Shown here: in pieces, positions 1 through 64,000 of the stretch
How positions within the stretch are numbered: the first letter of the stretch is position 1
How the letters are laid out: each line of letters opens with the position of its first letter
NCBI RefSeq assembly: GCF_028898845.1
Contig: NZ_CP118574.1
Coordinates: 8,047,001-8,111,000, forward strand
DNA length: 64,000 nt
DNA from: Streptomyces sp. WZ-12
GTDB taxonomy: Bacteria > Actinomycetota > Actinomycetes > Streptomycetales > Streptomycetaceae
Reading direction: 5' to 3'
Translations under genes and position numbers: made by a program
Notes under the pieces: generated by a model
Seen by the model: only the letters and a program-made list of their open reading frames with translations
What the model was told of the DNA's origin: nothing
Database searches by the model: none

Positions 1-75
1 TTCGGCAAGCTCCACGTCACCAGCCGCGCGGAGGCCGCGTCCCTGGTCGAACGAGTCCGCGACCAGGGCCTCTAG
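1..75 (+). CDS. LuxR-family regulator, C-terminal end only
   Basis: The window opens inside a reading frame that ends with TAG at 73-75. The last 24 residues include KLHVTSRAEAASLV, which resembles the end of a LuxR-type helix-turn-helix (recognition helix followed by the 'SR.EAA' helix). The rest of the protein lies outside the window, so whether it is a response regulator or a larger LAL protein cannot be told. A response regulator is the more common possibility. Confidence 0.55.
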   Translation, partial: FGKLHVTSRAEAASLVERVRDQGL

Positions 76-150
76 CCCGCCCCCTCCCTGACACCAACTC
101 CCGGGAAACGCGGATGCGTTGGCTGGCAGTCCTTGACATGATGCGGCCGC

Positions 151-753
151 ATGAAGGTACTCGTGATCGGGGCGACCGGGACGGTCGGCGCCGCCGTCGC
201 CCGCGCGCTGCACCCCTCGCACCAGGTCGTAGCGGCATCACGCAACGGACCGTTGCGGATCGATCTTGAGCAACCCGCCTCCATGGAAGCGCTGTTCGCG
301 GACGTGCCCGAACTCGACGCGGTGGTCTGCTGTGCCGCCGGTGGCCCGCTGGTGGACCTGGCATCGGTGACGGACGAGGCATTCGCCGACGGGATCCGCG
401 GCAAGCTGCTGGGTCAAGTCGCATTGGCCCGACGCGCCGTGCACCACCTACGGGTCGGCGGATCCGTCACCCTGACCGGAGGCACCTTTTCCGCGCCTCT
501 GCCCGGCGGCTCACTCGGAGCCCTGATCAACTCCGGCCTGGCGGGCTTCGTTCGCAACGCGGCCGCCGAACTGCCGCGCGACATCCGCCTCAACCTCGTC
601 AGCCCCGGATGGATCACGGAGACGCTGGAGGACCTGGGCCCCGCCGGCGCGGAGTTGGCCAACGGGGCGTTGGGCACGCCGGCTTCCACGGTCGCCCAGG
701 CATACGTACGGGTCGTGGAGGGCGCGATGAGCGGTCAAGTCATCCACCCGTGA
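151..753 (+). CDS. short-chain dehydrogenase/reductase (SDR)
   Basis: A 200-residue SDR-fold oxidoreductase. The N-terminal GATGTVGAAVARAL (residues 7-20) is the Rossmann dinucleotide-binding loop, and the acidic/basic ASRNGP segment at the end of strand 2 would bind the cofactor ribose. The NxAG-like segment reads CCAAGGP, and VSPGWI after the last core strand is typical of the family. The usual YxxxK pair is not obvious (the region reads ALINSGLAGFVRN), so catalysis may be atypical, as in the short 200-residue SDRs common in Streptomyces. Substrate unknown. It stands alone; the ATG start follows a short leader after the upstream regulator gene. Confidence 0.75.
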   Translation: MKVLVIGATGTVGAAVARALHPSHQVVAASRNGPLRIDLEQPASMEALFADVPELDAVVCCAAGGPLVDLASVTDEAFADGIRGKLLGQVALARRAVHHLRVGGSVTLTGGTFSAPLPGGSLGALINSGLAGFVRNAAAELPRDIRLNLVSPGWITETLEDLGPAGAELANGALGTPASTVAQAYVRVVEGAMSGQVIHP

Positions 754-928
754 ACCGGGGCCCGTGATGCCGCCGGGCCGGCCCGACGTGCGGGTCGCCA
801 GCCACCGCGAGTCCGCCACCCGCGCCTGGGTCCGCGCCCGGCACCTCAGCCTGGCCCGCCGTACAAGTAGCGGGGTTTTAGGCCCAGTTGACGAATCGCC
901 CGCCGCCGGTGCGGTCAGCGGCTCGACG

Positions 929-1873
929 TCATGCAGCCCGTTCTGTCGTGGACCGGCGATGCGGGGAACTGCTGGTGTCGACGGGGAGACGGAGCCTGCC
1001 TGTCAGGGCGAGGTAGGCGACCAGGGCGGCGGTGGCGAGCCAGCCGGGCCAGCCGGTGAGGCCCATGTGGAGTGGGTCCAACGTGGCGGTGGGGTCCGCG
1101 GCTTGCTTGACCATGCCGACGCTCGCCGTGCTGACGAAGGCGTGGGCGAGCACGGCGGGCAGCACAGACCCGGAGCGCAGCCGCAGCCAGGTGAAGACGG
1201 GGAGGATGAGGGTGCAGCTGATCAGCATGGCGGGCACGGAGACGTACCAGGGCCTGCCTGGATACTGGCCACCCATCAGGAGCGTCGGAAGGTGCCAGAG
1301 GGCGAAGGCGCAGCCGGTGAGCAGGTAGGCCGGGAGCAGGCGGCTGCCATTCCGGGACCGGGCCAGGCGTGGGAACAGGTAGCCCTGCCAGCCCAGTTCC
1401 TCGCCGAAGAAGAGTGGCAGCGACACCGCGATCTGGAGGAGCGTGCTGGCCGCCCATGTGGCTGTTGGCGCCCAGTGCAGTTCGCCCAGCGGGTAGGCGC
1501 CCGTTGCGGTGCCGATGGTGAGTGCGGCGACGGTGAGGCCGGCGGGGACGGCGAGCCCCATCAGGCAGGCCCGCACACCCCGGCCCCACGGGCGTGGCCA
1601 GCGTAGGGCGAGGGCATCCCGTAGGAGGCCGCCCCGCTCCACCAGCCGGTTGACGAGGATCGCGGCGAGGGCCGGGGCGAACATCGCCGCCGCGATGCAC
1701 ACCTCCGCCAACGCACTGGTCTCCTCCCGTGCGTCACTCCGCTGGAACCCATCGATCAACAGCGGTGACATCGCCGCCCACATGCCCAAGTTGGCGAGCG
1801 TGAGGTATACCAAGGGCCCGCGCCACCGGCGGACGGGCTCCTGCCCCACCGAGAGGGCCGAGACGTTCGTCAT
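929..1873 (-). CDS. CPBP family intramembrane glutamic endopeptidase
   Basis: A 314-residue polytopic membrane protein with about eight hydrophobic segments. The CPBP (Abi/Rce1-like) signature is clear: FFGEELGWQGYLFPRL near residue 156 (the EExxW/R glutamate motif) and FALWHLPTLL near residue 190 (motif 2 histidine). The last conserved element is the helix ending VLAHAFVST. Family members cleave prenylated proteins or serve bacteriocin self-immunity; the role here is not inferable. I chose the start MTNVSAL at 1873 because the in-frame upstream extension (to 1972) is Pro/Gly-rich and unlike the family N-terminus. Stands alone between unrelated genes. Confidence 0.82.
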   Translation of the reverse strand: MTNVSALSVGQEPVRRWRGPLVYLTLANLGMWAAMSPLLIDGFQRSDAREETSALAEVCIAAAMFAPALAAILVNRLVERGGLLRDALALRWPRPWGRGVRACLMGLAVPAGLTVAALTIGTATGAYPLGELHWAPTATWAASTLLQIAVSLPLFFGEELGWQGYLFPRLARSRNGSRLLPAYLLTGCAFALWHLPTLLMGGQYPGRPWYVSVPAMLISCTLILPVFTWLRLRSGSVLPAVLAHAFVSTASVGMVKQAADPTATLDPLHMGLTGWPGWLATAALVAYLALTGRLRLPVDTSSSPHRRSTTERAA

Positions 1874-1994
1874 GGCGAGGACGCTACGGAGCGTCGAGGG
1901 CGCAGGGAATCCGGCTGTCCCCTGCGCGTCCCCTCCCGGTACCTCCAGCGGGTGAGGTAGGGCCAGCCCCAACAGGCCGTGTCCGCGGGGGCGT

Positions 1995-3056
1995 TCAGAG
2001 GTGGGTCAGAAGCGCCTCGGTGAAGTGGTCGGTGGAGGAGGTGCCGCCCAGGTCGGGCGTGCGGATGTCCGTCGTGGCCAGGAGGGAGGCGATGGCGTCG
2101 GTGATGTCGTTGGCCGCCCGGGGGTGTCCCAGGTGGTCCAGCATGAGTGCGGCCGACCAGATCGCGCCCAAGGGGTTGGCGATGCCCTGGCCCGCGATGT
2201 CCGGCGCGGAGCCGTGCACCGGCTCGAACATCGAGGGGAACTCCCGCTCGGGGTTGAGGTTGGCGGCCGGAGCGATGCCGATCGAGCCGGCCACGGCGGC
2301 CGCCAGGTCGCTGAGGATGTCCCCGAAGAGGTTGGAGGCGACGATCACGTCGTAGTGGTCCGGGGCGAGGACGAGCTTGGCCGCGAGGGCGTCGATGTGT
2401 TCCTGGTTCCACGGAACCCGGGGGTGGGCGGCGGCCCGTTCGGCGACGAGTTCGTCCCAGAAGGGGAGGGTGTGCACGATGCCGTTGGACTTGGTCGCGG
2501 AGGTGAGTCGACCGCCGCGGCCGGCCGCCAGCGTGAAGGCGTAGTCGACGACGCGGGTCACTCCGGCCCGGGTGAACACGGCTTCCTGCACGGCCAGTTC
2601 CTCCGGGAAGCCGCGGTTGAGGCGCCCGCCGATCTCGCTGTACTCACCCTCGGTGTTCTCGCGGACCACGACGAGATCGACCGCGCCGGGGACCGCACCC
2701 CGCACCGGACTGTCGATCCCCTCGAAGACCCGGATCGGCCGCAGATTGACGTACTGCCGGAAGGCGCGGCGGATCGGGATCAGCAGCCCCCACAGCGACA
2801 CGTGGTCCGGCACGTCCGGGTGGCCGACCGCGCCGAGCAGGATCGCGTCCGCCCCGCGCAGCCGGTCGAGCCCGTCCTCGGGCATCATCGTGCCCTCGCG
2901 CAGATACCGGGCGCAGGACCAGTCGTCGTACGAGGTGTAGGCCAGGTCGATGCCGTGCCGGCGGGCGACGGCGTCGAGCACGCGGCGCGCCGGGGGAAGC
3001 ACCTCGGCGCCGATGCCGTCGCCGGGAATCAGGGCGATGCGGTGGGTCGTCGTCAT
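1995..3056 (-). CDS. tartrate dehydrogenase / D-malate dehydrogenase (decarboxylating)
   Basis: A 353-residue member of the isocitrate/isopropylmalate dehydrogenase family. It begins RIALIPGDGIGAEVLPPA, with ENTEGEYSEIGG for substrate and metal binding, TSATKSNG containing the catalytic Lys region, SNLFGDILSD with metal-binding Asp residues, and FEPVHGSAPDIAGQGIANPLG for cofactor binding. The length and the NAD-type motifs fit the tartrate dehydrogenase/decarboxylase (TtuC) and D-malate dehydrogenase (DmlA) branch rather than LeuB or Icd. A LysR regulator lies 92 bp upstream in the same direction and is a plausible controller. Which of tartrate, D-malate or isopropylmalate is preferred cannot be decided from sequence. 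Confidence 0.85.
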   Translation of the reverse strand: MTTTHRIALIPGDGIGAEVLPPARRVLDAVARRHGIDLAYTSYDDWSCARYLREGTMMPEDGLDRLRGADAILLGAVGHPDVPDHVSLWGLLIPIRRAFRQYVNLRPIRVFEGIDSPVRGAVPGAVDLVVVRENTEGEYSEIGGRLNRGFPEELAVQEAVFTRAGVTRVVDYAFTLAAGRGGRLTSATKSNGIVHTLPFWDELVAERAAAHPRVPWNQEHIDALAAKLVLAPDHYDVIVASNLFGDILSDLAAAVAGSIGIAPAANLNPEREFPSMFEPVHGSAPDIAGQGIANPLGAIWSAALMLDHLGHPRAANDITDAIASLLATTDIRTPDLGGTSSTDHFTEALLTHL

Positions 3057-3147
3057 GCGGTTGATTCCAACAAGCGGGGCTGCGGGGCGTCCAAGACATG
3101 ATGCCGATCTGACTGATCGGCCGGGGCTATCAGGTATCGGACATCAG

Positions 3148-4152
3148 CTATCGACGACCGGCGCGGGCGTCCCGCGGTGTGCCCGCCGGCGGTGCTGCCA
3201 CCGGAGGGTCCGTCGTCGGAGGGTCTGCCACCGGAGCGCCGGTTGTCGGGGGTTCTGCCACCGGCGGGTTGGTCTCCAACGCGGTCTGGACGAACGCCCG
3301 GGCGGCCGGGGACAGCACGCCGCGGCGGCTGATCAGGCCGATGCGCAGGACGGTGCGCGGTTCGATGTCCAGTACCCGGGCCCCGGCCCGCTCGGCCAGG
3401 CCGCGCCAGGACTCCGCCAGTACGGCCACGCCCACACCGGCGAGTACCAGCGGCAGCACGGACACCCGGTGTTCGGTCTCGGCGGCGACGACGAACGCGA
3501 TGCCGCGCTCGCGCAGACCGTCCACGTACGCCCGCATGCCGGTGCCCTGCTGGCCGACGATCAGGCGCTGGCCTGCCAACTCCACGCACTCGATGGCTGA
3601 TTGACCGGCGAAGGGCCCGTCGGCGTCGCCGCCCGGCGCCACCAACACGAAGCGCTGCTCGCCGAGGGGATGCACGACCACGTCCCGGTCCGGCAGCGGG
3701 CCCGACACGGCCAGCAGTCCCACCTCGGCCGCGCCGGTGCGTACCCGCTCCACCACCTCCTCGGCGGTGAAGGCGGCCTTGATCGCCACGCACACCCCGG
3801 GATGGCGTTCGCCGAAGGCGCGCACCATCGTCGTCAACGGCTCCACCGCCTGCGACGGCATCGACGCCACGTCCAGCCGCCCGGTGCGTAGTTCCTGCAC
3901 GGCCGTCACGCTCGCCCGGGCCGTCGCCAGGCTACGGACGGCCGCCCGGGCCGGCTCGATCAGCGCCTGCCCGGCCTCGGTGAGCACCGCCCGCCGGCCG
4001 ATCCGGTGGAACAGCTCGCCGCCCAGGTCGCGTTCCAGCCCCCGGATCGCCTGGGACAGCGATGGCTGGGACACATACAGCGCGGACGCCGCCCGGTGGA
4101 AACCGCCCTGGTCGACGATGGCGAGGAAGTACTCCAACTGTCGAATGTCCAT
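3148..4152 (-). CDS. LysR family transcriptional regulator
   Basis: About 334 residues. The N-terminal winged helix-turn-helix is classical LysR (MDIRQLEYFLAIVDQGGF, then SQPSLSQAIRGLERDLG), followed by a periplasmic-binding-like co-inducer domain. I chose MDIRQL at 4152; an ATG nine bases upstream (4161) is equally open. The C-terminus carries an unusual 40-residue tail of PPVAEPP/PPTTGAP-type Pro-rich repeats with a matching imperfect DNA repeat at about 3185-3275, beyond the normal LysR end. It is co-directional with the downstream dehydrogenase gene, which it may regulate. Confidence 0.85.
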   Translation of the reverse strand: MDIRQLEYFLAIVDQGGFHRAASALYVSQPSLSQAIRGLERDLGGELFHRIGRRAVLTEAGQALIEPARAAVRSLATARASVTAVQELRTGRLDVASMPSQAVEPLTTMVRAFGERHPGVCVAIKAAFTAEEVVERVRTGAAEVGLLAVSGPLPDRDVVVHPLGEQRFVLVAPGGDADGPFAGQSAIECVELAGQRLIVGQQGTGMRAYVDGLRERGIAFVVAAETEHRVSVLPLVLAGVGVAVLAESWRGLAERAGARVLDIEPRTVLRIGLISRRGVLSPAARAFVQTALETNPPVAEPPTTGAPVADPPTTDPPVAAPPAGTPRDARAGRR

Positions 4153-4161
4153 GGGGCGCAT

Positions 4162-4606
4162 TCTGACGTGGCGGGGAGGTTCGCGGGCACCGGTACCGGC
4201 TCCGGCACGCGCGCAACCGGCGTGACGGGTGGCGGGCGTCGGACGGCGGGCGTCGGACGGCGCGATTCAGGCAGCGGATAACAAGGTGAGCTGCGGTGCA
4301 CGTGATCTACGGTGGCCGCCCATCGGCCCGTGGAAGGCCACCGCGTGACTGTAACCGTTGGTGGGCGGTGCCCCCTTGGGTCGGATGAAGTGCTCCATCA
4401 TGTCCATCGTGCTGCCTCCGTTGATTGCGTTGTGGTCAGGGCGCCGGCCCGGGGCCGCGCTCGTGTTCGCCCTTGCGCTCGTGTACGTGTTCGTGTGTGG
4501 GACGTGTACGGCGCCTGTCCCTGGTCCCTAACTCCCGGTCCCTTTAGGCCCGTTGTCGGACGCTTCAAGGGGGACGCCTTGAGGCGCCCGTCCCGGCCGC
4601 AGTGGG
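4162..4606. other. non-coding stretch
   Basis: 445 bases between the LysR and TetR genes. I see no reading frame with protein-like composition on either strand. It presumably holds the LysR promoter on one side and the region downstream of the TetR gene on the other. Confidence 0.5.
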
Positions 4607-5239
4607 CTACGGCGCTCCGCCCCGCGACGACAGGTCGTCGAGGTGCCTGGCCAGAACATCCACGCACGTTGGTGGGGCGAGGACCTCGGGGTGGAGGACT
4701 GCGCTGAAGGCCAGTCCGTCCAGGAGCGAGGTCAGGCGCTCGGTTTCCAGGGTGAGGTCGAGGTGGGGGCGCAGGGCGCCCGCGGCGTCGAGCCGGGTGA
4801 GCGCGCCGCGCACCAGGCGCCTGGTGCCCTCCGCGGTCTTGCGTGACAGGTCACGGATCGCCGGGTTGCTGCGGGCGGCGGCGTTGAAGTCCATGAACAC
4901 GCCGACCTCGGCGCGGCGGCGCTCGTCGAGTGGGAGAAGCTCGGCCAACAGGTCGACGGCGAGCCGGAGTTGTTCCGGGCGGGGGCGGCCGCTGAGGTCG
5001 CCGATCCGCTCGACGTGTTCGAGCAGCCGGTCGGTGACCCGGTCGAGCATCGACTGCATCGCGAAGTGCATCAGGTCGTGCTGACTGGCGAAGTAGTGGC
5101 GCAGGGAGCCGATGTTGAGGTCCGCCTCGGCGGCGACGGCCCGCAGTGAGGTGCGCTGCAGACCGTCGCGGACGACGACGCGGAACAGGGCGTCGACCAC
5201 GAGGCGGCGGCGGGCTTCCGGATCCACGTGCTTGGGCAT
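4607..5239 (-). CDS. TetR family transcriptional regulator
   Basis: A 210-residue protein with an N-terminal TetR DNA-binding domain: RRRLVVDALFRVVVRDGL, then TSLRAVAAEADLNIGSLRHYF (helix-turn-helix, residues about 30-50). The C-terminal ligand-binding half includes EVGVFMDFNAAARSNPAI. It is divergent from the small membrane-protein pair beginning at 5322, and the 82-bp spacer (5240-5321) would hold both promoters, so those two genes are candidate targets. Ligand unknown. Confidence 0.88.
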   Translation of the reverse strand: MPKHVDPEARRRLVVDALFRVVVRDGLQRTSLRAVAAEADLNIGSLRHYFASQHDLMHFAMQSMLDRVTDRLLEHVERIGDLSGRPRPEQLRLAVDLLAELLPLDERRRAEVGVFMDFNAAARSNPAIRDLSRKTAEGTRRLVRGALTRLDAAGALRPHLDLTLETERLTSLLDGLAFSAVLHPEVLAPPTCVDVLARHLDDLSSRGGAP

Positions 5240-5321
5240 GGAGCCTTTCTATCACGCTTGTGATACAACGGGGTTGCCAGGGAAATATTACGGGTGTGAC
5301 AGAACGGGTGGAGGTCTTTCC

Positions 5322-5561
5322 GTGGAGGCGTACCTCAATTTCATGTTGCTCAGGTTCGGCCTGATCGTGGGCGGACTGGTGGTGCTCGCGCTGCTGGTCT
5401 TCGCGGTTGCCGTGGTACTCAGGCGCAAGGGGAAACTTGAGGACGCCCGCCGGTACACGGACCCCGTGGTGCGGGCCGGACTCCGGGCCGCCGCCCGCCG
5501 GTTCGAGGACGGCGGGAGGTCCCGGGACTCCCGGACCCGACGCTGGGACGGTCGACGGTGA
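5322..5561 (+). CDS. small single-pass membrane protein
   Basis: A 79-residue protein starting at a GTG preceded by GGTGGAGG. It has one long hydrophobic helix (LRFGLIVGGLVVLALLVFAV, residues about 10-30) followed by a basic cytoplasmic tail (RRKGKLEDARRYTDP...). No family recognised. Its stop overlaps the next start by 4 bp (GTGA), so the two are translationally coupled and probably work together. The divergent TetR gene suggests repressor control. Confidence 0.65.
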   Translation: MEAYLNFMLLRFGLIVGGLVVLALLVFAVAVVLRRKGKLEDARRYTDPVVRAGLRAAARRFEDGGRSRDSRTRRWDGRR

Positions 5562-5716
5562 GCGGGCTGGCGATGGGGTCGTCCGAACTCCTACACCACC
5601 TGCTGGTCGACCGGGCCATCAAGATCGTCATCGTGGCGGCGGCCCTGGGTGTGGTCGCGTTGGGAATGGCGGCGATCTGGCGATGGGCGGGCCGCCCGCG
5701 GGGCCGGCGGGACTGA
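5558..5716 (+). CDS. tiny membrane protein coupled to the preceding gene
   Basis: A 52-residue reading frame starting with GTG at 5558, overlapping the upstream stop by 4 bp. It contains one transmembrane helix (AIKIVIVAAALGVVALGMAA, residues about 20-39) and a strongly basic end (RWAGRPRGRRD). It is short and has no recognised family; the coupling and the hydrophobic-then-basic layout, the same as its neighbour, argue that it is translated. Confidence 0.55.
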   Translation: MSGLAMGSSELLHHLLVDRAIKIVIVAAALGVVALGMAAIWRWAGRPRGRRD

Positions 5717-5869
5717 GGAGGTTGGGGGCGGAGCGGTAGGGCCACGGTGGGGCCAAGAGGCGCCGAAACCTTCTGCGGGAAGTTCTGCGAGAAACCGCGG
5801 CCCCCGGCGAACGCCCCGATGCGCCGTCGCCCATGTCCCACGGGGCCCCAGTGCCGAGGACCGGTCGCG

Positions 5870-6415
5870 TCAGTCGCGGTACTTGGCGCCCGCCAACCGG
5901 CGGACCCCCTCGGTGAAGAGATCCGTGGGGAGCTGCCCGGCAGAGCCGATGGACCAGGTGTCGGTCGTGCGGCCTTCCGTGCCGGGGCCGATGGCCAGCA
6001 CCACCGATGTGCGGTCGGAGCGTACGCGGACCCACTGGATGTCGGCCCAACTCCGGCTGTGGACCTGGCCCTTCTTGTCGTACATCCGCACCCCCGAGCG
6101 GTTCGCGAGGAGTGACCTGCGCGGCGCGCCAAGGCCGCGAAGTCCCCCGATGACCGCACCCACGATCCATCCGGGACCGCAGCAGATCACGAAGTACGCG
6201 ACGGCGCCGACGAGTCCGGTCAGGACCTGCTGGCCGGAGTCCAACCCGGTGTCCGCCCGGAAGAGGCCGCTGACAATGGGCGCGGGGTCCGCCCCTATGG
6301 CGTGCATGACAAGCATCGACAGCCACCCCAGGCTGGGGGCCCATGCGCCCATCTTGTCCCGTACGACGTGACCGCCCAACTCCTGGACGCTGACCGACTC
6401 GCCGGGCTCCGGCAT
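5870..6415 (-). CDS. hypothetical membrane protein
   Basis: A 181-residue protein of unknown function. Two or three hydrophobic segments (SLGWLSMLVMHAIGADPAP; VLTGLVGAVAYFVICCGPGW; IVGAVIGGLRGLGAP) precede a soluble C-terminal domain of about 90 residues. MPEPGE at 6415 is chosen as start because GGGAGGGGGCGGGGGAA lies directly before it. It follows the 490-residue membrane protein gene with a 60-bp gap on the same strand, so the two probably form an operon. Confidence 0.65.
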   Translation of the reverse strand: MPEPGESVSVQELGGHVVRDKMGAWAPSLGWLSMLVMHAIGADPAPIVSGLFRADTGLDSGQQVLTGLVGAVAYFVICCGPGWIVGAVIGGLRGLGAPRRSLLANRSGVRMYDKKGQVHSRSWADIQWVRVRSDRTSVVLAIGPGTEGRTTDTWSIGSAGQLPTDLFTEGVRRLAGAKYRD

Positions 6416-6475
6416 TTCCCCCGCCCCCTCCCGAACAAGGTCTCCGCGCAAGGTCTCCGCGCAAGGTCTTCGTGC

Positions 6476-7948
6476 TCATTGGCCGCCGCAGCCGTGCCCT
6501 CCGCAACCATGGCCGCCGCCGCAGCCGTGCCCTCCGCCGCTGTGGCCGCCGCCGCAGCCGTGTCCTCCGCCGCCATGGCCGTGGCCTCCGCAGCTATGCC
6601 CGCTTCCGCAGCCGCCGCCCCCGCTGCTCCAGTTCCCGGGCCTGCCGTAGCGCTGACCACGTGTTCCGCTACTGCGGCCCCGGGGTGTTCGCCGCGTCGA
6701 ATAGGTCCGTTGCTGCTGCTGTAGACGCGCTGCCCACTGCTCGTCCCGCTCGCGCCTTTTCTGCTCCTCCTTGCGGATCTTCTCGCGCCGGGCGGCATCC
6801 CGATCCGCGCCGTCGGCCGGCTGCCACGGGTCGAGGTCGTCGTAGCGACGGGGGAGCAGCGGGGCGACCGTGACACCCGCATACGTGCGCTCCGACGCGG
6901 GGAACACGATGCGTTCGATGACGGCGTACTCCAGGGCGACCTCGGAGCCTTCCCAGAGCGCGCCGTACAGGACCGCCTCGAACGGTTCGCTGCGCGGGTC
7001 GATGTCGTAGTGCCCGTCGCTGACTCGGTAGGTCGAGCTCGTGCCCAGAAGACGTGCCGTGCGGTCGGTGTCCCGGTCCTTGGGGAAGTACGCGATCAGG
7101 GGCCGCCCCGAGGTGGTGCGGGCATCCGGATACAGCCAGTGGTAGCCGTCCGGCGCGATCCGTACGCCCACCAACAGGGCCGGCTGAGGCTCCGCGTGCA
7201 GGCGACGCGCCGCCCGGAAGGCAACGTGTCCGCGCCCGTACACAGTGGTGCCGGCGACGAGGAACAGCAGGGCGGCGACCTGCTGCCCGACGGCGTTGTA
7301 CGCGGGTGCGCGATCCGGTGCCGTCAGGCTTTTCACGAGACCGTGCGTGAGGATGGCGCAGGCGACGAGGCAGAGGACGAGCCCGAGGTAGAACTGCGGG
7401 TACCCGCGGTAGTCGTCCGTCTCGGGCACCCGGTCCGGGAGTTCGAGCCGGCGCGGGCCGGCCGCGGCGAGCGCGAACGCCCGCTGCTTGCGGCGGGCCC
7501 GAAGTCGCAGGCACGCCCCGGCCAAGGCCCATGCGGAGGCGGTCAGGGCCAGGACGTATCCGCTCGTGGCCAGGTGGTCGTCGGTGTCGGTCAACGCCAC
7601 GGACACCGCTGCGTCCACCGCGACCACGACCGCCGCCGGCACGGTCGGAACCGGCAGGTACCGGTACCACAACGGCAGCGCGACCAGCAGGACCAGCGCG
7701 GGATACCCAAACCAGTCGGTGCCGCCGGGCGCCGACCCGCCACCGCTCCAACGCGAGGCCGAGAACCCTGACGTCAGAACGTACGAGGCGGCGACCAGGA
7801 GGACGAGGATCCAACTGCCCACGACCGGAGCGAAGGCCGCCGGCACGCGAGCCTTCCTCCAGCGCTCGGCGTCCGCGACGGACCAGGACGCCACGCCCCC
7901 CTCGGGCAATGCTCCCAGAGGCAGACGCTTGACGTAGTCGCCACCCAC
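6476..7948 (-). CDS. membrane protein with Gly/His/Cys-rich C-terminal tail
   Basis: 490 residues. The N-terminal half has several hydrophobic segments (for example PVVGSWILVLLVAASYVLTS, then a PALVLLVALPLWYRYLPVP stretch), the middle is a soluble domain of unknown type, and a charged helix (REKIRKEEQKRRERDEQWAARL) leads to about 50 residues made almost only of Gly, His and Cys (units such as GGHGCGGGHS). Such tails often bind transition metals, but no metal-homeostasis gene is adjacent. I do not recognise the core family. The first gene of a likely two-gene operon with the downstream membrane protein. Confidence 0.7.
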   Translation of the reverse strand: MGGDYVKRLPLGALPEGGVASWSVADAERWRKARVPAAFAPVVGSWILVLLVAASYVLTSGFSASRWSGGGSAPGGTDWFGYPALVLLVALPLWYRYLPVPTVPAAVVVAVDAAVSVALTDTDDHLATSGYVLALTASAWALAGACLRLRARRKQRAFALAAAGPRRLELPDRVPETDDYRGYPQFYLGLVLCLVACAILTHGLVKSLTAPDRAPAYNAVGQQVAALLFLVAGTTVYGRGHVAFRAARRLHAEPQPALLVGVRIAPDGYHWLYPDARTTSGRPLIAYFPKDRDTDRTARLLGTSSTYRVSDGHYDIDPRSEPFEAVLYGALWEGSEVALEYAVIERIVFPASERTYAGVTVAPLLPRRYDDLDPWQPADGADRDAARREKIRKEEQKRRERDEQWAARLQQQQRTYSTRRTPRGRSSGTRGQRYGRPGNWSSGGGGCGSGHSCGGHGHGGGGHGCGGGHSGGGHGCGGGHGCGGHGCGGQ

Positions 7949-8300
7949 GGTCCACTCCTTTCACGCCACGCGCCGGACAGCCGCGGCTGCGCACCGCCTC
8001 GCCAACTTCGGTCCGGGCCACGGCTTTGCGCGAGAGCCGGCTATCCCGGTCTGCCGGCGCGTGCCGCACCGGCGCAACGCCGCACGGGTCCACCGGTCCA
8101 CCGGAGCACCGGTCCATCGGTGCCTGTGAGGAGGCCGCGCTCTGGTCGAGCAACTCCCGCCCGAAGGGTGTGCCCGAGGATGCCTATGGTGGGAGCGGTC
8201 GATGAAATCGCCGTGAAGCAGCGAAGGAGACGCAAGGTGGTTGGGCAGTCGCCCCGCGCACGGCCTCGGCCGGCGGTGCATCGTCACCGGCAAACTGGTT

Positions 8301-8342
8301 CGACAGCCGACAGCCGACAGCCGACAGCCGACAGCCGACAGC
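8301..8342. repeat. six perfect copies of a 7-bp tandem repeat
   Basis: CGACAGC is repeated head to tail six times without mismatch, 45 bp upstream of the initiator tRNA. It lies in the 438-bp gap (7949-8387) in which I see no gene. Slippage-prone and possibly variable between strains; a role in tRNA transcription is speculation. Confidence 0.9.
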
Positions 8343-8387
8343 CGATTCGGCCGATCCGATCAAGTGACGTACAGTTGGCCCTGCCGT

Positions 8388-8461
8388 CGCGGGGTGGAGC
8401 AGCTCGGTAGCTCGCTGGGCTCATAACCCAGAGGTCGCAGGTTCAAATCCTGTCCCCGCTA
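8388..8461 (+). tRNA. initiator tRNA-fMet (CAT anticodon)
   Basis: A 74-nt cloverleaf without encoded CCA. The acceptor stem CGCGGGG pairs with CCCCGCT except for position 1 (C opposite T), the mismatch typical of initiator tRNAs. The D arm is GAGCAGCTCGGTAGCTC, and the anticodon arm CTGGG-CTCATAA-CCCAG has CAT in the loop and the three consecutive G:C pairs characteristic of fMet. The T arm is GCAGG-TTCAAAT-CCTGT. A strong terminator follows. Confidence 0.96.
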
Positions 8462-8467
8462 CTCAGA

Positions 8468-8505
8468 GGGGAAGGCCCGGTGTCTGCCGGGCCTTCCCTG
8501 TTTTT
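8468..8505 (+). terminator. rho-independent terminator after tRNA-fMet
   Basis: GGGAAGGCCCGG, loop TGTCTG, CCGGGCCTTCCC, then TGTTTTT: a near-perfect 11-12 bp GC stem followed by a T run, 7 bp after the tRNA. Confidence 0.93.
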
Positions 8506-8642
8506 CGGTGTGAAAGTCTGGGAGCTTGCCTTTCGGCGCGGGAGTCTGGGAACTCCAGCCGAAGGATCAACTAAGCGTTGATAGCGGCCAGTCTGGCGAC
8601 TCACCGAGTGGACTTGTGCGGCCCCTCGGGGGCAGGTGCCAA

Positions 8643-9305
8643 CTATGAGCCGCTGGTGAAGCTGGTGGCCCATACCTCGACAAATGCGCCCTGGCGAACG
8701 TGGTCGACCTCGAACCCGGCACCGGCAACGACAGCGGCGAACGCCTCGGCGTCCCAGACCGTGTACCAGCGGCGCCCGTCGGGCTCATCGAGCCAGCCGG
8801 TGCGGCCGACGGACTTGAGGCACGCGTACAGCTTGCCGCCGGGGCGCAGCAGCCGGGCGAACTGGCCGAGTACGTCCACGGTTTCGGGCTCGCGCAAGTG
8901 CACCAGCGAGGCGCAGGCCCAGATCCCGTCGAACGTCCCGGCCGGGAACTGGGACCCGACCTCACGTAGGTCGCACTGTGAGGTCGGTGCGTGGGCACTG
9001 GCCATCGCGACGAACACCGGGTTGAGGTCGACGCCCCGGGCACTGTGACCGTGGTCGGCGAATCGCGCGAGGTCGCGTCCGGGGCCGCACCCGGCGTCCA
9101 GGATCTGCGAGGGCGTCGGCAGCGAGTTGGCGAACCGCTCGACCCGATCGGCCATCTTGGGGGCGTGGTTGGCAGCGTAGTCGTCGGCGTGGTCGCTGTA
9201 GACCGCGACAGACTCCGCAGCCGGGTCGATCAGCGGCTCGCTGTCGCTGTTGGTGTTGGTGTTGGGTGAAGTCACTCGCAGATCCTGTGGCGACGGGTCT
9301 GACAT
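8643..9305 (-). CDS. class I SAM-dependent methyltransferase
   Basis: A 220-residue Rossmann-fold methyltransferase. ILDAGCGPGRDLARFADHG (motif I, residues about 66-84) binds the cofactor, GVDLNPVFVAMA is motif II, and WACASLVHLREPE plus LLRPGGKLYACLK are the later motifs. Substrate unknown. MSDPSP at 9305 is the preferred start; an in-frame ATG at 9326 adds seven residues. A second methyltransferase gene lies 236 bp upstream on the same strand, but the two share only the generic fold. Confidence 0.85.
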   Translation of the reverse strand: MSDPSPQDLRVTSPNTNTNSDSEPLIDPAAESVAVYSDHADDYAANHAPKMADRVERFANSLPTPSQILDAGCGPGRDLARFADHGHSARGVDLNPVFVAMASAHAPTSQCDLREVGSQFPAGTFDGIWACASLVHLREPETVDVLGQFARLLRPGGKLYACLKSVGRTGWLDEPDGRRWYTVWDAEAFAAVVAGAGFEVDHVRQGAFVEVWATSFTSGS

Positions 9306-9540
9306 CGGACCTTCTCTACTGGGCAACGCAAGGGTCTCGGATTACCCCGTGAAGACGCTCGGACAACGGTGGGCCGTGCCCAAAGCGCTGGTGGATCCAC
9401 AACGCCGGTTCCCGTGGCGTCAGTTCACCGGCCAGCATCCGGACGGCGAGCGTTCGTGCCGCCGCTTTCTGCCCGGCGAGACTGCCAACTGGGTAGAGGG
9501 CAAGCCCCACCCATCCGCCCCCAAAGAGCACAGGCACGAT

Positions 9541-10167
9541 TCAGGGGAGGCGGGCCAGCAAGTGCGCGTCGAGGAAGCCGCGTTCGGAGGCCGGATCGTG
9601 GACCAGCCGGGCGAACGGGACGAGGCCGGCGCCTGTGAGCAACTCGGCGAACTGGTCCACCGGCCAGCTGTAGGCGGGCGTCACTTTGTGGTCGAAGCGG
9701 ACCGGCTCCGGCCCGTCGGTCGCGAAGAAGGGGACCAAGAGCAGGCCGCCCGGTGCCAGGACACGCACCTGCTCGGCGAGCAGCGCGGGCAGTTCCCCAG
9801 GCGGGGTATGGATCATCGAGTAGTGGGCCAGCACGCCGCCGACCGTGTCGTCGTCGATCGGCAGGGACTCCATCCGCGCCTCGTCGAACCGCAGCGCTGG
9901 ATTGGCGCGCCGGGCGTGATCGACCATGCCCGGAGAGAGGTCGAACCCGGCGGCTTCCAGCCCCAGTTCGTGCAACATGGCCGTCAGATGCCCGGGCCCG
10001 CACCCGACATCGACCGCCCGCAGGTTCCCCGTCGCACGCACCAACTCGGCGAAGGTTCCGATCATGTTCCGCGAGAACGGCTGCGTCTCCAGCCGATCCG
10101 CGAACAACGACGCATACAGCTCGACGACCCCGTCGTAGGCCGCCCCGGTCTCGTCCTGGTGCTCCAT
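9541..10167 (-). CDS. class I SAM-dependent methyltransferase
   Basis: A 208-residue methyltransferase of the Methyltransf_11/25 type: AVDVGCGPGHLTAMLHELG (motif I, residues about 48-66), GFDLSPGMVDHARR, then GVLAHYSMIHTPPGELP and LAPGGLLLVPFF. I place the start at MEHQDE (10167), where the family-like sequence begins; the open frame continues upstream to 10491 but overlaps the promoter and start of the divergent acetyltransferase gene. Substrate unknown. Confidence 0.85.
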   Translation of the reverse strand: MEHQDETGAAYDGVVELYASLFADRLETQPFSRNMIGTFAELVRATGNLRAVDVGCGPGHLTAMLHELGLEAAGFDLSPGMVDHARRANPALRFDEARMESLPIDDDTVGGVLAHYSMIHTPPGELPALLAEQVRVLAPGGLLLVPFFATDGPEPVRFDHKVTPAYSWPVDQFAELLTGAGLVPFARLVHDPASERGFLDAHLLARLP

Positions 10168-10356
10168 CACGGAGAAGGAAGCTAGCATCCGCGCACGTTC
10201 GCAGCTTCTCCGCCCCCGTACCGCCGCTCCGGGAGCGACTGGCCAGTCACATGGCCACGGGGCGAGCCGGCGAAGCCTGCCGTCCTGGGGCCGGGAGCGG
10301 CGGCACGGCGGGTGCCGATTTCCGACGAGTCGCCTGTCTTCGGCAGGATGGGTGCC

Positions 10357-10890
10357 ATGGTTGAGATCCACACCCCCCGCCTCCTGCTCCGTCAATGGCA
10401 TGACGACGACCTCGTGCCCATGGCCGAGATCAACGCGAACCCTCGGGTCATGCGCTGGATCGACGACGGCTCGGTGCGCGACCTGGACCACACTGCCGAG
10501 GCCATCGAGCGATGGGAGGAGGAGTGGGACGAGGAGGGCTTCGGGCTCTTCGCCGTCGAGTTGCTGGCCTCGGGGGAACTGGCCGGCTTCACGGGGCTGT
10601 ACGTGCCTGAGTTCCTGCCGGAGGTAGGGCCCGCCGTGGCGATCGGCTGGCGGCTTGGCTCACAGTTCTGGGGCCAGGGATACGCGTCCGAAGCTGCCCA
10701 GGCCACGCTGGAGTTCGCGCTCCAGGACCGTGGCCTCGACCACGTCATCAGCATCAGTCGGGCGGGTGACGCCGCTTCCGAGAACGTCATCCGCAAGCTC
10801 GGAATGGTGCTGGAGCGCGAGACGGTCCACCCGGAGTACGGCTACCCGCTGCGCGTTCACACCATCGACCTCACCGAGTACCAGGCGTGA
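10357..10890 (+). CDS. GNAT family N-acetyltransferase (RimJ/RimL-like)
   Basis: A 177-residue acetyltransferase opening with the family-typical IHTPRLLLRQWHDDDL. Acetyl-CoA binding is indicated by AIGWRLGSQFWGQGYASEAA (motif A Q/RxxGxG/A, residues about 86-105), followed by SISRAGDAASENVIRKLGM near residue 132. The layout matches the Acetyltransf_3 branch that modifies ribosomal protein N-termini or small molecules. Divergent from the methyltransferase gene at 10167. Confidence 0.87.
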   Translation: MVEIHTPRLLLRQWHDDDLVPMAEINANPRVMRWIDDGSVRDLDHTAEAIERWEEEWDEEGFGLFAVELLASGELAGFTGLYVPEFLPEVGPAVAIGWRLGSQFWGQGYASEAAQATLEFALQDRGLDHVISISRAGDAASENVIRKLGMVLERETVHPEYGYPLRVHTIDLTEYQA

Positions 10891-11407
10891 GGAGCCTCGC
10901 GACGAGGGCCCAGGCAAACCTCGCACTGTTCGAGCACATCGATGAGTGCGAGGAGCCGCGGCGCAGCCAGGGGCGGGTCGGGTGGCTCAGGTCGATCGGA
11001 TCGAGTTCGAGGAGAAGCGCTGCGCCGACCAGGCAGCGGCCGAATAGCTGGGTCTCAATCCCCGTCGATCATCCCTGGCCCGCTGACCGAAATCTCCCGA
11101 ACCATGGGGAACCTTAGGGCTGGCCGCCGACTGGCCGGCCGGCGCGGTCAACACCGCCCGCCTCCACAGCCCCAGCAGCAGGCGCCGATGACTTGGTCGA
11201 CGCCCTCGCCTTCCTCGCTGACGCCGGCCGGATCGCTGACGAGGCCCGCACTGCCGGACACGAGGCCCTTGGCCATACCGAGGACGCCGAGCCGCTACGT
11301 TCTCCGGCCGCCGAACTGCGCGACGAGAAGTGATGCCGCGGTGAAGATGGCGGGGCGACAACCCCTGGCGGGGGCATGCCGGCATCCTGCCGCTGTCTTG
11401 GGATGTC
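10891..11407. other. intergenic stretch with a possible gene remnant
   Basis: 517 bases with no intact gene. On the plus strand, 11188-11333 reads as a coding-like fragment ending with TGA (DDLVDALAFLADAGRIADEA, then ...EPLRSPAAELRDEK), helical and GC3-rich, but without an in-frame start or conserved N-terminus. It may be the tail of a lost gene. Otherwise nothing seen. Confidence 0.35.
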
Positions 11408-11767
11408 CTACGCGGAGCCGGGCTCGATGATGTCGGTGGCGATGCAGGCGAAGCGGGCGATGTTCCGTGGGCAGAGCCACCCCTCCCGGGAGTGGTACTC
11501 CGTCCACTCCGCGGTCGGGTCCGCCACTCCGCGGAGCTGCTCCACGCGGTCGAGGTCGACTTCCTCCTCGTGGTTCAGGTAGGGGTGTTCGTCGTGCGTG
11601 CAGGGACGGTCGCGTAGTGTGCCGTCGGTCGCTCGCAGCGCGGCGAGAGCTTCAGGTTTGCCGGTGTCGGCGATCGCGTAGTCGAGGTGGGGGGCCATCA
11701 GCACCAGGCCGAGTGCCCAGGCGTACGCCAACTCCCCATCCGGGTCCGCCGCCCCGCCGCCCCTCAC
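11408..11767 (-). CDS. hypothetical protein, acidic, 119 residues
   Basis: The open frame on the minus strand ends with VDLDRVEQLRGVADPTAEWT and FACIATDIIEPGSA, with good codon bias over the last 119 codons. I place the start at a GTG at 11767, just before GELAYAWALGLVLMAPHLDY; the frame is open farther upstream, but that part is antisense to the divergent KilB-like gene. No family recognised. The first residues after the start are low-complexity, so the true start could be internal. Confidence 0.5.
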   Translation of the reverse strand: MRGGGAADPDGELAYAWALGLVLMAPHLDYAIADTGKPEALAALRATDGTLRDRPCTHDEHPYLNHEEEVDLDRVEQLRGVADPTAEWTEYHSREGWLCPRNIARFACIATDIIEPGSA

Positions 11768-11800
11768 CGAATTCGACCATGGGAGAGGACTCAGTACCCG

Positions 11801-12274
11801 ATGTCCATATGGCCCTCGATCGTTGCCGTACTCGGAACCCTCGCCGGTGCCCTGGTGGCCGGACTCCTCCAGCACCGTTCGGCGCGCACCGCACGCGCCG
11901 AGCAGCGCGCCGAGAGTCACCGCCAGGACCAGCTCGGTGCCGTCACTGACTTCGCGGCTGCCCTGGACGCGCACCGCTCGGCGATCTTCCACCGGGAGCG
12001 CCTGGCCCTGAGCGAGGCAGGCACCGAGCACCAGTTGGAGGCGCAGACGAGGTCCCACGACACCCGGGCGGCGATCACCGCGCCCCACATCCGCCTCCAG
12101 GTCCTGCTCCCCGAGCTGGCCGGCCCCGCCCAGCAGGCCGCAGATGCCACGTACGCGCTGCGCAAGGCCACCGATCGCGCCGAGCTGGACGCCCGGCGGC
12201 ATGCGGCCAAGGAAGCCTCCGTGGCCTTCGTCGCCGCGGCCGCTGCGTTGCTGAACCCCGGCAACCGCGATTGA
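11801..12274 (+). CDS. KilB-like membrane-anchored helical protein
   Basis: 157 residues: an N-terminal transmembrane helix (MSIWPSIVAVLGTLAGALVA) followed by an Arg/Ala-rich, wholly helical cytoplasmic part (LQHRSARTARAEQ..., ending VAFVAAAAALLNPGNRD). Order and composition recall proteins annotated as KilB in actinomycete integrative elements (pSAM2-like), where they affect plasmid spread. That assignment is from memory of the family layout, not from a match. No integrase, replication or transfer gene is visible nearby, so if it is element-derived it is an isolated remnant. Confidence 0.5.
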   Translation: MSIWPSIVAVLGTLAGALVAGLLQHRSARTARAEQRAESHRQDQLGAVTDFAAALDAHRSAIFHRERLALSEAGTEHQLEAQTRSHDTRAAITAPHIRLQVLLPELAGPAQQAADATYALRKATDRAELDARRHAAKEASVAFVAAAAALLNPGNRD

Positions 12275-12350
12275 GGGCGACACCGCCGGCGTCCTGCGCC
12301 GGGGTAGCGCCCAGTGCCACGGGCCGTCGAGGTTGGCGGTCGCTTGCTCT

Positions 12351-13142
12351 TCACACAGCTGAGGTTGGCTGCGTTCGCAGTCGTGTCTGGATTACCAGCT
12401 CGTTCATGTCGGCGGCGGCATCCGTCGCCGTCGGTAGCGTGGTTGACCGCTCGGCCTCGTCCAGCGTCGCGTGGAGGGCATCGACATCGGTCGTGATGCG
12501 CTCGTGGGTGGGGGCACCGTCGAGCGTGGAGAGGCGTCCGTGTTCGGCCGCGGCTTTTGCCGTGACGAGGTCTCCGACGTAGTTCGGTGCCCGCACGGTG
12601 TCCAGCAGCGTCGGCAGGTCTGCCTGGACTTCGTGGGCGCGCATCAGATGAATGCCCGTGAGCAGGACGCGGAACGTGTAGAGCAGCGGCTTGAGTTCGC
12701 CGGTCTTCTCGAAGAGGCGCCACTGCTTCGTCGCGAAGCCGCGGTAGTGGCGGGTGTGATGCACCGTCAGGAGGCGCGGGGCGAGGCCGACGAGGGCGGT
12801 GTGCTCGGGTGTCGTGTGCACCACTAGTGGGGAGAGGAGTTGCTCCAGGACATAGCCGTTGGGGCGGAGCAGGAGCCTGGCGAACTTGGCCAGGTCGTGG
12901 GTGACCAGGTCCATCTCCAGGCCGTCCGCGTCCCACATGCGGGACCGGGTCTCCGGCGCGGGCGTCAGCCCCAGGACGTCGCGCAGGGGCAGCACGTGGA
13001 CGCCGCGCAGGTCGACGTCCGAGTCGCGGGACGGGAAGCCGTAGAGGTGGGCGCCCGAGACCGTGGCGAACAGCAGGGGGTGCCGCTGTTCGGCGACGAC
13101 GTGTGTCAGGTCCGGTAGGCCGCTGACGGTGTGCGTGGTCAT
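12351..13142 (-). CDS. predicted nucleotidyltransferase (YcgL/COG3541-like)
   Basis: 263 residues. The N-terminal part has the polymerase-beta-type nucleotidyltransferase motif: SGAHLYGFPSRDSDVDLRGV (residues about 29-48), a GSxxxG-like strand followed by DxDxR carboxylates. The remaining helical domain (KQWRLFEKTGELKPLLYTFR...) is as in the YcgL family. Starts at 13142, overlapping by 4 bp the stop of the preceding, related gene. Family members are linked to RNA repair or antitoxin-like functions, but the substrate is unknown. Confidence 0.75.
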   Translation of the reverse strand: MTTHTVSGLPDLTHVVAEQRHPLLFATVSGAHLYGFPSRDSDVDLRGVHVLPLRDVLGLTPAPETRSRMWDADGLEMDLVTHDLAKFARLLLRPNGYVLEQLLSPLVVHTTPEHTALVGLAPRLLTVHHTRHYRGFATKQWRLFEKTGELKPLLYTFRVLLTGIHLMRAHEVQADLPTLLDTVRAPNYVGDLVTAKAAAEHGRLSTLDGAPTHERITTDVDALHATLDEAERSTTLPTATDAAADMNELVIQTRLRTQPTSAV

Positions 13143-13843
13143 GCGGGGCTGCCTTCGTTGGTCAGGGAGCGACGGCGGACCGAGATCAGCCAGTCCTCCA
13201 CGCGGGTGGTGTCGGGGAGTTCGGGGAGCGGGCTCGCAGCCAGTGTCTGGTCCAGGCGTGCGGACAGCCTGTCGCGCCAGGCGCAGACCTCGTCCCAGGG
13301 CACTTCGCCGCGGCGTACGGCCAACAGGCGTTCGCGGTACGGGCCCGTGTCGATGTGCATGGTGCCGCTCTCCAACAGTGAGGCACCGCTGATCATCAGG
13401 CGGAGCATGTGCATGAGGTGCTTCCAGCGCGGCTCGCTCCCGCGTTCCCGGCGGTTCTCCGCCTTGACGAACTGGGCGTTGGCGTACCGCGCGAAGGTGG
13501 TGTATGCCTTGCGGGAGAGGAACGCGGGGGCGAGGTGCCGTAGTTCGGCGCCGAGTGCGGTGTGCTGTTCGACGAGTGGGCTGTGCAGGACTTCGAGGAC
13601 GTTGGGATTGTTGGCGAGGGCGAGCTCGCAGAACCGCTCCACCTCCCAAGCGAACTGCTCGGGCAGCGGGCCTTCCACGTGGGTGGGCGGTTTGACCATG
13701 CGCCAGAAGTCGGCGGTGGGCGCGACGTACACACCGCGGCGATCGACGTCCGAGGCCGCCGTGGCAAGCCCGAACGCGCGCGAACCGACCACCACCGACA
13801 GGATCGTGTGCTGCTCCACCAAGTACTGCCGCGACGCTGGCAT
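13139..13843 (-). CDS. predicted nucleotidyltransferase (YcgL/COG3541-like)
   Basis: 234 residues, a paralogue of the gene that follows it in the same operon (ATGA overlap at 13139-13142). VVVGSRAFGLATAASDVDRR (residues about 17-36) is the GSxxxG...SDxD catalytic motif. EVERFCELALANNPNVLEVL and HLMHMLRLMISGASLLESG match the helical domain of the YcgL-type family. The tandem pair may act as a heterodimer or on successive substrates. Starts at MPASRQYL, directly after a tandem-repeat spacer. Confidence 0.75.
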   Translation of the reverse strand: MPASRQYLVEQHTILSVVVGSRAFGLATAASDVDRRGVYVAPTADFWRMVKPPTHVEGPLPEQFAWEVERFCELALANNPNVLEVLHSPLVEQHTALGAELRHLAPAFLSRKAYTTFARYANAQFVKAENRRERGSEPRWKHLMHMLRLMISGASLLESGTMHIDTGPYRERLLAVRRGEVPWDEVCAWRDRLSARLDQTLAASPLPELPDTTRVEDWLISVRRRSLTNEGSPA

Positions 13844-13885
13844 GCGGCTATTTTCGTAAGAATGCCGCGATGAGCCAAAGGATTT

Positions 13886-13920
13886 CTCGGTGCTCGGTGC
13901 TCGGTGCTCGGTGCTCGGTC
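13886..13920. repeat. 7-bp tandem repeat, five copies
   Basis: CTCGGTG is repeated four times exactly plus a fifth copy ending in C, about 40 bp upstream of the nucleotidyltransferase start. Possible slippage site; no further structure seen. Confidence 0.9.
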
Positions 13921-14015
13921 ACGAGTCAGGGACCGGGGGCGGGCCGGCGGCCCGGTCGGGCCGGGCGTGGCACATTTCGAGGCGCGGAGTGCCGTGCGTG
14001 ACCAGTCGTCAGCGG

Positions 14016-15329
14016 TCAGGCGTGGGGCGTCGTAGTGGGTCGGGGGTGCAGGATCCCGGACGTGGTTGCGGCGACCAGGCAGAGTGCGACGGGCAGGAAG
14101 AGGGTGAGGTTGAGCGGTACGGCGTGGGTGAGTGGGCCGATGACGGCGGGGCCGGCCAGCATGCCGAGGTAGCCGAGTCCGGCGACCCGGGAGACGTTGG
14201 CGCCGGCGTTGTCGGGGTCGAAGTGGCCCGCGGCGCTGAAGAGTTGGGGGACGCAGCCGGACAGTCCGGCGCCGAACACCGCCCAGCCGGTCAGGGCCAA
14301 CGGGACCCAGGGAGAGAGGGCCGCCACGGTCAGGCCGGCGGCGGCCGTGCCGGCGCCGTAGCGGAGCACGGCCACCGGGCCGACGCGGGCGGCGACCCGG
14401 TCCGCCAACAGGCGTCCGAGGGTCATGGCGGTGGCGAACGCCCCGTAGGCGAGGGCGGCGGTGGCCGCGGGCGCGTCCAGGACCGTGCGGAGGTGGAGCA
14501 CACTCCAGTCGTTGGCGACGCCCTCGCACAGCATGATCAGCAGGGCGAGGGTGGCCAGGATCCAGATGTGGCGTGGAGTGGTTCGTCGGGGGTGTGGGGT
14601 GGGGGCGGTGGCGTCTGAGGGCGTGGAACTCGGCGCCTTGCGCAGCGAGTTGACGGGAGAGTCGGCCTGTGGGCTGGTGCCTGGGGCGGTCGCCGGGAGC
14701 AGTGCCGGTGCGGCCAGGGCGGTGACGAGTAGGCCCAGTGCCGCCACGGAGGTGAGCGTCGCCGCCGGGCTCCAGTCCAGGGTGAGCGTGCGCGCGCCGA
14801 CCAGCGAGGCGAGCACGCCGCCGATGGAGTAGGTGGCGTGGAACGCGGACATGACCGGTCGTCGGTAGCCGCGCTCGACCTGGACGGCATGGGCGTTCAT
14901 GCCGACGTCCAGACAGCCGTTGCCGAGTCCGAGGAGGAGCAGCGCCGCCCCCAACGTCCAGGCGTGGGCGGCCAGTCCGGGCAGGACCAGGGTCACGCTG
15001 CACAGTGCCGCGCCGAGCGGTACGACGGTGCGGGCGCCGAAGCGGTCGGCGAGCGGCCCGACGAGCTGCATGCCGACGAAGGCGCCCGCGCCGAGCAGCA
15101 ACAGGAGCCAGCCGAGCACGGCGTGGTCGATGCCCACCCGCTGCTCGATGCTGGGGATGTGGACGATCCACATTCCCATCAGGAAGCCGTTGAGGGCGAA
15201 GTAGGCGAAGGTGGTCGCCCGTGCGGCCCGCAGCCGACGTGGCGGTGCGCCCGGTCGCGAACCTCCTGCGCCCGTCCCCGGTCCTGGCCTCGATCCCGGC
15301 CGTGTCTCCGGTTGTGCCTGAGAGTCCAT
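14016..15329 (-). CDS. MFS transporter
   Basis: A 437-residue transporter with twelve predicted membrane helices in two halves separated by a Pro/Thr-rich loop (near residues 215-245). Loop 2-3 carries GPLADRFGARTVVPLG, the MFS motif A, and helices 4-5 read LLGLGNGCLDVGMNAHAVQVERGYRRPVM, which is typical of the sugar/fucose-permease-like (FucP/YfmO) branch. It is divergent from a DeoR-type regulator with GAACAT operator-like repeats between them, so sugar-linked uptake or export is likely. MDSQAQ at 15329 is the chosen start; the extension to 15380 runs through those repeats. Confidence 0.85.
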   Translation of the reverse strand: MDSQAQPETRPGSRPGPGTGAGGSRPGAPPRRLRAARATTFAYFALNGFLMGMWIVHIPSIEQRVGIDHAVLGWLLLLLGAGAFVGMQLVGPLADRFGARTVVPLGAALCSVTLVLPGLAAHAWTLGAALLLLGLGNGCLDVGMNAHAVQVERGYRRPVMSAFHATYSIGGVLASLVGARTLTLDWSPAATLTSVAALGLLVTALAAPALLPATAPGTSPQADSPVNSLRKAPSSTPSDATAPTPHPRRTTPRHIWILATLALLIMLCEGVANDWSVLHLRTVLDAPAATAALAYGAFATAMTLGRLLADRVAARVGPVAVLRYGAGTAAAGLTVAALSPWVPLALTGWAVFGAGLSGCVPQLFSAAGHFDPDNAGANVSRVAGLGYLGMLAGPAVIGPLTHAVPLNLTLFLPVALCLVAATTSGILHPRPTTTPHA

Positions 15330-15334
15330 GAAAT

Positions 15335-15391
15335 GAACATAGCGAACATAATTCATGTGCGGAAGTTGCGTTGCGAACATGCTGGATGTTC
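15335..15391. promoter_or_regulatory. GAACAT operator repeats between MFS and DeoR genes
   Basis: GAACAT occurs at 15335, 15344 and 15375, and the last copy forms an inverted repeat with ATGTTC (GAACAT-gctgg-ATGTTC, 15375-15391). The 71-bp divergent spacer is AT-richer than its surroundings. The position between the DeoR gene and its likely target suggests autoregulatory binding sites. Confidence 0.6.
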
Positions 15392-15400
15392 AATGTGGGC

Positions 15401-16156
15401 ATGTCTGGAACAGCGAGACTGAGGCAGATCACCGAGGCCGTACGCGATGCGGGGAGTGTCGGCGTCGCGGAGCTCGCCGAGTTGACCGGCGCCTCGGAGA
15501 TGACCATTCGCCGTGACTTGGAGGCGTTGGCCGCGCAGGGCGTCCTTGAGCGCTACCGCGGCGGGGCCAGGAGCCTGCTGCTGCGCGGGGAGGAACCGCC
15601 GTTCGCGCTGCGCGCGCAGGAGGGATTGGAGGCCAAGCGGCGGATCGCCGCCGAGGTCGCCGGGCTGATCGCGGACGGTGAGTCGGTCGTCCTTGACAGC
15701 GGGACCACCTGCCTGGAGGTGGCTCGGGCGTTGGTCCCTCGCCGGCTGACGGTCATGCCGCTGTCGCTGCACGCGGTCAACGCCCTGACCGGCGGCCCGC
15801 AGCTCACCCTGCTGGTGCCGGGCGGGCGGCCGCGCCCGGGGGAGTTGGCGCTGACCGGCCCGTTGACCGAAGCCTCGCTGACCGCCCTGCGCTTCGACAC
15901 CGCCGTCCTCGGCTGCTGCGGGCTCACCGCTGAACACGGCCTGACCGCTTACGACTTGGACGACGCCGCCGTCAAGCGTACCGCGATCGGCTGCGCCCGC
16001 CGCGTGATCGCGGTGGCGGAAGCCGGCAAGTTGTCCCGTACTGCCCTCGCTCATGTCGCGCCGGTTGACGCCCTGCACGCCGTCGTCACCGATGCCGTCC
16101 CGGACGACCGGACGGAGCGACTGGCCGCGGCCGGCGTGACCGTGCGGACGGTGTGA
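15401..16156 (+). CDS. DeoR family transcriptional regulator
   Basis: 251 residues. The N-terminal DeoR helix-turn-helix reads RQITEAVRDAGSVGVAELAE then LTGASEMTIRRDLEALAAQG, followed by YRGGA. The C-terminal DeoR sensor domain has VVLDSGTTCLEVARAL (phosphosugar-binding loop) and VLGCCGLTAEHGLTAYD. MSGTARLRQ at 15401 is used as start; an upstream ATG at 15371 falls within the operator repeats. The HAD phosphatase gene starts 4 bp after its stop, so a sugar-phosphate is the likely ligand and substrate. Confidence 0.88.
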   Translation: MSGTARLRQITEAVRDAGSVGVAELAELTGASEMTIRRDLEALAAQGVLERYRGGARSLLLRGEEPPFALRAQEGLEAKRRIAAEVAGLIADGESVVLDSGTTCLEVARALVPRRLTVMPLSLHAVNALTGGPQLTLLVPGGRPRPGELALTGPLTEASLTALRFDTAVLGCCGLTAEHGLTAYDLDDAAVKRTAIGCARRVIAVAEAGKLSRTALAHVAPVDALHAVVTDAVPDDRTERLAAAGVTVRTV

Positions 16157-16159
16157 GCG

Positions 16160-16951
16160 GTGGTGCCGGGCATCGTTCTCTTCGACCTCTTCGGCGTGCT
16201 CGCCTGTCACCAATCGGGGGCGGGGCGGCGGGAGTTGGTGCGGTTGGCCGGCGTGTCCGGCTCGGAATTCCGGGACGCTTACTGGGCGTTGCGGGCCCCC
16301 TACGACCGTGGTGACGTCGACGGACCCGGCTACTGGCGGCGGGTCGCCGACCGCCTCGGCACCCGCTTCGACGAGCGGCGGGTCGCCGAGCTGATCGCCG
16401 CCGATGTCAGCAGTTGGAGCGCCGTGGACGACACCATGGTGGGCCTGGTTGCGGAGTTGGCGGCGGGCGGGCGGCGGCTCGGGTTGCTGTCCAACATCCC
16501 CGAGGAGCTGGCACGTTACTACGAGAGCCACCATGCCTGGCTTGACCGCTTCGAGGTGCGCGCCTTCTCCTGCCGGATCGGCCGCGCCAAGCCCGAAGCG
16601 GCCGCCTACGACTGGTGCCGGCGCGCCCTGTCCGTGTCGCCGGAGCGCATCCTGTTCGTCGACGACCGCGAGGAGAACGTCCGGGCCGCCGAAGCGGTCG
16701 GGATGCACGGCCATCTCTTCACCACTCCGGAGCGGCTGCGGGATCGGCTCGGCACGTACGTGGGAGGCGGCGGGGCGGAAGGGGGCTGCGGGGGACTGTT
16801 GGGCAGGCGGATCGGGACGCCCGGTGCGCGGTCGTCAGTTGACTGGGACGCCCGGGCTGGCGAAGGCCCGTCCGAGGTGCCTGGCTTACCGGAGATCCGT
16901 CAGCCGAGACCTGGCTCACCTGTCCGCAACATCCCCAGACGGAACACCTAG
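16160..16951 (+). CDS. HAD family hydrolase
   Basis: 263 residues. HAD motif I is degenerate at the first Asp, IVLFDLFGVLA (DxxG instead of DxD), a common form in HAD-IA proteins. LGLLSNIPEE is motif II (Ser/Asn), KPEAAAYDWCRRAL holds the motif III Lys, and ILFVDDREENVRAAEAVGMHG is motif IV. Conserved sequence ends near residue 200; the last 60 residues look like read-through sequence and include a TTA codon (16886-16888). Translationally linked to the DeoR gene (stop-start gap 3 bp). Probably dephosphorylates a sugar phosphate. Confidence 0.8.
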   Translation: MVPGIVLFDLFGVLACHQSGAGRRELVRLAGVSGSEFRDAYWALRAPYDRGDVDGPGYWRRVADRLGTRFDERRVAELIAADVSSWSAVDDTMVGLVAELAAGGRRLGLLSNIPEELARYYESHHAWLDRFEVRAFSCRIGRAKPEAAAYDWCRRALSVSPERILFVDDREENVRAAEAVGMHGHLFTTPERLRDRLGTYVGGGGAEGGCGGLLGRRIGTPGARSSVDWDARAGEGPSEVPGLPEIRQPRPGSPVRNIPRRNT

Positions 16952-17853
16952 CCCGCCCTCCCGGACCGCTCGCTGAGAAGCTCGATCAGCAGTGCCAGCG
17001 GCGGCCAGTTCAACCGCCCGTGGCGGGCCACCGCGTGGGCGCGCAGTACCACCTCGGGGGCGGTCAACGGGACGAGGCGGACGCCGGGGACGGTGGCGAT
17101 GTCGGCCGGTAGCAGGCTCACGCCGAGGCCCGCGGTGATCATGCCCTGGACGAGGTCGAGGTTGTCGGCCCGGTGGGTGATGCGCGGGGTGAAGCCGGCC
17201 ATGGAGGCGAGCGTGCGGATGGCGGCGTCGTCGGCGGTGTTGCGGGAGTTCACGATCCAGTCGTGGGTGGCGAAGCGGGCGAAGACCTCGGCCGTCGTCC
17301 CGGCGTCGGCGGTGGCCTCGGAGGCATGGTCGGGGACGCCCAGGCCCCAAGGGGCGGTCCACAGCGCGGTGGCGCGGACCGCTGGGTCGAGGGTGGCCGG
17401 CGCGAGGTTGTAGTCGTAGGTGAGCGCCAGGTCCGTCTCGTCCGCGGCCAGCAGTTCCAGGGCCTCGGCCGGCTCGTGCTCGCGGATGAGGAGGTGCAAC
17501 CGCGGGTGGCTGGTGGCCAGTTCGGCGGCCAGGGGCAGCAGGTGGGCGCGGATGGCGCTGGCGAAGCCGGCGATGCGCAGGGTGCCGTTGGGTTCCGCGC
17601 CGGGGGCGAGGTCGAGGTGGGCGGCCTCGACGGCGCCGAGGATGGTCACGGCGTGCTCGGCCAGGCGGCGGCCGGCGGGGGTGAGGCGGACCTTGCGGCC
17701 GTGCGGTTCGATCAGGGCGGTGCCCATCTCTCGTGCGAGCACGGCGAGCTGCTGGGAGACGGTGGAGGTCGTGGTGCCGGTGGCCTCGGCGACCGCGCGC
17801 ATCGAGCCCAGCCGGGAGAGCTCCACCAGCAGATGCAGTCGACGCGTTTCCAT
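16948..17853 (-). CDS. LysR family transcriptional regulator
   Basis: 301 residues: LysR helix-turn-helix METRRLHLLVELSRLGSMRAVAEATGTTTSTVSQQLAVL, then a co-inducer-binding domain (RIAGFASAIRAHLLPLAAEL, ATHDWIVNSRNTADDAAI). Start MET at 17853 follows directly after the operator-like GTTCAGGACAT repeats. The convergent HAD gene shares its stop: both stop codons lie in the single palindrome CTAG at 16948-16951. It is divergent from the EamA transporter at 17997, its probable target. Confidence 0.87.
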   Translation of the reverse strand: METRRLHLLVELSRLGSMRAVAEATGTTTSTVSQQLAVLAREMGTALIEPHGRKVRLTPAGRRLAEHAVTILGAVEAAHLDLAPGAEPNGTLRIAGFASAIRAHLLPLAAELATSHPRLHLLIREHEPAEALELLAADETDLALTYDYNLAPATLDPAVRATALWTAPWGLGVPDHASEATADAGTTAEVFARFATHDWIVNSRNTADDAAIRTLASMAGFTPRITHRADNLDLVQGMITAGLGVSLLPADIATVPGVRLVPLTAPEVVLRAHAVARHGRLNWPPLALLIELLSERSGRAG

Positions 17854-17862
17854 TGCTCCATT

Positions 17863-17930
17863 GTTCAGGACATCGTTGCCCCCGTTGTTCAGGACATGGT
17901 TGCTCGATCGTTCAGGACATCGTTCAGGAT
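17863..17930. promoter_or_regulatory. direct repeats upstream of LysR and EamA genes
   Basis: GTTCAGGACAT occurs at 17863-17873, 17887-17897 and 17910-17920, spaced 24 and 23 bp, with a partial fourth copy GTTCAGGAT at 17922-17930. About two helical turns between copies and a location in the divergent spacer fit cooperative LysR binding sites. Confidence 0.6.
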
Positions 17931-17996
17931 GGCCGAACGGAACGTCCATGATCGGCACGTGGACGCGAACGGTGACCAGGGCATCTACTGACTCCC

Positions 17997-18965
17997 ATGC
18001 CTGCGTTCGAGTTCAAGGGCCCCGAGGGCCGCGCCCCGTCCCGTCTCCGTACCGCCGTCGGCCGACGGCGCCTCGGCGGTGCCGAGACCGGTTTCCTGAT
18101 GGCGGTCGCCTCCATGACCTCCGTCCAACTGGGGCTGGCCCTGGCCGTCCCGCTCTTCGGGCAGCTCGGCGCGCTCGGTACGGCGGGACTGCGGCTGGCG
18201 TGTGGCGGGCTGCTTCTGCTGGTCCTGATACGTCCCAGGCTGCGCGACTTCACCCGGCGGGACCTGCTCGCCTGCGCCGTGCTCGGCGGGGCCAGCGCCG
18301 GCATGATGCTCTTCTTCATGCTCGCCGTGGCGCGTCTGCCGCTGGGCACCGCGAGCGCGCTGGAGTTCCTCGGCCCGCTGGCCGTGTCGCTGTTCGGGCC
18401 GGGCGGCGGACGCAAACTGTGGGCGGGACTGGCCGCGCTCGGCGTGCTGCTGCTGACCGAGCCCTGGCACGGCGGCGTGGACGCGGTGGGACTGGTCTGC
18501 GCACTGGCCGCCGCGGGCTGCTGGGCCGGCTACATCCTGCTGACCCAGGGCGTCGGCGACCGCGTCACCGGGCTCAGCGGCCTGGCCGTCTCGATGCCGG
18601 TCGCGGGTCTGCTCGGCACGTTGATCGCCGCGCCCAGTCTGTGGGGGCATCTGACGTGGCAGCCGGTCGGGATCATGTTGGTGCTGGCTCTGGTGAGCCC
18701 GGTCCTGCCGTTCGTCCTGGAATTCCTCGCGCTGCGCCGCCTGACCACCGCCGCCTTCGGCACACTGATGAGCCTGGAACCCGCCATCGCGCTGCTGATC
18801 GGTCTGTTGGTGCTCGGCCAGACACCGGGCCCGGTGCCCGCGGCCGGGGTGCTCTTCGTGGTCATCGCCGGTGCGGGCGCCACCCGCACCGGCGCCCGCA
18901 CACCGGACGAACCCGTCGCGGCCGATGCGCCCGCCCCGCGGTCGTGCGCCGCGGAAACGCCCTGA
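17997..18965 (+). CDS. EamA/RhtA-like DMT family transporter
   Basis: 322 residues with ten predicted membrane helices in two EamA repeats. RhtA-like features include MLFFMLAVARLPLGTASALEFLGPLAV in the first repeat and LRRLTTAAFGTLMSLEPAIALLIGLLVLGQ in the second, the region where homoserine/threonine exporters are most conserved. Export of amino acids or similar metabolites is likely. It begins 66 bp downstream of the repeated putative LysR sites and is divergent from the LysR gene. Confidence 0.85.
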   Translation: MPAFEFKGPEGRAPSRLRTAVGRRRLGGAETGFLMAVASMTSVQLGLALAVPLFGQLGALGTAGLRLACGGLLLLVLIRPRLRDFTRRDLLACAVLGGASAGMMLFFMLAVARLPLGTASALEFLGPLAVSLFGPGGGRKLWAGLAALGVLLLTEPWHGGVDAVGLVCALAAAGCWAGYILLTQGVGDRVTGLSGLAVSMPVAGLLGTLIAAPSLWGHLTWQPVGIMLVLALVSPVLPFVLEFLALRRLTTAAFGTLMSLEPAIALLIGLLVLGQTPGPVPAAGVLFVVIAGAGATRTGARTPDEPVAADAPAPRSCAAETP

Positions 18966-19213
18966 GGGGCGGGCCGGAGGACCTGAACTGCCCACGCCCC
19001 GACGGCTTCACCGGCCGCCCCCATGGCACCACCACGGACTTCCGGCACTCGCACCCCGCCGAACGGCAACAGAAGGTACTGGAGGGCTGGGCCGATGATG
19101 GGTTTCCCGGGGAGGTGGGGGGTGCGGCCTTGGGCGGGTAGCCGAAGACCGCCTCGCCGCCGCACTGGCAGTCGCTCAGCCGGAAAGCCGTCCCGGCCCG
19201 TGCGGCGACGCAG

Positions 19214-19576
19214 CTACTTCTCCTGCTGAGCCGCGGAAGTCCCGCCAAAATTCTGCCGGTTGAGGACGTAGGTGAGGGCGCGGCGCCGGAAGTTCTTGCC
19301 CCACAGCACGGCTCCGATGAACAGCGGGAGTCCGGGGATGAGCATGAAGGGGCCGATGGCCCAGTGGTTGGCGGGAGAGGCGATCGACTTGATGCCGATG
19401 CCAGACAGCAGGAATCCCAGCGCGGCACAGATGCCGAGCAGGTAACCCTCCGCACGCATGCCGCCGGGAAGGTCGCGTTTGTCGATCCGCACGTTGCCGG
19501 CCGCGAGCCGGCGGACCGCCTCGCCTTCCTGGTCCGCCTGCTGATGTCCGTGGATCGGCGCGTTGCTGCCGCTCAT
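19214..19576 (-). CDS. hypothetical membrane protein
   Basis: 120 residues with two hydrophobic helices (YLLGICAALGFLLSGIGIKS and WAIGPFMLIPGLPLFIGAVL) and polar ends. An N-terminal His/Gln-rich segment (IHGHQQADQEGE) precedes them. No family recognised. MSGSNAP at 19576 is chosen; another ATG in frame is at 19591. Between the EamA gene (ends 18965) and this gene, 248 bp hold nothing recognisable. Confidence 0.6.
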   Translation of the reverse strand: MSGSNAPIHGHQQADQEGEAVRRLAAGNVRIDKRDLPGGMRAEGYLLGICAALGFLLSGIGIKSIASPANHWAIGPFMLIPGLPLFIGAVLWGKNFRRRALTYVLNRQNFGGTSAAQQEK

Positions 19577-19819
19577 CGTGTCCCCCTGCACGTCTCACAT
19601 GATCGCGGTCAACGATCTTGATGGCGAAAACGTGCTGATTCTCGCATAGTGGTCGTCGTGGCGGCGGCGCCCTCGTCCTCCTTCCCAACGCCGTCAACAG
19701 GCGCCTCGCCGCTCGGTTGTCACTGGTGGGATTTCCGCGGTGCGGCAACTCCGCACCGCCCACGACGGCCTGTTCGGCGGGCCACCGTTCCCTGCGCATC
19801 CGTCTGCCCCTGTGGTCGG

Positions 19820-22417
19820 TCAGGGCAGGATCTCGATGTACCCCTCGGTTCCGTGGACACGGATGCGCTGTCCGTCCCGGATCAGCCGGGTGGCCTGGTC
19901 CACGCCCACGACGGCCGGCAAGCCGTACTCCCGGGCGATCACCGCGCCGTGGGTCATCAGGCCGCCAACCTCCGTGACCAGGCCCGCGATTCCGACGAAC
20001 AGCGGTGACCAACTGGGGTCCGTGAAGGTCGTGACCAGGATGTCGCCCGCTTCGATATCGGCCTCCGCCACGTCAAGGATGACCCGGGCCCGCCCCTCGA
20101 TGGTCCCGGCGGAAACCGGTAGGCCGACCAGAGCACCGGCCGGCACGTCGTCGCGCCGGTACGCCCCGGTGACGGCCTCGCCGTCCGATGTCAGCACCCG
20201 GGGCGGTGTGAGTGCCTGGAACGACCGGAACGCTTCCTTGCGCTGCTGGATGAGCCGGTCGTCCACCGCGTGCGAGCGCACCACGTCGTGGAGTTCCTGG
20301 AACGTGAGGTAGAAGACGTCCTCCTTCTCGGGTAGCACGCCTGCCCGGACGAGGCGCTCGGCCTCCGCCAACAGGGCTTGTTTGTAGACGAAGTAGCGGC
20401 TGATGATGTCGTACTTGGGGTACTCCCGGTACCCGATGAAGGTGCGGACCCGGTCGATCATCCGCTTCGCCTGATCGGCCTTTTGGTCCCCGTCAGGCAG
20501 GGTCCGCAAGCGCGACAGCACGTCCTGTTCCTTCTTGAGCGCTGCCTGCCGGCCTTCCTCGAAACGCCGTTCGGCGGCGCCGGGCTCGAAGTTCCGGACG
20601 TTGTCGAGGATCACGGGCACGAGCGTCGTGGGGCGTTCGCGCCAACGCGGCCTCGTGATGTCGATCTCGCCGACGCAGCGCATGCCGTACCGGTTGAGGT
20701 AGCCCTCGATGGCGTCGCGCGCTTCGGCCCCGCCCGTGAGCTTCGCCAGGTCCGCCAGGAAGCCGTCGTCCTCGACGCCTTGCAGGAACGCAACGACCTC
20801 CGGGTGCGGTCGGATCGCGTCCGCGACGTCGAGCAGGGCCAGTCCCATCTCCGACGTGACGTTGCCGGGGGCGGACAGCGTGAGCGTGTCCGCCGCGTGC
20901 TTCTCGCCCAGCCACTCCCACAGGTTGTCGTTGAGCCACCACGTGGCCTCCATCCCCGCCATGATCACCTGAAGGTTCAGCGGGTCACTGAGGACCCGCT
21001 TGTGCTCCTCGAAGGCTTCCAACAGGAAGTCGAACAGGGCGGGTCCGGTCTTCGTCCGGATGTCGCGCTCCAGGGCGGCGATGGATGCCTGGCTCCGCTC
21101 GATCAGCCCGGTGACGATGGCCGGATCGGTCTCGATCGGGGCGGACGCACCGCCGGCCACCGGCCTGCCCGGCTCCGCGTCCGGGAGCGACGGGACGAAG
21201 TCCTCGCGGTCGAGGACGGTCTCCAGAGCATCTCTGACCAGCGGATCGCCCCTGCCCATGAGGTCCAGGAGGCTGGCGCGGCTCGTGGGCGAGGCCAGGC
21301 GCCGGGTGGCGTCGACGAACAGCCTTCCGCCGGCCTCGTGCATCGGCACCATGGCCGTCAGCCGCCACATGGAGAGCCCCAGCGGCTTCATGGGGTCGGT
21401 CATCATCTGCTGATGACCGACGGAGACGTAGACGTGATTCTCCTGGTCATCGGAGTCGGGGAGGGGGAACAGCGTGGTGATCGGTCGGCTCTGCACGATC
21501 TGGAAGCCGCCGTCGACCAGGCACCATTCGATGTCCTGCGGGCGGCCGAAGTGCGCTTCGATCCGGCGCCCGAGCTGCACGAGCCGCACGACCTGGGCAT
21601 CCGACAGCGCCGGCTGCTCCTGCCGCTGTGCGTCGATCGCCACTTCCCGGGTACCGCCGGTCGGCAGGGCGTGAACGGCGCGCTGTTTGGCGGCGATTGC
21701 CTTGGCGACGACTTCGCCGTTCCGCACCGTGAAGACGTCCGGGTTCACCAGGCCGGAGACCAGGGCCTCGCCGAGGCCGAAGCTGGCGTCCACGGTGGCG
21801 ACCTTCCGGTTGCCCGTGACGGGATCGGCCGTGAACAGGATGCCGGCCGCATCGGGGAGGACCATCCGCTGCACGACCACGGCCATCTGGACCGCACGGT
21901 GGTCGATGCCGTTCCGCTGGCGGTAGATCACGGCCCGCTCGGTGAAGAGCGAGGCCCAACACCGGCTGATGTGGTGGAGGATCGCGGTCGGCCCCACGAC
22001 GTTCAGGTACGTGTCCTGCTGGCCGGCGAAGGAGGCCGTCGGCAGGTCCTCCGCCGTGGCGCTGGAGCGGACGGCGTAGGCGGCCTGGTCGTCGAGCCGG
22101 GCGAGCGCGCCGGTGATCGCCGATACGAGATCGCCCGGAATGGCGATTCCCTCGATGATCCTTCGGATCTCCGCGCTGAGAGTGCGGATCGCCTCCCCGT
22201 CGTCCGGGCCCAGGCACGACAGTTGATCAAGTCGATCGTTGATCGACGGCGCCTGCGCCAGGGTCCGCCGGAAGGCGTCCGTCGTCACACAGAAGCCGGC
22301 CGGTACGCCGATGCCCGCGATCCGCGACAGCGCCCCCAAGTGGGCACCCTTGCCACCGACGACCGCGCCCTGCGACTCGTCGATCTCCCGAAGGTCCCAC
22401 ACGTACTGCTCGTTCAC
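19820..22417 (-). CDS. rph: rifampin (rifamycin) phosphotransferase
   Basis: 865 residues, the usual length of this family, which transfers the ATP beta-phosphate to the C21 hydroxyl of rifamycins, inactivating the antibiotic. The N-terminal ATP-grasp domain shows GKGAHLGALSRIAGIGVPAG and YAVRSSATAEDLPTASFAGQQ; the middle domain binds rifamycin; the C-terminal swivelling domain has GGLMTHGAVIAREYGLPAVVG with the catalytic His near residue 823. It starts at a GTG (22417) preceded by GGGAGG; an ATG-headed upstream extension is unlike the family. A perfect RAE element at 22742-22760 lies upstream. Phosphoenolpyruvate synthase is the fold relative but lacks the rifamycin domain. Confidence 0.93.
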   Translation of the reverse strand: MNEQYVWDLREIDESQGAVVGGKGAHLGALSRIAGIGVPAGFCVTTDAFRRTLAQAPSINDRLDQLSCLGPDDGEAIRTLSAEIRRIIEGIAIPGDLVSAITGALARLDDQAAYAVRSSATAEDLPTASFAGQQDTYLNVVGPTAILHHISRCWASLFTERAVIYRQRNGIDHRAVQMAVVVQRMVLPDAAGILFTADPVTGNRKVATVDASFGLGEALVSGLVNPDVFTVRNGEVVAKAIAAKQRAVHALPTGGTREVAIDAQRQEQPALSDAQVVRLVQLGRRIEAHFGRPQDIEWCLVDGGFQIVQSRPITTLFPLPDSDDQENHVYVSVGHQQMMTDPMKPLGLSMWRLTAMVPMHEAGGRLFVDATRRLASPTSRASLLDLMGRGDPLVRDALETVLDREDFVPSLPDAEPGRPVAGGASAPIETDPAIVTGLIERSQASIAALERDIRTKTGPALFDFLLEAFEEHKRVLSDPLNLQVIMAGMEATWWLNDNLWEWLGEKHAADTLTLSAPGNVTSEMGLALLDVADAIRPHPEVVAFLQGVEDDGFLADLAKLTGGAEARDAIEGYLNRYGMRCVGEIDITRPRWRERPTTLVPVILDNVRNFEPGAAERRFEEGRQAALKKEQDVLSRLRTLPDGDQKADQAKRMIDRVRTFIGYREYPKYDIISRYFVYKQALLAEAERLVRAGVLPEKEDVFYLTFQELHDVVRSHAVDDRLIQQRKEAFRSFQALTPPRVLTSDGEAVTGAYRRDDVPAGALVGLPVSAGTIEGRARVILDVAEADIEAGDILVTTFTDPSWSPLFVGIAGLVTEVGGLMTHGAVIAREYGLPAVVGVDQATRLIRDGQRIRVHGTEGYIEILP

Positions 22418-22741
22418 TGCGACGCCTCCCAGGCAGTCTTGTTCCGCTGCACCGCACTGGCCGTGGTTGATCGAACCAACCGCGCGACCGTCTCCGCCGA
22501 ACCTGCTGCCGGCCACGTCCGTGTCCCCTGCCCCTCTTCCTCTGACGAGTCGGTCGCCCGCTCGGCGCGGTTTGCCGGAGCGCACATCGGCATTCCCGCC
22601 CCGAATGCCCGCGGCCACACCGCCGGCGCGACCAATTGACCGGAGTCGCCGCGTCTTTCGTCCGTCGGCAACAACACACGCACGATGCGCCCCTCATTTC
22701 CGCAGGTTGTGGTCTAGGCCGACGATTGTGCGGCACCCCCA

Positions 22742-22760
22742 GGGCCTTGCCGCAAGCCCC
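22742..22760 (-). promoter_or_regulatory. rifamycin-associated element (RAE)
   Basis: Read on the minus strand, the 19 bases are GGGGCTTGCGGCAAGGCCC, the inverted repeat described upstream of rifamycin-inactivating genes in actinomycetes. It is 325 bp before the rph GTG and is correctly oriented. Expected to mediate rifamycin-induced expression. Confidence 0.9.
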
Positions 22761-23056
22761 CCAGTGCGCTATATGTTGAGAGTGGCAGGGAGAGGTGTCT
22801 CCTTGCCCTTTCTTTTTGCTGACCGCTGTGGCTGACGAGTTCCGTGTGCAGCGGTGGCGCGCCGCCGCGTAGGCGCACGCGGCAGTGGCCCGGCCCGAAA
22901 CGGGAGCCGCGCCCAGCCGTTTCCGTTCCTGCGCGTTTCTTGGCATTCAGGCTCGCGGGACCATCAACTTCCCCTTCGTGGCGGTCATTTCGGTCACGCC
23001 CCGCGCGGTCTGTCGTAGCCCCAGACCCTCGTGGAGTGGATCGCCCGAGCCCATTC

Positions 23057-23350
23057 ATGGCGAGGGCATCGATGAACGCCCGTGCCCTCGCCGGGGCCTT
23101 GGGATGGCCGCCGGCGCGATCAAGACTCCCGGGGTGAGCGAGGTGGTGGGTTGGGGCCTGGAGGGCATCCAGGAAAGCGTCACCGAAAGCATCAAACGGG
23201 ACGCTATCAACGAGGCCCAGCACGAAGCGGGCCGGGAATACGCCAACGGCGTCTCGGCGGCCCAACATTCAGCGCGGGTAGCGTTGTATCAGGCCGGAAA
23301 GTGCGAGGACTTCGACGAGGCCACAAAACTTCCTGCCGAAGGCGGCGCAG
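23057..23350 (+). pseudogene. frameshifted C-terminal gene fragment
   Basis: Two plus-strand frames join into one protein-like run: ATG at 23057 gives MARASMNARALAGALG, and after a one-base shift near 23102 the other frame continues MAAGAIKTPGVSEVVGWGLE...SIKRDAINEAQHEAGREYANG. The amphipathic, Gly/Ala-rich pattern resembles the C-terminus of large Streptomyces secretion-associated or WXG-type proteins, but I cannot name the family. No upstream part remains, so it is probably a degraded remnant; the exact ends are uncertain. Confidence 0.35.
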
Positions 23351-23468
23351 GCGGACGGCTGCTGAACGCAGTCCCGGCCCAACAGGGCTCCATGGGGCTC
23401 GTAACGGGATTCAGCTCGGGAAACAGCCGCTCCGCGGACCGGCTCCGGCATGTGGCCCCGGCCTCCGT

Positions 23469-24017
23469 TCAGGCGGGCGCTTGCCCGCTCTTCCTTCCTC
23501 TTGTCGCTCTGAGATGTGAGACGGCGGCGACGATGGGCGTGATGATGCTGGCTGCCAGGAGGGCGGCGAAGAATACAAGGGCCGGGTTCACCCAGGTGGG
23601 AACGAGATCGAAGTCCGAGTTGCACTTGTTGTGCAGCGGGAACCAGCGATCCATTTCCGCCGCGTGCTCCGATCGGTAGGCGGCGTCGTAGTCTTCGTGA
23701 TGGATGAGCCGGCAGGACTCCGCCACGTCCAAGCCGCCGGAGAAAAGCCCGACGAAGTAGGAGACGGGCAGGGCCAGGAGCGATACCGGCGCGGTGACGA
23801 GGGCGAGCATCAACCATCCGGTGCGCCTCTGCCGTGCATGCAGGGCGGAGAAGCCCCGCCCGGCCGCGTTCACGACGAGGAACATGCACGCCAGAAGGAC
23901 GGCCGTGACGACGGCGAACAGCCAGTCAAACGCCAGGATGACGAAGAGAACCATCAGGGCGACGCCAGCGAGGTAGAGCCTTTTCTCCGGATGGTTCAGG
24001 GAACTGCGGCCTGGCAT
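23469..24017 (-). CDS. hypothetical membrane protein
   Basis: 182 residues. Helices at LYLAGVALMVLFVILAF, FAVVTAVLLACMFLVV, WLMLALVTAPVSLLALPVSY and a last one ALVFFAALLAASIITPIVAA flank a soluble loop (ESCRLIHHEDYDAAYRSEHA...HNKCNSDFDLV) with two cysteines that could form a disulfide outside the cell. No family recognised. Apparently transcribed alone. Confidence 0.65.
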   Translation of the reverse strand: MPGRSSLNHPEKRLYLAGVALMVLFVILAFDWLFAVVTAVLLACMFLVVNAAGRGFSALHARQRRTGWLMLALVTAPVSLLALPVSYFVGLFSGGLDVAESCRLIHHEDYDAAYRSEHAAEMDRWFPLHNKCNSDFDLVPTWVNPALVFFAALLAASIITPIVAAVSHLRATRGRKSGQAPA

Positions 24018-24412
24018 GGATCAGTCCTTGATGCGTGTCGATCGGAGGGGCGTCCTGTGGTGGCATCGGCGCCGGTTCAGTAAGGCGCGGCCGTCGTTTG
24101 ATGGCACTGAGCCCCCTTGTCGTCACACCCCGGGCGTGTGCCAGGAGGTGCGGTCTGCGGCTCGGTGGTCGGTCGAGCCGACACGAACGTAGGGAGCTGG
24201 CGCGCTCCGCGCAACTGGTCAGTGCCATGCCTAAGTGGGCAAATGGGTGGATCGCCGACTAACGCTGTGATGTGGCTCATCACGGTTGTGCGGCAAGGGA
24301 TTTCGAAACCGTAACGAGGCGGGAGCGGCCCGAAGTCCCGTTGGACACCTACTGATGCGGCGCGGCTGCGGGACCTGCTCAGGTGAAGTGAGGGAGGGGC
24401 GGGCGCTCGGGC
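24018..24412. other. non-coding stretch
   Basis: 395 bases between the membrane-protein gene and the end of the fatty-acid-like operon. I see no coding frame, hairpin terminator or repeat. Confidence 0.5.
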
Positions 24413-25516
24413 TCAGGGGAGGCGGAGTACCGGCTTGATGACCTCGCCGGTGGTTGCTGCCTGGGCGGCGCGTTCGATGTCGTGGAAGGGAAATTCGGTG
24501 ATGATCTCGTCGAGGGGGAGGAGGCCCTCGCGGTAGCGGGTGATGAGCTGGGGGATGAAGTCGGCGGGTGCCGCGTCTCCTTCGATGACGCCGCGGATGC
24601 GGATGCCCTTGGTCAGGACGGTCATGATGTCGAACTCCGCGCGGCCACCGACGCCGACCAGGGCCAGTGTGCCGCGTTGGGTGAGGGCGCCGATGGCCTG
24701 GGTGATCACGTCGGGGCGGCCGGTGGTGTCGAGGGCGAAGTGGGCGCCACCGTCGGTGTGTTGGCGGATCGCGGCGGCGACGTCGGCGACGGTGTCGGGG
24801 GCGAGTGCCGTCGTCGCGCCGAGCTTGAGGGCCGTGGCGCGGCGGGCCGGGAGCGGGTCGACGGCGATGACGCGGCAACCCTCGGCGGCGGCGGTCATCA
24901 CGGCGCTGAGTCCTACGCTGCCGGCGCCGAAGACGGCGAGGGACGAACCGCGGGGCGGGCGCAGGACGTTGAGGACGGTCCCGGCGCCGGTCTGTACGCC
25001 GCAGCCGAGTGGTGCGGCCAGCGCGGGCGGGAGGTCCGCGGGGACCTTGACGACGTTGCTGAGGTGCGCCAGGGCGTGGGTGGCGAAGGAGGACTGGCCG
25101 AAGAAGTTGCCGTAGACGGGGCTTCCGTCCCCAGCTCGGGAGAGTGGGGTGGTGCCGTCGGGGCGGGTGCCGGTGGCGTTGAGTGCGAAGATGCCTGTCT
25201 CGCAGTAGGCGGGGTGGCCCGCTGCGCACTGGCGGCAGGTCCTGCAACTGCGGTAGCTCAGGCATACGGTGTCGCCGGGGCGGACGGTGGTGACCTGGTC
25301 GCCCACGGCCGTCACCACGCCGGCTCCCTCGTGGCCGAAGACCATGGGACTGAGCTGTGCCGGCCACTTCTGGCGGGTGCTCAGGTCGGTGTGGCAGATG
25401 CCGGCCGCCGTGATCTTGACCAGGACCTCGTCGGGTCGGGGTGCGTCGATCACGAGGTCGTCGCGGAGGGTGAAGGGCCCGCCGGGGGTTTCTACGACGG
25501 CTGCTTGGATGCGCAT
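24413..25516 (-). CDS. zinc-dependent alcohol dehydrogenase (aryl-alcohol type)
   Basis: A 367-residue medium-chain dehydrogenase. Catalytic zinc ligands sit in AAGICHTDLSTR (Cys and Asp) and GHEGAGVV (His, Glu). The structural zinc loop CRTCRQCAAGHPAYC has four cysteines, and VFGAGSVGLSAVMTA is the NAD-binding Rossmann loop. The layout is that of benzyl/aryl-alcohol dehydrogenases. It is the last gene of the lipid operon, 123 bp after the KAS II gene, and could interconvert a fatty aldehyde and alcohol there, though that role is inferred from position only. Confidence 0.85.
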   Translation of the reverse strand: MRIQAAVVETPGGPFTLRDDLVIDAPRPDEVLVKITAAGICHTDLSTRQKWPAQLSPMVFGHEGAGVVTAVGDQVTTVRPGDTVCLSYRSCRTCRQCAAGHPAYCETGIFALNATGTRPDGTTPLSRAGDGSPVYGNFFGQSSFATHALAHLSNVVKVPADLPPALAAPLGCGVQTGAGTVLNVLRPPRGSSLAVFGAGSVGLSAVMTAAAEGCRVIAVDPLPARRATALKLGATTALAPDTVADVAAAIRQHTDGGAHFALDTTGRPDVITQAIGALTQRGTLALVGVGGRAEFDIMTVLTKGIRIRGVIEGDAAPADFIPQLITRYREGLLPLDEIITEFPFHDIERAAQAATTGEVIKPVLRLP

Positions 25517-25639
25517 GGGGGTGGTTGTATTCCTGTGTGGTCGGTGGTGTTGGCCGTCCCTGCGGCCGCGGCGGCGGGTGGTGTTGGTGGGGTGAGCCTA
25601 CTCAACCGGTGGGTGTGGTGCCGGGGATGGGTTGTCCTC

Positions 25640-26884
25640 TCAGCCAGCGGGGCGGAAGGCGAGGACGGTGGTGTGGCCGCCGAAGCCGAGGGAGTTGCTG
25701 AGGGCGAGGCTGAGGGGTTGGGGGCGGGCGTGGTCGGTGACCAGGTTGAGGGTGGGGGCGTCGGGGTCGGGGTGGTGGAAGTTGGCGGTGGGTGGGACGA
25801 GTTGGTGTTTGAGGGTGAGCGCGGTGAGGGCGGCTTCGATCGCGCCGGCGGCGCCCATGGTGTGACCGAGAACGCCCTTGGTTGAGGTGACTGAGGGGGT
25901 GGTGGTGCCGAACTGGCGGTCCAGGAGGGCCGCTTCGGTGCGGTCGTTGAGGGGGGTGCTGGTGCCGTGGGCGTTGATGTGGTCGATTTCCGACGGGGTG
26001 GCGCCGGCGGCTCGGAGCGCTTCCTGAGTGGCCAGTAGCAGGCCCCGGCCTTCGGGGTCGGGGGCGACCGGGTGGTGGGCGTCGGCGGAGATGCCGTGGC
26101 CGGCGAGGTGCGCCTGGACGGGGGCGTGGCGGGCGGTGGCGTCGGTGGCGCGTTCCAGGACGAGGATGCCCGCGCCCTCGCCGAGCACGAAGCCGTCCCG
26201 GTCGGCGTCGAAGGGGCGGGAGGCGTGGGCGGGGGCGTCATGGCGGCGGGAGAGGGCGCCCATGCGGGCGAAGGCGGTGGCGCAGAGCGGGGTGATCATG
26301 GCGTCGGCGCCGCCGGCCACCGCGATGTCGCAGGAGTGGGAGGACAGCAGCAGCGCGGCCAGGGCCAGGGCGGTGGCGCCGGAGGCGCAGGCGGTCGCGG
26401 TGTGCAGGACCGGGCCGCGGGCCCCGAGGGCGATGGCCAACTGCCCGGCGGCCATGTTGGGGAGGAACGCGGGCAGGGTCAGGGGGGAGACGGCCCGGGG
26501 GCCGGTGTCGGCGAGCTTGTGGAGCTGCCGTTCGTAGGTGCCGATGCCGCCGGCCGCGGAGCCCAGGACCACCGCGACCCGGGCGCCGTCCCAGGTGGTG
26601 GGGTCCAGTCCGGCGTCGGTGACCGCCTCGTGGGCGGCGGCCAGCGCGAACTGGGTGGCGCGGTCGTGTTGCCAGGGCCGGGGGCCCGGCACTTGGGTGC
26701 GCGGGTCGAAGTCCGGGACGCGGCAGGAGAACGTGACGGGCAGGCCGGCCAGTTCGGGGTCCGGTGTGGCGGTGCCCCGGCCGGCGCAGACGCCTTCCCA
26801 GGTGGCCGCGGTGCCGGAACCGGCCGGGGTGACCAGGCCGATTCCGGTGACCGCGAGACCGGTGTCGTCGCCGGGGCCACTCAC
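25640..26884 (-). CDS. beta-ketoacyl-ACP synthase II (FabF-like)
   Basis: A 414-residue condensing enzyme. TATACASGATALALA places the catalytic Cys near residue 166, HINAHGTSTPLNDRTEA carries the first His, and STKGVLGHTMGAAGAIEA the Lys and second His, so the Cys-His-His triad is complete. It is a single chain with no chain-length-factor partner next to it. Its ATG overlaps the ACP stop by 4 bp, implying coupled translation with the carrier it elongates. It belongs to the eight-gene minus-strand lipid operon. Confidence 0.9.
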   Translation of the reverse strand: MSGPGDDTGLAVTGIGLVTPAGSGTAATWEGVCAGRGTATPDPELAGLPVTFSCRVPDFDPRTQVPGPRPWQHDRATQFALAAAHEAVTDAGLDPTTWDGARVAVVLGSAAGGIGTYERQLHKLADTGPRAVSPLTLPAFLPNMAAGQLAIALGARGPVLHTATACASGATALALAALLLSSHSCDIAVAGGADAMITPLCATAFARMGALSRRHDAPAHASRPFDADRDGFVLGEGAGILVLERATDATARHAPVQAHLAGHGISADAHHPVAPDPEGRGLLLATQEALRAAGATPSEIDHINAHGTSTPLNDRTEAALLDRQFGTTTPSVTSTKGVLGHTMGAAGAIEAALTALTLKHQLVPPTANFHHPDPDAPTLNLVTDHARPQPLSLALSNSLGFGGHTTVLAFRPAG

Positions 26885-27150
26885 CGCGGGGCTCCTCCCC
26901 GCTCGGCGGTGCCGTCGGCGGGCAGTTGTGCGGCGACGGCCTGCGTCAGCTGCTCCAGAGTGAGTTCGGCGGTGGCGCCGTCCTCGTCGAGCGGGATGCC
27001 CCAGTGTTCCTGGAGGGTGACGATGAGCTCGACGACGGCGAGGGAGTCGAGGTCCAGGTCGCCGAGGGTGCGGTCGGGGTGGACTTCCTTGGCGTCGACC
27101 TCGAACTTGTCGGTGAGGGTGGTCACGAGGTGGTCGTAGACAGGTTCCAT
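26881..27150 (-). CDS. acyl carrier protein
   Basis: 89 residues. The phosphopantetheine site is DLDLDSLAVVELIVTLQEHWGI with Ser36 as attachment residue; acidic helices 1 and 4 frame it. The start MEPVYDHLV at 27150 overlaps the last 28 bp of the KAS III gene, and its end overlaps the KAS II start. It is the only carrier protein in the operon and so presumably carries every intermediate. Confidence 0.9.
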   Translation of the reverse strand: MEPVYDHLVTTLTDKFEVDAKEVHPDRTLGDLDLDSLAVVELIVTLQEHWGIPLDEDGATAELTLEQLTQAVAAQLPADGTAERGGAPR

Positions 27151-28226
27151 GAGGGGTTCCTCCGGTGGGTGGGGCGGGTGGTGGGTTGCGGGGTGCGGGG
27201 CTCCGGCGGGTGGGCGAAGGGGCGGGCGGAGGGCCAGGTCAGGGCGGCGGACGCCCAGGTGAGGCCGCCGCCGAAGGCGGTCAGGAGGGTGGGGGTGCCG
27301 GGGCGGATGCGCCGGTGGGCGGCCGCGTCGGCGAGGGCCAGTGGGATGGATGCGGCGGCGGTGTTGCCGACCTCGCGGAGGTTGCCGTAGCGGTGGTTGG
27401 GCGGGATGCCGATCCGGTCGGCGACCGAGTCGAGGATCCGTTGGTTGGCCTGGTGGCCGATGAACGCCCCGATGGTGGCGGGCTGCCAACCGGTCTTTGC
27501 CAGCACGGCGTTGGAGGAGGCGGTCATCCGGCGCACCGCCTGGCTGTACACCTCGCGGCCGCGCATCCGGAAGTAGTGCTCCTCGCGGCTCTGTCGGTGT
27601 GCCGGGTCGGGTTGTCGGGAGCCGCCGGCGGCGATCGCGATGAGGTCGCTGCCGGTGCCGTCGGAGCCCCAGTCGGTGGCGGCGATGGCGCCCGGCTCGC
27701 CGCGGTCGCCGGCGCGCAGCAGTACCGCGCCGGCGCCGTCGCCGAAGATCACCGCGGTGTCCCGGTCCAGTGGGTCGATGATCCGGGAGTAGGTCTCGGC
27801 GCCGATCACCAGCGGTCGGGTGCAGAGGCCGGTGCGGATCAGCGCGGTGGCGACGGCGAGGCCGTAGAGGAAGCCGGAGCAGACCGCGGACAGGTCGAAG
27901 GCGGGAACGGTGCCCAGGCCCAGCCGTTGGGCGACCTCCGGTGCGGTGGCCGGGCAGCGCCGGTCCGGGGTGGTGGTGGCGAGCAGCACCAAGTCGGCGC
28001 GGGCGCCGGCGGATTGCTGCGCGGCCCGGCCCGCGGCGACCGCCAGGTCGCCGGTGCTGGTGTCCTCCTCGGCCTCCCGGCGCCGGGCGATGCCGGTGCG
28101 GGTGCGGATCCACTCGTCGGTGGTCTCCAGTACGCCGCGGCGCCGGACGTCGTCGTTGGTCAGCACCCGCGGTGGCAGGCAACTGCCCATGCCGTCGAGC
28201 ACGGCGGTGGGGCTCACCCTTGTCAT
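27123..28226 (-). CDS. beta-ketoacyl-ACP synthase III (FabH-like)
   Basis: A 367-residue thiolase-fold starter enzyme. FDLSAVCSGFLYGL carries the catalytic Cys116, IGAFIGHQANQRILDSV the His, and REVGNTAAASIPLALADA the Asn. TTDEWIRTRTGIARRR is the family N-terminal signature. The last 30 residues (ARPFAHPPEPRTPQP...) are a Pro-rich tail overlapping the ACP start and are absent from ordinary FabH. It would condense an acyl-CoA starter with malonyl-ACP. A second KAS III in the same operon suggests different starters or an extra condensation or transfer. Confidence 0.9.
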   Translation of the reverse strand: MTRVSPTAVLDGMGSCLPPRVLTNDDVRRRGVLETTDEWIRTRTGIARRREAEEDTSTGDLAVAAGRAAQQSAGARADLVLLATTTPDRRCPATAPEVAQRLGLGTVPAFDLSAVCSGFLYGLAVATALIRTGLCTRPLVIGAETYSRIIDPLDRDTAVIFGDGAGAVLLRAGDRGEPGAIAATDWGSDGTGSDLIAIAAGGSRQPDPAHRQSREEHYFRMRGREVYSQAVRRMTASSNAVLAKTGWQPATIGAFIGHQANQRILDSVADRIGIPPNHRYGNLREVGNTAAASIPLALADAAAHRRIRPGTPTLLTAFGGGLTWASAALTWPSARPFAHPPEPRTPQPTTRPTHRRNPSWNLSTTTS

Positions 28227-28251
28227 GGTGGGTTCCTCGATTCGGGGGCGG

Positions 28252-29094
28252 TCAGGCGGTGAAGGGGGAGGGCGGTTTGGGGGTGCCGGCCAGTCCGCCG
28301 TCCGGCACCGACACCCCGCCGTCGAGGACGAGGGCCTGTCCGGTGAGGTAGGAGGCGGCGGGGGAGGCCAGGAACAGGGCGGCGCGGGCGATCTCTTCGG
28401 GTTCCGCCCAGCGGCCCAACGGGACGTGTGCCGTGAGCCAGTCCGACAGCGGTGCCAGGGAGTAGGCGAAGGCCGTCATGTCGGTGCGGGTCCAGCCGGG
28501 GCAGAGCGCGTTGACGCGGATGCCCTGGCGCGCCCAGCCGACCGCCAGGCTGCGGGCGAGGGCGATCTGTGCCGCCTTGGACGCGCCGTACGCCTCCATC
28601 CGCGGGGTGCCGGCGACACCGGCCAGCGAGGACATCAGCACCACGCTGGCGCGGGAGGAGGCCGTGAGGTGGCGGTGGGCGCGCCGGCAGAGCGCCGCGG
28701 TGGCGTTGAGGTTGACCGCGATCACGTGGTCCCAGTCGGCCTGTTGGGAGTCCTGGAGGGGGACCAGGGTGGGGGTGCCGTCCTCTTGGGAGGGCAGCAC
28801 GCCGGCGTTGTGGACGATGACGTCGAGCCCGTCGAGTGCGGTGGCCGCCTCGTCCACCACCTCCTCGGCGGCGCCCGGTTCGGCGAGGTCGCCGGGGACG
28901 AGGGCCGCGGTGCGCCCGGCGTCCTCCACCAGGGCGGCGGTCTCCTTCAGCGCCGTTGAGGTGCGGGCGGACAGTGCGAGGTCGGCGCCGGCCCGGGCCA
29001 GGGCGACGGCGGTGGCCTTGCCGATGCCGCGGGAGGCGCCGGTGACCAGGGCGCGGGCGCCGTCGAGCCGGAACGGGTCGGGTGTTGTGGTCAT
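28252..29094 (-). CDS. SDR family oxidoreductase (3-oxoacyl-ACP reductase-like)
   Basis: A 280-residue classical SDR: ALVTGASRGIGKATA (residues 15-29) binds NADP(H), HNAGV is motif II, VVLMSSLAGV holds the catalytic Ser, and MEAYGASKAAQIAL the Tyr169/Lys173 pair. DPFRLDGARALV is a FabG-like N-terminus. In this operon it most likely reduces the beta-keto group of the ACP-bound chain. It sits between two KAS III genes; its start overlaps the stop of the second KAS III by 4 bp. Confidence 0.87.
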   Translation of the reverse strand: MTTTPDPFRLDGARALVTGASRGIGKATAVALARAGADLALSARTSTALKETAALVEDAGRTAALVPGDLAEPGAAEEVVDEAATALDGLDVIVHNAGVLPSQEDGTPTLVPLQDSQQADWDHVIAVNLNATAALCRRAHRHLTASSRASVVLMSSLAGVAGTPRMEAYGASKAAQIALARSLAVGWARQGIRVNALCPGWTRTDMTAFAYSLAPLSDWLTAHVPLGRWAEPEEIARAALFLASPAASYLTGQALVLDGGVSVPDGGLAGTPKPPSPFTA

Positions 29095-30200
29095 GAGGAA
29101 CTCCTTTGCAGGGCCGGGGCGTTGACGAGGTGCTTGACTGGGGAGGTGGCTGTCTGGGTGGTGCGGGTGGGGGCGATGCGGATGACCGGCGCGCCGGTCC
29201 AGGTCAGCAGGGCGCTGCCCCAGGTGACGCCGGCGCCGAAGACGGCCAGGAGGATCCGGCCGCCGCGCGGCAGCAGTCCTCGGGAGGCCGCGCCGGCCAG
29301 GGCGTAGGGGGCGCTGGCGGCGCCGATGTTGCCGACCTCGTCGCCGACGATGACCAGGCGGCCCGGGGGGATGCCGATGCGCTCGCCCAGGTCGCGCAGC
29401 AGGACCGGGTTGGGCTGGTGGGTGATGTAGGCGTCGATGTCGGTCAGTTGCAGGGCGTTGCCGGCCAGGCTCTCGCGGACCAGGCGGGGGAAGACGTCGA
29501 CGATGAAGTCCCGTACCGCGCGGCCGTCCATGTGGACGTGGTGTTGGCGCGCGCCGAGGGTGGCCGGGCTGGCCGGGATGCGGCTGCCGCCGGCCGGGAT
29601 CAGAACGTGGTGGGCGCCGGTGCCGTCGGAGCCGAGCCGGAAGTCGGTGAAGCCGGCGTCGCCGGGGACGGGGCCCAGTACCGCGGCGGCCGCTCCGTCG
29701 GCGAAGAGCACCGCGGTGCCCCGGTCGGTGGGGTCGAGGAACTTGGAGTACGCCTCGACGCCGACCACCGCCGCGTAGCGGGCGCCACCCTGGCCGCGCA
29801 GCCAGTCGTGCGCGACCCGGGCGGCGAACAGCCAACCGGCGCAGGCCGCGCTGACGTCGAGGGCGACCGCGTGCCGGGCGCCGGTCAGGGCCTGGACGCG
29901 GCAGGCGGTGGAGGGGCCGAGCTCGTCGGGGGTGGAGGTGGCGGCGATCAGCACGTCGAGTTGTTCGATGTCGATGCCGGCGGCGGCCACCGCGGCGCGC
30001 ACGGCGGCCGCGGCCAGGTCGGATGCGGCCTCGTCGGGGCCGGCGACGTGTCGGGTGTGCACGCCGGTGCGCTGGGCGATCCATTCGGGGGTGACGCCGG
30101 CTGCGGCCGCGATGTCGTCGTTGGAGCGGGTGGTGTGCGGGAGGTAGGTGCCCATGCCGAGGATGCCGATGCGCGGGGCGGGGGAGGAGTGCGGGCTCAT
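29091..30200 (-). CDS. beta-ketoacyl-ACP synthase III (FabH-like), second copy
   Basis: A 369-residue KAS III. VTPEWIAQRTGVHTRHVA is the family signature, ALDVSAACAGWLFA has Cys120, ITHQPNPVLLRDLGERIGIP the His and GDEVGNIGAASAPYALAGA the Asn. It differs from the other KAS III in the operon in most positions, so it is not a recent duplication. Such non-FabH paralogues can act as acyltransferases or load unusual starters; which applies here is unknown. ATG at 30200 overlaps the upstream stop. Confidence 0.88.
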   Translation of the reverse strand: MSPHSSPAPRIGILGMGTYLPHTTRSNDDIAAAAGVTPEWIAQRTGVHTRHVAGPDEAASDLAAAAVRAAVAAAGIDIEQLDVLIAATSTPDELGPSTACRVQALTGARHAVALDVSAACAGWLFAARVAHDWLRGQGGARYAAVVGVEAYSKFLDPTDRGTAVLFADGAAAAVLGPVPGDAGFTDFRLGSDGTGAHHVLIPAGGSRIPASPATLGARQHHVHMDGRAVRDFIVDVFPRLVRESLAGNALQLTDIDAYITHQPNPVLLRDLGERIGIPPGRLVIVGDEVGNIGAASAPYALAGAASRGLLPRGGRILLAVFGAGVTWGSALLTWTGAPVIRIAPTRTTQTATSPVKHLVNAPALQRSSS

Positions 30201-32062
30201 GACGGCCTTTCCGGTGACCGGTCGAGGGAGTCGTACAGGGCCGTGGCGTAGTCGTCGGCGCCCAAGGGGGCCGGGACCGCGCCGGGCGGCGCGCCCATCG
30301 CCCCGCACAGCAACGGGAGATGGGGCAGTAGCCGGTCGCACAGGCCGTCGATCACGGTGGGGAGTGCGCGCGCGGTGGCGGGGGAGAGGGTGCCGGCGGC
30401 GAGCAGGCTGCCGGCGGCGCGGCGGGCCTCGACGGCGCCGTGGAGCGCGGCCAACGGATGCAGTATGGCGCGTAGTTCGGGGTCGTGGACGGCCTCGACG
30501 GCGGCGGCGACCGCGTCCGCGATCAGCCGGGCGCCGTAGGCGGCGCCGAGTTCGTGGGCGGCGTCCAGGAGGGGGTTCCATAGGTCGAGTCCGGTCCGGC
30601 CGGCCCGGGTGCGGCGTTGGAGGGTGCGCCGGAGGGTGTCCCGCAGTCGCTGTTCGTGGGCCCGGGCGACCGCCGGCCACCAGCCCGGGTGGTCAGGGGT
30701 GGCCTCGGCGCGCGGCACCGTGCCGCCGGCCCCGCCGCCGGCCCCGCCGCCGGCCTGGGCGAGTGCTCGGCCGGCGTCCAGCAGGATCAGTTGGCCGTCG
30801 CCGCCGGCGGTGTCGAAGGCGTGCGCGAAGCCGTGATAGCCGTCGAGGAGGTTGGGGTGCAGGAACCCGGCGAGCCCGCAGCGGTGTTGGCACTCGGCGG
30901 CGACCTGCGCGGCGCGCCGTACCGTGGCCGCCTTGAGTACCGCCAGCGGGCGGTCCACGGCGGTCCAGGGGGAGAACGTCATGCCGTCCGGGGCGGGTGG
31001 CGGGGTGTGGTGGGCGGTCCGTGAGCGGGCCCAGATCTCCCGTGCGGTCCGGCCGGCGCAGGTCAGTGCGAACGCCTCGGCCAGTGCGCCGAGCAGCGCG
31101 TGTTGCTGGTTGCGCAGGTCCAACACGCGGGCGCCGGGGGCCAGTCGGCCGTGCGCGCGGCGGTGGGCGGAGAAGCGGAGTGCCTGGACGGCGCTCTGGC
31201 GGGTCATGGCGGCGACCGCCGACGGCAGGGTGGCCCACAGGAGTTGGCCGACGGACAGGGTCCGCTGGAGCCGGGCGTCGCGGTCGCCGAGCGGGTCGTG
31301 CAGGACGCCGTCCGCGTCGACGTGCGCCTGGTCGGACAGCCACTGGCGGTGCGGCACCCGCACGCCCTGGAACCGCACCAGCGCGTAGTCCAGCGGCAGC
31401 GACGGCGCCTCGATGCGGCGCGAGATCTCCACACCCGGCAACGGGCCTGCATTGTCGGTGAGTTCGACCACGAACGAGAACACCCCGTGGTCGGTGTCGT
31501 CGACCAGGACACGGGCGCACACCACGGCGGTCTGTGGCCCTCCGGCCCCGCCGACGCTGGAGAACTTGGCCGCGCCCGGCACCGGCGTGTCGAGCACGAA
31601 CTCCCGTGTGTCGGGGTCGAGTCGGGCGACGGTGCGGGTGCCCAGGTGACTGCTGGCGTCCCCGATCTCGGTGACCAGGAAGACGCCCTTGGTGCGGCCG
31701 GTGGTCAGCGCCTGCCAGGGGCGGCCGATCCGTGTCGGGTCCTCGGCGAGGGTCGCCATGGAGCCCAGGCAGAGCGCGTAGTGGTTGAGGACGGCCATGT
31801 AGAGGGGCGGGTCGACGAGGGCCACGCATTCGCTGAGTACGGCGAGTTGCTCCGGATCGCGGAACAGTTCGCCCGCCGGTGGGAGGTTCCTGGCGAGCAG
31901 GCGCAGTTGTCGATGCATGCGGTGGGCCCGGTCCTCGGTGGGGTCCGGGGGCGCGGCGCGGTCGGCGGCCAGGACGGTCAGCAGGCGGCTGCGCAGGGTG
32001 TAGGGGCGGGAGCCGTTGACGATCTCGCCGAGCTCATCGAGCGGTTGCGTGCGCGTGGTCAT
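30197..32062 (-). CDS. acyl-CoA oxidase / dehydrogenase-like flavoprotein
   Basis: 621 residues, the length of acyl-CoA oxidases rather than 380-residue dehydrogenases. KGVFLVTEIGDASSHLGTRT is the FAD-facing TE(I/L)G loop of the family, DYALVRFQGVRVPHRQWLSD precedes the helical domain, and RQSAVQALRFSAHRRAHGRL is the usual conserved helix; the C-terminal helical domain (ECQHRCGLAGFLHPN...) is ACOX-like. It would introduce an alpha,beta double bond with oxygen as acceptor. The start at 32062 overlaps the acyltransferase gene by 29 bp. In this operon it probably desaturates the ACP- or CoA-bound chain. Confidence 0.85.
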   Translation of the reverse strand: MTTRTQPLDELGEIVNGSRPYTLRSRLLTVLAADRAAPPDPTEDRAHRMHRQLRLLARNLPPAGELFRDPEQLAVLSECVALVDPPLYMAVLNHYALCLGSMATLAEDPTRIGRPWQALTTGRTKGVFLVTEIGDASSHLGTRTVARLDPDTREFVLDTPVPGAAKFSSVGGAGGPQTAVVCARVLVDDTDHGVFSFVVELTDNAGPLPGVEISRRIEAPSLPLDYALVRFQGVRVPHRQWLSDQAHVDADGVLHDPLGDRDARLQRTLSVGQLLWATLPSAVAAMTRQSAVQALRFSAHRRAHGRLAPGARVLDLRNQQHALLGALAEAFALTCAGRTAREIWARSRTAHHTPPPAPDGMTFSPWTAVDRPLAVLKAATVRRAAQVAAECQHRCGLAGFLHPNLLDGYHGFAHAFDTAGGDGQLILLDAGRALAQAGGGAGGGAGGTVPRAEATPDHPGWWPAVARAHEQRLRDTLRRTLQRRTRAGRTGLDLWNPLLDAAHELGAAYGARLIADAVAAAVEAVHDPELRAILHPLAALHGAVEARRAAGSLLAAGTLSPATARALPTVIDGLCDRLLPHLPLLCGAMGAPPGAVPAPLGADDYATALYDSLDRSPERPS

Positions 32063-33122
32063 CGTGCTGGCTCCAGAGGGCGGTGCGGGTGGCGAGGGCG
32101 GCGTGTGGCGGGCGGGGGGTGGGCTCGTCGGGGCCGGGCCAGGGGAAGTCGGGGTCGGCGAGCGGTGCATGGGCGCCGGCCGCCTCCGGCGGCAGGACCT
32201 CCCGGATGCTGCGGGTCAGCGCGCGGCCGGTGCCCGCCTCGAAGAACAGGGCGCGGTCGCCGCCGGCGGTCACCTGGCGCAGCACCGGTGGCAGTCGCAT
32301 GGGGCGGATCAGGCAGTCGGCCAGGCCCCGATGGACGTCGTCGCCGGGCCGGTAGAGGCCGCCGCGGACGGCGGAGCGGACGGGAACGCGGGCCGGGCGG
32401 CCGTCGATGGGGCCGATCGCTGCGGCGAAGGCGTCCGCGGGGCCGGTGAGGGACGGGTGGTGGGAGGAGAAGGGCAGCCGCAGGCGGGCGGCCGGGACGT
32501 CCTGCCGCTTGGCGTGTTCCTCCAGGGCGCGCAGTCGTGGCAGGGGGCCGCTGACGATGGTCTCGTCGGGCCCGTTGATGCAGGCCAGGGCCAACTCCGG
32601 GGAGCCGGTGCGGCGCAGGAGGGCCGCCGCGCCGGCCTCGCCGGTGGCCAGCAGGGTCAACCCGCCGGGGCAGCGGGCCAGTTGGTGGGCCAAAAGGCAG
32701 GCGATGCGGGCACCCTCGGCGACCTCGAACACGCCGGCCGCGGTGAGGGCGGCGATCTCCCCGAAGCTCACCCCCAGCACCTCGTCCGGCGCCAGTCCGG
32801 CGACGCACAGCGCCCGGTGCACGGCCATCGAGGAGCAGAACAGGGCCAGTTGGGGGGTGCCCACCGGTCCGGCCGCGAGGTCGCGGCCACTGGGCGGCGC
32901 ATCGCTCAGCAATGCCTTGGCCATCGGCGCGATGCCGAATTCCCGAGCCACTTCCTCGGATTCCTCGAATACCTCGCGCACGGTATGTCGGACGGCCGGG
33001 TGGGCGCGCAGTGCCCGGATGAGCGGGCTGACCGCGAAGTCGCCCTGCCCGGGAAAGACATGGACGATCCTGAGCGCAGCCGATTCGCGTTTTCCCCGAG
33101 CGGGCGGGACACCTTGACGCAT
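32034..33122 (-). CDS. acyltransferase (malonyl-CoA:ACP transacylase-like)
   Basis: 362 residues. HVFPGQG at residue 21 is the acyltransferase start, and EVLGVSFGEIAALTAAG has the nucleophilic Ser119 in GxSxG. The substrate-selecting motif reads LPFSSHHPSL rather than HAFH or YASH, so specificity is open. The catalytic His is probably in this FSSHH segment. The C-terminus is a Pro/Ala-rich tail that overlaps the next gene. First gene of the operon; it would load extender or starter units onto the ACP. MRQGVPP at 33122 is chosen although no strong ribosome-binding site precedes it. Confidence 0.85.
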   Translation of the reverse strand: MRQGVPPARGKRESAALRIVHVFPGQGDFAVSPLIRALRAHPAVRHTVREVFEESEEVAREFGIAPMAKALLSDAPPSGRDLAAGPVGTPQLALFCSSMAVHRALCVAGLAPDEVLGVSFGEIAALTAAGVFEVAEGARIACLLAHQLARCPGGLTLLATGEAGAAALLRRTGSPELALACINGPDETIVSGPLPRLRALEEHAKRQDVPAARLRLPFSSHHPSLTGPADAFAAAIGPIDGRPARVPVRSAVRGGLYRPGDDVHRGLADCLIRPMRLPPVLRQVTAGGDRALFFEAGTGRALTRSIREVLPPEAAGAHAPLADPDFPWPGPDEPTPRPPHAALATRTALWSQHDDHAHATAR

Positions 33123-33249
33123 TTGCTCATCTCATTTCCGAGGGGTTCTCTGTGGTGTCGTGCCATTCAACATCGGTTGTTCCGCCGATGGCCGGAGTTT
33201 CGGGTCCGGGGCTGTTGAAGGGGGTGAACGCGCAGGCGGCGCGGGTGTC

Positions 33250-34614
33250 TCAGGGGTGCTGAGAAGGTGACGTGACCGCCAACGCCCGGTGCAACACCGC
33301 GCTCGCCGCCGGGAGTTTGCGGAACGGCGTCAACATTTGCCGCAGCCGCGCCGCGGCCAAGTCCGCCGCCCCGGACCGCAGATGCCCGTAGTGGTCGAGA
33401 AAGGAATTCCAGGAGGCGCTGGCCTCTTCCACGTGGCCCAACCCGACGAGGATTTCCGCGTGCTGGGCATGGCTCAACGCCATGGCCCGGTGGTCCTCGA
33501 CGGACCGGTGCGCCAGCGAGTTCACCAGGGCGGTGCGCGCGGCCGACAGGTCGCCGGTGTACCGCAGCACCTCGGCGCTCTGGAACTCCATCGACCCGGG
33601 CGAATACGCGGTGAACGGCCCCGTCGTGCCGGCCCGGCCAGCCTTGGCCATGGCTCGCTCGGCCCGGTCCAGGGACTCCCGCGCCGCCCGGTGGCGCCCG
33701 CAGGCCGCCTGGGTCACGGCGAGTTGGGAGAGCAGGAAGGCCCGCGCCGGCCCCTCGGGCGTGCGGGAGGCCGCGGCGGCCTCGGCGGCGCGCAGGGCGA
33801 TCCGCCGGTGGCCCAGCGCGAGCCCCTGCGCGCTCAGCCCGCGCAGCACGACGGCGCGGGCGGTGGGGTCGCCGGACTCGTCGGCGAGCCGCAGGGCGGT
33901 GGTGAAGTGGCGCTGCGCGAGCCCGTGGATGGAGGCGTCCTGATACATCCGGGCGAGCAGGAACGACAGCCGGGACGCCTCGACCAACAGCCCGCGGCGC
34001 GGGGCGCGGCCCGGGTGCTCCCGTAGCCGCGGGGCGATGTCGTCGGCGAGGTAGGCGGCCAGCGACGAGCGGGCGGTGCGGCCTCCGTGGGCGTCGAACG
34101 AGGTCGAGTAGAAGCGCACCGCGAGGCGGATGACGGCGAGGTCGTCCGGGTCACCGGGCTCCGCGCGCGGCGGGCGCTGCCACGGCACCCGGTCCCCGGC
34201 CTCGGTCGCCAGCTTCGCCAACTCCGCCTCGCGGTACGGCAGCATCCGGGCGGCGGCCCGGCGCGCCGGTTCGTTCTCCATGGTGCACAGGTCGGTCAGC
34301 GCGGTGCTGATCGGGGTGTCGGAGGCGGGGAGCCGTCCGGCCGCCGGACCGGACGGCTCCCCTGAGAGGCCCGCGGCCGCCGGGGAGACCGCTCGGCCAA
34401 GGCGGCGGGCCAGGGCCTCGGCTATCAACTCCGGCACCGGGGGCGCCGGTCGGGTTCCGCTGAGCCAGTGGGCGACCGCGGTGCGGTCGTAGTTGAGGTC
34501 GAGGTCGATCTCAGCGGCGAGGGCGTTGACCGTGCGCGCCATCGCCGCCTGCGTCCAGCGGGCCTCTGCCAGTAGGGCCCGTAGGTTCTTGTTGGGGCGG
34601 CGTGACGGGGACAT
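33250..34614 (-). CDS. XRE-like regulator with TPR-type repeats (paralogue A)
   Basis: 454 residues. The N-terminal 85 residues are a helix-turn-helix domain (NLRALLAEARWTQAAMARTV, then YDRTAVAHWLSGTRPAPPVP). The rest is a helical-repeat domain with tetratricopeptide-like units (RMYQDASIHGLAQRHFTTALR, AEILVGLGHVEEASASWNSF). This architecture is that of Streptomyces NsdA-type differentiation/antibiotic regulators. It lies 127 bp upstream of the acyltransferase gene in the same orientation and is divergent from a close paralogue at 35042; both are candidate cluster regulators. Confidence 0.75.
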   Translation of the reverse strand: MSPSRRPNKNLRALLAEARWTQAAMARTVNALAAEIDLDLNYDRTAVAHWLSGTRPAPPVPELIAEALARRLGRAVSPAAAGLSGEPSGPAAGRLPASDTPISTALTDLCTMENEPARRAAARMLPYREAELAKLATEAGDRVPWQRPPRAEPGDPDDLAVIRLAVRFYSTSFDAHGGRTARSSLAAYLADDIAPRLREHPGRAPRRGLLVEASRLSFLLARMYQDASIHGLAQRHFTTALRLADESGDPTARAVVLRGLSAQGLALGHRRIALRAAEAAAASRTPEGPARAFLLSQLAVTQAACGRHRAARESLDRAERAMAKAGRAGTTGPFTAYSPGSMEFQSAEVLRYTGDLSAARTALVNSLAHRSVEDHRAMALSHAQHAEILVGLGHVEEASASWNSFLDHYGHLRSGAADLAAARLRQMLTPFRKLPAASAVLHRALAVTSPSQHP

Positions 34615-35041
34615 CTAGGGCTCCCGGCACGGCGGTTCGGATTTCGGTCCGGTCGGTCTGCCCACGTCACCCCGCGTCACTCTTGCGGTTGCTCCACGGC
34701 GGCGCGGGCGGGGGGATCCGGAGAAACGAAAGGGGCTGAAGAAATTCATGGGAAGTGATGTCCGTAGGTGGTAACGCTGTTGCACGTGTTCTCTTTCTTT
34801 TGTTCGGCCGCCGGGTCCTGGGGGTGTCTACGGAATTCTTCCGGGGCAGCCTTACGGTGGCCTGAAAGGCGCCCTACGGATCACTGCCCCGTAGCCAACA
34901 ACCGTTCATCAACGGAACCATGAAACGAGCTAGGGCGGAACGCCCGACCGTGGTCAGGAGCGTGAACGTGTTGAAAGGCACTCTGACACCGGACGTTACC
35001 CGAGCCGGATCCCCCGACGAGTAGAGCGAGGCACCCAGACC
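34615..35041. other. divergent intergenic region between paralogous regulators
   Basis: 427 bases, AT-richer than the flanks around 34730-34850, that must hold both promoters. I see no gene or strong repeat. If the two regulators bind DNA, this is where a shared operator would be expected. Confidence 0.5.
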
Positions 35042-36388
35042 ATGACGCCCCCGCGCCGTCCCAACCGTCTGCTAGCGGCCCTGCTGGCCGAAGCGGACTG
35101 GACCGCCACGGACCTCTCCCGCGCCGTCAACGCCCTCGGCGCCGCGCGGGGCTTGCAACTGCGCTACGACCGCACCTCGGTGGCCCGTTGGCTCAACGGG
35201 GCGCGCCCCCGGCCTCCGGTCCGCGAACTGATCGGCGAGGTGCTGGGCCGGCGCCTGGGTCGGCGGCTGACGACCCGGGAGACCGGCTTCACCGACCCGG
35301 CCACGATAGGCGTGCTGTCGTCGGCCTGGCGCGCCGGCGACCCCGTCCACCGGCTGGCGCTGCTGTGCCGTGCCGAGACCGACCCGGTGCGCCGCGCTGA
35401 CCTCGCCCGTACCGTCCTCTCCGCCCCGCCGCCGGTGGTCATCGGCTGGGAGAGCCGGCCCCCGGTCCTGCCGCCGGCCGACCCGCGCGCGCCCCAGGCG
35501 TCCGCCGCGGCCCCGGCCCGGCTGGAGGCGGTGGCCGTGCGCAGCGCCCTATTGGGGGAGCGGTACGGCGGCGCACACGGCCGGTCGGCGTTGGCGGGGT
35601 ACCTCGCCACGGAGGTGGTGCCGCTGCTCACCGCCCCGGCACACCCCGCGGTCCGGCGCGCCCTGCTCACCGGCGCCGCCCATCTGACGCTCCTGCTGGC
35701 GGGCCGCACCAGTGAGACCGGGCACCCCGCCCTCGCCCAGCACTACTACGACATCGCCCTCGAATTCGCGCACGCCGCCGGCGACCGCGGCACCCACGCG
35801 ATCGTGCTGCGGTGCCTGAGCATGCAGGCGCACCAACTCGGCGACCACGTCCAGGCGATCGCCCTCGGCGAGGCCGCCACCGAGATCGCGGGGTCCGCGG
35901 TCCCGAGGGCCGTGCGTGCCTTCCTGCACGCGGGCCGCGCCGTCGTCCTGGCCGGCGCGGGCCAGGCCCGAGCCGCCACCGCGGATCTGTTGACCGCCGA
36001 GCAGCATCTGTCCCGGGCCACCGGTCCCGAGGGCCCGTTCACCAGCTATCCGGAGACCGCGCTGCGCTACCAGCGCGCCGAGATGCTGTCATGCCTGGGC
36101 GATCACAAGGCCGCCCTGGGCGAGCTGGAGAGCTCCCTGGCCTGCCGGCCCGCCGACCACCACAAGGCCCACACCCTGCTGCACGCCCACCTCGCGCACA
36201 CCCTGCTCGCGCTGAACGAGGTCGACGCGGCCGTGGACCACTCCCTCCACGCCCTGCGTCACCACCGTCAGCTCGCCGCCGGGTCCGTGCACGGCACCCT
36301 GCCGCGCCTGGCCCACCGCCTGGCGCCCCATCAGCGCAACCCCCGCGTCAAGGCATTCCGGGAGCGGCTTCGGGGCACGGCCCGGTGA
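35042..36388 (+). CDS. XRE-like regulator with TPR-type repeats (paralogue B)
   Basis: 448 residues. The N-terminus aligns with paralogue A almost motif for motif (MTPPRRPNRLLAALLAEADW against MSPSRRPNKNLRALLAEARW; YDRTSVARWLNGARPRPPV against YDRTAVAHWLSGTRPAPPV). The C-terminal helical-repeat domain aligns too (QHYYDIALEFAHAAGDRGTHA, ALGELESSLACRP). A and B therefore arose by duplication and diverged. Same predicted role as A; whether they bind the same operators or one antagonises the other is unknown. Confidence 0.75.
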   Translation: MTPPRRPNRLLAALLAEADWTATDLSRAVNALGAARGLQLRYDRTSVARWLNGARPRPPVRELIGEVLGRRLGRRLTTRETGFTDPATIGVLSSAWRAGDPVHRLALLCRAETDPVRRADLARTVLSAPPPVVIGWESRPPVLPPADPRAPQASAAAPARLEAVAVRSALLGERYGGAHGRSALAGYLATEVVPLLTAPAHPAVRRALLTGAAHLTLLLAGRTSETGHPALAQHYYDIALEFAHAAGDRGTHAIVLRCLSMQAHQLGDHVQAIALGEAATEIAGSAVPRAVRAFLHAGRAVVLAGAGQARAATADLLTAEQHLSRATGPEGPFTSYPETALRYQRAEMLSCLGDHKAALGELESSLACRPADHHKAHTLLHAHLAHTLLALNEVDAAVDHSLHALRHHRQLAAGSVHGTLPRLAHRLAPHQRNPRVKAFRERLRGTAR

Positions 36389-36680
36389 GGCCGTCCCCCG
36401 GCCCCTCCGGCTCGCCCCGACGCACGGCCGACGGCCGGGGCTCCGCCTGCTCGCCGTCCGTGCCCACTGCGAGGAAGCCGCCCAGCAACACCATCGCCAC
36501 GTCAACAGGATCAGTCACACGCCAATAAAGAGGGGGGGAGTGCCCCATTTCGATTCTCGGCACGCCCACCCGACCGCACCTTCACCCAGAAGCACCCAAC
36601 CCACCCGTCCCACCGGAGCGCGCCCCGGCCAGAGCGGGCACCGCCACCCGCGCCCCGGGAACCCCACGGCGCCGGGGCCA

Positions 36681-36707
36681 CAACCACCGCCGGACCGGCG
36701 GTGGTTG
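36681..36707. terminator. perfect hairpin at the end of a minus-strand gene
   Basis: CAACCACCGCC, loop GGACC, GGCGGTGGTTG: an 11-bp perfect stem ending 10 bp before the stop of the 36717-37445 gene. No T run, so it may act as a hairpin attenuator or bidirectional terminator. The rest of the 328-bp gap after the regulator (36389-36716) holds nothing else I can see. Confidence 0.65.
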
Positions 36708-36716
36708 ACGGTCCCG

Positions 36717-37445
36717 TCAGCGCGCGCCGGCGCTGACGGTGGCGAACACGCCCCGCTGTTCGGTGCCGTCGGCCGCCCGCCAGACAGCGGTGACCGATCC
36801 CAGACACCCCTCAGGCGCCGCCGCCCCACCAGGGCCATCGCCCTCGACCAACGGTTCCAGAACGCGCCGCACGTGGAGGCCGACGACCGGCCCCGCGCCC
36901 ACCGCCCCGCCGGGCGCCGCGCCCTCCACCGCCGTCTCCACGGTGACGTCCGTCCCGTGCGGCCCGCTGACGGGCCTCGGCGCCCCCACCACCGCCGCCG
37001 CGCCGATCCCCGCGGCCTCGCTCAGCCACCGGACCACGGAATCGTCGCGGGCATCGCTGCTGTTCTGCGCCTGCGCCTCGACCCGGCCCTGGACGAAGGC
37101 GAGCAACTGGGCGACGAGCACGGGGTCGTGCGTCCCGTCGTAGACCCAGCGCCGGCCCAGCACCCCGTGCTCCATGGTGCCGACGAGGCCGGCCTCGGCG
37201 CCGTCCAGGGGAGCCCCGCGGTAGGTGAACGGGACGAGGTACGCGCGCGCAAGCCCGCCGGACCGGTCGGTGACCACCACGAACTCGATGCCCACCTCGC
37301 CCTGCGGGTCGTCGAGCCGGAAGCCGCCCGCCCTGGCCAACTCCGGGGCCTGGGCGGAGCCGGCGTACCACGGCTGGTCCGGCAACCAGGCGGTGAGGAG
37401 CTCCAACTTGGTGGGTTTCAGGGTGGTCTCATGAATGACAGCCAT
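36717..37445 (-). CDS. maltokinase N-terminal cap-like domain protein
   Basis: 242 residues. MAVIHETTLKPTKLELLTAW and GGFRLDDPQGEVGIEFVVVT followed by VPFTYRGAPLDGAEAGLVGTMEHGVLG match the N-terminal cap (CBM-like) domain of bacterial maltokinases, with no kinase lobe after it. The remainder (APRPVSGPHGTDVTV...) is of unknown type. Probably a stand-alone carbohydrate- or nucleotide-binding protein of unknown function. MAVIHE at 37445 is preferred to an ATG 48 bp upstream (37493), and a LysR gene lies 22 bp upstream on the same strand. Confidence 0.65.
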   Translation of the reverse strand: MAVIHETTLKPTKLELLTAWLPDQPWYAGSAQAPELARAGGFRLDDPQGEVGIEFVVVTDRSGGLARAYLVPFTYRGAPLDGAEAGLVGTMEHGVLGRRWVYDGTHDPVLVAQLLAFVQGRVEAQAQNSSDARDDSVVRWLSEAAGIGAAAVVGAPRPVSGPHGTDVTVETAVEGAAPGGAVGAGPVVGLHVRRVLEPLVEGDGPGGAAAPEGCLGSVTAVWRAADGTEQRGVFATVSAGAR

Positions 37446-37467
37446 GCGCCGAAATCTAACCATGCTG

Positions 37468-38610
37468 TCAATACCCTTCCGAGCCGACCCCATCCCGCGG
37501 AATACTCACCTCGTCGCCGTCGACATCCCCAACGAGCCCGGCCCCCCCCGTCTTCGACTCCGGTTGACTCAGACTCGCTCCGGTCGGTCGTGAGGGAGGA
37601 GAAGCCCACCGGCCGTAGGAGCGCTGGCGGATTGCAGTCATGACGTGGGCGGGTCGCTCCGTATCGTCCGGCGCGTTCAACTCGCCTGCTGCGCCCGACA
37701 GTTCCCGTTCGCCGCCGCCCTCTCCTACGAGTTGCTCGCAGCATCGGACGAACTCCCGCACGACGGGGTTGGTGTCGTCGGCCGGTGCCCAGGCGATGCC
37801 CACCTGACTGGGGCGGACGCCGGTGACCGGGCGGTAGGTGATGCCGGGGCGGGCGTAGAAGCGGGCCGCGGACTCGGGGGCGAGGGCGATGCCGTAGCCG
37901 TTGGCGATCGCGCTGAGCCAGTCGTCCGGCTGGTTGGTGACGGCGCCGATGCGGGCCGGGTGCCCCTCGCGCTCGTCGGCGGCCAACCAGTAGTCGCGCC
38001 ACCGGCCCGTCTCCGGTGGGGCGGCCACGAACGGTTCGTCCCACAACTCCCGGAACGGGATCATCGCGCGGGCGGCCAACGGGTGCCCGGTGGCCAGCGC
38101 CACGCAGCGCGGTTCGGTGAAGAGCGGCGCGATGCGCAGCGCGTCCTGGCCGGGGAACGGCAGCCGCACCAGGGCGACGTCGACCTCCGAACCGGCCAGC
38201 CCCGCCGAGGGGTTGGACCAGGCGGCCTGGCGCATCTCGGCCCGCCAGCCCGGTTGGCGCCGGGCGAACTCCGCGACGATCCGCGGCGTCGCCTCGTTGG
38301 CGCCACTGGCCACGAAGCCGACGCGCAGTACGCGCTGCGCACGGCTCGCCGTGCCCTTGGTTTCCCGCAACGCGCGGTCCCAGTCGGTCAGCAGTCCGGG
38401 CGCCCGCTCGGCCAGGGTCCGCCCCGCCTCCGTCAGCGCCATACCGGACCGGGACCGGGTGAACAGCGGCATCCCGAGTTGCGTCTCCAGTTGCCTGATC
38501 TGCTTGGTCAGCGCGGGCTGGGACACATACAGGCGCTGCGCGGCGCGGGTCAGGTTCCCCTCCTCCGCCACGGCGACGAAATACCGCAACAGCCGGGTGT
38601 CGACGTCCAT
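37468..38610 (-). CDS. LysR family transcriptional regulator
   Basis: 380 residues. MDVDTRLLRYFVAVAEEGNL and RLYVSQPALTKQIRQLETQLG form the LysR winged helix-turn-helix, followed by the co-inducer domain (VGFVASGANEATPRIVAEFA, ALVRLPFPGQDAL). LysR sequence ends near residue 300; the last 80 residues (SYGRWASPPSRPTGASLSQ...) are low-complexity, perhaps read-through after loss of the original stop. Divergent from the DoxX-like gene at 38719. Confidence 0.85.
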   Translation of the reverse strand: MDVDTRLLRYFVAVAEEGNLTRAAQRLYVSQPALTKQIRQLETQLGMPLFTRSRSGMALTEAGRTLAERAPGLLTDWDRALRETKGTASRAQRVLRVGFVASGANEATPRIVAEFARRQPGWRAEMRQAAWSNPSAGLAGSEVDVALVRLPFPGQDALRIAPLFTEPRCVALATGHPLAARAMIPFRELWDEPFVAAPPETGRWRDYWLAADEREGHPARIGAVTNQPDDWLSAIANGYGIALAPESAARFYARPGITYRPVTGVRPSQVGIAWAPADDTNPVVREFVRCCEQLVGEGGGERELSGAAGELNAPDDTERPAHVMTAIRQRSYGRWASPPSRPTGASLSQPESKTGGAGLVGDVDGDEVSIPRDGVGSEGY

Positions 38611-38718
38611 GCCGCCAGGTTATCGCCGCAGGTATTGGACGCCGGCCGCCGGCACGACGAGGCTTGCCGCGTAGGGACGGCGGAGACGGAGCGACAGCGG
38701 AGCAGGAGGCGTCGGGAC

Positions 38719-39072
38719 ATGGAACTGGCCTACGTGATCATCACCGTTCTCACCCTGGTGGCGAACGGCGCGATCGCCGTGGCGGACTTCGCGAGGGCCC
38801 CGTTCGTCCTCGCCAACTCCGCCGAAGTGGGCGTCCCGCCGTCCTGGCTGCCGTGGCTCGGTGCGCTCAAGGCTGCCGGGGCGGTCGGGCTCCTCCTGGG
38901 GCTCCTGGGCGCCCACCCCCTCGGCATCGCCGCCGCGGTGGGCCTCGTACTGTTCTTCCTCGGCGCCGTCGCCGCGCACCTCCGCGGGCGCGTCTACCAC
39001 AACATGGCCTTTCCGGCGGGCTACTTGGCGTTGGCCACGGCCTCGCTCGCCCTCGCCCTCGCCGTCGGGTAG
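38719..39072 (+). CDS. DoxX-like integral membrane protein
   Basis: 117 residues with four hydrophobic helices (MELAYVIITVLTLVANGAIA; WLGALKAAGAVGLLLGLLGA; IAAAVGLVLFFLGAVAAHLR; YLALATASLALALA). The spacing and the GxxKAxGAxGL segment match DoxX family proteins, whose roles (possibly redox- or thiosulfate-linked) are poorly known. AGGAGGCGTCGGGAC precedes the ATG. Its 108-bp divergent spacer with the LysR gene suggests control by that regulator. Confidence 0.75.
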   Translation: MELAYVIITVLTLVANGAIAVADFARAPFVLANSAEVGVPPSWLPWLGALKAAGAVGLLLGLLGAHPLGIAAAVGLVLFFLGAVAAHLRGRVYHNMAFPAGYLALATASLALALAVG

Positions 39073-39106
39073 GCGAGGCGCGCGGCCGAGCGGTGTTCTC
39101 GCCGCC

Positions 39107-39274
39107 CTAGGGCGCTTCTGACGGATCTCCGCGGCGTCGCGGCGTCTGGCACGCCCGCTCGCGGCGTTGCCGACATGTCCCCATAGCTCCGCTATGAAGA
39201 CATCCCGGCGCCTTGCGATCGCACGCACCAGACGCCGCTCCTTCCTCCACGGAGATCCGTCAGAAGCGCCCTAG
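39107..39274. mobile_element. MITE-like palindromic element with CTAG flanks
   Basis: The ends are a 25-bp perfect inverted repeat (CTAGGGCGCTTCTGACGGAT... at 39107-39131, complementary to 39250-39274). Both ends are flanked by CTAG (39107-39110 and 39271-39274), the 4-bp target duplication expected of IS5-type elements, giving a 160-bp element. The interior is itself an imperfect palindrome (GCGGCGTCTGG pairs with CCAGACGCCGC) with an inner hairpin CATAG-CTCCG-CTATG. No coding capacity. The right CTAG supplies the stop codon of the gene at 39271-39897. A 22-bp copy of one end recurs at 43978-43999. Confidence 0.75.
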
Positions 39275-39897
39275 CCCTTGAGGGGGTTGGACGCCAGGTC
39301 CACCAGGTTCTTGCGGGGGTCGGAGGCGACGAAGCGGTTGAACTGGGTGAGGCAGGAGAACAGCAGGAGCCGGCTGATGCGCGGGTCGTGCACGGTGACC
39401 TCGTAGTTGGAGCGGATTCCGGCGGGGCGGGAGACCTCGAAGCCCTCGGACGCGTCCGACCCGAACCGCAGGCAGTGCGGGAGGATGTCGTTCACCTGCG
39501 CGATGTCGAACGCCATCCGCACGGGGGAGTCGAGGCGCAGCAGGCTCCCGGCGCCCACCGGCTCGCCGGTCAGCTCGCCCAGGTCGCGCTGGGCGAAGGT
39601 CCAGCGGTCCGCGCCGTGTGTGGGGCTCTTGCGCTCGACGCTGCCCACCGGAGTCCGGTCCGGCAGCCACGCCTGCCACTCGTTGATATAACCGACGCAC
39701 TCGGTCAGGGCCTGCCCGGTGGTCACGGTGTATGGGCGGGCGCCGTCGTAGTGCGTCTCCTTGTGCGCGCGGACCACCGGGTCCTGCCGATCCTTCACGC
39801 GCGCCAGGAAGGTGGTGTGCGAGTGGGCGTATTCCACGGTGACGGTGAAGGAGTTGAGCGCGTTGAACGAGGCGAACGAGTCGGGTGACTGGGTCAC
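39271..39897 (-). CDS. hypothetical protein
   Basis: A 208-residue soluble protein of unknown family (ALNSFTVTVEYAHSHTTFLA, YVGYINEWQAWL-like middle, ending PRKNLVDLASNPLKG). No membrane helix or signal peptide seen. It forms an operon with the following 61-residue gene product (ATGA overlap at 39894-39897). Its TAG stop is the CTAG at the edge of the MITE-like element, so the C-terminus may have been trimmed by that insertion. Confidence 0.55.
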   Translation of the reverse strand: MTQSPDSFASFNALNSFTVTVEYAHSHTTFLARVKDRQDPVVRAHKETHYDGARPYTVTTGQALTECVGYINEWQAWLPDRTPVGSVERKSPTHGADRWTFAQRDLGELTGEPVGAGSLLRLDSPVRMAFDIAQVNDILPHCLRFGSDASEGFEVSRPAGIRSNYEVTVHDPRISRLLLFSCLTQFNRFVASDPRKNLVDLASNPLKG

Positions 39898-40079
39898 GGC
39901 CGGCCGTCCCCGGGACGCGGGCCGCTCGACCGGCCGGTGGCGTCCTGGCGGGCGCTCCTGCGCTCCGGCAACTCGGCCCCGATCTGGTCCGTGGCCGCGC
40001 GACCCGCCTCGTCTACGGGGTCCAGCACTGAGGCCGGGTGCTCGGGGTACGGGGGATTGACGGGTCGGTACGACGACAT
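39894..40079 (-). CDS. small Pro-rich hypothetical protein
   Basis: 61 residues starting MSSYRPVNPPYPEHPAS and ending in the Arg/Pro-rich RSSGPRPGDGRP. Composition suggests a disordered peptide. It sits upstream of the 208-residue gene and overlaps its start by 4 bp, so translation of the pair is coupled. Start at 40079 is the ATG nearest the coding-like stretch; an upstream ATG at 40178 is in frame. Confidence 0.5.
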   Translation of the reverse strand: MSSYRPVNPPYPEHPASVLDPVDEAGRAATDQIGAELPERRSARQDATGRSSGPRPGDGRP

Positions 40080-40528
40080 GGGCGCCTCCAAAAGGCCGTC
40101 AGGGGTGGGTGGATGGGGCTCGTGGGGACGGAATCGTCCTGCGATGGCGCTCGGAATCCCGACAGGAAACTCCCCCAAGTGACGCCGGGCCAGCGGCCTC
40201 AGGGAGCGCGGGCAGGCGGGGCGAACACCCCGCCGGTCGCACCGTCACCGTCCCCCGTGGACGCAACCCCGTGACCTCATCCGCGTGCCTGTTGCCGCCG
40301 CCCCCGCGTCGTGGGGATGCGGTACGAGGCCAGGCTGCCCGGGCTCCGTCCGGACAACGGACCGTTTTTGGCGGGGCTTTAACACCTCAAGAGGCTGCCT
40401 GGGCGTTTCGTTGCCCACTTTTGCGGGGCACGGGGGTGGACACCGCCGTCAGTGTCGTCGATGGCACGGTCAGGCCGAACTGCCCTTTGTGGACGGCGAA
40501 TTGACGGTGGATAGTCCCCCTCTCGCCC
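40080..40528. other. intergenic stretch
   Basis: 449 bases. Several short frames are open, but none has convincing codon bias or a ribosome-binding site. Nothing else seen. Confidence 0.45.
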
Positions 40529-40672
40529 CTACTTCTCCTTCTCTAACAGCGTCAGCAGCAGCGTGACCACGACGACGCCGATGCCGATGGCGGTGCCGAG
40601 TACCGGGTTGACGTAGGCGAGGTAGACGGCCAGGCCGCCGAGTACGAGCACGAGTGCAGTCCGAGTCTCCAT
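40529..40672 (-). CDS. 47-residue single-pass membrane protein with TTA codon
   Basis: METRTALVLVLGGLAVYLAY followed by a second hydrophobic stretch (LGTAIGIGVVVVTLLLTLL) and EKEK: one or two membrane helices with a charged tail. Small 'METRTALVLV'-type proteins are widespread in Streptomyces and unstudied. The penultimate leucine before EKEK is encoded by TTA (bldA-dependent), so translation could be restricted to later growth. It is too short for standard gene calling but has consistent GC3. Confidence 0.55.
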   Translation of the reverse strand: METRTALVLVLGGLAVYLAYVNPVLGTAIGIGVVVVTLLLTLLEKEK

Positions 40673-40802
40673 GCCTTGAGGTCCCGGTGGGGCGCCGGGA
40701 TATTTCATCGGGGTCGACGTGAAAAGAAATCGGCGGCCGGCACGTCCTTCTATCGAGCCCGGGGCCGCCGCCGTGGTACCCGGTCAGTGGAGAGGACGAC
40801 GC

Positions 40803-41375
40803 ATGAGGCAGCTCTCAGGGGACGGCGACGGCTCCGGGGAGGCGCAGTGCCCACTGTCGAAGGAACGCGAGGCCGAGCTCATGGCGGAAGTGCTGCGGGC
40901 CATCGAACCGCGGTTGATCTCCTCGATCACGCGAGTGACGCACGACTACCACCTAGCCCAGGACATCACCCAGGAAACCTGCATCGCGGTCCTCCAGGAG
41001 TTCCGCCGCGGCACCAAGTTCCAGAAGCCGATCGTCGTCTTCGCGACCGTCGTGGCCCGCAACAAGCTCCGGGATCACTGGCGCAAGGCATCCTCGGGAG
41101 AGCGGCTCTACGACGAACCTCCCGAAGGCGCCCGGCAGTTCGCCACCGGCCTGTCCGTCGGACTGGAATACCTCGAACTGCTGGAAGCGGTGAAGACGGC
41201 GATCGCCGACGATCGCCAGTCAGCCGTGTGGGAACTCACCCACGTGTGGGGCCTCAAGGGCATCGAGATCGCCGCGCAGTTGGAGATCTCCTCGGCGACG
41301 GTCAGTCGCGAACTGGCGGTGGCCGAGGCCAAGGCGAAGCGCTGCCGGGACGACGAGGAGCCGGCATCTGTGTAA
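40803..41375 (+). CDS. ECF-type RNA polymerase sigma factor
   Basis: 190 residues. Region 2 is HDYHLAQDITQETCIAVLQE with the -10 recognition helix, followed by VFATVVARNKLRDHWRKA; region 4 is ELTHVWGLKGIEIAAQLEISSATVSRELAVA, a helix-turn-helix. GAGAGGACGACGC precedes the ATG at 40803; an earlier ATG at 40719 adds an unconserved Arg-rich stretch. No anti-sigma gene is adjacent; the 82-residue product encoded downstream is too short and lacks the zinc motif or membrane helix of typical anti-sigma factors. Target promoters unknown. Confidence 0.8.
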   Translation: MRQLSGDGDGSGEAQCPLSKEREAELMAEVLRAIEPRLISSITRVTHDYHLAQDITQETCIAVLQEFRRGTKFQKPIVVFATVVARNKLRDHWRKASSGERLYDEPPEGARQFATGLSVGLEYLELLEAVKTAIADDRQSAVWELTHVWGLKGIEIAAQLEISSATVSRELAVAEAKAKRCRDDEEPASV

Positions 41376-41537
41376 GAGGGTCCTGGGCTCCCGGCGGTCG
41401 CCGCGCGCGGCCGCCGCGCCTGGGCCCCACCGCAGTGCCGGATCGGACCTCGCCTGGGGGCCATGGCGCGGAGGCAATTGATCCGTGGCCCCCAGGGTGG
41501 GACCGATCCCGCCATTCCTGGAATTGGAAGGGTGACC

Positions 41538-41786
41538 ATGAGCAACACCCCAACCTCTCCGCACGAGAGGATGTTGGCGTACCTCCGGGAGGGGGAACGG
41601 CTCGTGCCGCCGGCGGTGTCCGGCGTGCCTGACTGGTCGGCTCGTTACGTCACGATGTCTGCGGCGGCCGCGGAGCCCACGACCGCGGCCGCGCACTCCC
41701 CCGAATCCCCTGATCTGTCGCCGGAAGCCTGGTACCGGGACAGCCTCGACGAGGCGGCGCTCGGGCGATCGGTCGTGAGGTGGTGA
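41538..41786 (+). CDS. small hypothetical protein next to the sigma factor
   Basis: 82 residues, MSNTPTSPHERMLAYLREGE through PDLSPEAWYRDSLDEAALGR, acidic and partly helical, preceded by GGAAGGGTGACC. It follows the sigma factor gene by 162 bp on the same strand. No family recognised. It could be a sigma-associated regulator but shows no anti-sigma motif. Confidence 0.5.
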   Translation: MSNTPTSPHERMLAYLREGERLVPPAVSGVPDWSARYVTMSAAAAEPTTAAAHSPESPDLSPEAWYRDSLDEAALGRSVVRW

Positions 41787-41827
41787 AGCGATGACATTCA
41801 GACAGCGTGCAGGCGCTGCGAGCGTTG

Positions 41828-41935
41828 CCCACGGGAACCATCGGACCCACGGGAGTCATCGGACCGATGGGAATCATCGGGCCGATGGCATCCATTGGGC
41901 CGATGGCATCCATGGGACCGATGGGAAGTCCTTGT
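41828..41935 (+). repeat. six 18-bp units encoding collagen-like PxGxIG repeats
   Basis: Units of the form CC(C/G)A(C/T)GGGAxxCATCGGx repeat six times without indels from 41828. In the frame entered at GTG 41807 they encode P-T-G-T-I-G, P-T-G-V-I-G, P-M-G-I-I-G, P-M-A-S-I-G and so on, a collagen-like hexapeptide pattern. The frame stays open to 42301. The start and RBS are weak, so whether it is translated is doubtful; the opposite strand also reads GPM repeats, a result of the unit's symmetry. Confidence 0.7.
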
Positions 41936-42432
41936 GTGTCGGGGAAGTTCAGTCTGCCTGGCGTGGGCAACAGGGGGAGCGGCAACGGCCACTGGGTTGA
42001 CCGGCTGGCGCAAGGATCGGGCGACGCGGCCCACTCGGGGGATTGGCCGCGTCGCCCGACCGCATGTGCACCGCGTTACGGATCGAGGTCGATGGGCGCG
42101 AGGCGCTGGGACGCGCACGAGCGGTGCCGCGCCGTCGGCCGTCCGGCCGTCCGCTCCGCAAAATATTCGATGCTTCGTCACATTCACCAACACCATTGTT
42201 CTATGCGGGATTTGGCATGCATATCCGCTACATCGGGATCAATCACCCACTCCGGGGCGCGCTCCCTGCCCTCTCGCGCCGCGAACGCCTGTGAAACGTG
42301 AGGCGGTAGTTCTTTGATGTGAAACGAGTCACTTGACGTGGCGCGGGCGTCCGCATTCACTTCTGCCGCGGTCGAAGCCCCATTCGACGGCTTGCCACTG
42401 GGGAACAGTCCTTCCCCGCGATGGAGGTACGG
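41936..42432. other. non-coding stretch before the RiPP precursor
   Basis: About 500 bases with no convincing gene. Part of it (about 42165-42255) is much richer in A and T than the rest of the window, as expected of a promoter region or recently acquired DNA. A possible -35 TTGACG sits at 42333, but no convincing -10 follows. Confidence 0.45.
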
Positions 42433-42510
42433 ATGAAGTTCGTTCGTCTCGTGAAGCGGATGCGCAGCGACAAGAGCCTCAAGGCGTACGCGTGGTACGG
42501 CTGGATCTGA
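42433..42510 (+). CDS. atropopeptide-type RiPP precursor (25 residues)
   Basis: The frame reads MKFVRLVKRMRSD, then KSLKAYAWYGWI and TGA, with GGAGG five bases before the ATG. The basic leader and KSLKAYAW junction are the pattern of tryptorubin-type (atropopeptide) precursors, whose hexapeptide core AWYIWY is cross-linked by a P450. Here the predicted core is AWYGWI: Trp, Tyr and Trp stay in register, while Tyr6 becomes Ile and Ile4 becomes Gly. A short P450 gene starts 77 bp downstream, as in known atropopeptide loci. Too short for normal gene finders. Exact leader cleavage is inferred from the family. Confidence 0.82.
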   Translation: MKFVRLVKRMRSDKSLKAYAWYGWI

Positions 42511-42586
42511 TCGGCCCACGCCCGTAGAGGACGGTGGTGGGTCGGGAGTGACGGCCCGCCACCGGCCGCGTTCCCGGAGGTTCCCG

Positions 42587-43636
42587 ATGTCTCAGCGACC
42601 GACCGTCAGCCGTGGTGGCCGGCAGGTGCGCTTCGCGCCCAGGATCGAGGCGCTGCTCAGCCGGCACACCGGCCAGGACCTGTTCCGGCTGGAGCCCACC
42701 ACGATCGGCGTCGCGGGCGCCGACTTGATGGACGCCCTGCTCCGCAGCCGGCCGGCCAACGCCGAGGAGCGCCCGACCTTCAAACCGGTCCTCGGCCGGC
42801 ACGTCAGCCGGGCCGACGCGGCCACCTACATGCAGGCCGTCGCGGCGGACGTGCGAAAGGCCCTCCAGCGCCCGTTGGAGACATCGGTCGACCTGACCGG
42901 CCCGTGGCCGCAGGTGCCGCACGCCTACCTCCGGGACCTCGTCTTCGGACGGGAACTCCTGCGCTTCAGGGTCCTGGTCGACCGCAGGCTGGAACTCACC
43001 CCGAAACTGACCTGGTCCGCCGTCACGTCGGCCGCCGCCCTGCTGCGCCGCCCCGACAGCACGGAACCCCTCTCGAAGCTCGCCACCCTCGTCCTCGGCG
43101 CCACCGGCTTCCCCGACCGCCGGTACGCCATGTACCTCTACCGACGAGTGGCCGCACCCATCTGCTTCACCGTGGCCGCACTGGTCACCAACGCCGTCTG
43201 GCTGGGCGCGCCGTTCGACGACGACGTGCCGAACCGGCACCTGATCGCCGAGGCGCTCCGGCTGCTGCCGCCGTCCTGGAACATCCTCCGGGTCGCCGCA
43301 CCCGAATTCACCGCGCTGGACGCCCGTATCGGCCCGGCGGACGACGTCCTGCTGCTGCCCCTGCTGAGTCACCGCGACCCCGCGCTGTGGGAGGACCCGG
43401 ACGTCTTCCGCCCCGAGCGGTGGGCGGACCTGGACCCCGACGACCACCCCGGCTATCTGCCGTTCGGCCACGCCAACGAACGCTGCTGGGGTCGCCACAT
43501 GGTGCTGCCGCTCGCCGAACGCCTCCTCGACCTGGTGCGCCGGGACGGCCTCACGGTGCGCCCCGCCCAGACTGTCGGCCGGGTCGAACTCGACGGCCTG
43601 ATGGAAGTCGCGGACGTCCGGGTGACCCGCGGATGA
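42587..43636 (+). CDS. cytochrome P450, RiPP cross-linking type
   Basis: 349 residues, shorter than the usual 400 because the N-terminal beta region is abridged. EALR (residue ~222) is the K-helix ExxR, FRPERW follows, and FGHANERCWG holds the heme-ligating Cys300 (FxxGxxxCxG class). I do not see a canonical A/GGx(D/E)T in the I-helix, which some P450s that couple aromatic rings by radical chemistry also lack. ATG 42587 has GGAGG six bases upstream; a GTG at 42548 is also open. It follows the atropopeptide precursor and is its likely modifying enzyme, forming C-C and C-N bonds between Trp/Tyr residues. No transporter or protease gene is adjacent. Confidence 0.85.
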   Translation: MSQRPTVSRGGRQVRFAPRIEALLSRHTGQDLFRLEPTTIGVAGADLMDALLRSRPANAEERPTFKPVLGRHVSRADAATYMQAVAADVRKALQRPLETSVDLTGPWPQVPHAYLRDLVFGRELLRFRVLVDRRLELTPKLTWSAVTSAAALLRRPDSTEPLSKLATLVLGATGFPDRRYAMYLYRRVAAPICFTVAALVTNAVWLGAPFDDDVPNRHLIAEALRLLPPSWNILRVAAPEFTALDARIGPADDVLLLPLLSHRDPALWEDPDVFRPERWADLDPDDHPGYLPFGHANERCWGRHMVLPLAERLLDLVRRDGLTVRPAQTVGRVELDGLMEVADVRVTRG

Positions 43637-43879
43637 CACGACTGCTGCTCTGACTGGCCGCCGACGCCCCGTTTGCAGAACGATGACGCATCGTCATGAT
43701 GCTTTCTCCGCAGCGCCGTTGGCCTGGTGCGGGCGGTGGAGGTGCGGGGTGGTCGGCCGGTGCCGCGGGCGACGGCGTCGGGGCCGACCCTCGGTGCCGT
43801 CGGCGATCCGGCGGTCCGGTTCCGGCCGGGGCCGTCGTGCATTCCGGCGGCATCGCCCGCGCGTGCCGGGCCCGCGACT

Positions 43880-43978
43880 CAACTCCTCGATGGAAGCCGA
43901 CCGTTGGCGCGCTTCGCCCGTCGCCTCGGTGAGGACGGCGGCGACGGCGTCGTAGGAGAGGGCCTGTGGCTCGGTGAA
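43880..43978 (-). pseudogene. NmrA/NAD(P)H-binding gene remnant
   Basis: On the minus strand this 33-codon stretch reads FTEPQALSYDAVAAVLTEAT then GEARQRSASIEEL, which matches the C-terminal region of NmrA-like NAD(P)H-binding proteins (TGPEALSYxEVAA...). It is cut at the right by the IS-like end at 43978-43999 and degenerates leftward after SRGPG. Only this fragment remains. Confidence 0.45.
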
Positions 43979-43999
43979 GATCCGTCAGAAGCGCCCTAG
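43978..43999. mobile_element. solo end of the same IS-like element
   Basis: 22 bp (AGATCCGTCAGAAGCGCC then CTAG) identical to the right end of the 39107-39274 element, including the CTAG. No partner end lies nearby. The CTAG contains the stop codon of the ABC permease gene, and the NmrA remnant adjoins the other side, so this is a one-ended insertion relic. Confidence 0.65.
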
Positions 44000-44844
44000 C
44001 CGTCGCTGGACCAGCGGAAGCGGCGGGCGGCGAAGAGGATGCCGAGGAGGAGCCAGGCGGCCAGGACCAGGGCGGTTTGCGGGTGTTGCCAGCCACCGCC
44101 GACCTCCTGGCTGGCGAAGGAGTCGGGGAGCAGGGCCGAGCGCATGCCTTGGGCCATCCACTTGACCGGGAAGAGCTCTGCCACGTACCGGAGCCAGCCG
44201 GGGACGTTGCCGTAGACGAAGTACACGCCGGAGATGAACTGGAGGAGGACGGCGAAGGGGGCGACCACGGCCGAGGCGCTGCGGCCGCTGCGGATGAGGT
44301 TGGAGAGGGCGATGCCGACGGTGGCGCAGGCGGCGCAGCCCAGGATGCCGACCCAGGCGAACGTCAACCAGCGCGCCGGGCTGGTGGGCAGCGGGACGCC
44401 GTAGCACAGACCGGCGATGAGGAAGAGCAGGGTGATCTGCGCGGCCGAGGTCGCCACGACGAGGATGATCTTGCCGGCGAAGTAGACGGTCCGGGGCATG
44501 GGGGTGCCGGCGAACCGCTTGAGGGCGAGGTTGTCGCGTTCGATGGGCACGGTGATGGCCAGGCTCTGGAAGCCGGTGCTCATCAGGCCGGAGGCCACGA
44601 TGCCGGCGAGCAGGTACTGGGTGAATTGCACGTCGGGCGTGAGGCGTTGGGAGAACGCGGAGCCGAACACGGTGAACATGATCAGCGGGAAGCAGAAGGT
44701 GAAGATCATGCTTTCGCGTTGCCTGGCGAACTGCCGCAGTTCCATCCGGCCCTGGCGCAGACACAGGGAGACCAACGACCGGCGGCGGGGGGCGGGGGTC
44801 TGTGCGGTGGCCGCGGTGGCGGGCGGGGTGGTGGTCTCGGTCAT
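43996..44844 (-). CDS. ABC-2 type permease
   Basis: 282 residues with six membrane helices (MIFTFCFPLIMFTVFGSAF, GIVASGLMSTGFQSLAI, IILVVATSAAQITLLFLIAG, WLTFAWVGILGCAACATVGIA, VVAPFAVLLQFISGVYFVYG, and a last one near the C-terminus). QFISGVYFVYGNVPGWLRYV and LFPVKWMAQGMRSAL are the ABC-2 conserved segment. It is coupled to the ATPase gene (ATGA overlap), forming the likely exporter of the linear-azole peptide. The stop codon lies in an IS-like CTAG, so the last residues may be altered. Confidence 0.85.
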   Translation of the reverse strand: MTETTTPPATAATAQTPAPRRRSLVSLCLRQGRMELRQFARQRESMIFTFCFPLIMFTVFGSAFSQRLTPDVQFTQYLLAGIVASGLMSTGFQSLAITVPIERDNLALKRFAGTPMPRTVYFAGKIILVVATSAAQITLLFLIAGLCYGVPLPTSPARWLTFAWVGILGCAACATVGIALSNLIRSGRSASAVVAPFAVLLQFISGVYFVYGNVPGWLRYVAELFPVKWMAQGMRSALLPDSFASQEVGGGWQHPQTALVLAAWLLLGILFAARRFRWSSDG

Positions 44845-45731
44845 GCGCGCTCTCCGATCATGTCGAGGTAGATGTCCTCCAACGACAGGCGGGTGACGGT
44901 TAGTTCGGGGATCTCGTTGGTGAATTGGGCGGCGAGTTGGCGCACCAGCGCGGTGGGGGTGGTGGTGCGGACGGTCTGCGGTCCGTCGGGGCCGCGCCAG
45001 TGGACCTCGGCGGTGCCGTTCTCCCGGCCGCCCAGTCGCGCCGGGGTGTCGACGGCGATCACCCGGCCCTTGTTGATCACGGCGACCCGGTCGGCGAGGT
45101 TCTCGGCCTCGTCCAGATAGTGCGTGGTCAGCAGGATCGTGGTGCCCTGGTCCCGCAGGGTCCGGATCAGGGACCAGAAGCGGCGGCGCACCTCGGGGTC
45201 GAAGCCGGTGGTCGGCTCGTCGAGGAAGAGGAGTTGGGGGCGGCCGACGATGCCCAGGGCGATCTCCAGGCGGCGGCGCTTGCCGCCGGAGAGCTTGTTC
45301 AGCCGGCGGTCCGCCTCCTCCGTGAGTTCGGCCAGGTCGAGGGCTTCGTCGACGGGGAGGGGGTGGGAGTAGTAGCCGCCGAAGAGGTCGACGACCTCGC
45401 GCACGGTGAGGGTGCCGAAGTCGGCGGCGCCCTGGAGGACGATGCCGATCCGGTCGCGCCAGGCGGGCGTGGGGTGTCTGGGATCGGTACCCAGGACGCT
45501 GACCTCGCCGCCGTCCGCCCGGCGGTGCCCCTCCAGGATCTCCATCGTGGTGGTCTTGCCGGCGCCGTTCGGGCCGAGCAGGGCGAGGATCTCCCCGGTG
45601 TGGACGTCCAGGTCGACGCCGTCCAGGGCGGTGAGGGAGTGGTAGCGCTTGGTCAGTCCGCGGACGCGGATCGCGGGACTTCCCTCCTCCCGGGGGCGGT
45701 TGGGGGACCGGGGCGGGGCGGGCGCGGGCAT
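44841..45731 (-). CDS. ABC transporter ATP-binding protein
   Basis: 296 residues: Walker A LLGPNGAGKTTTMEILEG, Q-loop VLQGAADFGT, signature NKLSGGKRRRLEIALGIVGR, Walker B LLFLDEPTTGFDPEVR and switch His in LLTTHYLDEAENLADR. It is a DrrA-type drug/antibiotic exporter ATPase, pairing with the ABC-2 permease that follows. Start 54 bp after the end of the upstream dehydrogenase gene, so it is in the RiPP operon and probably gives export and self-resistance. Confidence 0.9.
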   Translation of the reverse strand: MPAPAPPRSPNRPREEGSPAIRVRGLTKRYHSLTALDGVDLDVHTGEILALLGPNGAGKTTTMEILEGHRRADGGEVSVLGTDPRHPTPAWRDRIGIVLQGAADFGTLTVREVVDLFGGYYSHPLPVDEALDLAELTEEADRRLNKLSGGKRRRLEIALGIVGRPQLLFLDEPTTGFDPEVRRRFWSLIRTLRDQGTTILLTTHYLDEAENLADRVAVINKGRVIAVDTPARLGGRENGTAEVHWRGPDGPQTVRTTTPTALVRQLAAQFTNEIPELTVTRLSLEDIYLDMIGERA

Positions 45732-45785
45732 GGCGGTGTCCTTCGGGCGGATCAGTGTGATGCGGGTCGGTGTGATGCGGGGAGG

Positions 45786-47426
45786 TCAGTTCGGTGGGGT
45801 GGGGTTCGGTTCGATGGGGTGCGGTTCAGTGCGTTGGGTGGGGGTGGTCGGGCTGTTGGCGGGTTGGGCTTCGGGCGGGCCCAGGCGGTGTTCGGGGCGG
45901 GTGGTTCCGTGGGCCGGGTGCCCGAGTTGTAGCAGCAGGGTGCTTGCCGGCAACTCGGTGTGCAGGCCGAGCAGTTCGTCCAGCCTGTCGGCCAGTACGT
46001 CGGCGTTGACGCGGGAGGCCAGTCCGCGGGCGGCGGCAGCCAGGCCGGCGCGCTGGGCGGCGGTGCCGACGCGGGTGTAGTGGAGCCGGACCCCGTCCGC
46101 GCCGTGCTCGCGCAGCGCGTGGGCCGGGTCGGCGGCCCAGACCAGCCCCGCCGCGGCGTTGAGGAACCCCTCGCGGACGAAGTCCTGGACGGCGCAGGCG
46201 GCCAGCGCCGGACCGGGGCTGCTGAGGGAGATCGGAAGGAGGCGGTGGCGGTCGGGCAGATAGCGGAACAGGCCGCGGGGCAGTCCGGCCACATCGTTGA
46301 CGTAGCAGAACAACTGACCCTCGTCGGGTGCGGCTGCGGCCAGCACGGTGGCGAAGTCGGCGATATTGATGGGCAGTTGGGCGAATCCGCGCAGGGCGGC
46401 GCGACGGTGGGAGAGGCCCCGGGCGAGGTTGAGGGGGTGGGGGCAGGGGAGTTCGAGGGTGGGGTGGTGGGGGTCTGGATGGGGCGCCGTCGTGAGGGGC
46501 GCCCGTTGGGCGGCATTGCCCCCGATGGGGGTGGCCGGGCCGCGGTGGAGGGCGCGGAGCAGCGCGGCCGTCCGGGGGAGCAGTGCGTCCACCGGGCCGG
46601 GGGGTGGTCCCGGGGATTGGCGCGGAGTGGCGGGTGGGCGTTCGGGGGGTGGGGTTGGGGATGCGGTGGGTGCCACGGGGTGGAAGGCGACGACCTCGGT
46701 GACGGGCTCGGCGAGCGGGTCGAGGCGCAGCAGGCCGGCCGCGACGGCGGGATCGAACGGCGCGACACGCACCGCCCGCAGCCCGGCGGACGTTGCGACG
46801 ACCTCGCACTGCGCGGTGACGACGCCGGTCTCCACGCAGCCGTAGCGGTAGCCGAACTCGCCGTAGCGCGCGGCGATCGTGCCCAGCGACACCGTGCACA
46901 CCCAGCCGGACGCGGCCGTCGGCGACATGCCGAGGGCCGCCCGGTGGTCGCCGGCCCGGACGGGCAGCAGGCGGTGGTGCAGCGGGTCGTAGCGGTAGCA
47001 GCCCTCCGGCAGCACGCAGTAGAGGGTGACGCAGTACAAGGCGCCAGCGGACGGCACCGGGCGGCGGGGGACGGGCCCGCCGCCGGGCTCCCCGGCCAGC
47101 GCGCCGAGGTCGCCGACCAGCGGCAACCGGTCCAGCCCGGTCAGCCACTGGACGCGGGTGAGGCCGTAGACGGTGTGCAGGAGCGCGCCCAGGTCGGGCT
47201 GGGAGCCGGAGTCGGGGAGTGGCGGCCAGGGCAGGGGGACGGCGGCAAGACGGGTGTCGGGCTTGCCAGTTGGGGCGGTGCCCGTGCCCGAGTCCGGCCA
47301 GGCGTGCACGTCCGGTGCGGTAGCCGGCAGCCGCACGGGCGCCGGGACGACCTGCGGTGCCAGGTAGTCGACGACGGCCGGCTCGGGGTGGAGGCGAGGG
47401 GCGACCGCGTCCCCACAAAGGCTCAT
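45786..47426 (-). CDS. SagB-type peptide azoline dehydrogenase, two nitroreductase-like domains
   Basis: 546 residues with two SagB/nitroreductase-like modules. The first (residues about 60-250) has LLHTVYGLTRVQW, PVPSAGALYCVTLYCVLPEG and RYGEFGYRYGCVETGVVTAQ; the second (about 350-500) has LNLARGLSHRRAALRGFAQL, CYVNDVAGLPRGLFRYLPDR and FVREGFLNAAAGLVWAADP. SagB enzymes use FMN to oxidise azolines to azoles. The ATG overlaps the upstream stop by 4 bp. A Pro/Thr-rich tail of about 50 residues ends it. Whether one module is inactive, or each oxidises different rings, is unknown. Confidence 0.85.
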   Translation of the reverse strand: MSLCGDAVAPRLHPEPAVVDYLAPQVVPAPVRLPATAPDVHAWPDSGTGTAPTGKPDTRLAAVPLPWPPLPDSGSQPDLGALLHTVYGLTRVQWLTGLDRLPLVGDLGALAGEPGGGPVPRRPVPSAGALYCVTLYCVLPEGCYRYDPLHHRLLPVRAGDHRAALGMSPTAASGWVCTVSLGTIAARYGEFGYRYGCVETGVVTAQCEVVATSAGLRAVRVAPFDPAVAAGLLRLDPLAEPVTEVVAFHPVAPTASPTPPPERPPATPRQSPGPPPGPVDALLPRTAALLRALHRGPATPIGGNAAQRAPLTTAPHPDPHHPTLELPCPHPLNLARGLSHRRAALRGFAQLPINIADFATVLAAAAPDEGQLFCYVNDVAGLPRGLFRYLPDRHRLLPISLSSPGPALAACAVQDFVREGFLNAAAGLVWAADPAHALREHGADGVRLHYTRVGTAAQRAGLAAAARGLASRVNADVLADRLDELLGLHTELPASTLLLQLGHPAHGTTRPEHRLGPPEAQPANSPTTPTQRTEPHPIEPNPTPPN

Positions 47427-48370
47427 CGGTCGGGGTCTCCCGTCTTCGGGGACGGGACCAGCGCCCGGACCGAGGCGGCCGCCAGGGCCAGCAGCATCCG
47501 GTGGCGGCGGCCCGGCACGCCCAGCCGGTTGCCCATCAGCGCCGTGTACTCGTCGAGGACGCGCAGCAGTTGCACCTCCGCGGCCCCGGAGGCCGGTAAC
47601 TGGGCGGCGCGGACCGCGCTGGTCAGCTTCGCCAGGAGCGGGTGGGTGGCGTCCATCCAGCCACCGAGCGCCCAGAACTCCTCCTCGCGCGGCGGTGGCG
47701 CGCCCGGCACGCACTGGTAGGGATGGGTGGCCGCCCCGTCCCAGCCCCTGGGCAGCATCCAGATCCCCCGCAGCAGTGTGACGAACTCCTGCCGGCCGGC
47801 GGCGAACTCCTCGGTCAGCTCCGCGGATTCCAGCACGCCCGCCAGGTTGCCGGCGGCGACCAGGGCCTCGGACCGCGCGCGCAGGTCGGCCGGCCGGCGC
47901 AACTCATGGGCGCGGTTGGCGAGGAGGAAGGAGAGCACCTCGGTGTCGCGTTCGGCCGCGTCGGGCCCGTCGAGCAGCATCCGCACGGCCACGGCGCTGG
48001 CGGAGGCCAGGTGCTGTTCCTGCCACCGGACGACCGGGGGCGGGCCGGAGACCAGCACCGGGGGACGCTGCCGGTCGGGCGGCGGGTTGAGCAGCGCCTG
48101 GCCGGGGGCGGTCAGCTGGCGGTGCAGTTGGTGCCGCACGGCCTCGCCGGCCCCCGGTTCGGTGACGTGGAACCAGGTGCGCAGCCGGCCGGCGGTCCCG
48201 ACCTTCTGGTAGACGAAGCGGTGCGCGGCCCCGGCCATCGCCAACTGCTCGACGGCGGGGGCCAGTACGTCCCGGACGGCGACCCCGAGGTCGGGTGCCA
48301 CGTCCAGGTCGAGCGCCACCCAGTCCGCCGTCTCCTCCGCAGTCATGTCGTCCCCTCCCGATGTCTGCAT
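47423..48370 (-). CDS. thiopeptide-type bacteriocin biosynthesis protein (SpaB_C-like), stand-alone
   Basis: 315 residues. WVALDLDVAPDLGVAVRDVL, then HRFVYQKVGTAGRLRTWFHV and EPGAGEAVRHQLHRQL are typical of the lantibiotic-dehydratase C-terminal domain / thiopep_ocin family. In thiopeptide pathways related domains eliminate glutamate from Ser/Thr or perform the [4+2] pyridine cyclisation. No glutamylating LanB N-terminal protein is present in the operon and the precursor core contains no Ser, so neither role is straightforward here. Start at 48370 (GGAGGAGAG upstream) or 48346; both have good ribosome-binding sites. Confidence 0.8.
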   Translation of the reverse strand: MQTSGGDDMTAEETADWVALDLDVAPDLGVAVRDVLAPAVEQLAMAGAAHRFVYQKVGTAGRLRTWFHVTEPGAGEAVRHQLHRQLTAPGQALLNPPPDRQRPPVLVSGPPPVVRWQEQHLASASAVAVRMLLDGPDAAERDTEVLSFLLANRAHELRRPADLRARSEALVAAGNLAGVLESAELTEEFAAGRQEFVTLLRGIWMLPRGWDGAATHPYQCVPGAPPPREEEFWALGGWMDATHPLLAKLTSAVRAAQLPASGAAEVQLLRVLDEYTALMGNRLGVPGRRHRMLLALAAASVRALVPSPKTGDPDR

Positions 48371-48497
48371 GGTTGTCTCTCCTCCTCCGCGGGGTTGCGC
48401 GTGCGGCCCCGTTCCGCCCGCTCGCCCCGCCGGTGGGATGGCCCAACGGCCTTGTCGTATGGCCCTGTTGGCCCGGCCTCCGGCCGCCTCGTCCGCC

Positions 48498-50219
48498 CTA
48501 TCCGTGGATCCGGGACATCAGGTTCGGGCCCGGTCTGCTGCGGGCCACGGAGATCTGGAACAGCGGGATGTGCCGGCGGTCGGCGAGGTCGAACTGCGCG
48601 CGGACGGCGTCCGCGTGGTACGAGTTGGTGATCCGCGCCGCCGCCTGGCACCCCGCGGCGCCCAGGCAGATGCGGTGCGCGGCCTCGCCGGCGAGCGCGT
48701 TGAGGATGCGGTAGCCGCGGGCCCCGAACCGCCGGTCGGCCCAGGTGCGGTCGCCGACCACGTAGACCACGGCGTTGACGTCCGCGTAGTGGGGCTGTAG
48801 CCAGCCGCCCACCTCCGGTCCCACCGGCGGTTGGTGACGGTGCCGCAGCAGGGCACGCCCGTCGTCGGCGAGCCGGTAGGAACCGGGCTCGACGCCCTCG
48901 ACGGTGCGGAGTTGGGCGTAGATGCGGAGCGGGGCAGCGGAGGGGGAGAAGGTGTCATGAGTGAGCTCGGTGCCCATGCCGGTGCCGGCGTCCACGCCCG
49001 TGGCCGTACCGAGACCCGCGCTCATGCCGTGCCGGGCCGCGAAGCGGAAGAGCTCGTGCAGTGCGGTGCGCGGTAGCGGCCGGCGGACGGGGGCGAAGAA
49101 GCCGGGCCCCGAATTCCGGCCGACGACCAGGGCGTCCAGGTCCGCCTCGCCCACGGGTGTGCAGTCCACGGGCGGCCCGACCGTCTTCGGTACCGACGCC
49201 GGCTCGGTCGCGCCCTCGGACCAGTCCACCCCCGCGGTCTCCTCCCACACCACCGCCCGCTCCATGGCCACCAGGCGCGGGCAGTGCACGGCCACCGGCC
49301 TGGCCGGGTCCTCCGCCGGGGGCAGGGGAACGGGCGCCGCGGTGGGCCGAGGCGCGGGCAACCGGGCGCCGCGGCCGCGCCCGTCGCGCAGCACGACCAC
49401 GGCGTACGGCGACTCCTCGCCCGGTGTCAGGCCCAGGAGCCGCGTCAACTCCCCGTCCGGGAAGAGGTGGTGGACGTCCGCGGAGAGCCCCAGCGCCGCG
49501 GCGACGAGGGTGAGGCTGCCGGTGACCAGGCCCGCCTCCTGGGAGCAGAGGCGGTAGGCGTAGTCCCGGTAGACGAACGCGGTCTGCCAGAACCGGCTGG
49601 TCAGCACGGCGACGCCGACCACATCGTCGACGTCGCCGCCCGTATCGCCGCCGCCGTTCCCCGCATCCTCCGCGCCCACCAGGCCAACCAGGTACGACAC
49701 CAGGTCGCCCGCAGCCTTCTCACCACCGGTTCCCTCGCCCTCCCGGAGCGGGATCAGGGCGTGGTGCGCCGGGTCGTGGGTGTAGAGGCCGGGGCGCAGC
49801 GGTGCGCAGGACGGGGCGCGCAGGGCGAGATGGAGCTGGGTGGGGAACAGGCACCGGGGCGAGGCGACGGTGCGGTGCAGGGCCCGGCTCTGCGGGTTGG
49901 GCATCGGCTCGTAGCGGATCAGGCCGTTGGCGTGCGCGAGGAGGGTGGACCAGGTCCGCTCGTCGCATCCGTCGTCGAGGCTCTCGCCGAGCCCCGGGCG
50001 ACCGACGCCCAGCCGGCCGGGGCGGCTGAGCGGGACCGGTCGGGCGCGCAGCCGCTTGGGGAACTGTGGCGGGGCGAGCGGGTTGTTGGGCATCTCCTGA
50101 CGGCCGGCGATCCCGTCGGCGAGGTTCTCCAGGCTGAAGTCCCAGAAGGCGGCCAGCGGGTCCTTGTCCGCCGGTCCGCCGGCTGACTGGCCGGCCGGGG
50201 CCTCGACCGCCGTCATCAT
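48498..50219 (-). CDS. SagB-type peptide azoline dehydrogenase, second copy
   Basis: 573 residues, also built of two nitroreductase-like modules: the N-terminal one shows DRERTWSTLLAHANGLIRYE-like start, TQLHLALRAPSCAPLRPGLY and FVYRDYAYRLCSQEAGLVTG (FMN-contacting R/Y motif), and the C-terminal one LRIYAQLRTVEGVEPGSYRL and RILNALAGEAAHRICLGAAG. Together with the other SagB gene this makes four modules in one cluster. It follows the YcaO gene by 59 bp. A divided labour, one protein for the Cys6 block and one for the Cys3 block, is speculation. Start MMTAVEA at 50219 or 50216. Confidence 0.85.
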   Translation of the reverse strand: MMTAVEAPAGQSAGGPADKDPLAAFWDFSLENLADGIAGRQEMPNNPLAPPQFPKRLRARPVPLSRPGRLGVGRPGLGESLDDGCDERTWSTLLAHANGLIRYEPMPNPQSRALHRTVASPRCLFPTQLHLALRAPSCAPLRPGLYTHDPAHHALIPLREGEGTGGEKAAGDLVSYLVGLVGAEDAGNGGGDTGGDVDDVVGVAVLTSRFWQTAFVYRDYAYRLCSQEAGLVTGSLTLVAAALGLSADVHHLFPDGELTRLLGLTPGEESPYAVVVLRDGRGRGARLPAPRPTAAPVPLPPAEDPARPVAVHCPRLVAMERAVVWEETAGVDWSEGATEPASVPKTVGPPVDCTPVGEADLDALVVGRNSGPGFFAPVRRPLPRTALHELFRFAARHGMSAGLGTATGVDAGTGMGTELTHDTFSPSAAPLRIYAQLRTVEGVEPGSYRLADDGRALLRHRHQPPVGPEVGGWLQPHYADVNAVVYVVGDRTWADRRFGARGYRILNALAGEAAHRICLGAAGCQAAARITNSYHADAVRAQFDLADRRHIPLFQISVARSRPGPNLMSRIHG

Positions 50220-50278
50220 GTGCCTCCTGCTCGGGGTGTGGGGGTGGGGGCCCGTGGGGCCGTGGAGCTCCCGCGGGC

Positions 50279-52309
50279 TCATGGGAAGGGGTGCGGGTGC
50301 GGGTTGATGTCGTCGCGGGTGAGCGGGGAGGCCCGGCGGCCCAGGGCGACCGGGACGGTGGCCAGCCGCGGCAGGTCGGCGAAGCGCTGTCGCCGGTGCC
50401 CGAAGACCATCGGCAGGGCGCCGGTGACCAGGACCTTCACCGCCCGGAATCCGCCGGCCAGATGCTCGGCGCTGCTCTGGTCGACGACCACGACCTCCTG
50501 GCCGCAGTCGGCGAAGCGGGCGACCAGCGCGGTCAGCGAGGCCGTCAGATCGCTCTCCCGGGATCGCCACCACAGCCCCGCCAACTCCTCCGGGGCGACC
50601 GGTGCCCCGCCACCTTCCCCATGGCCTTGGGCCGGGTCTTCCCCGTGGTCTTCCCCGCGGTCGAAGAGGAAGTCGAAACGGGGCCGGGCCTCGGGGGTGG
50701 CGGACGCCAGGACGTGGTCCAGCAGCGTCATGACCTGGTCCGGGTCGCGGGTCAACTCCCGTGCCCGGTCGCGCTCGGCGGCGTACTGGCGGGCGATGTA
50801 GTCGACCGTCTGGGACAGTTCGTGCAGCGCGCCCAGCAGGCCGTCCTCGGGGACCAGCGACGAGCCGCCGGTGCAGACCACCCGCGGCCGGTCCGGGTCG
50901 CCGGTGGTGTCCTCGGCCATCACCCAGAACGTGGGGACGCCGTTGTCCACCGTGGTGGCGAAGGCGTGCACCCGACAACCGTGCCGGTGCCGGATCCTGG
51001 CCTCGATCAGCCGGACGTCCGGGCCGCAGCGGGCCAGGTCGATGCGGGGCGGGGTCATCCGCGCGTACCAGGTCAGCAGGAACGCGTCCCGCTCGGCCAC
51101 CTCCAACAGGCCGTGCAGCGCGGCCTCCTCCAAACTGGCGCCCAGCGCGCACCCGTTGGAGATCTCGTAGGCGATCCGGGGGCCGGCACCCGGAAGGCGG
51201 TGCCGTCCGTAGTAGGCGAACTGCTCGGGTACCAGGACGGGGCGCCGGGCGGTGAGCGAGTAGCCCCAGACCCAGGGGAGGGCGAGTTCGGGGTGGTAGC
51301 GGTGGAAGGGGCCGTCGTCGGTCAGCTCGTCCTGTGGGGGCAGCCCGAGCCGGCGCGGGTCCAGGGCGCGCTCGGCCAGCTCGCGGTACGAGCCGTGCAC
51401 CACCGTCCGCTTGCCGCGCGGGAGTTGCCCGGCGAGGCGCTCCAGCCCCTCGGTGACGGCGACGTCGCGGCAGGAGTCGAAGGTGGTGGTCCGCCCGTAC
51501 CCGAATTCGGCCATCGGGCCGTCGGCGAGGTCGTGCGTCCCGGGGACGACCACCGGGGCCTCGGCGAACGGCAGGCCGTGGCCCATGGAGAGGGAGACCT
51601 CGGGCACGACGCCGGCGAGCGGGTCGAGGTAGGTCCGCACCAGTTGGGCGGGGTCCAGGGCGCGCTGTCGGCTGCCGCCGGGGTGCCCGGTGGGCCGGGA
51701 GGCCAGCGGCACCACCGCCCGCTCCGGGGAGTCGTCGGGGAGGTCGCCGCATACCGCGCAGCCCGGTTCGGGCAGCACCCGGTGGGTGGTCACCCGCAGG
51801 GTCCGGCGGTCGAGGACGACGACGGGGCGGGTTGCCGGGCGGCCGTCACCGTCCGCGTCGGGCGCGGAAGTTGGCGCCGTCTCCCAGCGGTCCCACGCGG
51901 CCAGCACGCGTTCCAGCACGGAGCCGAAGAGTCCCCCGGACGGCACCGGGCGCCCGGCGGCCGGTTGCGACGCCTGCGCGCGCACCGCCGCGTCCGCCCG
52001 CCGCTGTGGGGTCCGGCGCCAGGCGCGGCGGTCCACACAGGTGGGGCAGCCGGGCCGCCCGGGGGCGACCAGCGGGCCGATGACCACCTGGCCGGGCTCG
52101 GCCAGTACCGGCAATACGGGCTCGCCGCGGTGCCGGGCCAGTCGGCTGGCCCCCGCGCCGTCCCAGGTGTCGGACGCGAAGACCGCCGGCCCCTGGGGGA
52201 GCGGGCGCCGACGCAGCGCATCGGCCAACGGGCCGCTGCCCAGGACCGGCGCGGGCCCGACCGCCGCCTGTCCGACGGCTTCGCTGGCTTCCATGACCTG
52301 CTCAGGCAT
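50279..52309 (-). CDS. YcaO cyclodehydratase with N-terminal leader-binding module
   Basis: 676 residues. The N-terminal 200 residues have CPTC (88-91) and CAVC (184-187), the four-Cys zinc site seen in ThiF/E1-like TOMM partner proteins. The YcaO domain follows: FGYGRTTTFDSCRDVAVTEG and SNGCALGASLEEAALHGLLE with ATP-binding acidic residues. The last residues are NPHPHPFP, the PxPxP terminus of azoline-forming YcaO enzymes. It uses ATP to cyclise Cys to thiazolines. Overlaps the upstream leader-binding gene by 8 bp. The ring-forming engine of this operon. Confidence 0.93.
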   Translation of the reverse strand: MPEQVMEASEAVGQAAVGPAPVLGSGPLADALRRRPLPQGPAVFASDTWDGAGASRLARHRGEPVLPVLAEPGQVVIGPLVAPGRPGCPTCVDRRAWRRTPQRRADAAVRAQASQPAAGRPVPSGGLFGSVLERVLAAWDRWETAPTSAPDADGDGRPATRPVVVLDRRTLRVTTHRVLPEPGCAVCGDLPDDSPERAVVPLASRPTGHPGGSRQRALDPAQLVRTYLDPLAGVVPEVSLSMGHGLPFAEAPVVVPGTHDLADGPMAEFGYGRTTTFDSCRDVAVTEGLERLAGQLPRGKRTVVHGSYRELAERALDPRRLGLPPQDELTDDGPFHRYHPELALPWVWGYSLTARRPVLVPEQFAYYGRHRLPGAGPRIAYEISNGCALGASLEEAALHGLLEVAERDAFLLTWYARMTPPRIDLARCGPDVRLIEARIRHRHGCRVHAFATTVDNGVPTFWVMAEDTTGDPDRPRVVCTGGSSLVPEDGLLGALHELSQTVDYIARQYAAERDRARELTRDPDQVMTLLDHVLASATPEARPRFDFLFDRGEDHGEDPAQGHGEGGGAPVAPEELAGLWWRSRESDLTASLTALVARFADCGQEVVVVDQSSAEHLAGGFRAVKVLVTGALPMVFGHRRQRFADLPRLATVPVALGRRASPLTRDDINPHPHPFP

Positions 52310-54410
52310 CGCCGATCACCACCCGGACGCCGAAGCGGATCAGTTCGGCCAGCGCCGGATCGTCGTCCAGCACGTGGAGCACCGCGCACAGCCCGGCGGC
52401 GCGCAACTGCTCAAGCGTCGCGGCCAGTTGGTCGACCCCATCGGTCGTGGCCAACCGTGGCTGCACGGACGGCAGCTCGCGCGCCGGGTCGCCCCCCGTG
52501 TCCGCCGGGCCGCCGGACTCCGCCCGGTGGTGGGCCAGTTGCCAGGCCAGCAGGGTGTCGTGCAGGCCGGCCGACAGCGCGGTGCGGGCGTCGGGGTGCA
52601 CCTGGACGGCGACGGTCGCGCCGTCGAGCAGGAACGCGTACGCCGGCAGCGCGGCGGCGGGCGAGGCGATCCGGTGGACCGCCCAGCGCGCCTCGGTGGT
52701 CGTGAGCAGGTCCACGCAGTTCCGGTCCGCGGCGGCCAGTTCGGCGAGCGGCACGGGGGCGGCGGACGCCCCCTCGGCCGGCTCCCCGGCAGCCTCTCCG
52801 GCTGTTCCCGCGGCCGCCGCTTCGGCCGGGCCCCCGGTGGCGCGCTCCGGTACGAGCCGGGCGAGCGCGGCCAGGATGCCGGCCAGCGCCGAGCGGTCCA
52901 GGTCGGCCTCGGCGGCGATACCGTGCGCGTACCGGCCGGTTCCGGGGACCGGCAGCGGGCGTGCCAGCTCCGTGACGAGGTCCCAGCCCGACTCGGACGC
53001 GGGCCGCGGCGACGCCTGCCGGGCCAGCTCAAGGGCGGTGGCCGCGGCCCGGCGCAGCGCGTGCGCGCGGGCGCCGTGGGCGGTCTGCGCCGCGCCCCAA
53101 ACGGCCCGCGGCGCGGTGCGCAGGCCCGGGTCGGCGACCCTCGCCTCGGTGACGAACAGCGGCAACTGCGGGTAGTCGCGCTCCCGCACCTCCGGGATCG
53201 GGCCCAGATGGCGGTCGCAGGCCGCCGTGAGCCGCTCCAGGAACAGCGGGTCCGGTACGGGCTCGGCGGCGCGCAGGAGGCGGACACGGCGGGCGGGCGC
53301 CGGCTCGGCACGGAAGTCGTCGGCCCCGGAGTCGCGTGCACCCGAGGGGGCGAGGACGGGGTGGTGGTCGATCTCCAGCGTCGCCGTGTCCAGCCGGGCC
53401 ATCGCGGCCAGCTCCGGCATGGCCACCCCGGTCAGGTGGCAGAACGCCCGGAACGCGAGCTGGATCGCGGCCAACTCCGGTACGGGGCCCCGATAGAGCT
53501 CGTCGGGGCTGGGACCGGCCCGCAGCGCCTGACGCTCGTCGTCACTACGGGTGGCCAACAACCGCCGCCACGCAACGCCCCCGTACAGGTACCCGTTGTT
53601 GTCGTCCGCATCGGGGGCATCGGCCGCGGGCGTGCACGCCGGCCAGATCCACACCGCGTCACCCACCACGAGCCCCTGGACCAACGGGATTTCGAGCCGG
53701 GCGCAGCACGCACCCACCGGGCCACGGGCGTCGGCCCCGGGGCGATCGGCGAGGTGCAGCACGACATCGGCCGGGCGCAACAGCGCCTCCCAACCCGCGG
53801 ACTCCGCCCCGCCGGGCGCGGTCACGATCGCCAACTGGCCCGGCACCTCGGGCAACGCGTCGGCGAACTGGCGCACCGTCCGCACGTCATCCGCCTCGGG
53901 CAGGACCAACGTCAACTCCCCGGCCCCGCAGTCCGTCAACGCGCTGAGGAACCCCCGCGCCGCATCGGGACCGCAGACGCAGACCAGGCGGGCGGCGCGG
54001 AAGTCCTGGAAGCGGCGCTCGGCCGAGTCGGTGAAGTAGTCGATGAACTGGACGGGCCCGGCGTACCGTTCGGCCTCGGCGGCACCGAGGGTGTGCGGCC
54101 GGTCGGAGCCGGTGTCGCGGACGAAGCCGCGCTCCAGCAGCGTGCCCACCAACTGCCGCACCGGGGGGCGTTGTGGGTCGGGCACGGCGGCCAGCAGCTC
54201 GTCCAGCGTGGCGGCGCCGGTCAGGGCCGGGGCGAGGGCGGTGAGCAGCCGGTGCACCGAGGCGCCCTTGAGGAACAGGCTGCCGCGGGTGCTGCGGACG
54301 AAGGCGCCGTCGGGCATCGCGGCGAAGTACACGTCGCCGCGCAGTCGCGGGCGCACCGCACCGGTGGTCTGGACGGTCGCGGTTCGGCGTGTTTGACGTT
54401 CTTCTTCCAT
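52302..54410 (-). CDS. TOMM leader-peptide-binding protein (ocin-ThiF-like)
   Basis: 702 residues. The N-terminal part (RPRLRGDVYFAAMPDGAFVR, residues ~20-40, then SLFLKGASVHRLLTALAPAL) is the RiPP recognition element that grips the leader; a ThiF-like domain follows (GPVQFIDYFTDSAERRFQDF, LVCVCGPDAARGFLSALTDC). The C-terminal half contains the azole-cluster F-protein domain. Such F proteins present the precursor to the YcaO enzyme. Start MEEERQ at 54410; upstream ATG in frame overlaps the precursor gene. It is 92 bp downstream of the precursor gene. Confidence 0.87.
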   Translation of the reverse strand: MEEERQTRRTATVQTTGAVRPRLRGDVYFAAMPDGAFVRSTRGSLFLKGASVHRLLTALAPALTGAATLDELLAAVPDPQRPPVRQLVGTLLERGFVRDTGSDRPHTLGAAEAERYAGPVQFIDYFTDSAERRFQDFRAARLVCVCGPDAARGFLSALTDCGAGELTLVLPEADDVRTVRQFADALPEVPGQLAIVTAPGGAESAGWEALLRPADVVLHLADRPGADARGPVGACCARLEIPLVQGLVVGDAVWIWPACTPAADAPDADDNNGYLYGGVAWRRLLATRSDDERQALRAGPSPDELYRGPVPELAAIQLAFRAFCHLTGVAMPELAAMARLDTATLEIDHHPVLAPSGARDSGADDFRAEPAPARRVRLLRAAEPVPDPLFLERLTAACDRHLGPIPEVRERDYPQLPLFVTEARVADPGLRTAPRAVWGAAQTAHGARAHALRRAAATALELARQASPRPASESGWDLVTELARPLPVPGTGRYAHGIAAEADLDRSALAGILAALARLVPERATGGPAEAAAAGTAGEAAGEPAEGASAAPVPLAELAAADRNCVDLLTTTEARWAVHRIASPAAALPAYAFLLDGATVAVQVHPDARTALSAGLHDTLLAWQLAHHRAESGGPADTGGDPARELPSVQPRLATTDGVDQLAATLEQLRAAGLCAVLHVLDDDPALAELIRFGVRVVIGDA

Positions 54411-54502
54411 GGCCTCGGCGTCGTTTCGGGGAAGTGGTTCGGTCCTGGAGGAACCGGCGGTGGTGGCCCGCCGGACAGCGCGGGCCACCACCTCGGTCAC
54501 CG

Positions 54503-54709
54503 TCAGGTGCAGCAGCAGGGGCAGCAGCAACAGCAGCAGTTGCCGTGCCCGTTGTCGTCCATGCGCACCTCAAGTCCGCCGTCGGTGACGCCCGGCAGCG
54601 ATCCGATGGCGGGCACCGCGGCCGAGGAGAACTCGCTGGCCTCGACGACCTCGAAGTCCGCGGCCTCGATCCCGTCGAGATCCAGGCTGAGCAGGGCAGC
54701 GTTGGACAT
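54503..54709 (-). CDS. linear azole RiPP precursor with poly-Cys core
   Basis: 68 residues. Start MSNAALLSLDLDGIEAADFE has AGGAGGTGAAG seven bases upstream. The acidic leader (DFEVVEASEF...AVPAIGSLPGVTDG) is of the thiopeptide/TOMM kind. The C-terminus reads DDNGHGN then NCCCCCCPCCCT: six cysteines, a proline, three cysteines and Thr68 (Cys58-63 and 65-67). All nine Cys can become thiazoles, giving an almost continuous poly-thiazole with one Pro hinge. There is no Ser anywhere in the core, so the pyridine of classical thiopeptides cannot form. It is directly upstream of the F-protein, YcaO and SagB genes. The cleavage site (probably near G-N or N-C) is not visible. Confidence 0.9.
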   Translation of the reverse strand: MSNAALLSLDLDGIEAADFEVVEASEFSSAAVPAIGSLPGVTDGGLEVRMDDNGHGNCCCCCCPCCCT

Positions 54710-54895
54710 CGGTCTTCACCTCCTAAAGGTTTTCTCTGGTGGGTTGTTGACTCCTCCGGCACCGTCACGGACCGGAAGTCTGGGTGCGGGTCGGGCGGAA
54801 CCGTCGGATCACCGGCGACCGCCGGTCGGCCGGAGCCGCCGCCAGCGGCGACCGCCCGGCCGGTCGCAACCGCCGGGCCGGTCCGCACCGACGGT

Positions 54896-55999
54896 TCAGC
54901 CCGCGCTGGTCGCCCGGGTGCGGGCCCCGGTGCGCAGGGCCGTCAGCTTCTCCCGCAGTAGGGGCACGACCGAGGCACGGAACATCTCGATCGAGCGGCG
55001 CGCCTGCGCCAGCGGCATCGCGCCGATGTCGACCTGCCACAGGATCTGGTCCACCCCGCCGAAGTCGCGGACCAGGCGGAGGATGCGCTCGGCGGCGGTG
55101 GCGGGGGAGCCGACGATCGCCCCGTTGATCTCCCGGATGTAGGCGGGCGTGACGCCGGCCAATTTGCGGCCGAAGTCGCCGTAGCCCTGGTAGTCGCCCG
55201 ACTCGCGGCCGTTCCAGGACTCCACGGCCTCGGTCCACACCTCCAGATAGCGCGCGATGTGCCGGTCGGCCAGGCGCTCGGCCTCCGCGTCGGTCTCGGC
55301 GAGGATCAGCGGCAGGCTGGTGGCGATCCGCGGGGTGTGTCCGGCGGCCGCCGCGGCGTCGCGGTAGAGGTCCACCAACGGCCGCATCCGCGCGGCCGGG
55401 TTGAGCGACGGGGTCATCAGCAGCCCGAAGCCGTTGCCGCCCAACCACTGGAAGCTGCCCGGGGTCATGCTGGCGGCGCCCCAGACCGGCGGGTGCGGAC
55501 GCTGCACGGGGGAGGGGCGCCCGGTGGCCTGCCGGTAGGAGAAGTACGGCGTCTCCTCGTCGATCCGCTCCTCGGTCCACAGCCGCAGCACGGCCCGGAT
55601 GGTCTCCCGGTAGCGGTCGGTGGACTCGTCCAGGGAGACCCCGAACGTCTCGAACTCCTGGGGCAGATAGGCTCGGGCGAAGCCGACCTCCAGCCGGCCG
55701 CCGCTGATCGCGTCCACCATGGCGGCCTCGGCGGCGAGTTGGACGGGGTGGTGGAAGGCGGGCAGCACGCAGCCGGTGATCAGTCGCAGCCGGGTGGTGC
55801 GGGCCGCGACGGCGCTGAGGAAGTTCAGCGGGCTCGGGCAGTAGCCTCCGTAGTCGGTCAGGTAGTGCTCGGTCATTTTGGCCGAGGCGAATCCGGCCGA
55901 CTCCGCGAGCGTGCAGAGCGCCAACGCGTCGGAGAAGTACTCCGCCGCCGACTTCCACTCCTCGCGGCAGTCCGGGAGGAAGGACACTCCGAACTGCAT
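54896..55999 (-). CDS. LLM class flavin/F420-dependent oxidoreductase
   Basis: A 367-residue luciferase-like TIM barrel: MQFGVSFLPDCREEWKSAAE and FASAKMTEHYLTDYGGYCPS, then RLRLITGCVLPAFHHPVQLA and VDAISGGRLEVGFARAYLPQ, the bacterial luciferase fold. It heads the RiPP operon, 186 bp upstream of the precursor. Such proteins occur in azole-peptide clusters, where they may hydroxylate or otherwise oxidise the peptide; cofactor (FMN or F420) is not decidable here. Starts 249 bp from the divergent LuxR gene. Confidence 0.8.
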   Translation of the reverse strand: MQFGVSFLPDCREEWKSAAEYFSDALALCTLAESAGFASAKMTEHYLTDYGGYCPSPLNFLSAVAARTTRLRLITGCVLPAFHHPVQLAAEAAMVDAISGGRLEVGFARAYLPQEFETFGVSLDESTDRYRETIRAVLRLWTEERIDEETPYFSYRQATGRPSPVQRPHPPVWGAASMTPGSFQWLGGNGFGLLMTPSLNPAARMRPLVDLYRDAAAAAGHTPRIATSLPLILAETDAEAERLADRHIARYLEVWTEAVESWNGRESGDYQGYGDFGRKLAGVTPAYIREINGAIVGSPATAAERILRLVRDFGGVDQILWQVDIGAMPLAQARRSIEMFRASVVPLLREKLTALRTGARTRATSAG

Positions 56000-56248
56000 G
56001 ACGTGCTCCTTGTTGCGGGGCGCCCGCCGACGCCCCCGTCTGGTGCGGTGATTACGGACCGTCAGTCTGTGCGAGCGGTCATCGGGCGGTCATCCGTCGG
56101 ATGACCTGGCAACTGACTGGGCCGAGGGCCACGCCGACCCCGCGAACCCGGCCGTGACCAGCGGCGGAGTTCTCCGATGGCATGCAACCCAGGGGGTATA
56201 CACACTCGTCATACGACGGGGGACCAACGCGAGAGAGGACACCGTCGG

Positions 56249-59050
56249 ATGCTGGTCGGGAGAGAGCTGGAGCGGGATGAGCTGGGCAGGCTCCTCGACG
56301 ACGCGCGCAAGGGGAGCAGCGGAGCGCTGGTGTTGCACGGGCCAGCGGGGATCGGCAAGAGCGCGCTGCTGGGGGACGTGGTGCAGCGGGCCGAGCCGGA
56401 CGTGTGGGTGCTCCGCGCGGTGGGGGTGGAGGGCGAGGTGGAGCTGCCGTTCGCCGCGCTGCACCAACTGCTGCTGCCGCTGATGCCGTATGTGGCGCGA
56501 CTGCCCGAGCCCCAAGCCGCCGCGCTGCGGGGGGCGTTCGGGCTGGCCAGCGCCCCCGCCGAGCCGTTCCTGGTGGCGCTGGCCGTGCTGACCCTGCTCT
56601 CGGACGCCTCCGAGGACGTGACGCTGCTGCTGGTCGTGGACGACGCGCACTGGCTGGACGGGGCCACGGCGGACGCGCTGATGTTCGTGGCCCGGCGGAT
56701 GGAGCGGGAGAGCATCGCCATGGTCCTCGCGGTCCGGGACGATGCCTCCCGGCCCTTCCCGGCTCCTGGCCTGCGCCAGTTGCAGGTACAGCCGTTGTCG
56801 ACGCCGGCGGCCTCGGACCTGTTGGCCCGGCACCTGCCGCGGGCCACGCCGACCGTCCGCGAACGGCTGCTGCGCGAGGCCGGCGGCAATCCGCTGGCCC
56901 TCATGGAGCTGCCCACCGCGCTGCGCCCGGACCATTTGGACGGCAGCGCCGCGCTGCCCGAACACCTGCCGCTCAGCGAGCGGTTGCACCAGCTCTTCCG
57001 GCACCGCGCGCTGAGCCTGCCCGCCGATCACCACCGGGTGCTGCTGCTCACCGCGGCGGAGAGCGACGGGGACCTGGCCACCGTCCTCGGTGCCGCCGGC
57101 GACGCCGAGGCGGCCATGGACGTGCTCAGCGCCGCCGCGTCGCAAGGGCTGCTCCACCTCGACCAGCAACACGTCCGGTTCCGGCACCCGTTGGTGCGCT
57201 CCGCGCTCTACCAGGGCGCCCCGCTCAACGACCGGCGCGCGGCCCACCTGGCGCTGGCCGATGCCGTCGGGGAGGAGGACGACCGGTACGTCTGGCACGC
57301 GGCGGCGGCCGCGCTCGGCACCGACGACACCGTGGCCGAGCGGCTGGCCACGCTCGCCGAACGCACCCGGCGCACCGGCGGGGTGGCCACCGCGGCCCAG
57401 GCGTTGTGCCGGGCCGCCACGCTGGCCTCCGACCCCGGCCGCCGGGCCCGTTGGATGGTGGAGGCGGCCGAGTGCGCCTGGACGGCGGCGAAGACCACCC
57501 AGGCCGAGTCGCTGTTGGACCGCGCCGAGACGTTAACGGACGACCCGGCGCTGCGGGCGCGCACCGCCCGGGTGCGCGGCGCCATCACCCACGCCAGCAG
57601 CGATCCCGCCCTGGCCTGCCGGATGCTGCTGGACGGCGCCCGCCTCGTAGGGGGCACCGATGCGGAACTGGCCGGGGAACTCCTGGTGATGGCGGCCCGC
57701 TCGGCCTGGGTCGCGGGCGACCCGGCACGGCTGACGGAGATCGGCGACGCGATCGGCCGCCTTCCGCACGGTCCCGTCGCCCAGGCCGACGACGCCACCG
57801 GCGGGAACGCCCCGCCCGGCCTCAGCGCAGAACGCGCCGCCGCCAGCGCCTACTTCTCCCGCCACTTCCACTACTTGGGCGGTCTCGGCCACGGCTCCCA
57901 CCCAAGGAGCCACTCCTCCCCGCCCGATATTCCGGTCTCCGGGATGGCCTGGCTGTCCCCCGCGCACCCCCGGCCGTGGGTGTGGCCGCCGGTGTTCCTG
58001 CCGTACCTCACCGGGACGACCGAGGAGATGCTGCACGCGCACCAGCGCGCCGTCGACGAGCTGCGCAAGGTCGGTGCCTTCGGCGCGCTGCCGATGTCCC
58101 TCGCTCCGTTGGTGGCGCTGCAACTCGTCACCGGCCAGTGGGCCGCGGCCGCTTCCCACGCCACCGAGGCGCTCATCCTCGCCGACGACACCGGCCAGCT
58201 CGGCGCCGCCAGCCATCTGCGCGCCATGCTGGCCTGGGTCGCCGCCGTGCAGGGCAACGGCGACCGCTGCCGTGCCCTGGCCTCGGAGTCCCTGGCGCTG
58301 TCGGCGCCGCGCCGCATCAACTCGGCCATCGGGCTGGCCCAATGGGCACTGGGGCTCCAGGCGCTGGCCGAGGGCCAGCCGGACCGGGCCGCCCGGATGC
58401 TGGGCGAGGTGGCCTCACCGGGTGGGCCCACCGAACACTTCATGGTGAGCTGGTTGGTGCTGCCGGACCTCGTCGAGGCGTCGGTGCGGGCCGGGGACCC
58501 GGAACCGGCCCGGGCCGCGCTGCACAGCTTCGAGGAACGGGCCGTGCCCGACCAACTCCCGCACCTGCGCGCCATGTGGCTCAGGTGCCGGGCCCTGCTC
58601 GCATCGGGCGAGGACGCGGACGCGCTGTTCACCGAGGCCCTGGAGGCCCCGCACCCCTCGGCCTTCGACATCGGCCGGACGCACCTCCTCTACGGCGAGT
58701 GGCTGCGCCGCAACCGCCGCATCAAGCCCGCCCGGGACCATCTGCACCAGGCTGAGACGTATCTGTGCATGCTCGGCGCCCACCCCTGGGCGGAGTTGAC
58801 CCGCCGGGAACTGCGCGCCGCCGGCGACCGGGCTCCGGACCAGCGGGCATCCGAGCCGACCACCGACCTCAGCCGACTCACCTCACGGGAGCTCCAGATA
58901 GCCCGCCTGGCCGCCGAGGGCATGAGCAACCGGGACATCGCCGCCCGGCTCTTCCTCAGCCCCCGCACCGTCGGATACCACCTGTACAAGCTCTTCCCCA
59001 AGTTGGGCATCACCTCCCGCACCCAACTCCACGGCAAGACGTTCGATTGA
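56249..59050 (+). CDS. LuxR family (LAL-type) ATP-binding regulator with TTA codon
   Basis: 933 residues: an AAA/NACHT-like ATPase (Walker A HGPAGIGKSALLG at 30-42, Walker B LLLVVDDAHWLDG), a long TPR-like helical middle, and a C-terminal LuxR helix-turn-helix (LTSRELQIARLAAEGMSNRD, IAARLFLSPRTVGYHLYKLF). This architecture is the typical pathway-specific activator of Streptomyces antibiotic clusters. A TTA leucine codon at 57533-57535 (residue 429) is in frame, so translation probably needs the bldA tRNA. MLVGRE at 56249 is chosen because the family begins there; the frame is open to 56177. It is divergent from the RiPP operon and is its likely activator. Confidence 0.85.
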   Translation: MLVGRELERDELGRLLDDARKGSSGALVLHGPAGIGKSALLGDVVQRAEPDVWVLRAVGVEGEVELPFAALHQLLLPLMPYVARLPEPQAAALRGAFGLASAPAEPFLVALAVLTLLSDASEDVTLLLVVDDAHWLDGATADALMFVARRMERESIAMVLAVRDDASRPFPAPGLRQLQVQPLSTPAASDLLARHLPRATPTVRERLLREAGGNPLALMELPTALRPDHLDGSAALPEHLPLSERLHQLFRHRALSLPADHHRVLLLTAAESDGDLATVLGAAGDAEAAMDVLSAAASQGLLHLDQQHVRFRHPLVRSALYQGAPLNDRRAAHLALADAVGEEDDRYVWHAAAAALGTDDTVAERLATLAERTRRTGGVATAAQALCRAATLASDPGRRARWMVEAAECAWTAAKTTQAESLLDRAETLTDDPALRARTARVRGAITHASSDPALACRMLLDGARLVGGTDAELAGELLVMAARSAWVAGDPARLTEIGDAIGRLPHGPVAQADDATGGNAPPGLSAERAAASAYFSRHFHYLGGLGHGSHPRSHSSPPDIPVSGMAWLSPAHPRPWVWPPVFLPYLTGTTEEMLHAHQRAVDELRKVGAFGALPMSLAPLVALQLVTGQWAAAASHATEALILADDTGQLGAASHLRAMLAWVAAVQGNGDRCRALASESLALSAPRRINSAIGLAQWALGLQALAEGQPDRAARMLGEVASPGGPTEHFMVSWLVLPDLVEASVRAGDPEPARAALHSFEERAVPDQLPHLRAMWLRCRALLASGEDADALFTEALEAPHPSAFDIGRTHLLYGEWLRRNRRIKPARDHLHQAETYLCMLGAHPWAELTRRELRAAGDRAPDQRASEPTTDLSRLTSRELQIARLAAEGMSNRDIAARLFLSPRTVGYHLYKLFPKLGITSRTQLHGKTFD

Positions 59051-59399
59051 AGGGAAAACCAGCCGCGAACTGGCCTGAATTCCCCAACCGCCCCCGATCC
59101 GGACGTTCGAGGGCATGTTCCGGCCAGGGATGGCGGATCGGATTGCGACGTAAAGGGTCTTTAAAACGTTGTCGTCCGGTAGGCGCGAGACGGGTCGACC
59201 CGACGCGGTGTGACGGCCGCACCGCGAAGGTCACCGAAGCCCCTTTCCCGCACCACGCCAACCACACTGATTCCCACGGGAGTTCCCCTGTGATTGCCAC
59301 GCGATGGCAGGTGATTCCCGCGCGATTTCCACGGATGACCGTGGTGCCGGCAAAGCGGCCGTCGGCCCGACGCCCGTATGAAAGAGAACTGGAGAAGCC
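59051..59399. other. non-coding stretch
   Basis: 349 bases after the LuxR gene. I find no coding frame. It presumably holds the promoter of the secreted-protein gene starting at 59400. Confidence 0.45.
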
Positions 59400-59755
59400 G
59401 TGATCTCAAAGACGAAGAAGGCCGCGCGTACCGTAGGCGTGGCCTTTGTCGCGGCCGCCGCGCGCACCCTCGCGGTGCCGACCGGCAACGCCTTCGCCAT
59501 CGACCGCGTCACCTGCCGCGGCGGGGAGAACTCCCTGAAGATCTGGTCGCACAACGGCGGTAGTCAGAGCGTGGACTGCTACGCCAACGCCGGCAGGACC
59601 ACCTTCGGCGGCTGCTGGGTCGACAAGATCTCCACGGGCAACAACGACCTGATCTCTCCTACGACGAGAACGGCGACTCGCTGAAGATCGAGCGCTGGCG
59701 CGAGATCACCTTCCCCAACCGCCCGCCGAAGGTGGCCGCCATCGAAATCCTCTGA
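59400..59755 (+). pseudogene. frameshifted secreted beta/gamma-crystallin-like protein
   Basis: The GTG frame encodes a signal peptide (KAARTVGVAFVAAAARTLAV, ending near NAFA) and VTCRGGENSLKIWSHNGGSQ then CYANAGRTTFGGCWVDKIST. At 59660 the frame is lost: a one-base deletion is needed to continue as SYDENGDSLKIERWREITFP and NRPPKVAAIEIL, the natural end with TGA at 59753-59755. The joined product, about 118 residues with a Cys-rich fold, resembles Streptomyces killer-toxin-like or crystallin-type secreted proteins. It is either a pseudogene or a single-base sequencing error. Confidence 0.6.
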
Positions 59756-60199
59756 CCAGCCAGCGCGCTCACGAGCTGGCGGGACAACGGGCCGGTCGTC
59801 AGGAATGGCCACTCTTACCGACCATCCATTCCCGACTACCGTTCGTCTCCCGGGCGAGCGTCGATTTTCCGCATGCCGCTCACGCGAAATCCGCTCGACT
59901 CGCCGATGTCGGCCACGCCTTTCCGGGCGCGGCCGGCATCGGCCGGGGAAATCAACGGAGTGCGGAGCCACGGGCGCACGTCGCACAAAGGCCGGACTCC
60001 ACGCCTCTCACATGCACCTGTCCGACCGCCGAACGAATCGCGCCAGACGGCCTGTTCGTCCGGCCCTGATGGTTCGACTCCCACCGCTACATGAGGCAGA
60101 ATTCCCCGTCCAATCCGTGCGGCCGCACCGTAGGCGGCCGGGCGAACGCGGCGGATACGAGGACGACGGCCAACACAGCGGGCACAGAAGTGGTGACGG
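59756..60199. other. non-coding stretch
   Basis: 444 bases. No convincing gene, repeat or terminator; short frames lack RBS and codon bias. Confidence 0.45.
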
Positions 60200-61621
60200 G
60201 TGAAGAGCTACCAGCCGGGCAGCGACATCGCGGTGATCGGAGCCGGTGCCGCCGGCTCACTGACGGCCACGCGACTGCTCCAACACGCCGACCGCCACCG
60301 ACTCCGGCTCGACGTCTGGCTCATCGACCCCGCCCGCGAGAACGGCCGGGGCCCCGCCTACGGCACCGAAGACGCCCGCCATCTGCTCAACGTCCCGGCC
60401 GGCCGGATGACCGCGTTCGCCGAGGACCCCGCGCACCTCGTCCACTGGCTCGCCGACCGGCACCCCCAACACGCCGACCACGACGCCTTCGTGCCGCGCG
60501 CGCTCTACGGGCGCTACCTCTCGCACGTCCTGGACGACACCGCGCGCCGCACCGCCGGCGCCCGCCTGCATCGCGTGCACGCCAGGGCCATCGGGACGGC
60601 GCACCACGACGACTCCACCCTCTCCTTCCTCCTCAGCTCGGGCCGGACCCTCCGCGTCGACGCCGCCGTCCTCGCCCTGGGAAACTTCGCCGCGGACTGC
60701 CGATGGGCTCCCGAAGCCCTGCGCACATCGCACCGCTTCGTCGCCGCACCGTGGTCTCCCGACGCGCTCTCCGCCGTACCGCCCGGTGCCGACGTCCTGC
60801 TCGTCGGCACCGGACTCACCATGGCGGACCTGACGCTCAGCCTCCGACGGCCCGACCGCACGCTGATCGCCGTCTCCCGAAGCGGCCTGCTCCCGCAGCC
60901 ACACGCCGCGGAACCCCTGCCGCAGTTCCCGCCACCCGTCACCACCGGCCCTCCCGGGCTCGACGCGTTCCGCCGGGCGGTCCTCACGCACCTCTCCCGG
61001 AGCCGGCGCGCGCACGGTGACTGGCGGCCGGGCTTCGACAGCCTGCGCCCCCTCACCAGCGACCTGTGGCGCCAACTGCCGCCGGCGGACCGCACCCGCT
61101 TCCTCAAGGAGCACCTGCGCCTGTGGGAGGTCCACCGCCACCGCATGCCACCCCCGACCGCGGCCGCCGTCCGCCAGGCGTGCGAGCTCGGTCAACTCCG
61201 GCTCGCTTCAGCCCGGTTGACGGACGCCACGGTGACCGGCGACGGCGTCCGCGTACGCCTGAGCACCGGTACCACGCTCGACGTGGGCGCGGTGGTCAAC
61301 TGCACCGGGTCCCGGTCGGACGTGGGCTCGCTCGACGACCCGTTCTTGCACAGCCTCTTCAAGACCGGGCTCGCCCGCCCACACGCCACCGGCCTGGGCC
61401 TCAGCGCGACCCGGGACGGCCGCCTGCTGTCCGCACGGGGCCGGGGCGACACCATGGCTCCCCTCTGGGCGCTCGGTTCCCTGCTGCGGGGCGAACTCCT
61501 GGAGACCACGGCCATCCCGGAAATCCGGGTCCAGGCAGACGAGATCGCCGCATCGGCGGTCGCCCTCCTGACGCGGGGCGAGCACCCGCAACGCCACCAG
61601 GGCCTCTTCGCCTCCCCCTGA
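60200..61621 (+). CDS. FAD/NAD(P)-binding protein (NAD_binding_9 type)
   Basis: 473 residues. The FAD loop IAVIGAGAAGSLTATRLL is at residues 10-27, GPAYGTEDARHLLNVPAGRM continues the family signature, and a second Rossmann loop is VLLVGTGLTMADLTLSL near residue 200. AVVNCTGSRSDVGSLDDPFL and APLWALGSLLRGELLETTAI close it. This is the FAD-NAD(P)-binding family of unknown chemistry, often next to small-molecule or stress genes. GTG start at 60200 because GGGTGAAG overlaps the first codons; no better start is seen. Stands alone. Confidence 0.8.
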   Translation: MKSYQPGSDIAVIGAGAAGSLTATRLLQHADRHRLRLDVWLIDPARENGRGPAYGTEDARHLLNVPAGRMTAFAEDPAHLVHWLADRHPQHADHDAFVPRALYGRYLSHVLDDTARRTAGARLHRVHARAIGTAHHDDSTLSFLLSSGRTLRVDAAVLALGNFAADCRWAPEALRTSHRFVAAPWSPDALSAVPPGADVLLVGTGLTMADLTLSLRRPDRTLIAVSRSGLLPQPHAAEPLPQFPPPVTTGPPGLDAFRRAVLTHLSRSRRAHGDWRPGFDSLRPLTSDLWRQLPPADRTRFLKEHLRLWEVHRHRMPPPTAAAVRQACELGQLRLASARLTDATVTGDGVRVRLSTGTTLDVGAVVNCTGSRSDVGSLDDPFLHSLFKTGLARPHATGLGLSATRDGRLLSARGRGDTMAPLWALGSLLRGELLETTAIPEIRVQADEIAASAVALLTRGEHPQRHQGLFASP

Positions 61622-61648
61622 ATCGGGAGTCGTTGAATCGGGAGTCGT
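61619..61648. repeat. 15-bp direct repeat, two copies
   Basis: TGAATCGGGAGTCGT occurs at 61619-61633 and 61634-61648, with a third partial copy TGAAACGGGA after it. The first copy contains the stop of the FAD-protein gene, so each copy provides a stop codon. Confidence 0.8.
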
Positions 61649-61715
61649 TGAAACGGGACCGCCGCATTCCGCACCGAGGGCCCGGCCCCGGCCCCGGCAC
61701 AGGCACAAAAGAAAC

Positions 61716-61752
61716 AGCCGCCAGAACAGGCCGTGACCTGTCTGGCGGCTGC
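61716..61752 (-). terminator. rho-independent terminator after the APC permease
   Basis: On the minus strand CAGCCGCCAG-A-CAGG, loop TCACGG, CCTGT-TCTGGCGGCTG forms a long, nearly perfect stem followed by TTTCTTTTG. It sits 44 bp past the permease stop and faces the permease transcript; the convergent FAD gene ends 95 bp away. Confidence 0.85.
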
Positions 61753-61795
61753 TCATCGACTGCCAACTACCGGCTGCCAAGCGGAGGGGAGCGCC

Positions 61796-63475
61796 TCAGG
61801 AGACGAGCGCCCCGCGCTCCTCCGACCGCTGCCCGGGCAACCCGGTCGACTCGGCATCCGCATCCGAGCCCGATGCGGCCTCGCCGCGGAGTACGGGATC
61901 GGCGGCCGTCAGACCCTCGCGATGGGCCTGGACGCCGGCGCGCACCGCCCAGAAGTAGAAGCCCAGGGCCGACACCCCGACCAGCGCGATGTCCACGCCG
62001 CCCGGAATCACTCCGCGGCCGCCGAACTCGGTGCTGCCCAGGGCCGACAGCGCCGACAGCCACAGCAGGAAACCGATCAGCCACCAGGCCGCGGCGAACT
62101 GCCGGGCGAGGTTCCGCTCGCCCCGGCGGCGCAGCACCAGGGCCGCGATCGGAACCGAGACCAGCACGAGCAGGGTCACCTTGCCGGTGTTGGGCCACTT
62201 CGACCAGTACAGGGCGCAGGCGGCGAAGGCGAAGGTGATCGGGCAGAGCACCGACGCGGCCGGCAGGCGGAACGGCCGCGGCAGCTCCGGCTTGGTCCGG
62301 CGCAGCACGCCCACCGCGATGGGGCCGATCAGATACGAGACGACCATGGCGGCCGAGACGACGCTGGCCAGCGCCTCCCAACTGTGGCCGATGGTGAGCA
62401 GCAGGAGCACGGAGACGCCCAGGTTGACCCACATCGCGGGGCGGGCGGTGCCGTAGCGGGGGTGGACCTCGGCGATCTTCTTGGGGAAGAAGCCGGTCTC
62501 GGCGAGGTTCTGCGCCATGTACGAGGCCGAGGCCACGTTGGCGATGTTGGCACCGCACGGCGAGATGAACGCGCCGAACTGGAGCAGGGTGACGACCCAG
62601 TGCAGCATCAGCAGCTTGGCCAGGTCGGCGAAGGGGGAGGCGAAGTTGATCCCGTGCCACCCGGCCGCCTCGGCCAGCTTCTCCGGCGGGACCGAGCCGA
62701 GGAACGCGACCTGGAGGGCGAGGTAGATCACCAGGCCCAGGGAGAGCGCGCCGACCAGGGCGAGGGGGATGGCCCGGCCCGGGTTCCGGGCGGCGCCGCC
62801 GAGGTTGACGACCGCCTGGAAGCCGTTGAAGGCGAAGATGACGCCCGAGGTGGTGACGGCCGTCAGCACGGCCGACCAGCCGTTGGGGGCGAAGCCGCCG
62901 TGGTTGGTGAAGTTGCCGGTGTGGAAGCCGGAGGCGAGCAGTGCGATGACCGCGAGCACCGGGATGGCGAACTTCACCAGGGTCAGCATCGTGTTGGCCT
63001 TGGCCAGCAGCGCCACCGACCAGTAGCAGGCGAACCACAGGGCGAAGGTCAGGAACAGGGCCATCAGCGTGCCGGTGGCCGTGAGGCTGCCGTCGGAGAC
63101 CAGACCCTTGGCCCACCCGAAGCTCCAGGAGGACATGTACTGGGTGCCCGCGATCGACTCGATGGGGATCAGGGAGGCGATCGCGATCCACACCGCCCAA
63201 CCGCTGACGAAGCCCAGCACCGGGCCGTGCGTGATCGAACCGAAGCGCGCCATCGCACCCGGCAACGGGTAGGCGGCGCCGACCTCGGCGTACGACATGG
63301 CGATCATGCCGATGAAGACGGCGCCGATCACCCAGGCGACCAGCGCCGCGGGGCCGGCGACCTGTGCGGCCTGTCCGGCTCCGAAGAGCCAACCGGAGCC
63401 AAAGATCGACCCCAGCCCGATCATGATCAGGGCGAAGAGACTGAGGTTTTTCTTGTTGGCCGCGCTCATGTCCAT
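61796..63475 (-). CDS. APC family amino acid permease
   Basis: 559 residues with twelve membrane helices. The first helix LFALIMIGLGSIFGSGWLFG is the hallmark G-S-G substrate loop of APC transporters; IGMIAMSYAEVGAAYPLPGA, GVIFAFNGFQAVVNLGGAAR (helix 6) and FISPCGANIANVASASYMAQ (helix 8) follow. It imports an amino acid or related compound by proton or sodium symport; substrate unknown. MDMSAAN at 63475; a second ATG two codons later is possible. A palindromic operator-like site lies 90 bp upstream and a terminator directly after. Confidence 0.87.
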   Translation of the reverse strand: MDMSAANKKNLSLFALIMIGLGSIFGSGWLFGAGQAAQVAGPAALVAWVIGAVFIGMIAMSYAEVGAAYPLPGAMARFGSITHGPVLGFVSGWAVWIAIASLIPIESIAGTQYMSSWSFGWAKGLVSDGSLTATGTLMALFLTFALWFACYWSVALLAKANTMLTLVKFAIPVLAVIALLASGFHTGNFTNHGGFAPNGWSAVLTAVTTSGVIFAFNGFQAVVNLGGAARNPGRAIPLALVGALSLGLVIYLALQVAFLGSVPPEKLAEAAGWHGINFASPFADLAKLLMLHWVVTLLQFGAFISPCGANIANVASASYMAQNLAETGFFPKKIAEVHPRYGTARPAMWVNLGVSVLLLLTIGHSWEALASVVSAAMVVSYLIGPIAVGVLRRTKPELPRPFRLPAASVLCPITFAFAACALYWSKWPNTGKVTLLVLVSVPIAALVLRRRGERNLARQFAAAWWLIGFLLWLSALSALGSTEFGGRGVIPGGVDIALVGVSALGFYFWAVRAGVQAHREGLTAADPVLRGEAASGSDADAESTGLPGQRSEERGALVS

Positions 63476-63565
63476 GGCGGGCTACGTCCGTTCTGCTGTG
63501 CGAAGAGATCCAGACACACCTTAAATGAACTTTTTCGCATTTCCGTTCGTGCGTTGCACCACTAG

Positions 63566-63583
63566 CGATTATCGATTATCGAT
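63566..63583. promoter_or_regulatory. operator-like tandem palindrome upstream of the permease
   Basis: CGATTATCGATTATCGAT (63566-63583) contains overlapping ATCGAT palindromes in an AT-rich stretch (63525-63595) that is otherwise unusual in this GC-rich window. It lies 90 bp before the permease start and is probably a regulator binding site in the promoter. Confidence 0.55.
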
Positions 63584-63769
63584 CAAAACTCGAAACCCCA
63601 GTCACTGCCTGGCTGGCCAGGTGGCGCTTTGGCCTGCTTTCCTGGGGGTGGCGTCGCCGATTCACCCCGTAAATGGCAGGCAGTTCCACTGCCTGGATCC
63701 GGCGGTGTCGGGGGTCGCTAGAAATCGCTCAAAGATTCGATTTATGGCGAATGTGGCCCGCCGCCCGTG

Positions 63770-63871
63770 GGGTGCGACGCCTGCGCCGCCGCCGACGGCC
63801 GTACCGCCCTGCTGCGTGCGATCGACGGCGGCGCTTGCGAGAGCGCGTCCGTGCTCATCGACAACGGGGCT
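63770..63871 (+). pseudogene. ankyrin-repeat remnant
   Basis: The plus-strand frame reads ADGRTALLRAIDGGACESAS then VLIDNGA, a single ankyrin-like unit (xGRTALLxAIxxG...VLIDxGA). The frame upstream has no start or further repeats, so only a fragment of a lost gene remains. The rest of the 466-bp gap (63476-63941) holds the permease promoter. Confidence 0.35.
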
Positions 63872-63941
63872 CGGCAAGGTCCCCAAGGATGTCCCCGGCC
63901 CGTCGGACCCACCAACAACGTAGGAGCGACTGACGTACCGG

Positions 63942-64000
63942 TCACCCGAGTCGGGCGAGGGCGGCCGCGCTCGGGGTGCCTGGTTCTGCGGTGTAGAGGA
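63942..64000 (-). CDS. C-terminal end of an XRE/MmyB-like regulator (partial)
   Basis: The minus-strand frame runs in from beyond the window and ends with TGA at 63942-63944. The readable end, LYTAEPGTPSAAALARLG, resembles the C-terminus of XRE regulators with an MmyB-like ligand domain (typically TYTAEPGSPSxEALRLL). Only 18 residues are seen, so this call is tentative. Confidence 0.5.
   Translation of the reverse strand, partial: LYTAEPGTPSAAALARLG

Follow-up and report, generated by a model that had tools for sequence, protein, structure and literature searches.

A serine-free Cys6-Pro-Cys3 precursor in an azole-peptide operon of probable thiopeptide ancestry in Streptomyces sp. WZ-12

Thiopeptides join azole, dehydroalanine and pyridine chemistry. 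The locus described here raises the question of what would be made by an operon that resembles parts of a thiopeptide pathway and carries a precursor ending in six contiguous cysteines, a proline and three further cysteines. The answer argued for below, to which we assign a probability of about two in three, is that a YcaO/F azole-RiPP operon has come from a thiopeptide pathway like that of thiomuracin or GE37468, that the dehydration and pyridine half of this pathway has been lost, and that the product is a linear peptide of the form Thz6-Pro-Thz3.

The window, by which is meant the whole stretch of 64,000 nucleotides that was analysed, contains the precursor gene on its minus strand. The open reading frame, which had been proposed from the sequence in a preliminary description, is real: it encodes 68 amino acids, MSNAALLSLDLDGIEAADFEVVEASEFSSAAVPAIGSLPGVTDGGLEVRMDDNGHGNCCCCCCPCCCT, followed by a stop codon, with the C-terminal end NCCCCCCPCCCT; its good ribosome-binding site, AGGAGGTG, lies 7 nt 5' of the ATG; and its third-position GC of 0.90 is similar to that of the adjoining genes. 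The plus-strand reading of 54503-54709 is in a different frame. The features of the operon and its immediate surroundings are the following.

42548..43636, plus strand: cytochrome P450, converging on the operon (PF00067, 2.2e-12); a possible tailoring enzyme whose membership is uncertain
43996..44844, minus strand: ABC-2 type permease (PF01061, 3.8e-24)
44841..45731, minus strand: ABC transporter ATPase (PF00005, 1e-28)
45786..47426, minus strand: SagB-type dehydrogenase 2, SagB2 (TIGR03605, 111.2 bits, passing the cut-off in a scan of the longer frame 45786-47714)
47423..48370, minus strand: degenerate TbtC-like (SpaB_C-type) glutamate-elimination protein (hhalign)
48498..50282, minus strand: SagB-type azoline dehydrogenase 1, SagB1 (nitroreductase PF00881, 29 bits, passing the cut-off)
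50279..52309, minus strand: fused cyclodehydratase (TIGR03882 plus SagD-type YcaO, TIGR03604) with a C-terminal PxPxP
52302..54410, minus strand: TOMM F protein, ocin_ThiF-like, with a leader-binding RRE (TIGR03693; PbtF RRE 8t19)
54411..54502, minus strand: gap between the precursor and F genes, with a strong stem-loop (RNA fold) directly 3' of the precursor stop, possibly an attenuator
54503..54709, minus strand: RiPP precursor, leader plus core (translation, ribosome-binding site, third-position GC)
54896..55999, minus strand: luciferase-like (flavin or F420) oxidoreductase, LLM (PF00296, 2.9e-60)
56177..59050, plus strand: LuxR-type (LAL) regulator, divergent from the operon (named by eye from its sequence)

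The minus-strand order is thus LLM, precursor, F, fused YcaO, SagB1, SpaB_C-like gene, SagB2, ABC ATPase and permease, the precursor lying between the LLM and F genes. Stops and starts overlap at F/YcaO, at YcaO/SagB1 (ATGA) and at SpaB_C-like/SagB2 (ATGA), which suggests translational coupling, and good ribosome-binding sites are also found at LLM and at the SpaB_C-like gene. The stretch of 95 nt at 54411-54505, which includes the hairpin, folds at -45.6 kcal/mol.

The earlier assignment of the precursor to the TOMM class of RiPPs is borne out by the genes that adjoin it, which encode an F protein with an RRE, a YcaO cyclodehydratase and SagB dehydrogenases; the traits of a TOMM or linear azol(in)e pathway are present in the form of a TOMM-type YcaO, an F/RRE partner and a precursor with a heterocyclizable core beside the enzymes. 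Residues 18-101 of the F protein match the leader-binding RRE of PbtF (8t19) at 1e-12, and its TIGR03693 score of 75.5 bits, obtained with the longer frame 52302-54530, is below the cut-off of 561.9. The cyclodehydratase passes the cut-offs of both its models (TIGR03604, 325.4 bits against 219.25; TIGR03882, 102.8 against 36.9) and matches the TruD, LynD and MusD chains. For SagB1 the TIGR03605 score of 68.9 bits, from a longer frame, is below the cut-off, as is the score of 68.1 bits given to the P450 at 42548-43636 by the ApyO model (cut-off 525). No protease or cyclase was recognised among the operon genes scanned, and a search of plasmid records with the F protein gave four weak matches. 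A second, probably unrelated biosynthetic gene set is present at 19820-33122 of the window, with PPDK-like, zinc alcohol dehydrogenase, ketoacyl synthase, ketoacyl synthase III, acyl-CoA oxidase and acyltransferase genes.

The absence of serine that had been claimed for the precursor holds for the core but not for the whole peptide, since the leader does contain Ser. Nine thiols in twelve residues would be expected to bind metal, so a metal-binding or disulfide-linked cysteine peptide might be imagined in place of an azole product; as the same operon holds a full azole set, made up of F, a fused YcaO ending in PxPxP and two SagB proteins, this is considered very improbable. A six-frame scan of the window and 26 loci (535,955 bases) detected two runs of at least six cysteines, the precursor core and a run of 15 in one frame at L055:152, which is in the WZ-12 genome outside the window. 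The latter shows that such runs arise, and it could be argued that the locus is a decaying thiopeptide cluster that gives no product, in which the poly-Cys run reflects drift or replication slippage in an unselected precursor. This reading is judged unlikely. The core is encoded by TGC TGC TGT TGC TGC TGC CCC TGC TGC TGC, so that the Cys codons are interrupted and form no pure DNA repeat, and the precursor is represented in the protein database by two member sequences on three contigs, both of which argue against it. A shared-word search of 5.8e9 proteins yielded no homologue besides the precursor itself, and no NCBIfam model matched it at E<=10. Four of 246 genus genomes gave a precursor match (E<=0.01); the three besides its own, at E 0.003-0.008, lie inside frames of 214-767 aa and are attributed to chance.

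If the locus is derived from a thiopeptide pathway, then the fate of the dehydration and pyridine enzymes becomes the central issue. A tblastn comparison at E<=0.01 placed neither the LanB proteins of thiopeptide clusters nor those of the sibling clusters described below anywhere in the window, and the sibling TbtD was likewise without a match in the window or in the fetched flanks. With its Ser-free core, and with neither a LanB nor a TbtD-type pyridine synthase found in the window, the locus is not a classical thiopeptide cluster, as had been stated at the outset. One LanB query gave a weak tblastn match in L055 (E 0.005), and at E<=0.01 the WZ-12 genome contains a single PF04738 (LanB-N) match, a partial one in a 1180-aa LanB-N-like protein encoded at L055:8027-11569, outside the window and at a distance of 72 kb from the precursor.

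The protein encoded at 47423-48370 had been described as a SpaB_C protein in the operon. This is correct as a remote homology, detected by comparison of profiles; it is not correct as a family match, since nothing was found in Pfam at E<=1 or in NCBIfam, NF045556 included, at E<=10. Against the set of sibling TbtC-like proteins hhalign gave a probability of 95.5 and an E of 1.5e-8 over 253 columns, compared with an E of 0.19 against the TbtD set (six of nine proteins, fragments being omitted), and the gene occupies the place of TbtC between SagB1 and SagB2. A relic of the pyridine synthase was considered and ruled out: the proteins that align are TbtC-like eliminases, and TbtD is another gene of the siblings. 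The protein retains 21 of the 44 residues that are invariant in 14 TbtC-like eliminases, which come from five of six thiopeptide loci (the divergent L032 was omitted) and nine of ten siblings (L094, with a broken gene, was omitted). It has lost the Arg, Tyr and Trp of FLRYW, the GPH motif, a Phe/Tyr-containing stretch and the His of HxxxNRxG, which is absent from all three known copies of the SpaB_C-like protein, and it keeps an R-x-R pair and NRxG. In an alignment, the solved LanB 9g04 likewise shows that His together with an FFxRYxxxxxHxRLR-like motif; work on NisB reportedly gives both a catalytic role in elimination. No glutamate-elimination protein with intact motifs was found at the locus. 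Having lost over half of the positions that do not vary among its relatives, the SpaB_C-like protein is no argument for thiopeptide chemistry here, and it is possible that, with R-x-R and NRxG kept, it has some function. An AlphaFold2 model from four sequences had a mean pLDDT of 43.5, too low for a fold search; comparison of the alignment with solved structures gave three matches, none meaningful (best E 0.58); and plasmid records contained no SpaB_C-like protein.

Under the favoured reading, in which the azole half of the pathway has been retained, the F protein would bind the leader and present the core to the YcaO cyclodehydratase, which would convert the core cysteines to thiazolines; one or both SagB proteins would oxidise these to thiazoles, and the ABC pair would export the product. 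Since the core has no Ser and neither a LanB nor a pyridine synthase was found, neither a pair of dehydroalanines nor a pyridine macrocycle is expected, and a linear product is predicted. The simplest outcome would be Thz6-Pro-Thz3, in which a hexathiazole and a trithiazole are formed, provided that the operon is expressed and that all nine cysteines are converted. If, in addition, the leader is cleaved so that the core starts at Asn57, the computed [M+H]+ is 1078.008; for products starting GN- or GHGN- it is 1135.029 or 1329.110. LLM and the P450 may also have roles in the pathway.

Where such an operon came from can be approached through its relatives. A search with P0013, a YcaO relative of 46% identity, found matches in 86 of 200 family genomes, ten of which hold a copy 78-99% identical to P0013. 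These ten sibling clusters (L090-L099) appear to belong to other genera of the family, the names of relatives pointing to Kitasatospora. By similarity to query proteins, all ten have LLM (split in L094), F, two YcaO, SagB1, SagB2, two LanB and a TbtC-like protein, and nine have a gene in the TbtD place, which in three is cut at the edge; the L099 stretch ends too early to include it. In L091, family models for LanB (PF04738, 111.7 and 71.9 bits), TbtC (TIGR03891, 94.6) and TbtD (NF045556, 434.2) pass their curated cut-offs. A motif script found 18 sibling precursor copies in the ten loci, with two copies in eight of them. Most end SSCCCCCPCCSCT; the variant cores are SSCCCCCPCCCCT in L094 and SSCCCCTPCCSCT and SSCCCCTPCCCCT in L096, and in L099, where the leader is atypical 5' of TAGYG, only the cores of the copies entered the count. 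Several genes of L094 are split, and the one precursor copy found there has Cys 11, from decay or from sequencing errors. The motif SS-C4-(C/T)-P is present in all 18 copies, followed by Ser at position 11 in 16 and by Cys in the other two; counted from the first Ser, Ser1 and Ser11 are spaced as in the thiomuracin type. Both sibling precursors tested match the thiomuracin/GE37468 model NF033399 (50.1 and 51.9 bits, cut-off 29), a broad model that also matches L032 at 44.9 bits. The siblings have the look of thiopeptide clusters with a ring made almost entirely from Cys.

The siblings share with the WZ-12 cluster the order LLM, precursor, F, YcaO, SagB1, TbtC-like, SagB2 and a poly-Cys core in which residue 8 is Pro. 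They differ from it in having Ser at positions 1 and 2 (and, in 16 of 18 copies, at 11) and in a pair of LanB genes, an additional YcaO and a gene in the TbtD place, none of which was found in WZ-12. When the cores are aligned on Pro, the WZ-12 core has Asn for Ser1 and Cys for Ser2, each a single-base difference (AGC vs AAC, AGC vs TGC), and lacks Ser11, by a deletion or by a change of Ser11 to Cys together with the loss of one Cys; the two sibling copies with Cys 11 may represent an intermediate step. LLM, F, YcaO, SagB1 and SagB2 align with their sibling counterparts over nearly the full length, F with about 33% identity and LLM with 59-61% in three sibling loci. This conservation, the overlapping starts and stops, the three good ribosome-binding sites noted above, and the selective nature of the loss, with the dehydration and pyridine functions gone and the azole functions retained, are further points against the decay of an unproductive cluster. 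Among 30 non-sibling stretches, some of them short, none contains LLM.

The preliminary description had not recognised a thiopeptide ancestry, and its reading was to fail if close homologues of the precursor had Ser or Thr in the core. This applies in part: the cores of the closest related clusters do contain Ser, and since these clusters look thiopeptide-type, the locus is better read as a derived thiopeptide pathway. In a YcaO tree of 45 rows, the WZ-12 copy included, from 34 selected loci, most of the other rows coming from LanB-bearing clusters (L030 and L031 being exceptions), the WZ-12 YcaO is sister to the sibling copies (99/97), and the sibling pair was duplicated later (95/86); the WZ-12 branch is long (0.99) and was flagged for long-branch effects. 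The leader gives a less clear signal. The numbers of shuffled leaders scoring as well were 103, 219 and 1146 of 2000 for three siblings, and 58/2000 (L029), 885/2000 (L026), 7/2000 (L032) and 21/5000 (L045) for thiopeptide precursors, the seven tests being uncorrected. The start of the leader resembles those of L045 and L032, and its likeness to the sibling leaders is not clear; the L045 precursor (10068-10337, minus strand), which is also F-dependent, has the leader start NAALLDLEQLGDEMFEVVQ and a Ser-rich core. Given the weak leader similarity and the missing NCBIfam match, the link between the precursor and those of the siblings rests on position and core. Thiopeptide ancestry and the direction of change are both inferred, with support. 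As for direction, a degenerate eliminase would be difficult to account for had there never been a dehydratase, so a loss from a thiopeptide-like ancestor is preferred to a gain by the siblings. The direction is made less certain by L030 and L031, which fall in the same part of the tree and also show no LanB in their 20 kb, so that the absence of LanB is not confined to the WZ-12 cluster.

Relatives of the F protein occur in 46 of 199 genus genomes, that of WZ-12 included. Of 20 stretches around such relatives, 17 have LanB and TbtC-like genes and are thiopeptide-type, the others being L030, L031 and the 4-kb contig L034. L030 and L031 were considered as closer relatives of the WZ-12 cluster and ruled out on account of their sugar-type and glycosyltransferase-like genes (by eye) and the absence of LLM. 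Both have an F-dependent YcaO and two SagB; their neighbours, named by eye, include a nucleotidyltransferase, a sugar dehydratase (L031) and a glycosyltransferase, and L031 has a candidate precursor at 227-538 on the minus strand that ends AILCACCCSWCGC. Their products are possibly glycosylated azole peptides.

The intact cluster has a narrow distribution. Among the 120 YcaO matches listed, the closest is 93% identical (Streptomyces sp. NPDC057743) and the next at most 46%, and the intact cluster was seen in one species group only; a contig search, for which few patterns were drawn, gave a distant YcaO relative of 32% identity in Massilia arenosa (L005). The LLM search matched three of 374 class genomes, that of WZ-12 included; of the other loci matched, L103 gave no F or YcaO match within 20 kb, and L104, a contig of 3.7 kb, is too short to judge. 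Scoring of 7998 candidates identified two relatives of the SpaB_C-like protein, P0005 (Streptomyces sp. S186, 69%) and P0006 (Streptomyces NPDC020883, 65%). The protein was found in three of 392 genus genomes: its own, G311 (66%) and G049, with a weak partial match. With P0005 as the query, there was one match in 199 relatives (WZ-12) and one in 295 (G311; this was the same genome draw, viewed from G311).

The G311 locus (L049/L050) is a partly deleted cluster with an LAL gene, a piece of LLM, the N-terminal part of F, the SpaB_C-like gene, SagB2 and the ABC ATPase; no match to the precursor, YcaO or SagB1 was found there, the SagB1 query giving only a 28% match, on SagB2. The LAL regulator of WZ-12 is 80.6% identical to the one beside this cluster in L049. 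A partly deleted relative of this kind, together with a YcaO seen in one species group among the matches listed, speaks for decay and against the favoured reading. The dN/dS of 0.64 for the SpaB_C-like gene, compared with 0.30-0.41 for four other genes, also fits with decay, being the weakest constraint among the genes that allowed a comparison (the permease, with 20 codons aligned, was unusable).

An alternative fate for the SpaB_C-like protein would be a new role, for it, for LLM or for the P450, in leader removal or ring closure, which would make the product a macrocyclic or otherwise further processed polyazole, closer to the YM-216391-type polyazole cyclopeptides. We regard this as improbable, somewhat more so than decay. 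In its favour, the SpaB_C-like frame is 65-69% identical in two other species and keeps R-x-R and NRxG despite its motif losses; against it, the start of SagB2 overlaps the stop of this frame, which may persist for translational coupling only. LLM is conserved in the siblings, at about 60% identity, and the P450 adjoins the operon; but at E<=1e-4 no P450 relative was seen in any of the ten sibling stretches of 20 kb, and the lack of a recognised protease or cyclase among the operon genes scanned also weighs against ring closure.

With a linear Thz6-Pro-Thz3 peptide retained as the preferred product, the locus can be placed among known systems. The thiomuracin/GE37468 family has F, a fused YcaO and SagB. 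The sibling precursors match the model for this family and the WZ-12 F protein matches PbtF, whereas the WZ-12 precursor has no NF033399 match at E<=10, no Ser pair, and no LanB or TbtD found with it. Five clusters (L027-L029, L081 and L082) have precursors ending ASNCTSxGTPASCCSCCCC, which we take to be cyclothiazomycin. They resemble the WZ-12 cluster in four contiguous C-terminal cysteines and in F, YcaO and SagB, and are unlike it in having core Ser/Thr, LanB and TbtC-like genes, with TbtD confirmed by a model in L027 only. The streptolysin S family differs from the present cluster in host lineage and leader-binding partner. It is similar in combining a contiguous Cys run with an azole synthetase, and no functional link is proposed. 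The streptolysin S core starts with five contiguous cysteines, and validated cores have 9-10 contiguous heterocyclizable residues (PMC4513790). A heterocycloanthracin cluster would have an F protein, a fused YcaO and a B protein beside a precursor of its own type. F, fused YcaO and SagB are present here; for the precursor, the lack of any NCBIfam hit at E<=10 must be read with the proviso that the release perhaps holds no model for the heterocycloanthracin precursor. Cox et al. 2015 report an F protein outside heterocycloanthracin and thiopeptide clusters in two cases only, both orphans (PMC4603692).

The claim that no product with this core has been described holds for the literature searched, which was largely open rather than subscription papers and in which CCCCCPCCSC, SSCCCCCPCC, CCCCCCPCCC and CCCCCPCC are all absent; the novelty of the poly-Cys run as such had been overstated, in view of streptolysin S and of the Cys5-Pro-Cys2 of the siblings. 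No such cluster is described in the accessible parts of the literature on polythiazoles, TOMM mining, Kitasatospora thiopeptides, LLM with thiopeptides, or pyridine synthases (including PMC12018205). The locus is best filed as an unusual azole RiPP with thiopeptide ancestry and a full azole gene set. The fuller proposal, that a thiomuracin/GE37468-type pathway has become the maker of a linear nona-thiazole through loss of the core serines, the dehydratase and the pyridine synthase and decay of the eliminase, that it is the mirror image of the pyritides, and that Thz6-Pro-Thz3 is a new polyazole scaffold, is held with slightly better than even confidence.

The pyritides offer a parallel, being thiopeptide-like pathways minus one of two chemistries; they keep dehydration and pyridine formation and have neither Cys nor azole genes (PMC9247985). 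The WZ-12 locus, in which the azole genes are kept and the dehydration and pyridine genes are missing, is seemingly the opposite case, and it would help to explain how RiPP pathways change class. A natural product very dense in thiazoles could also be reached through it, by a route that can be tested, and the siblings offer a set of clusters with a nearly all-Cys ring and a core that is absent from the literature searched.
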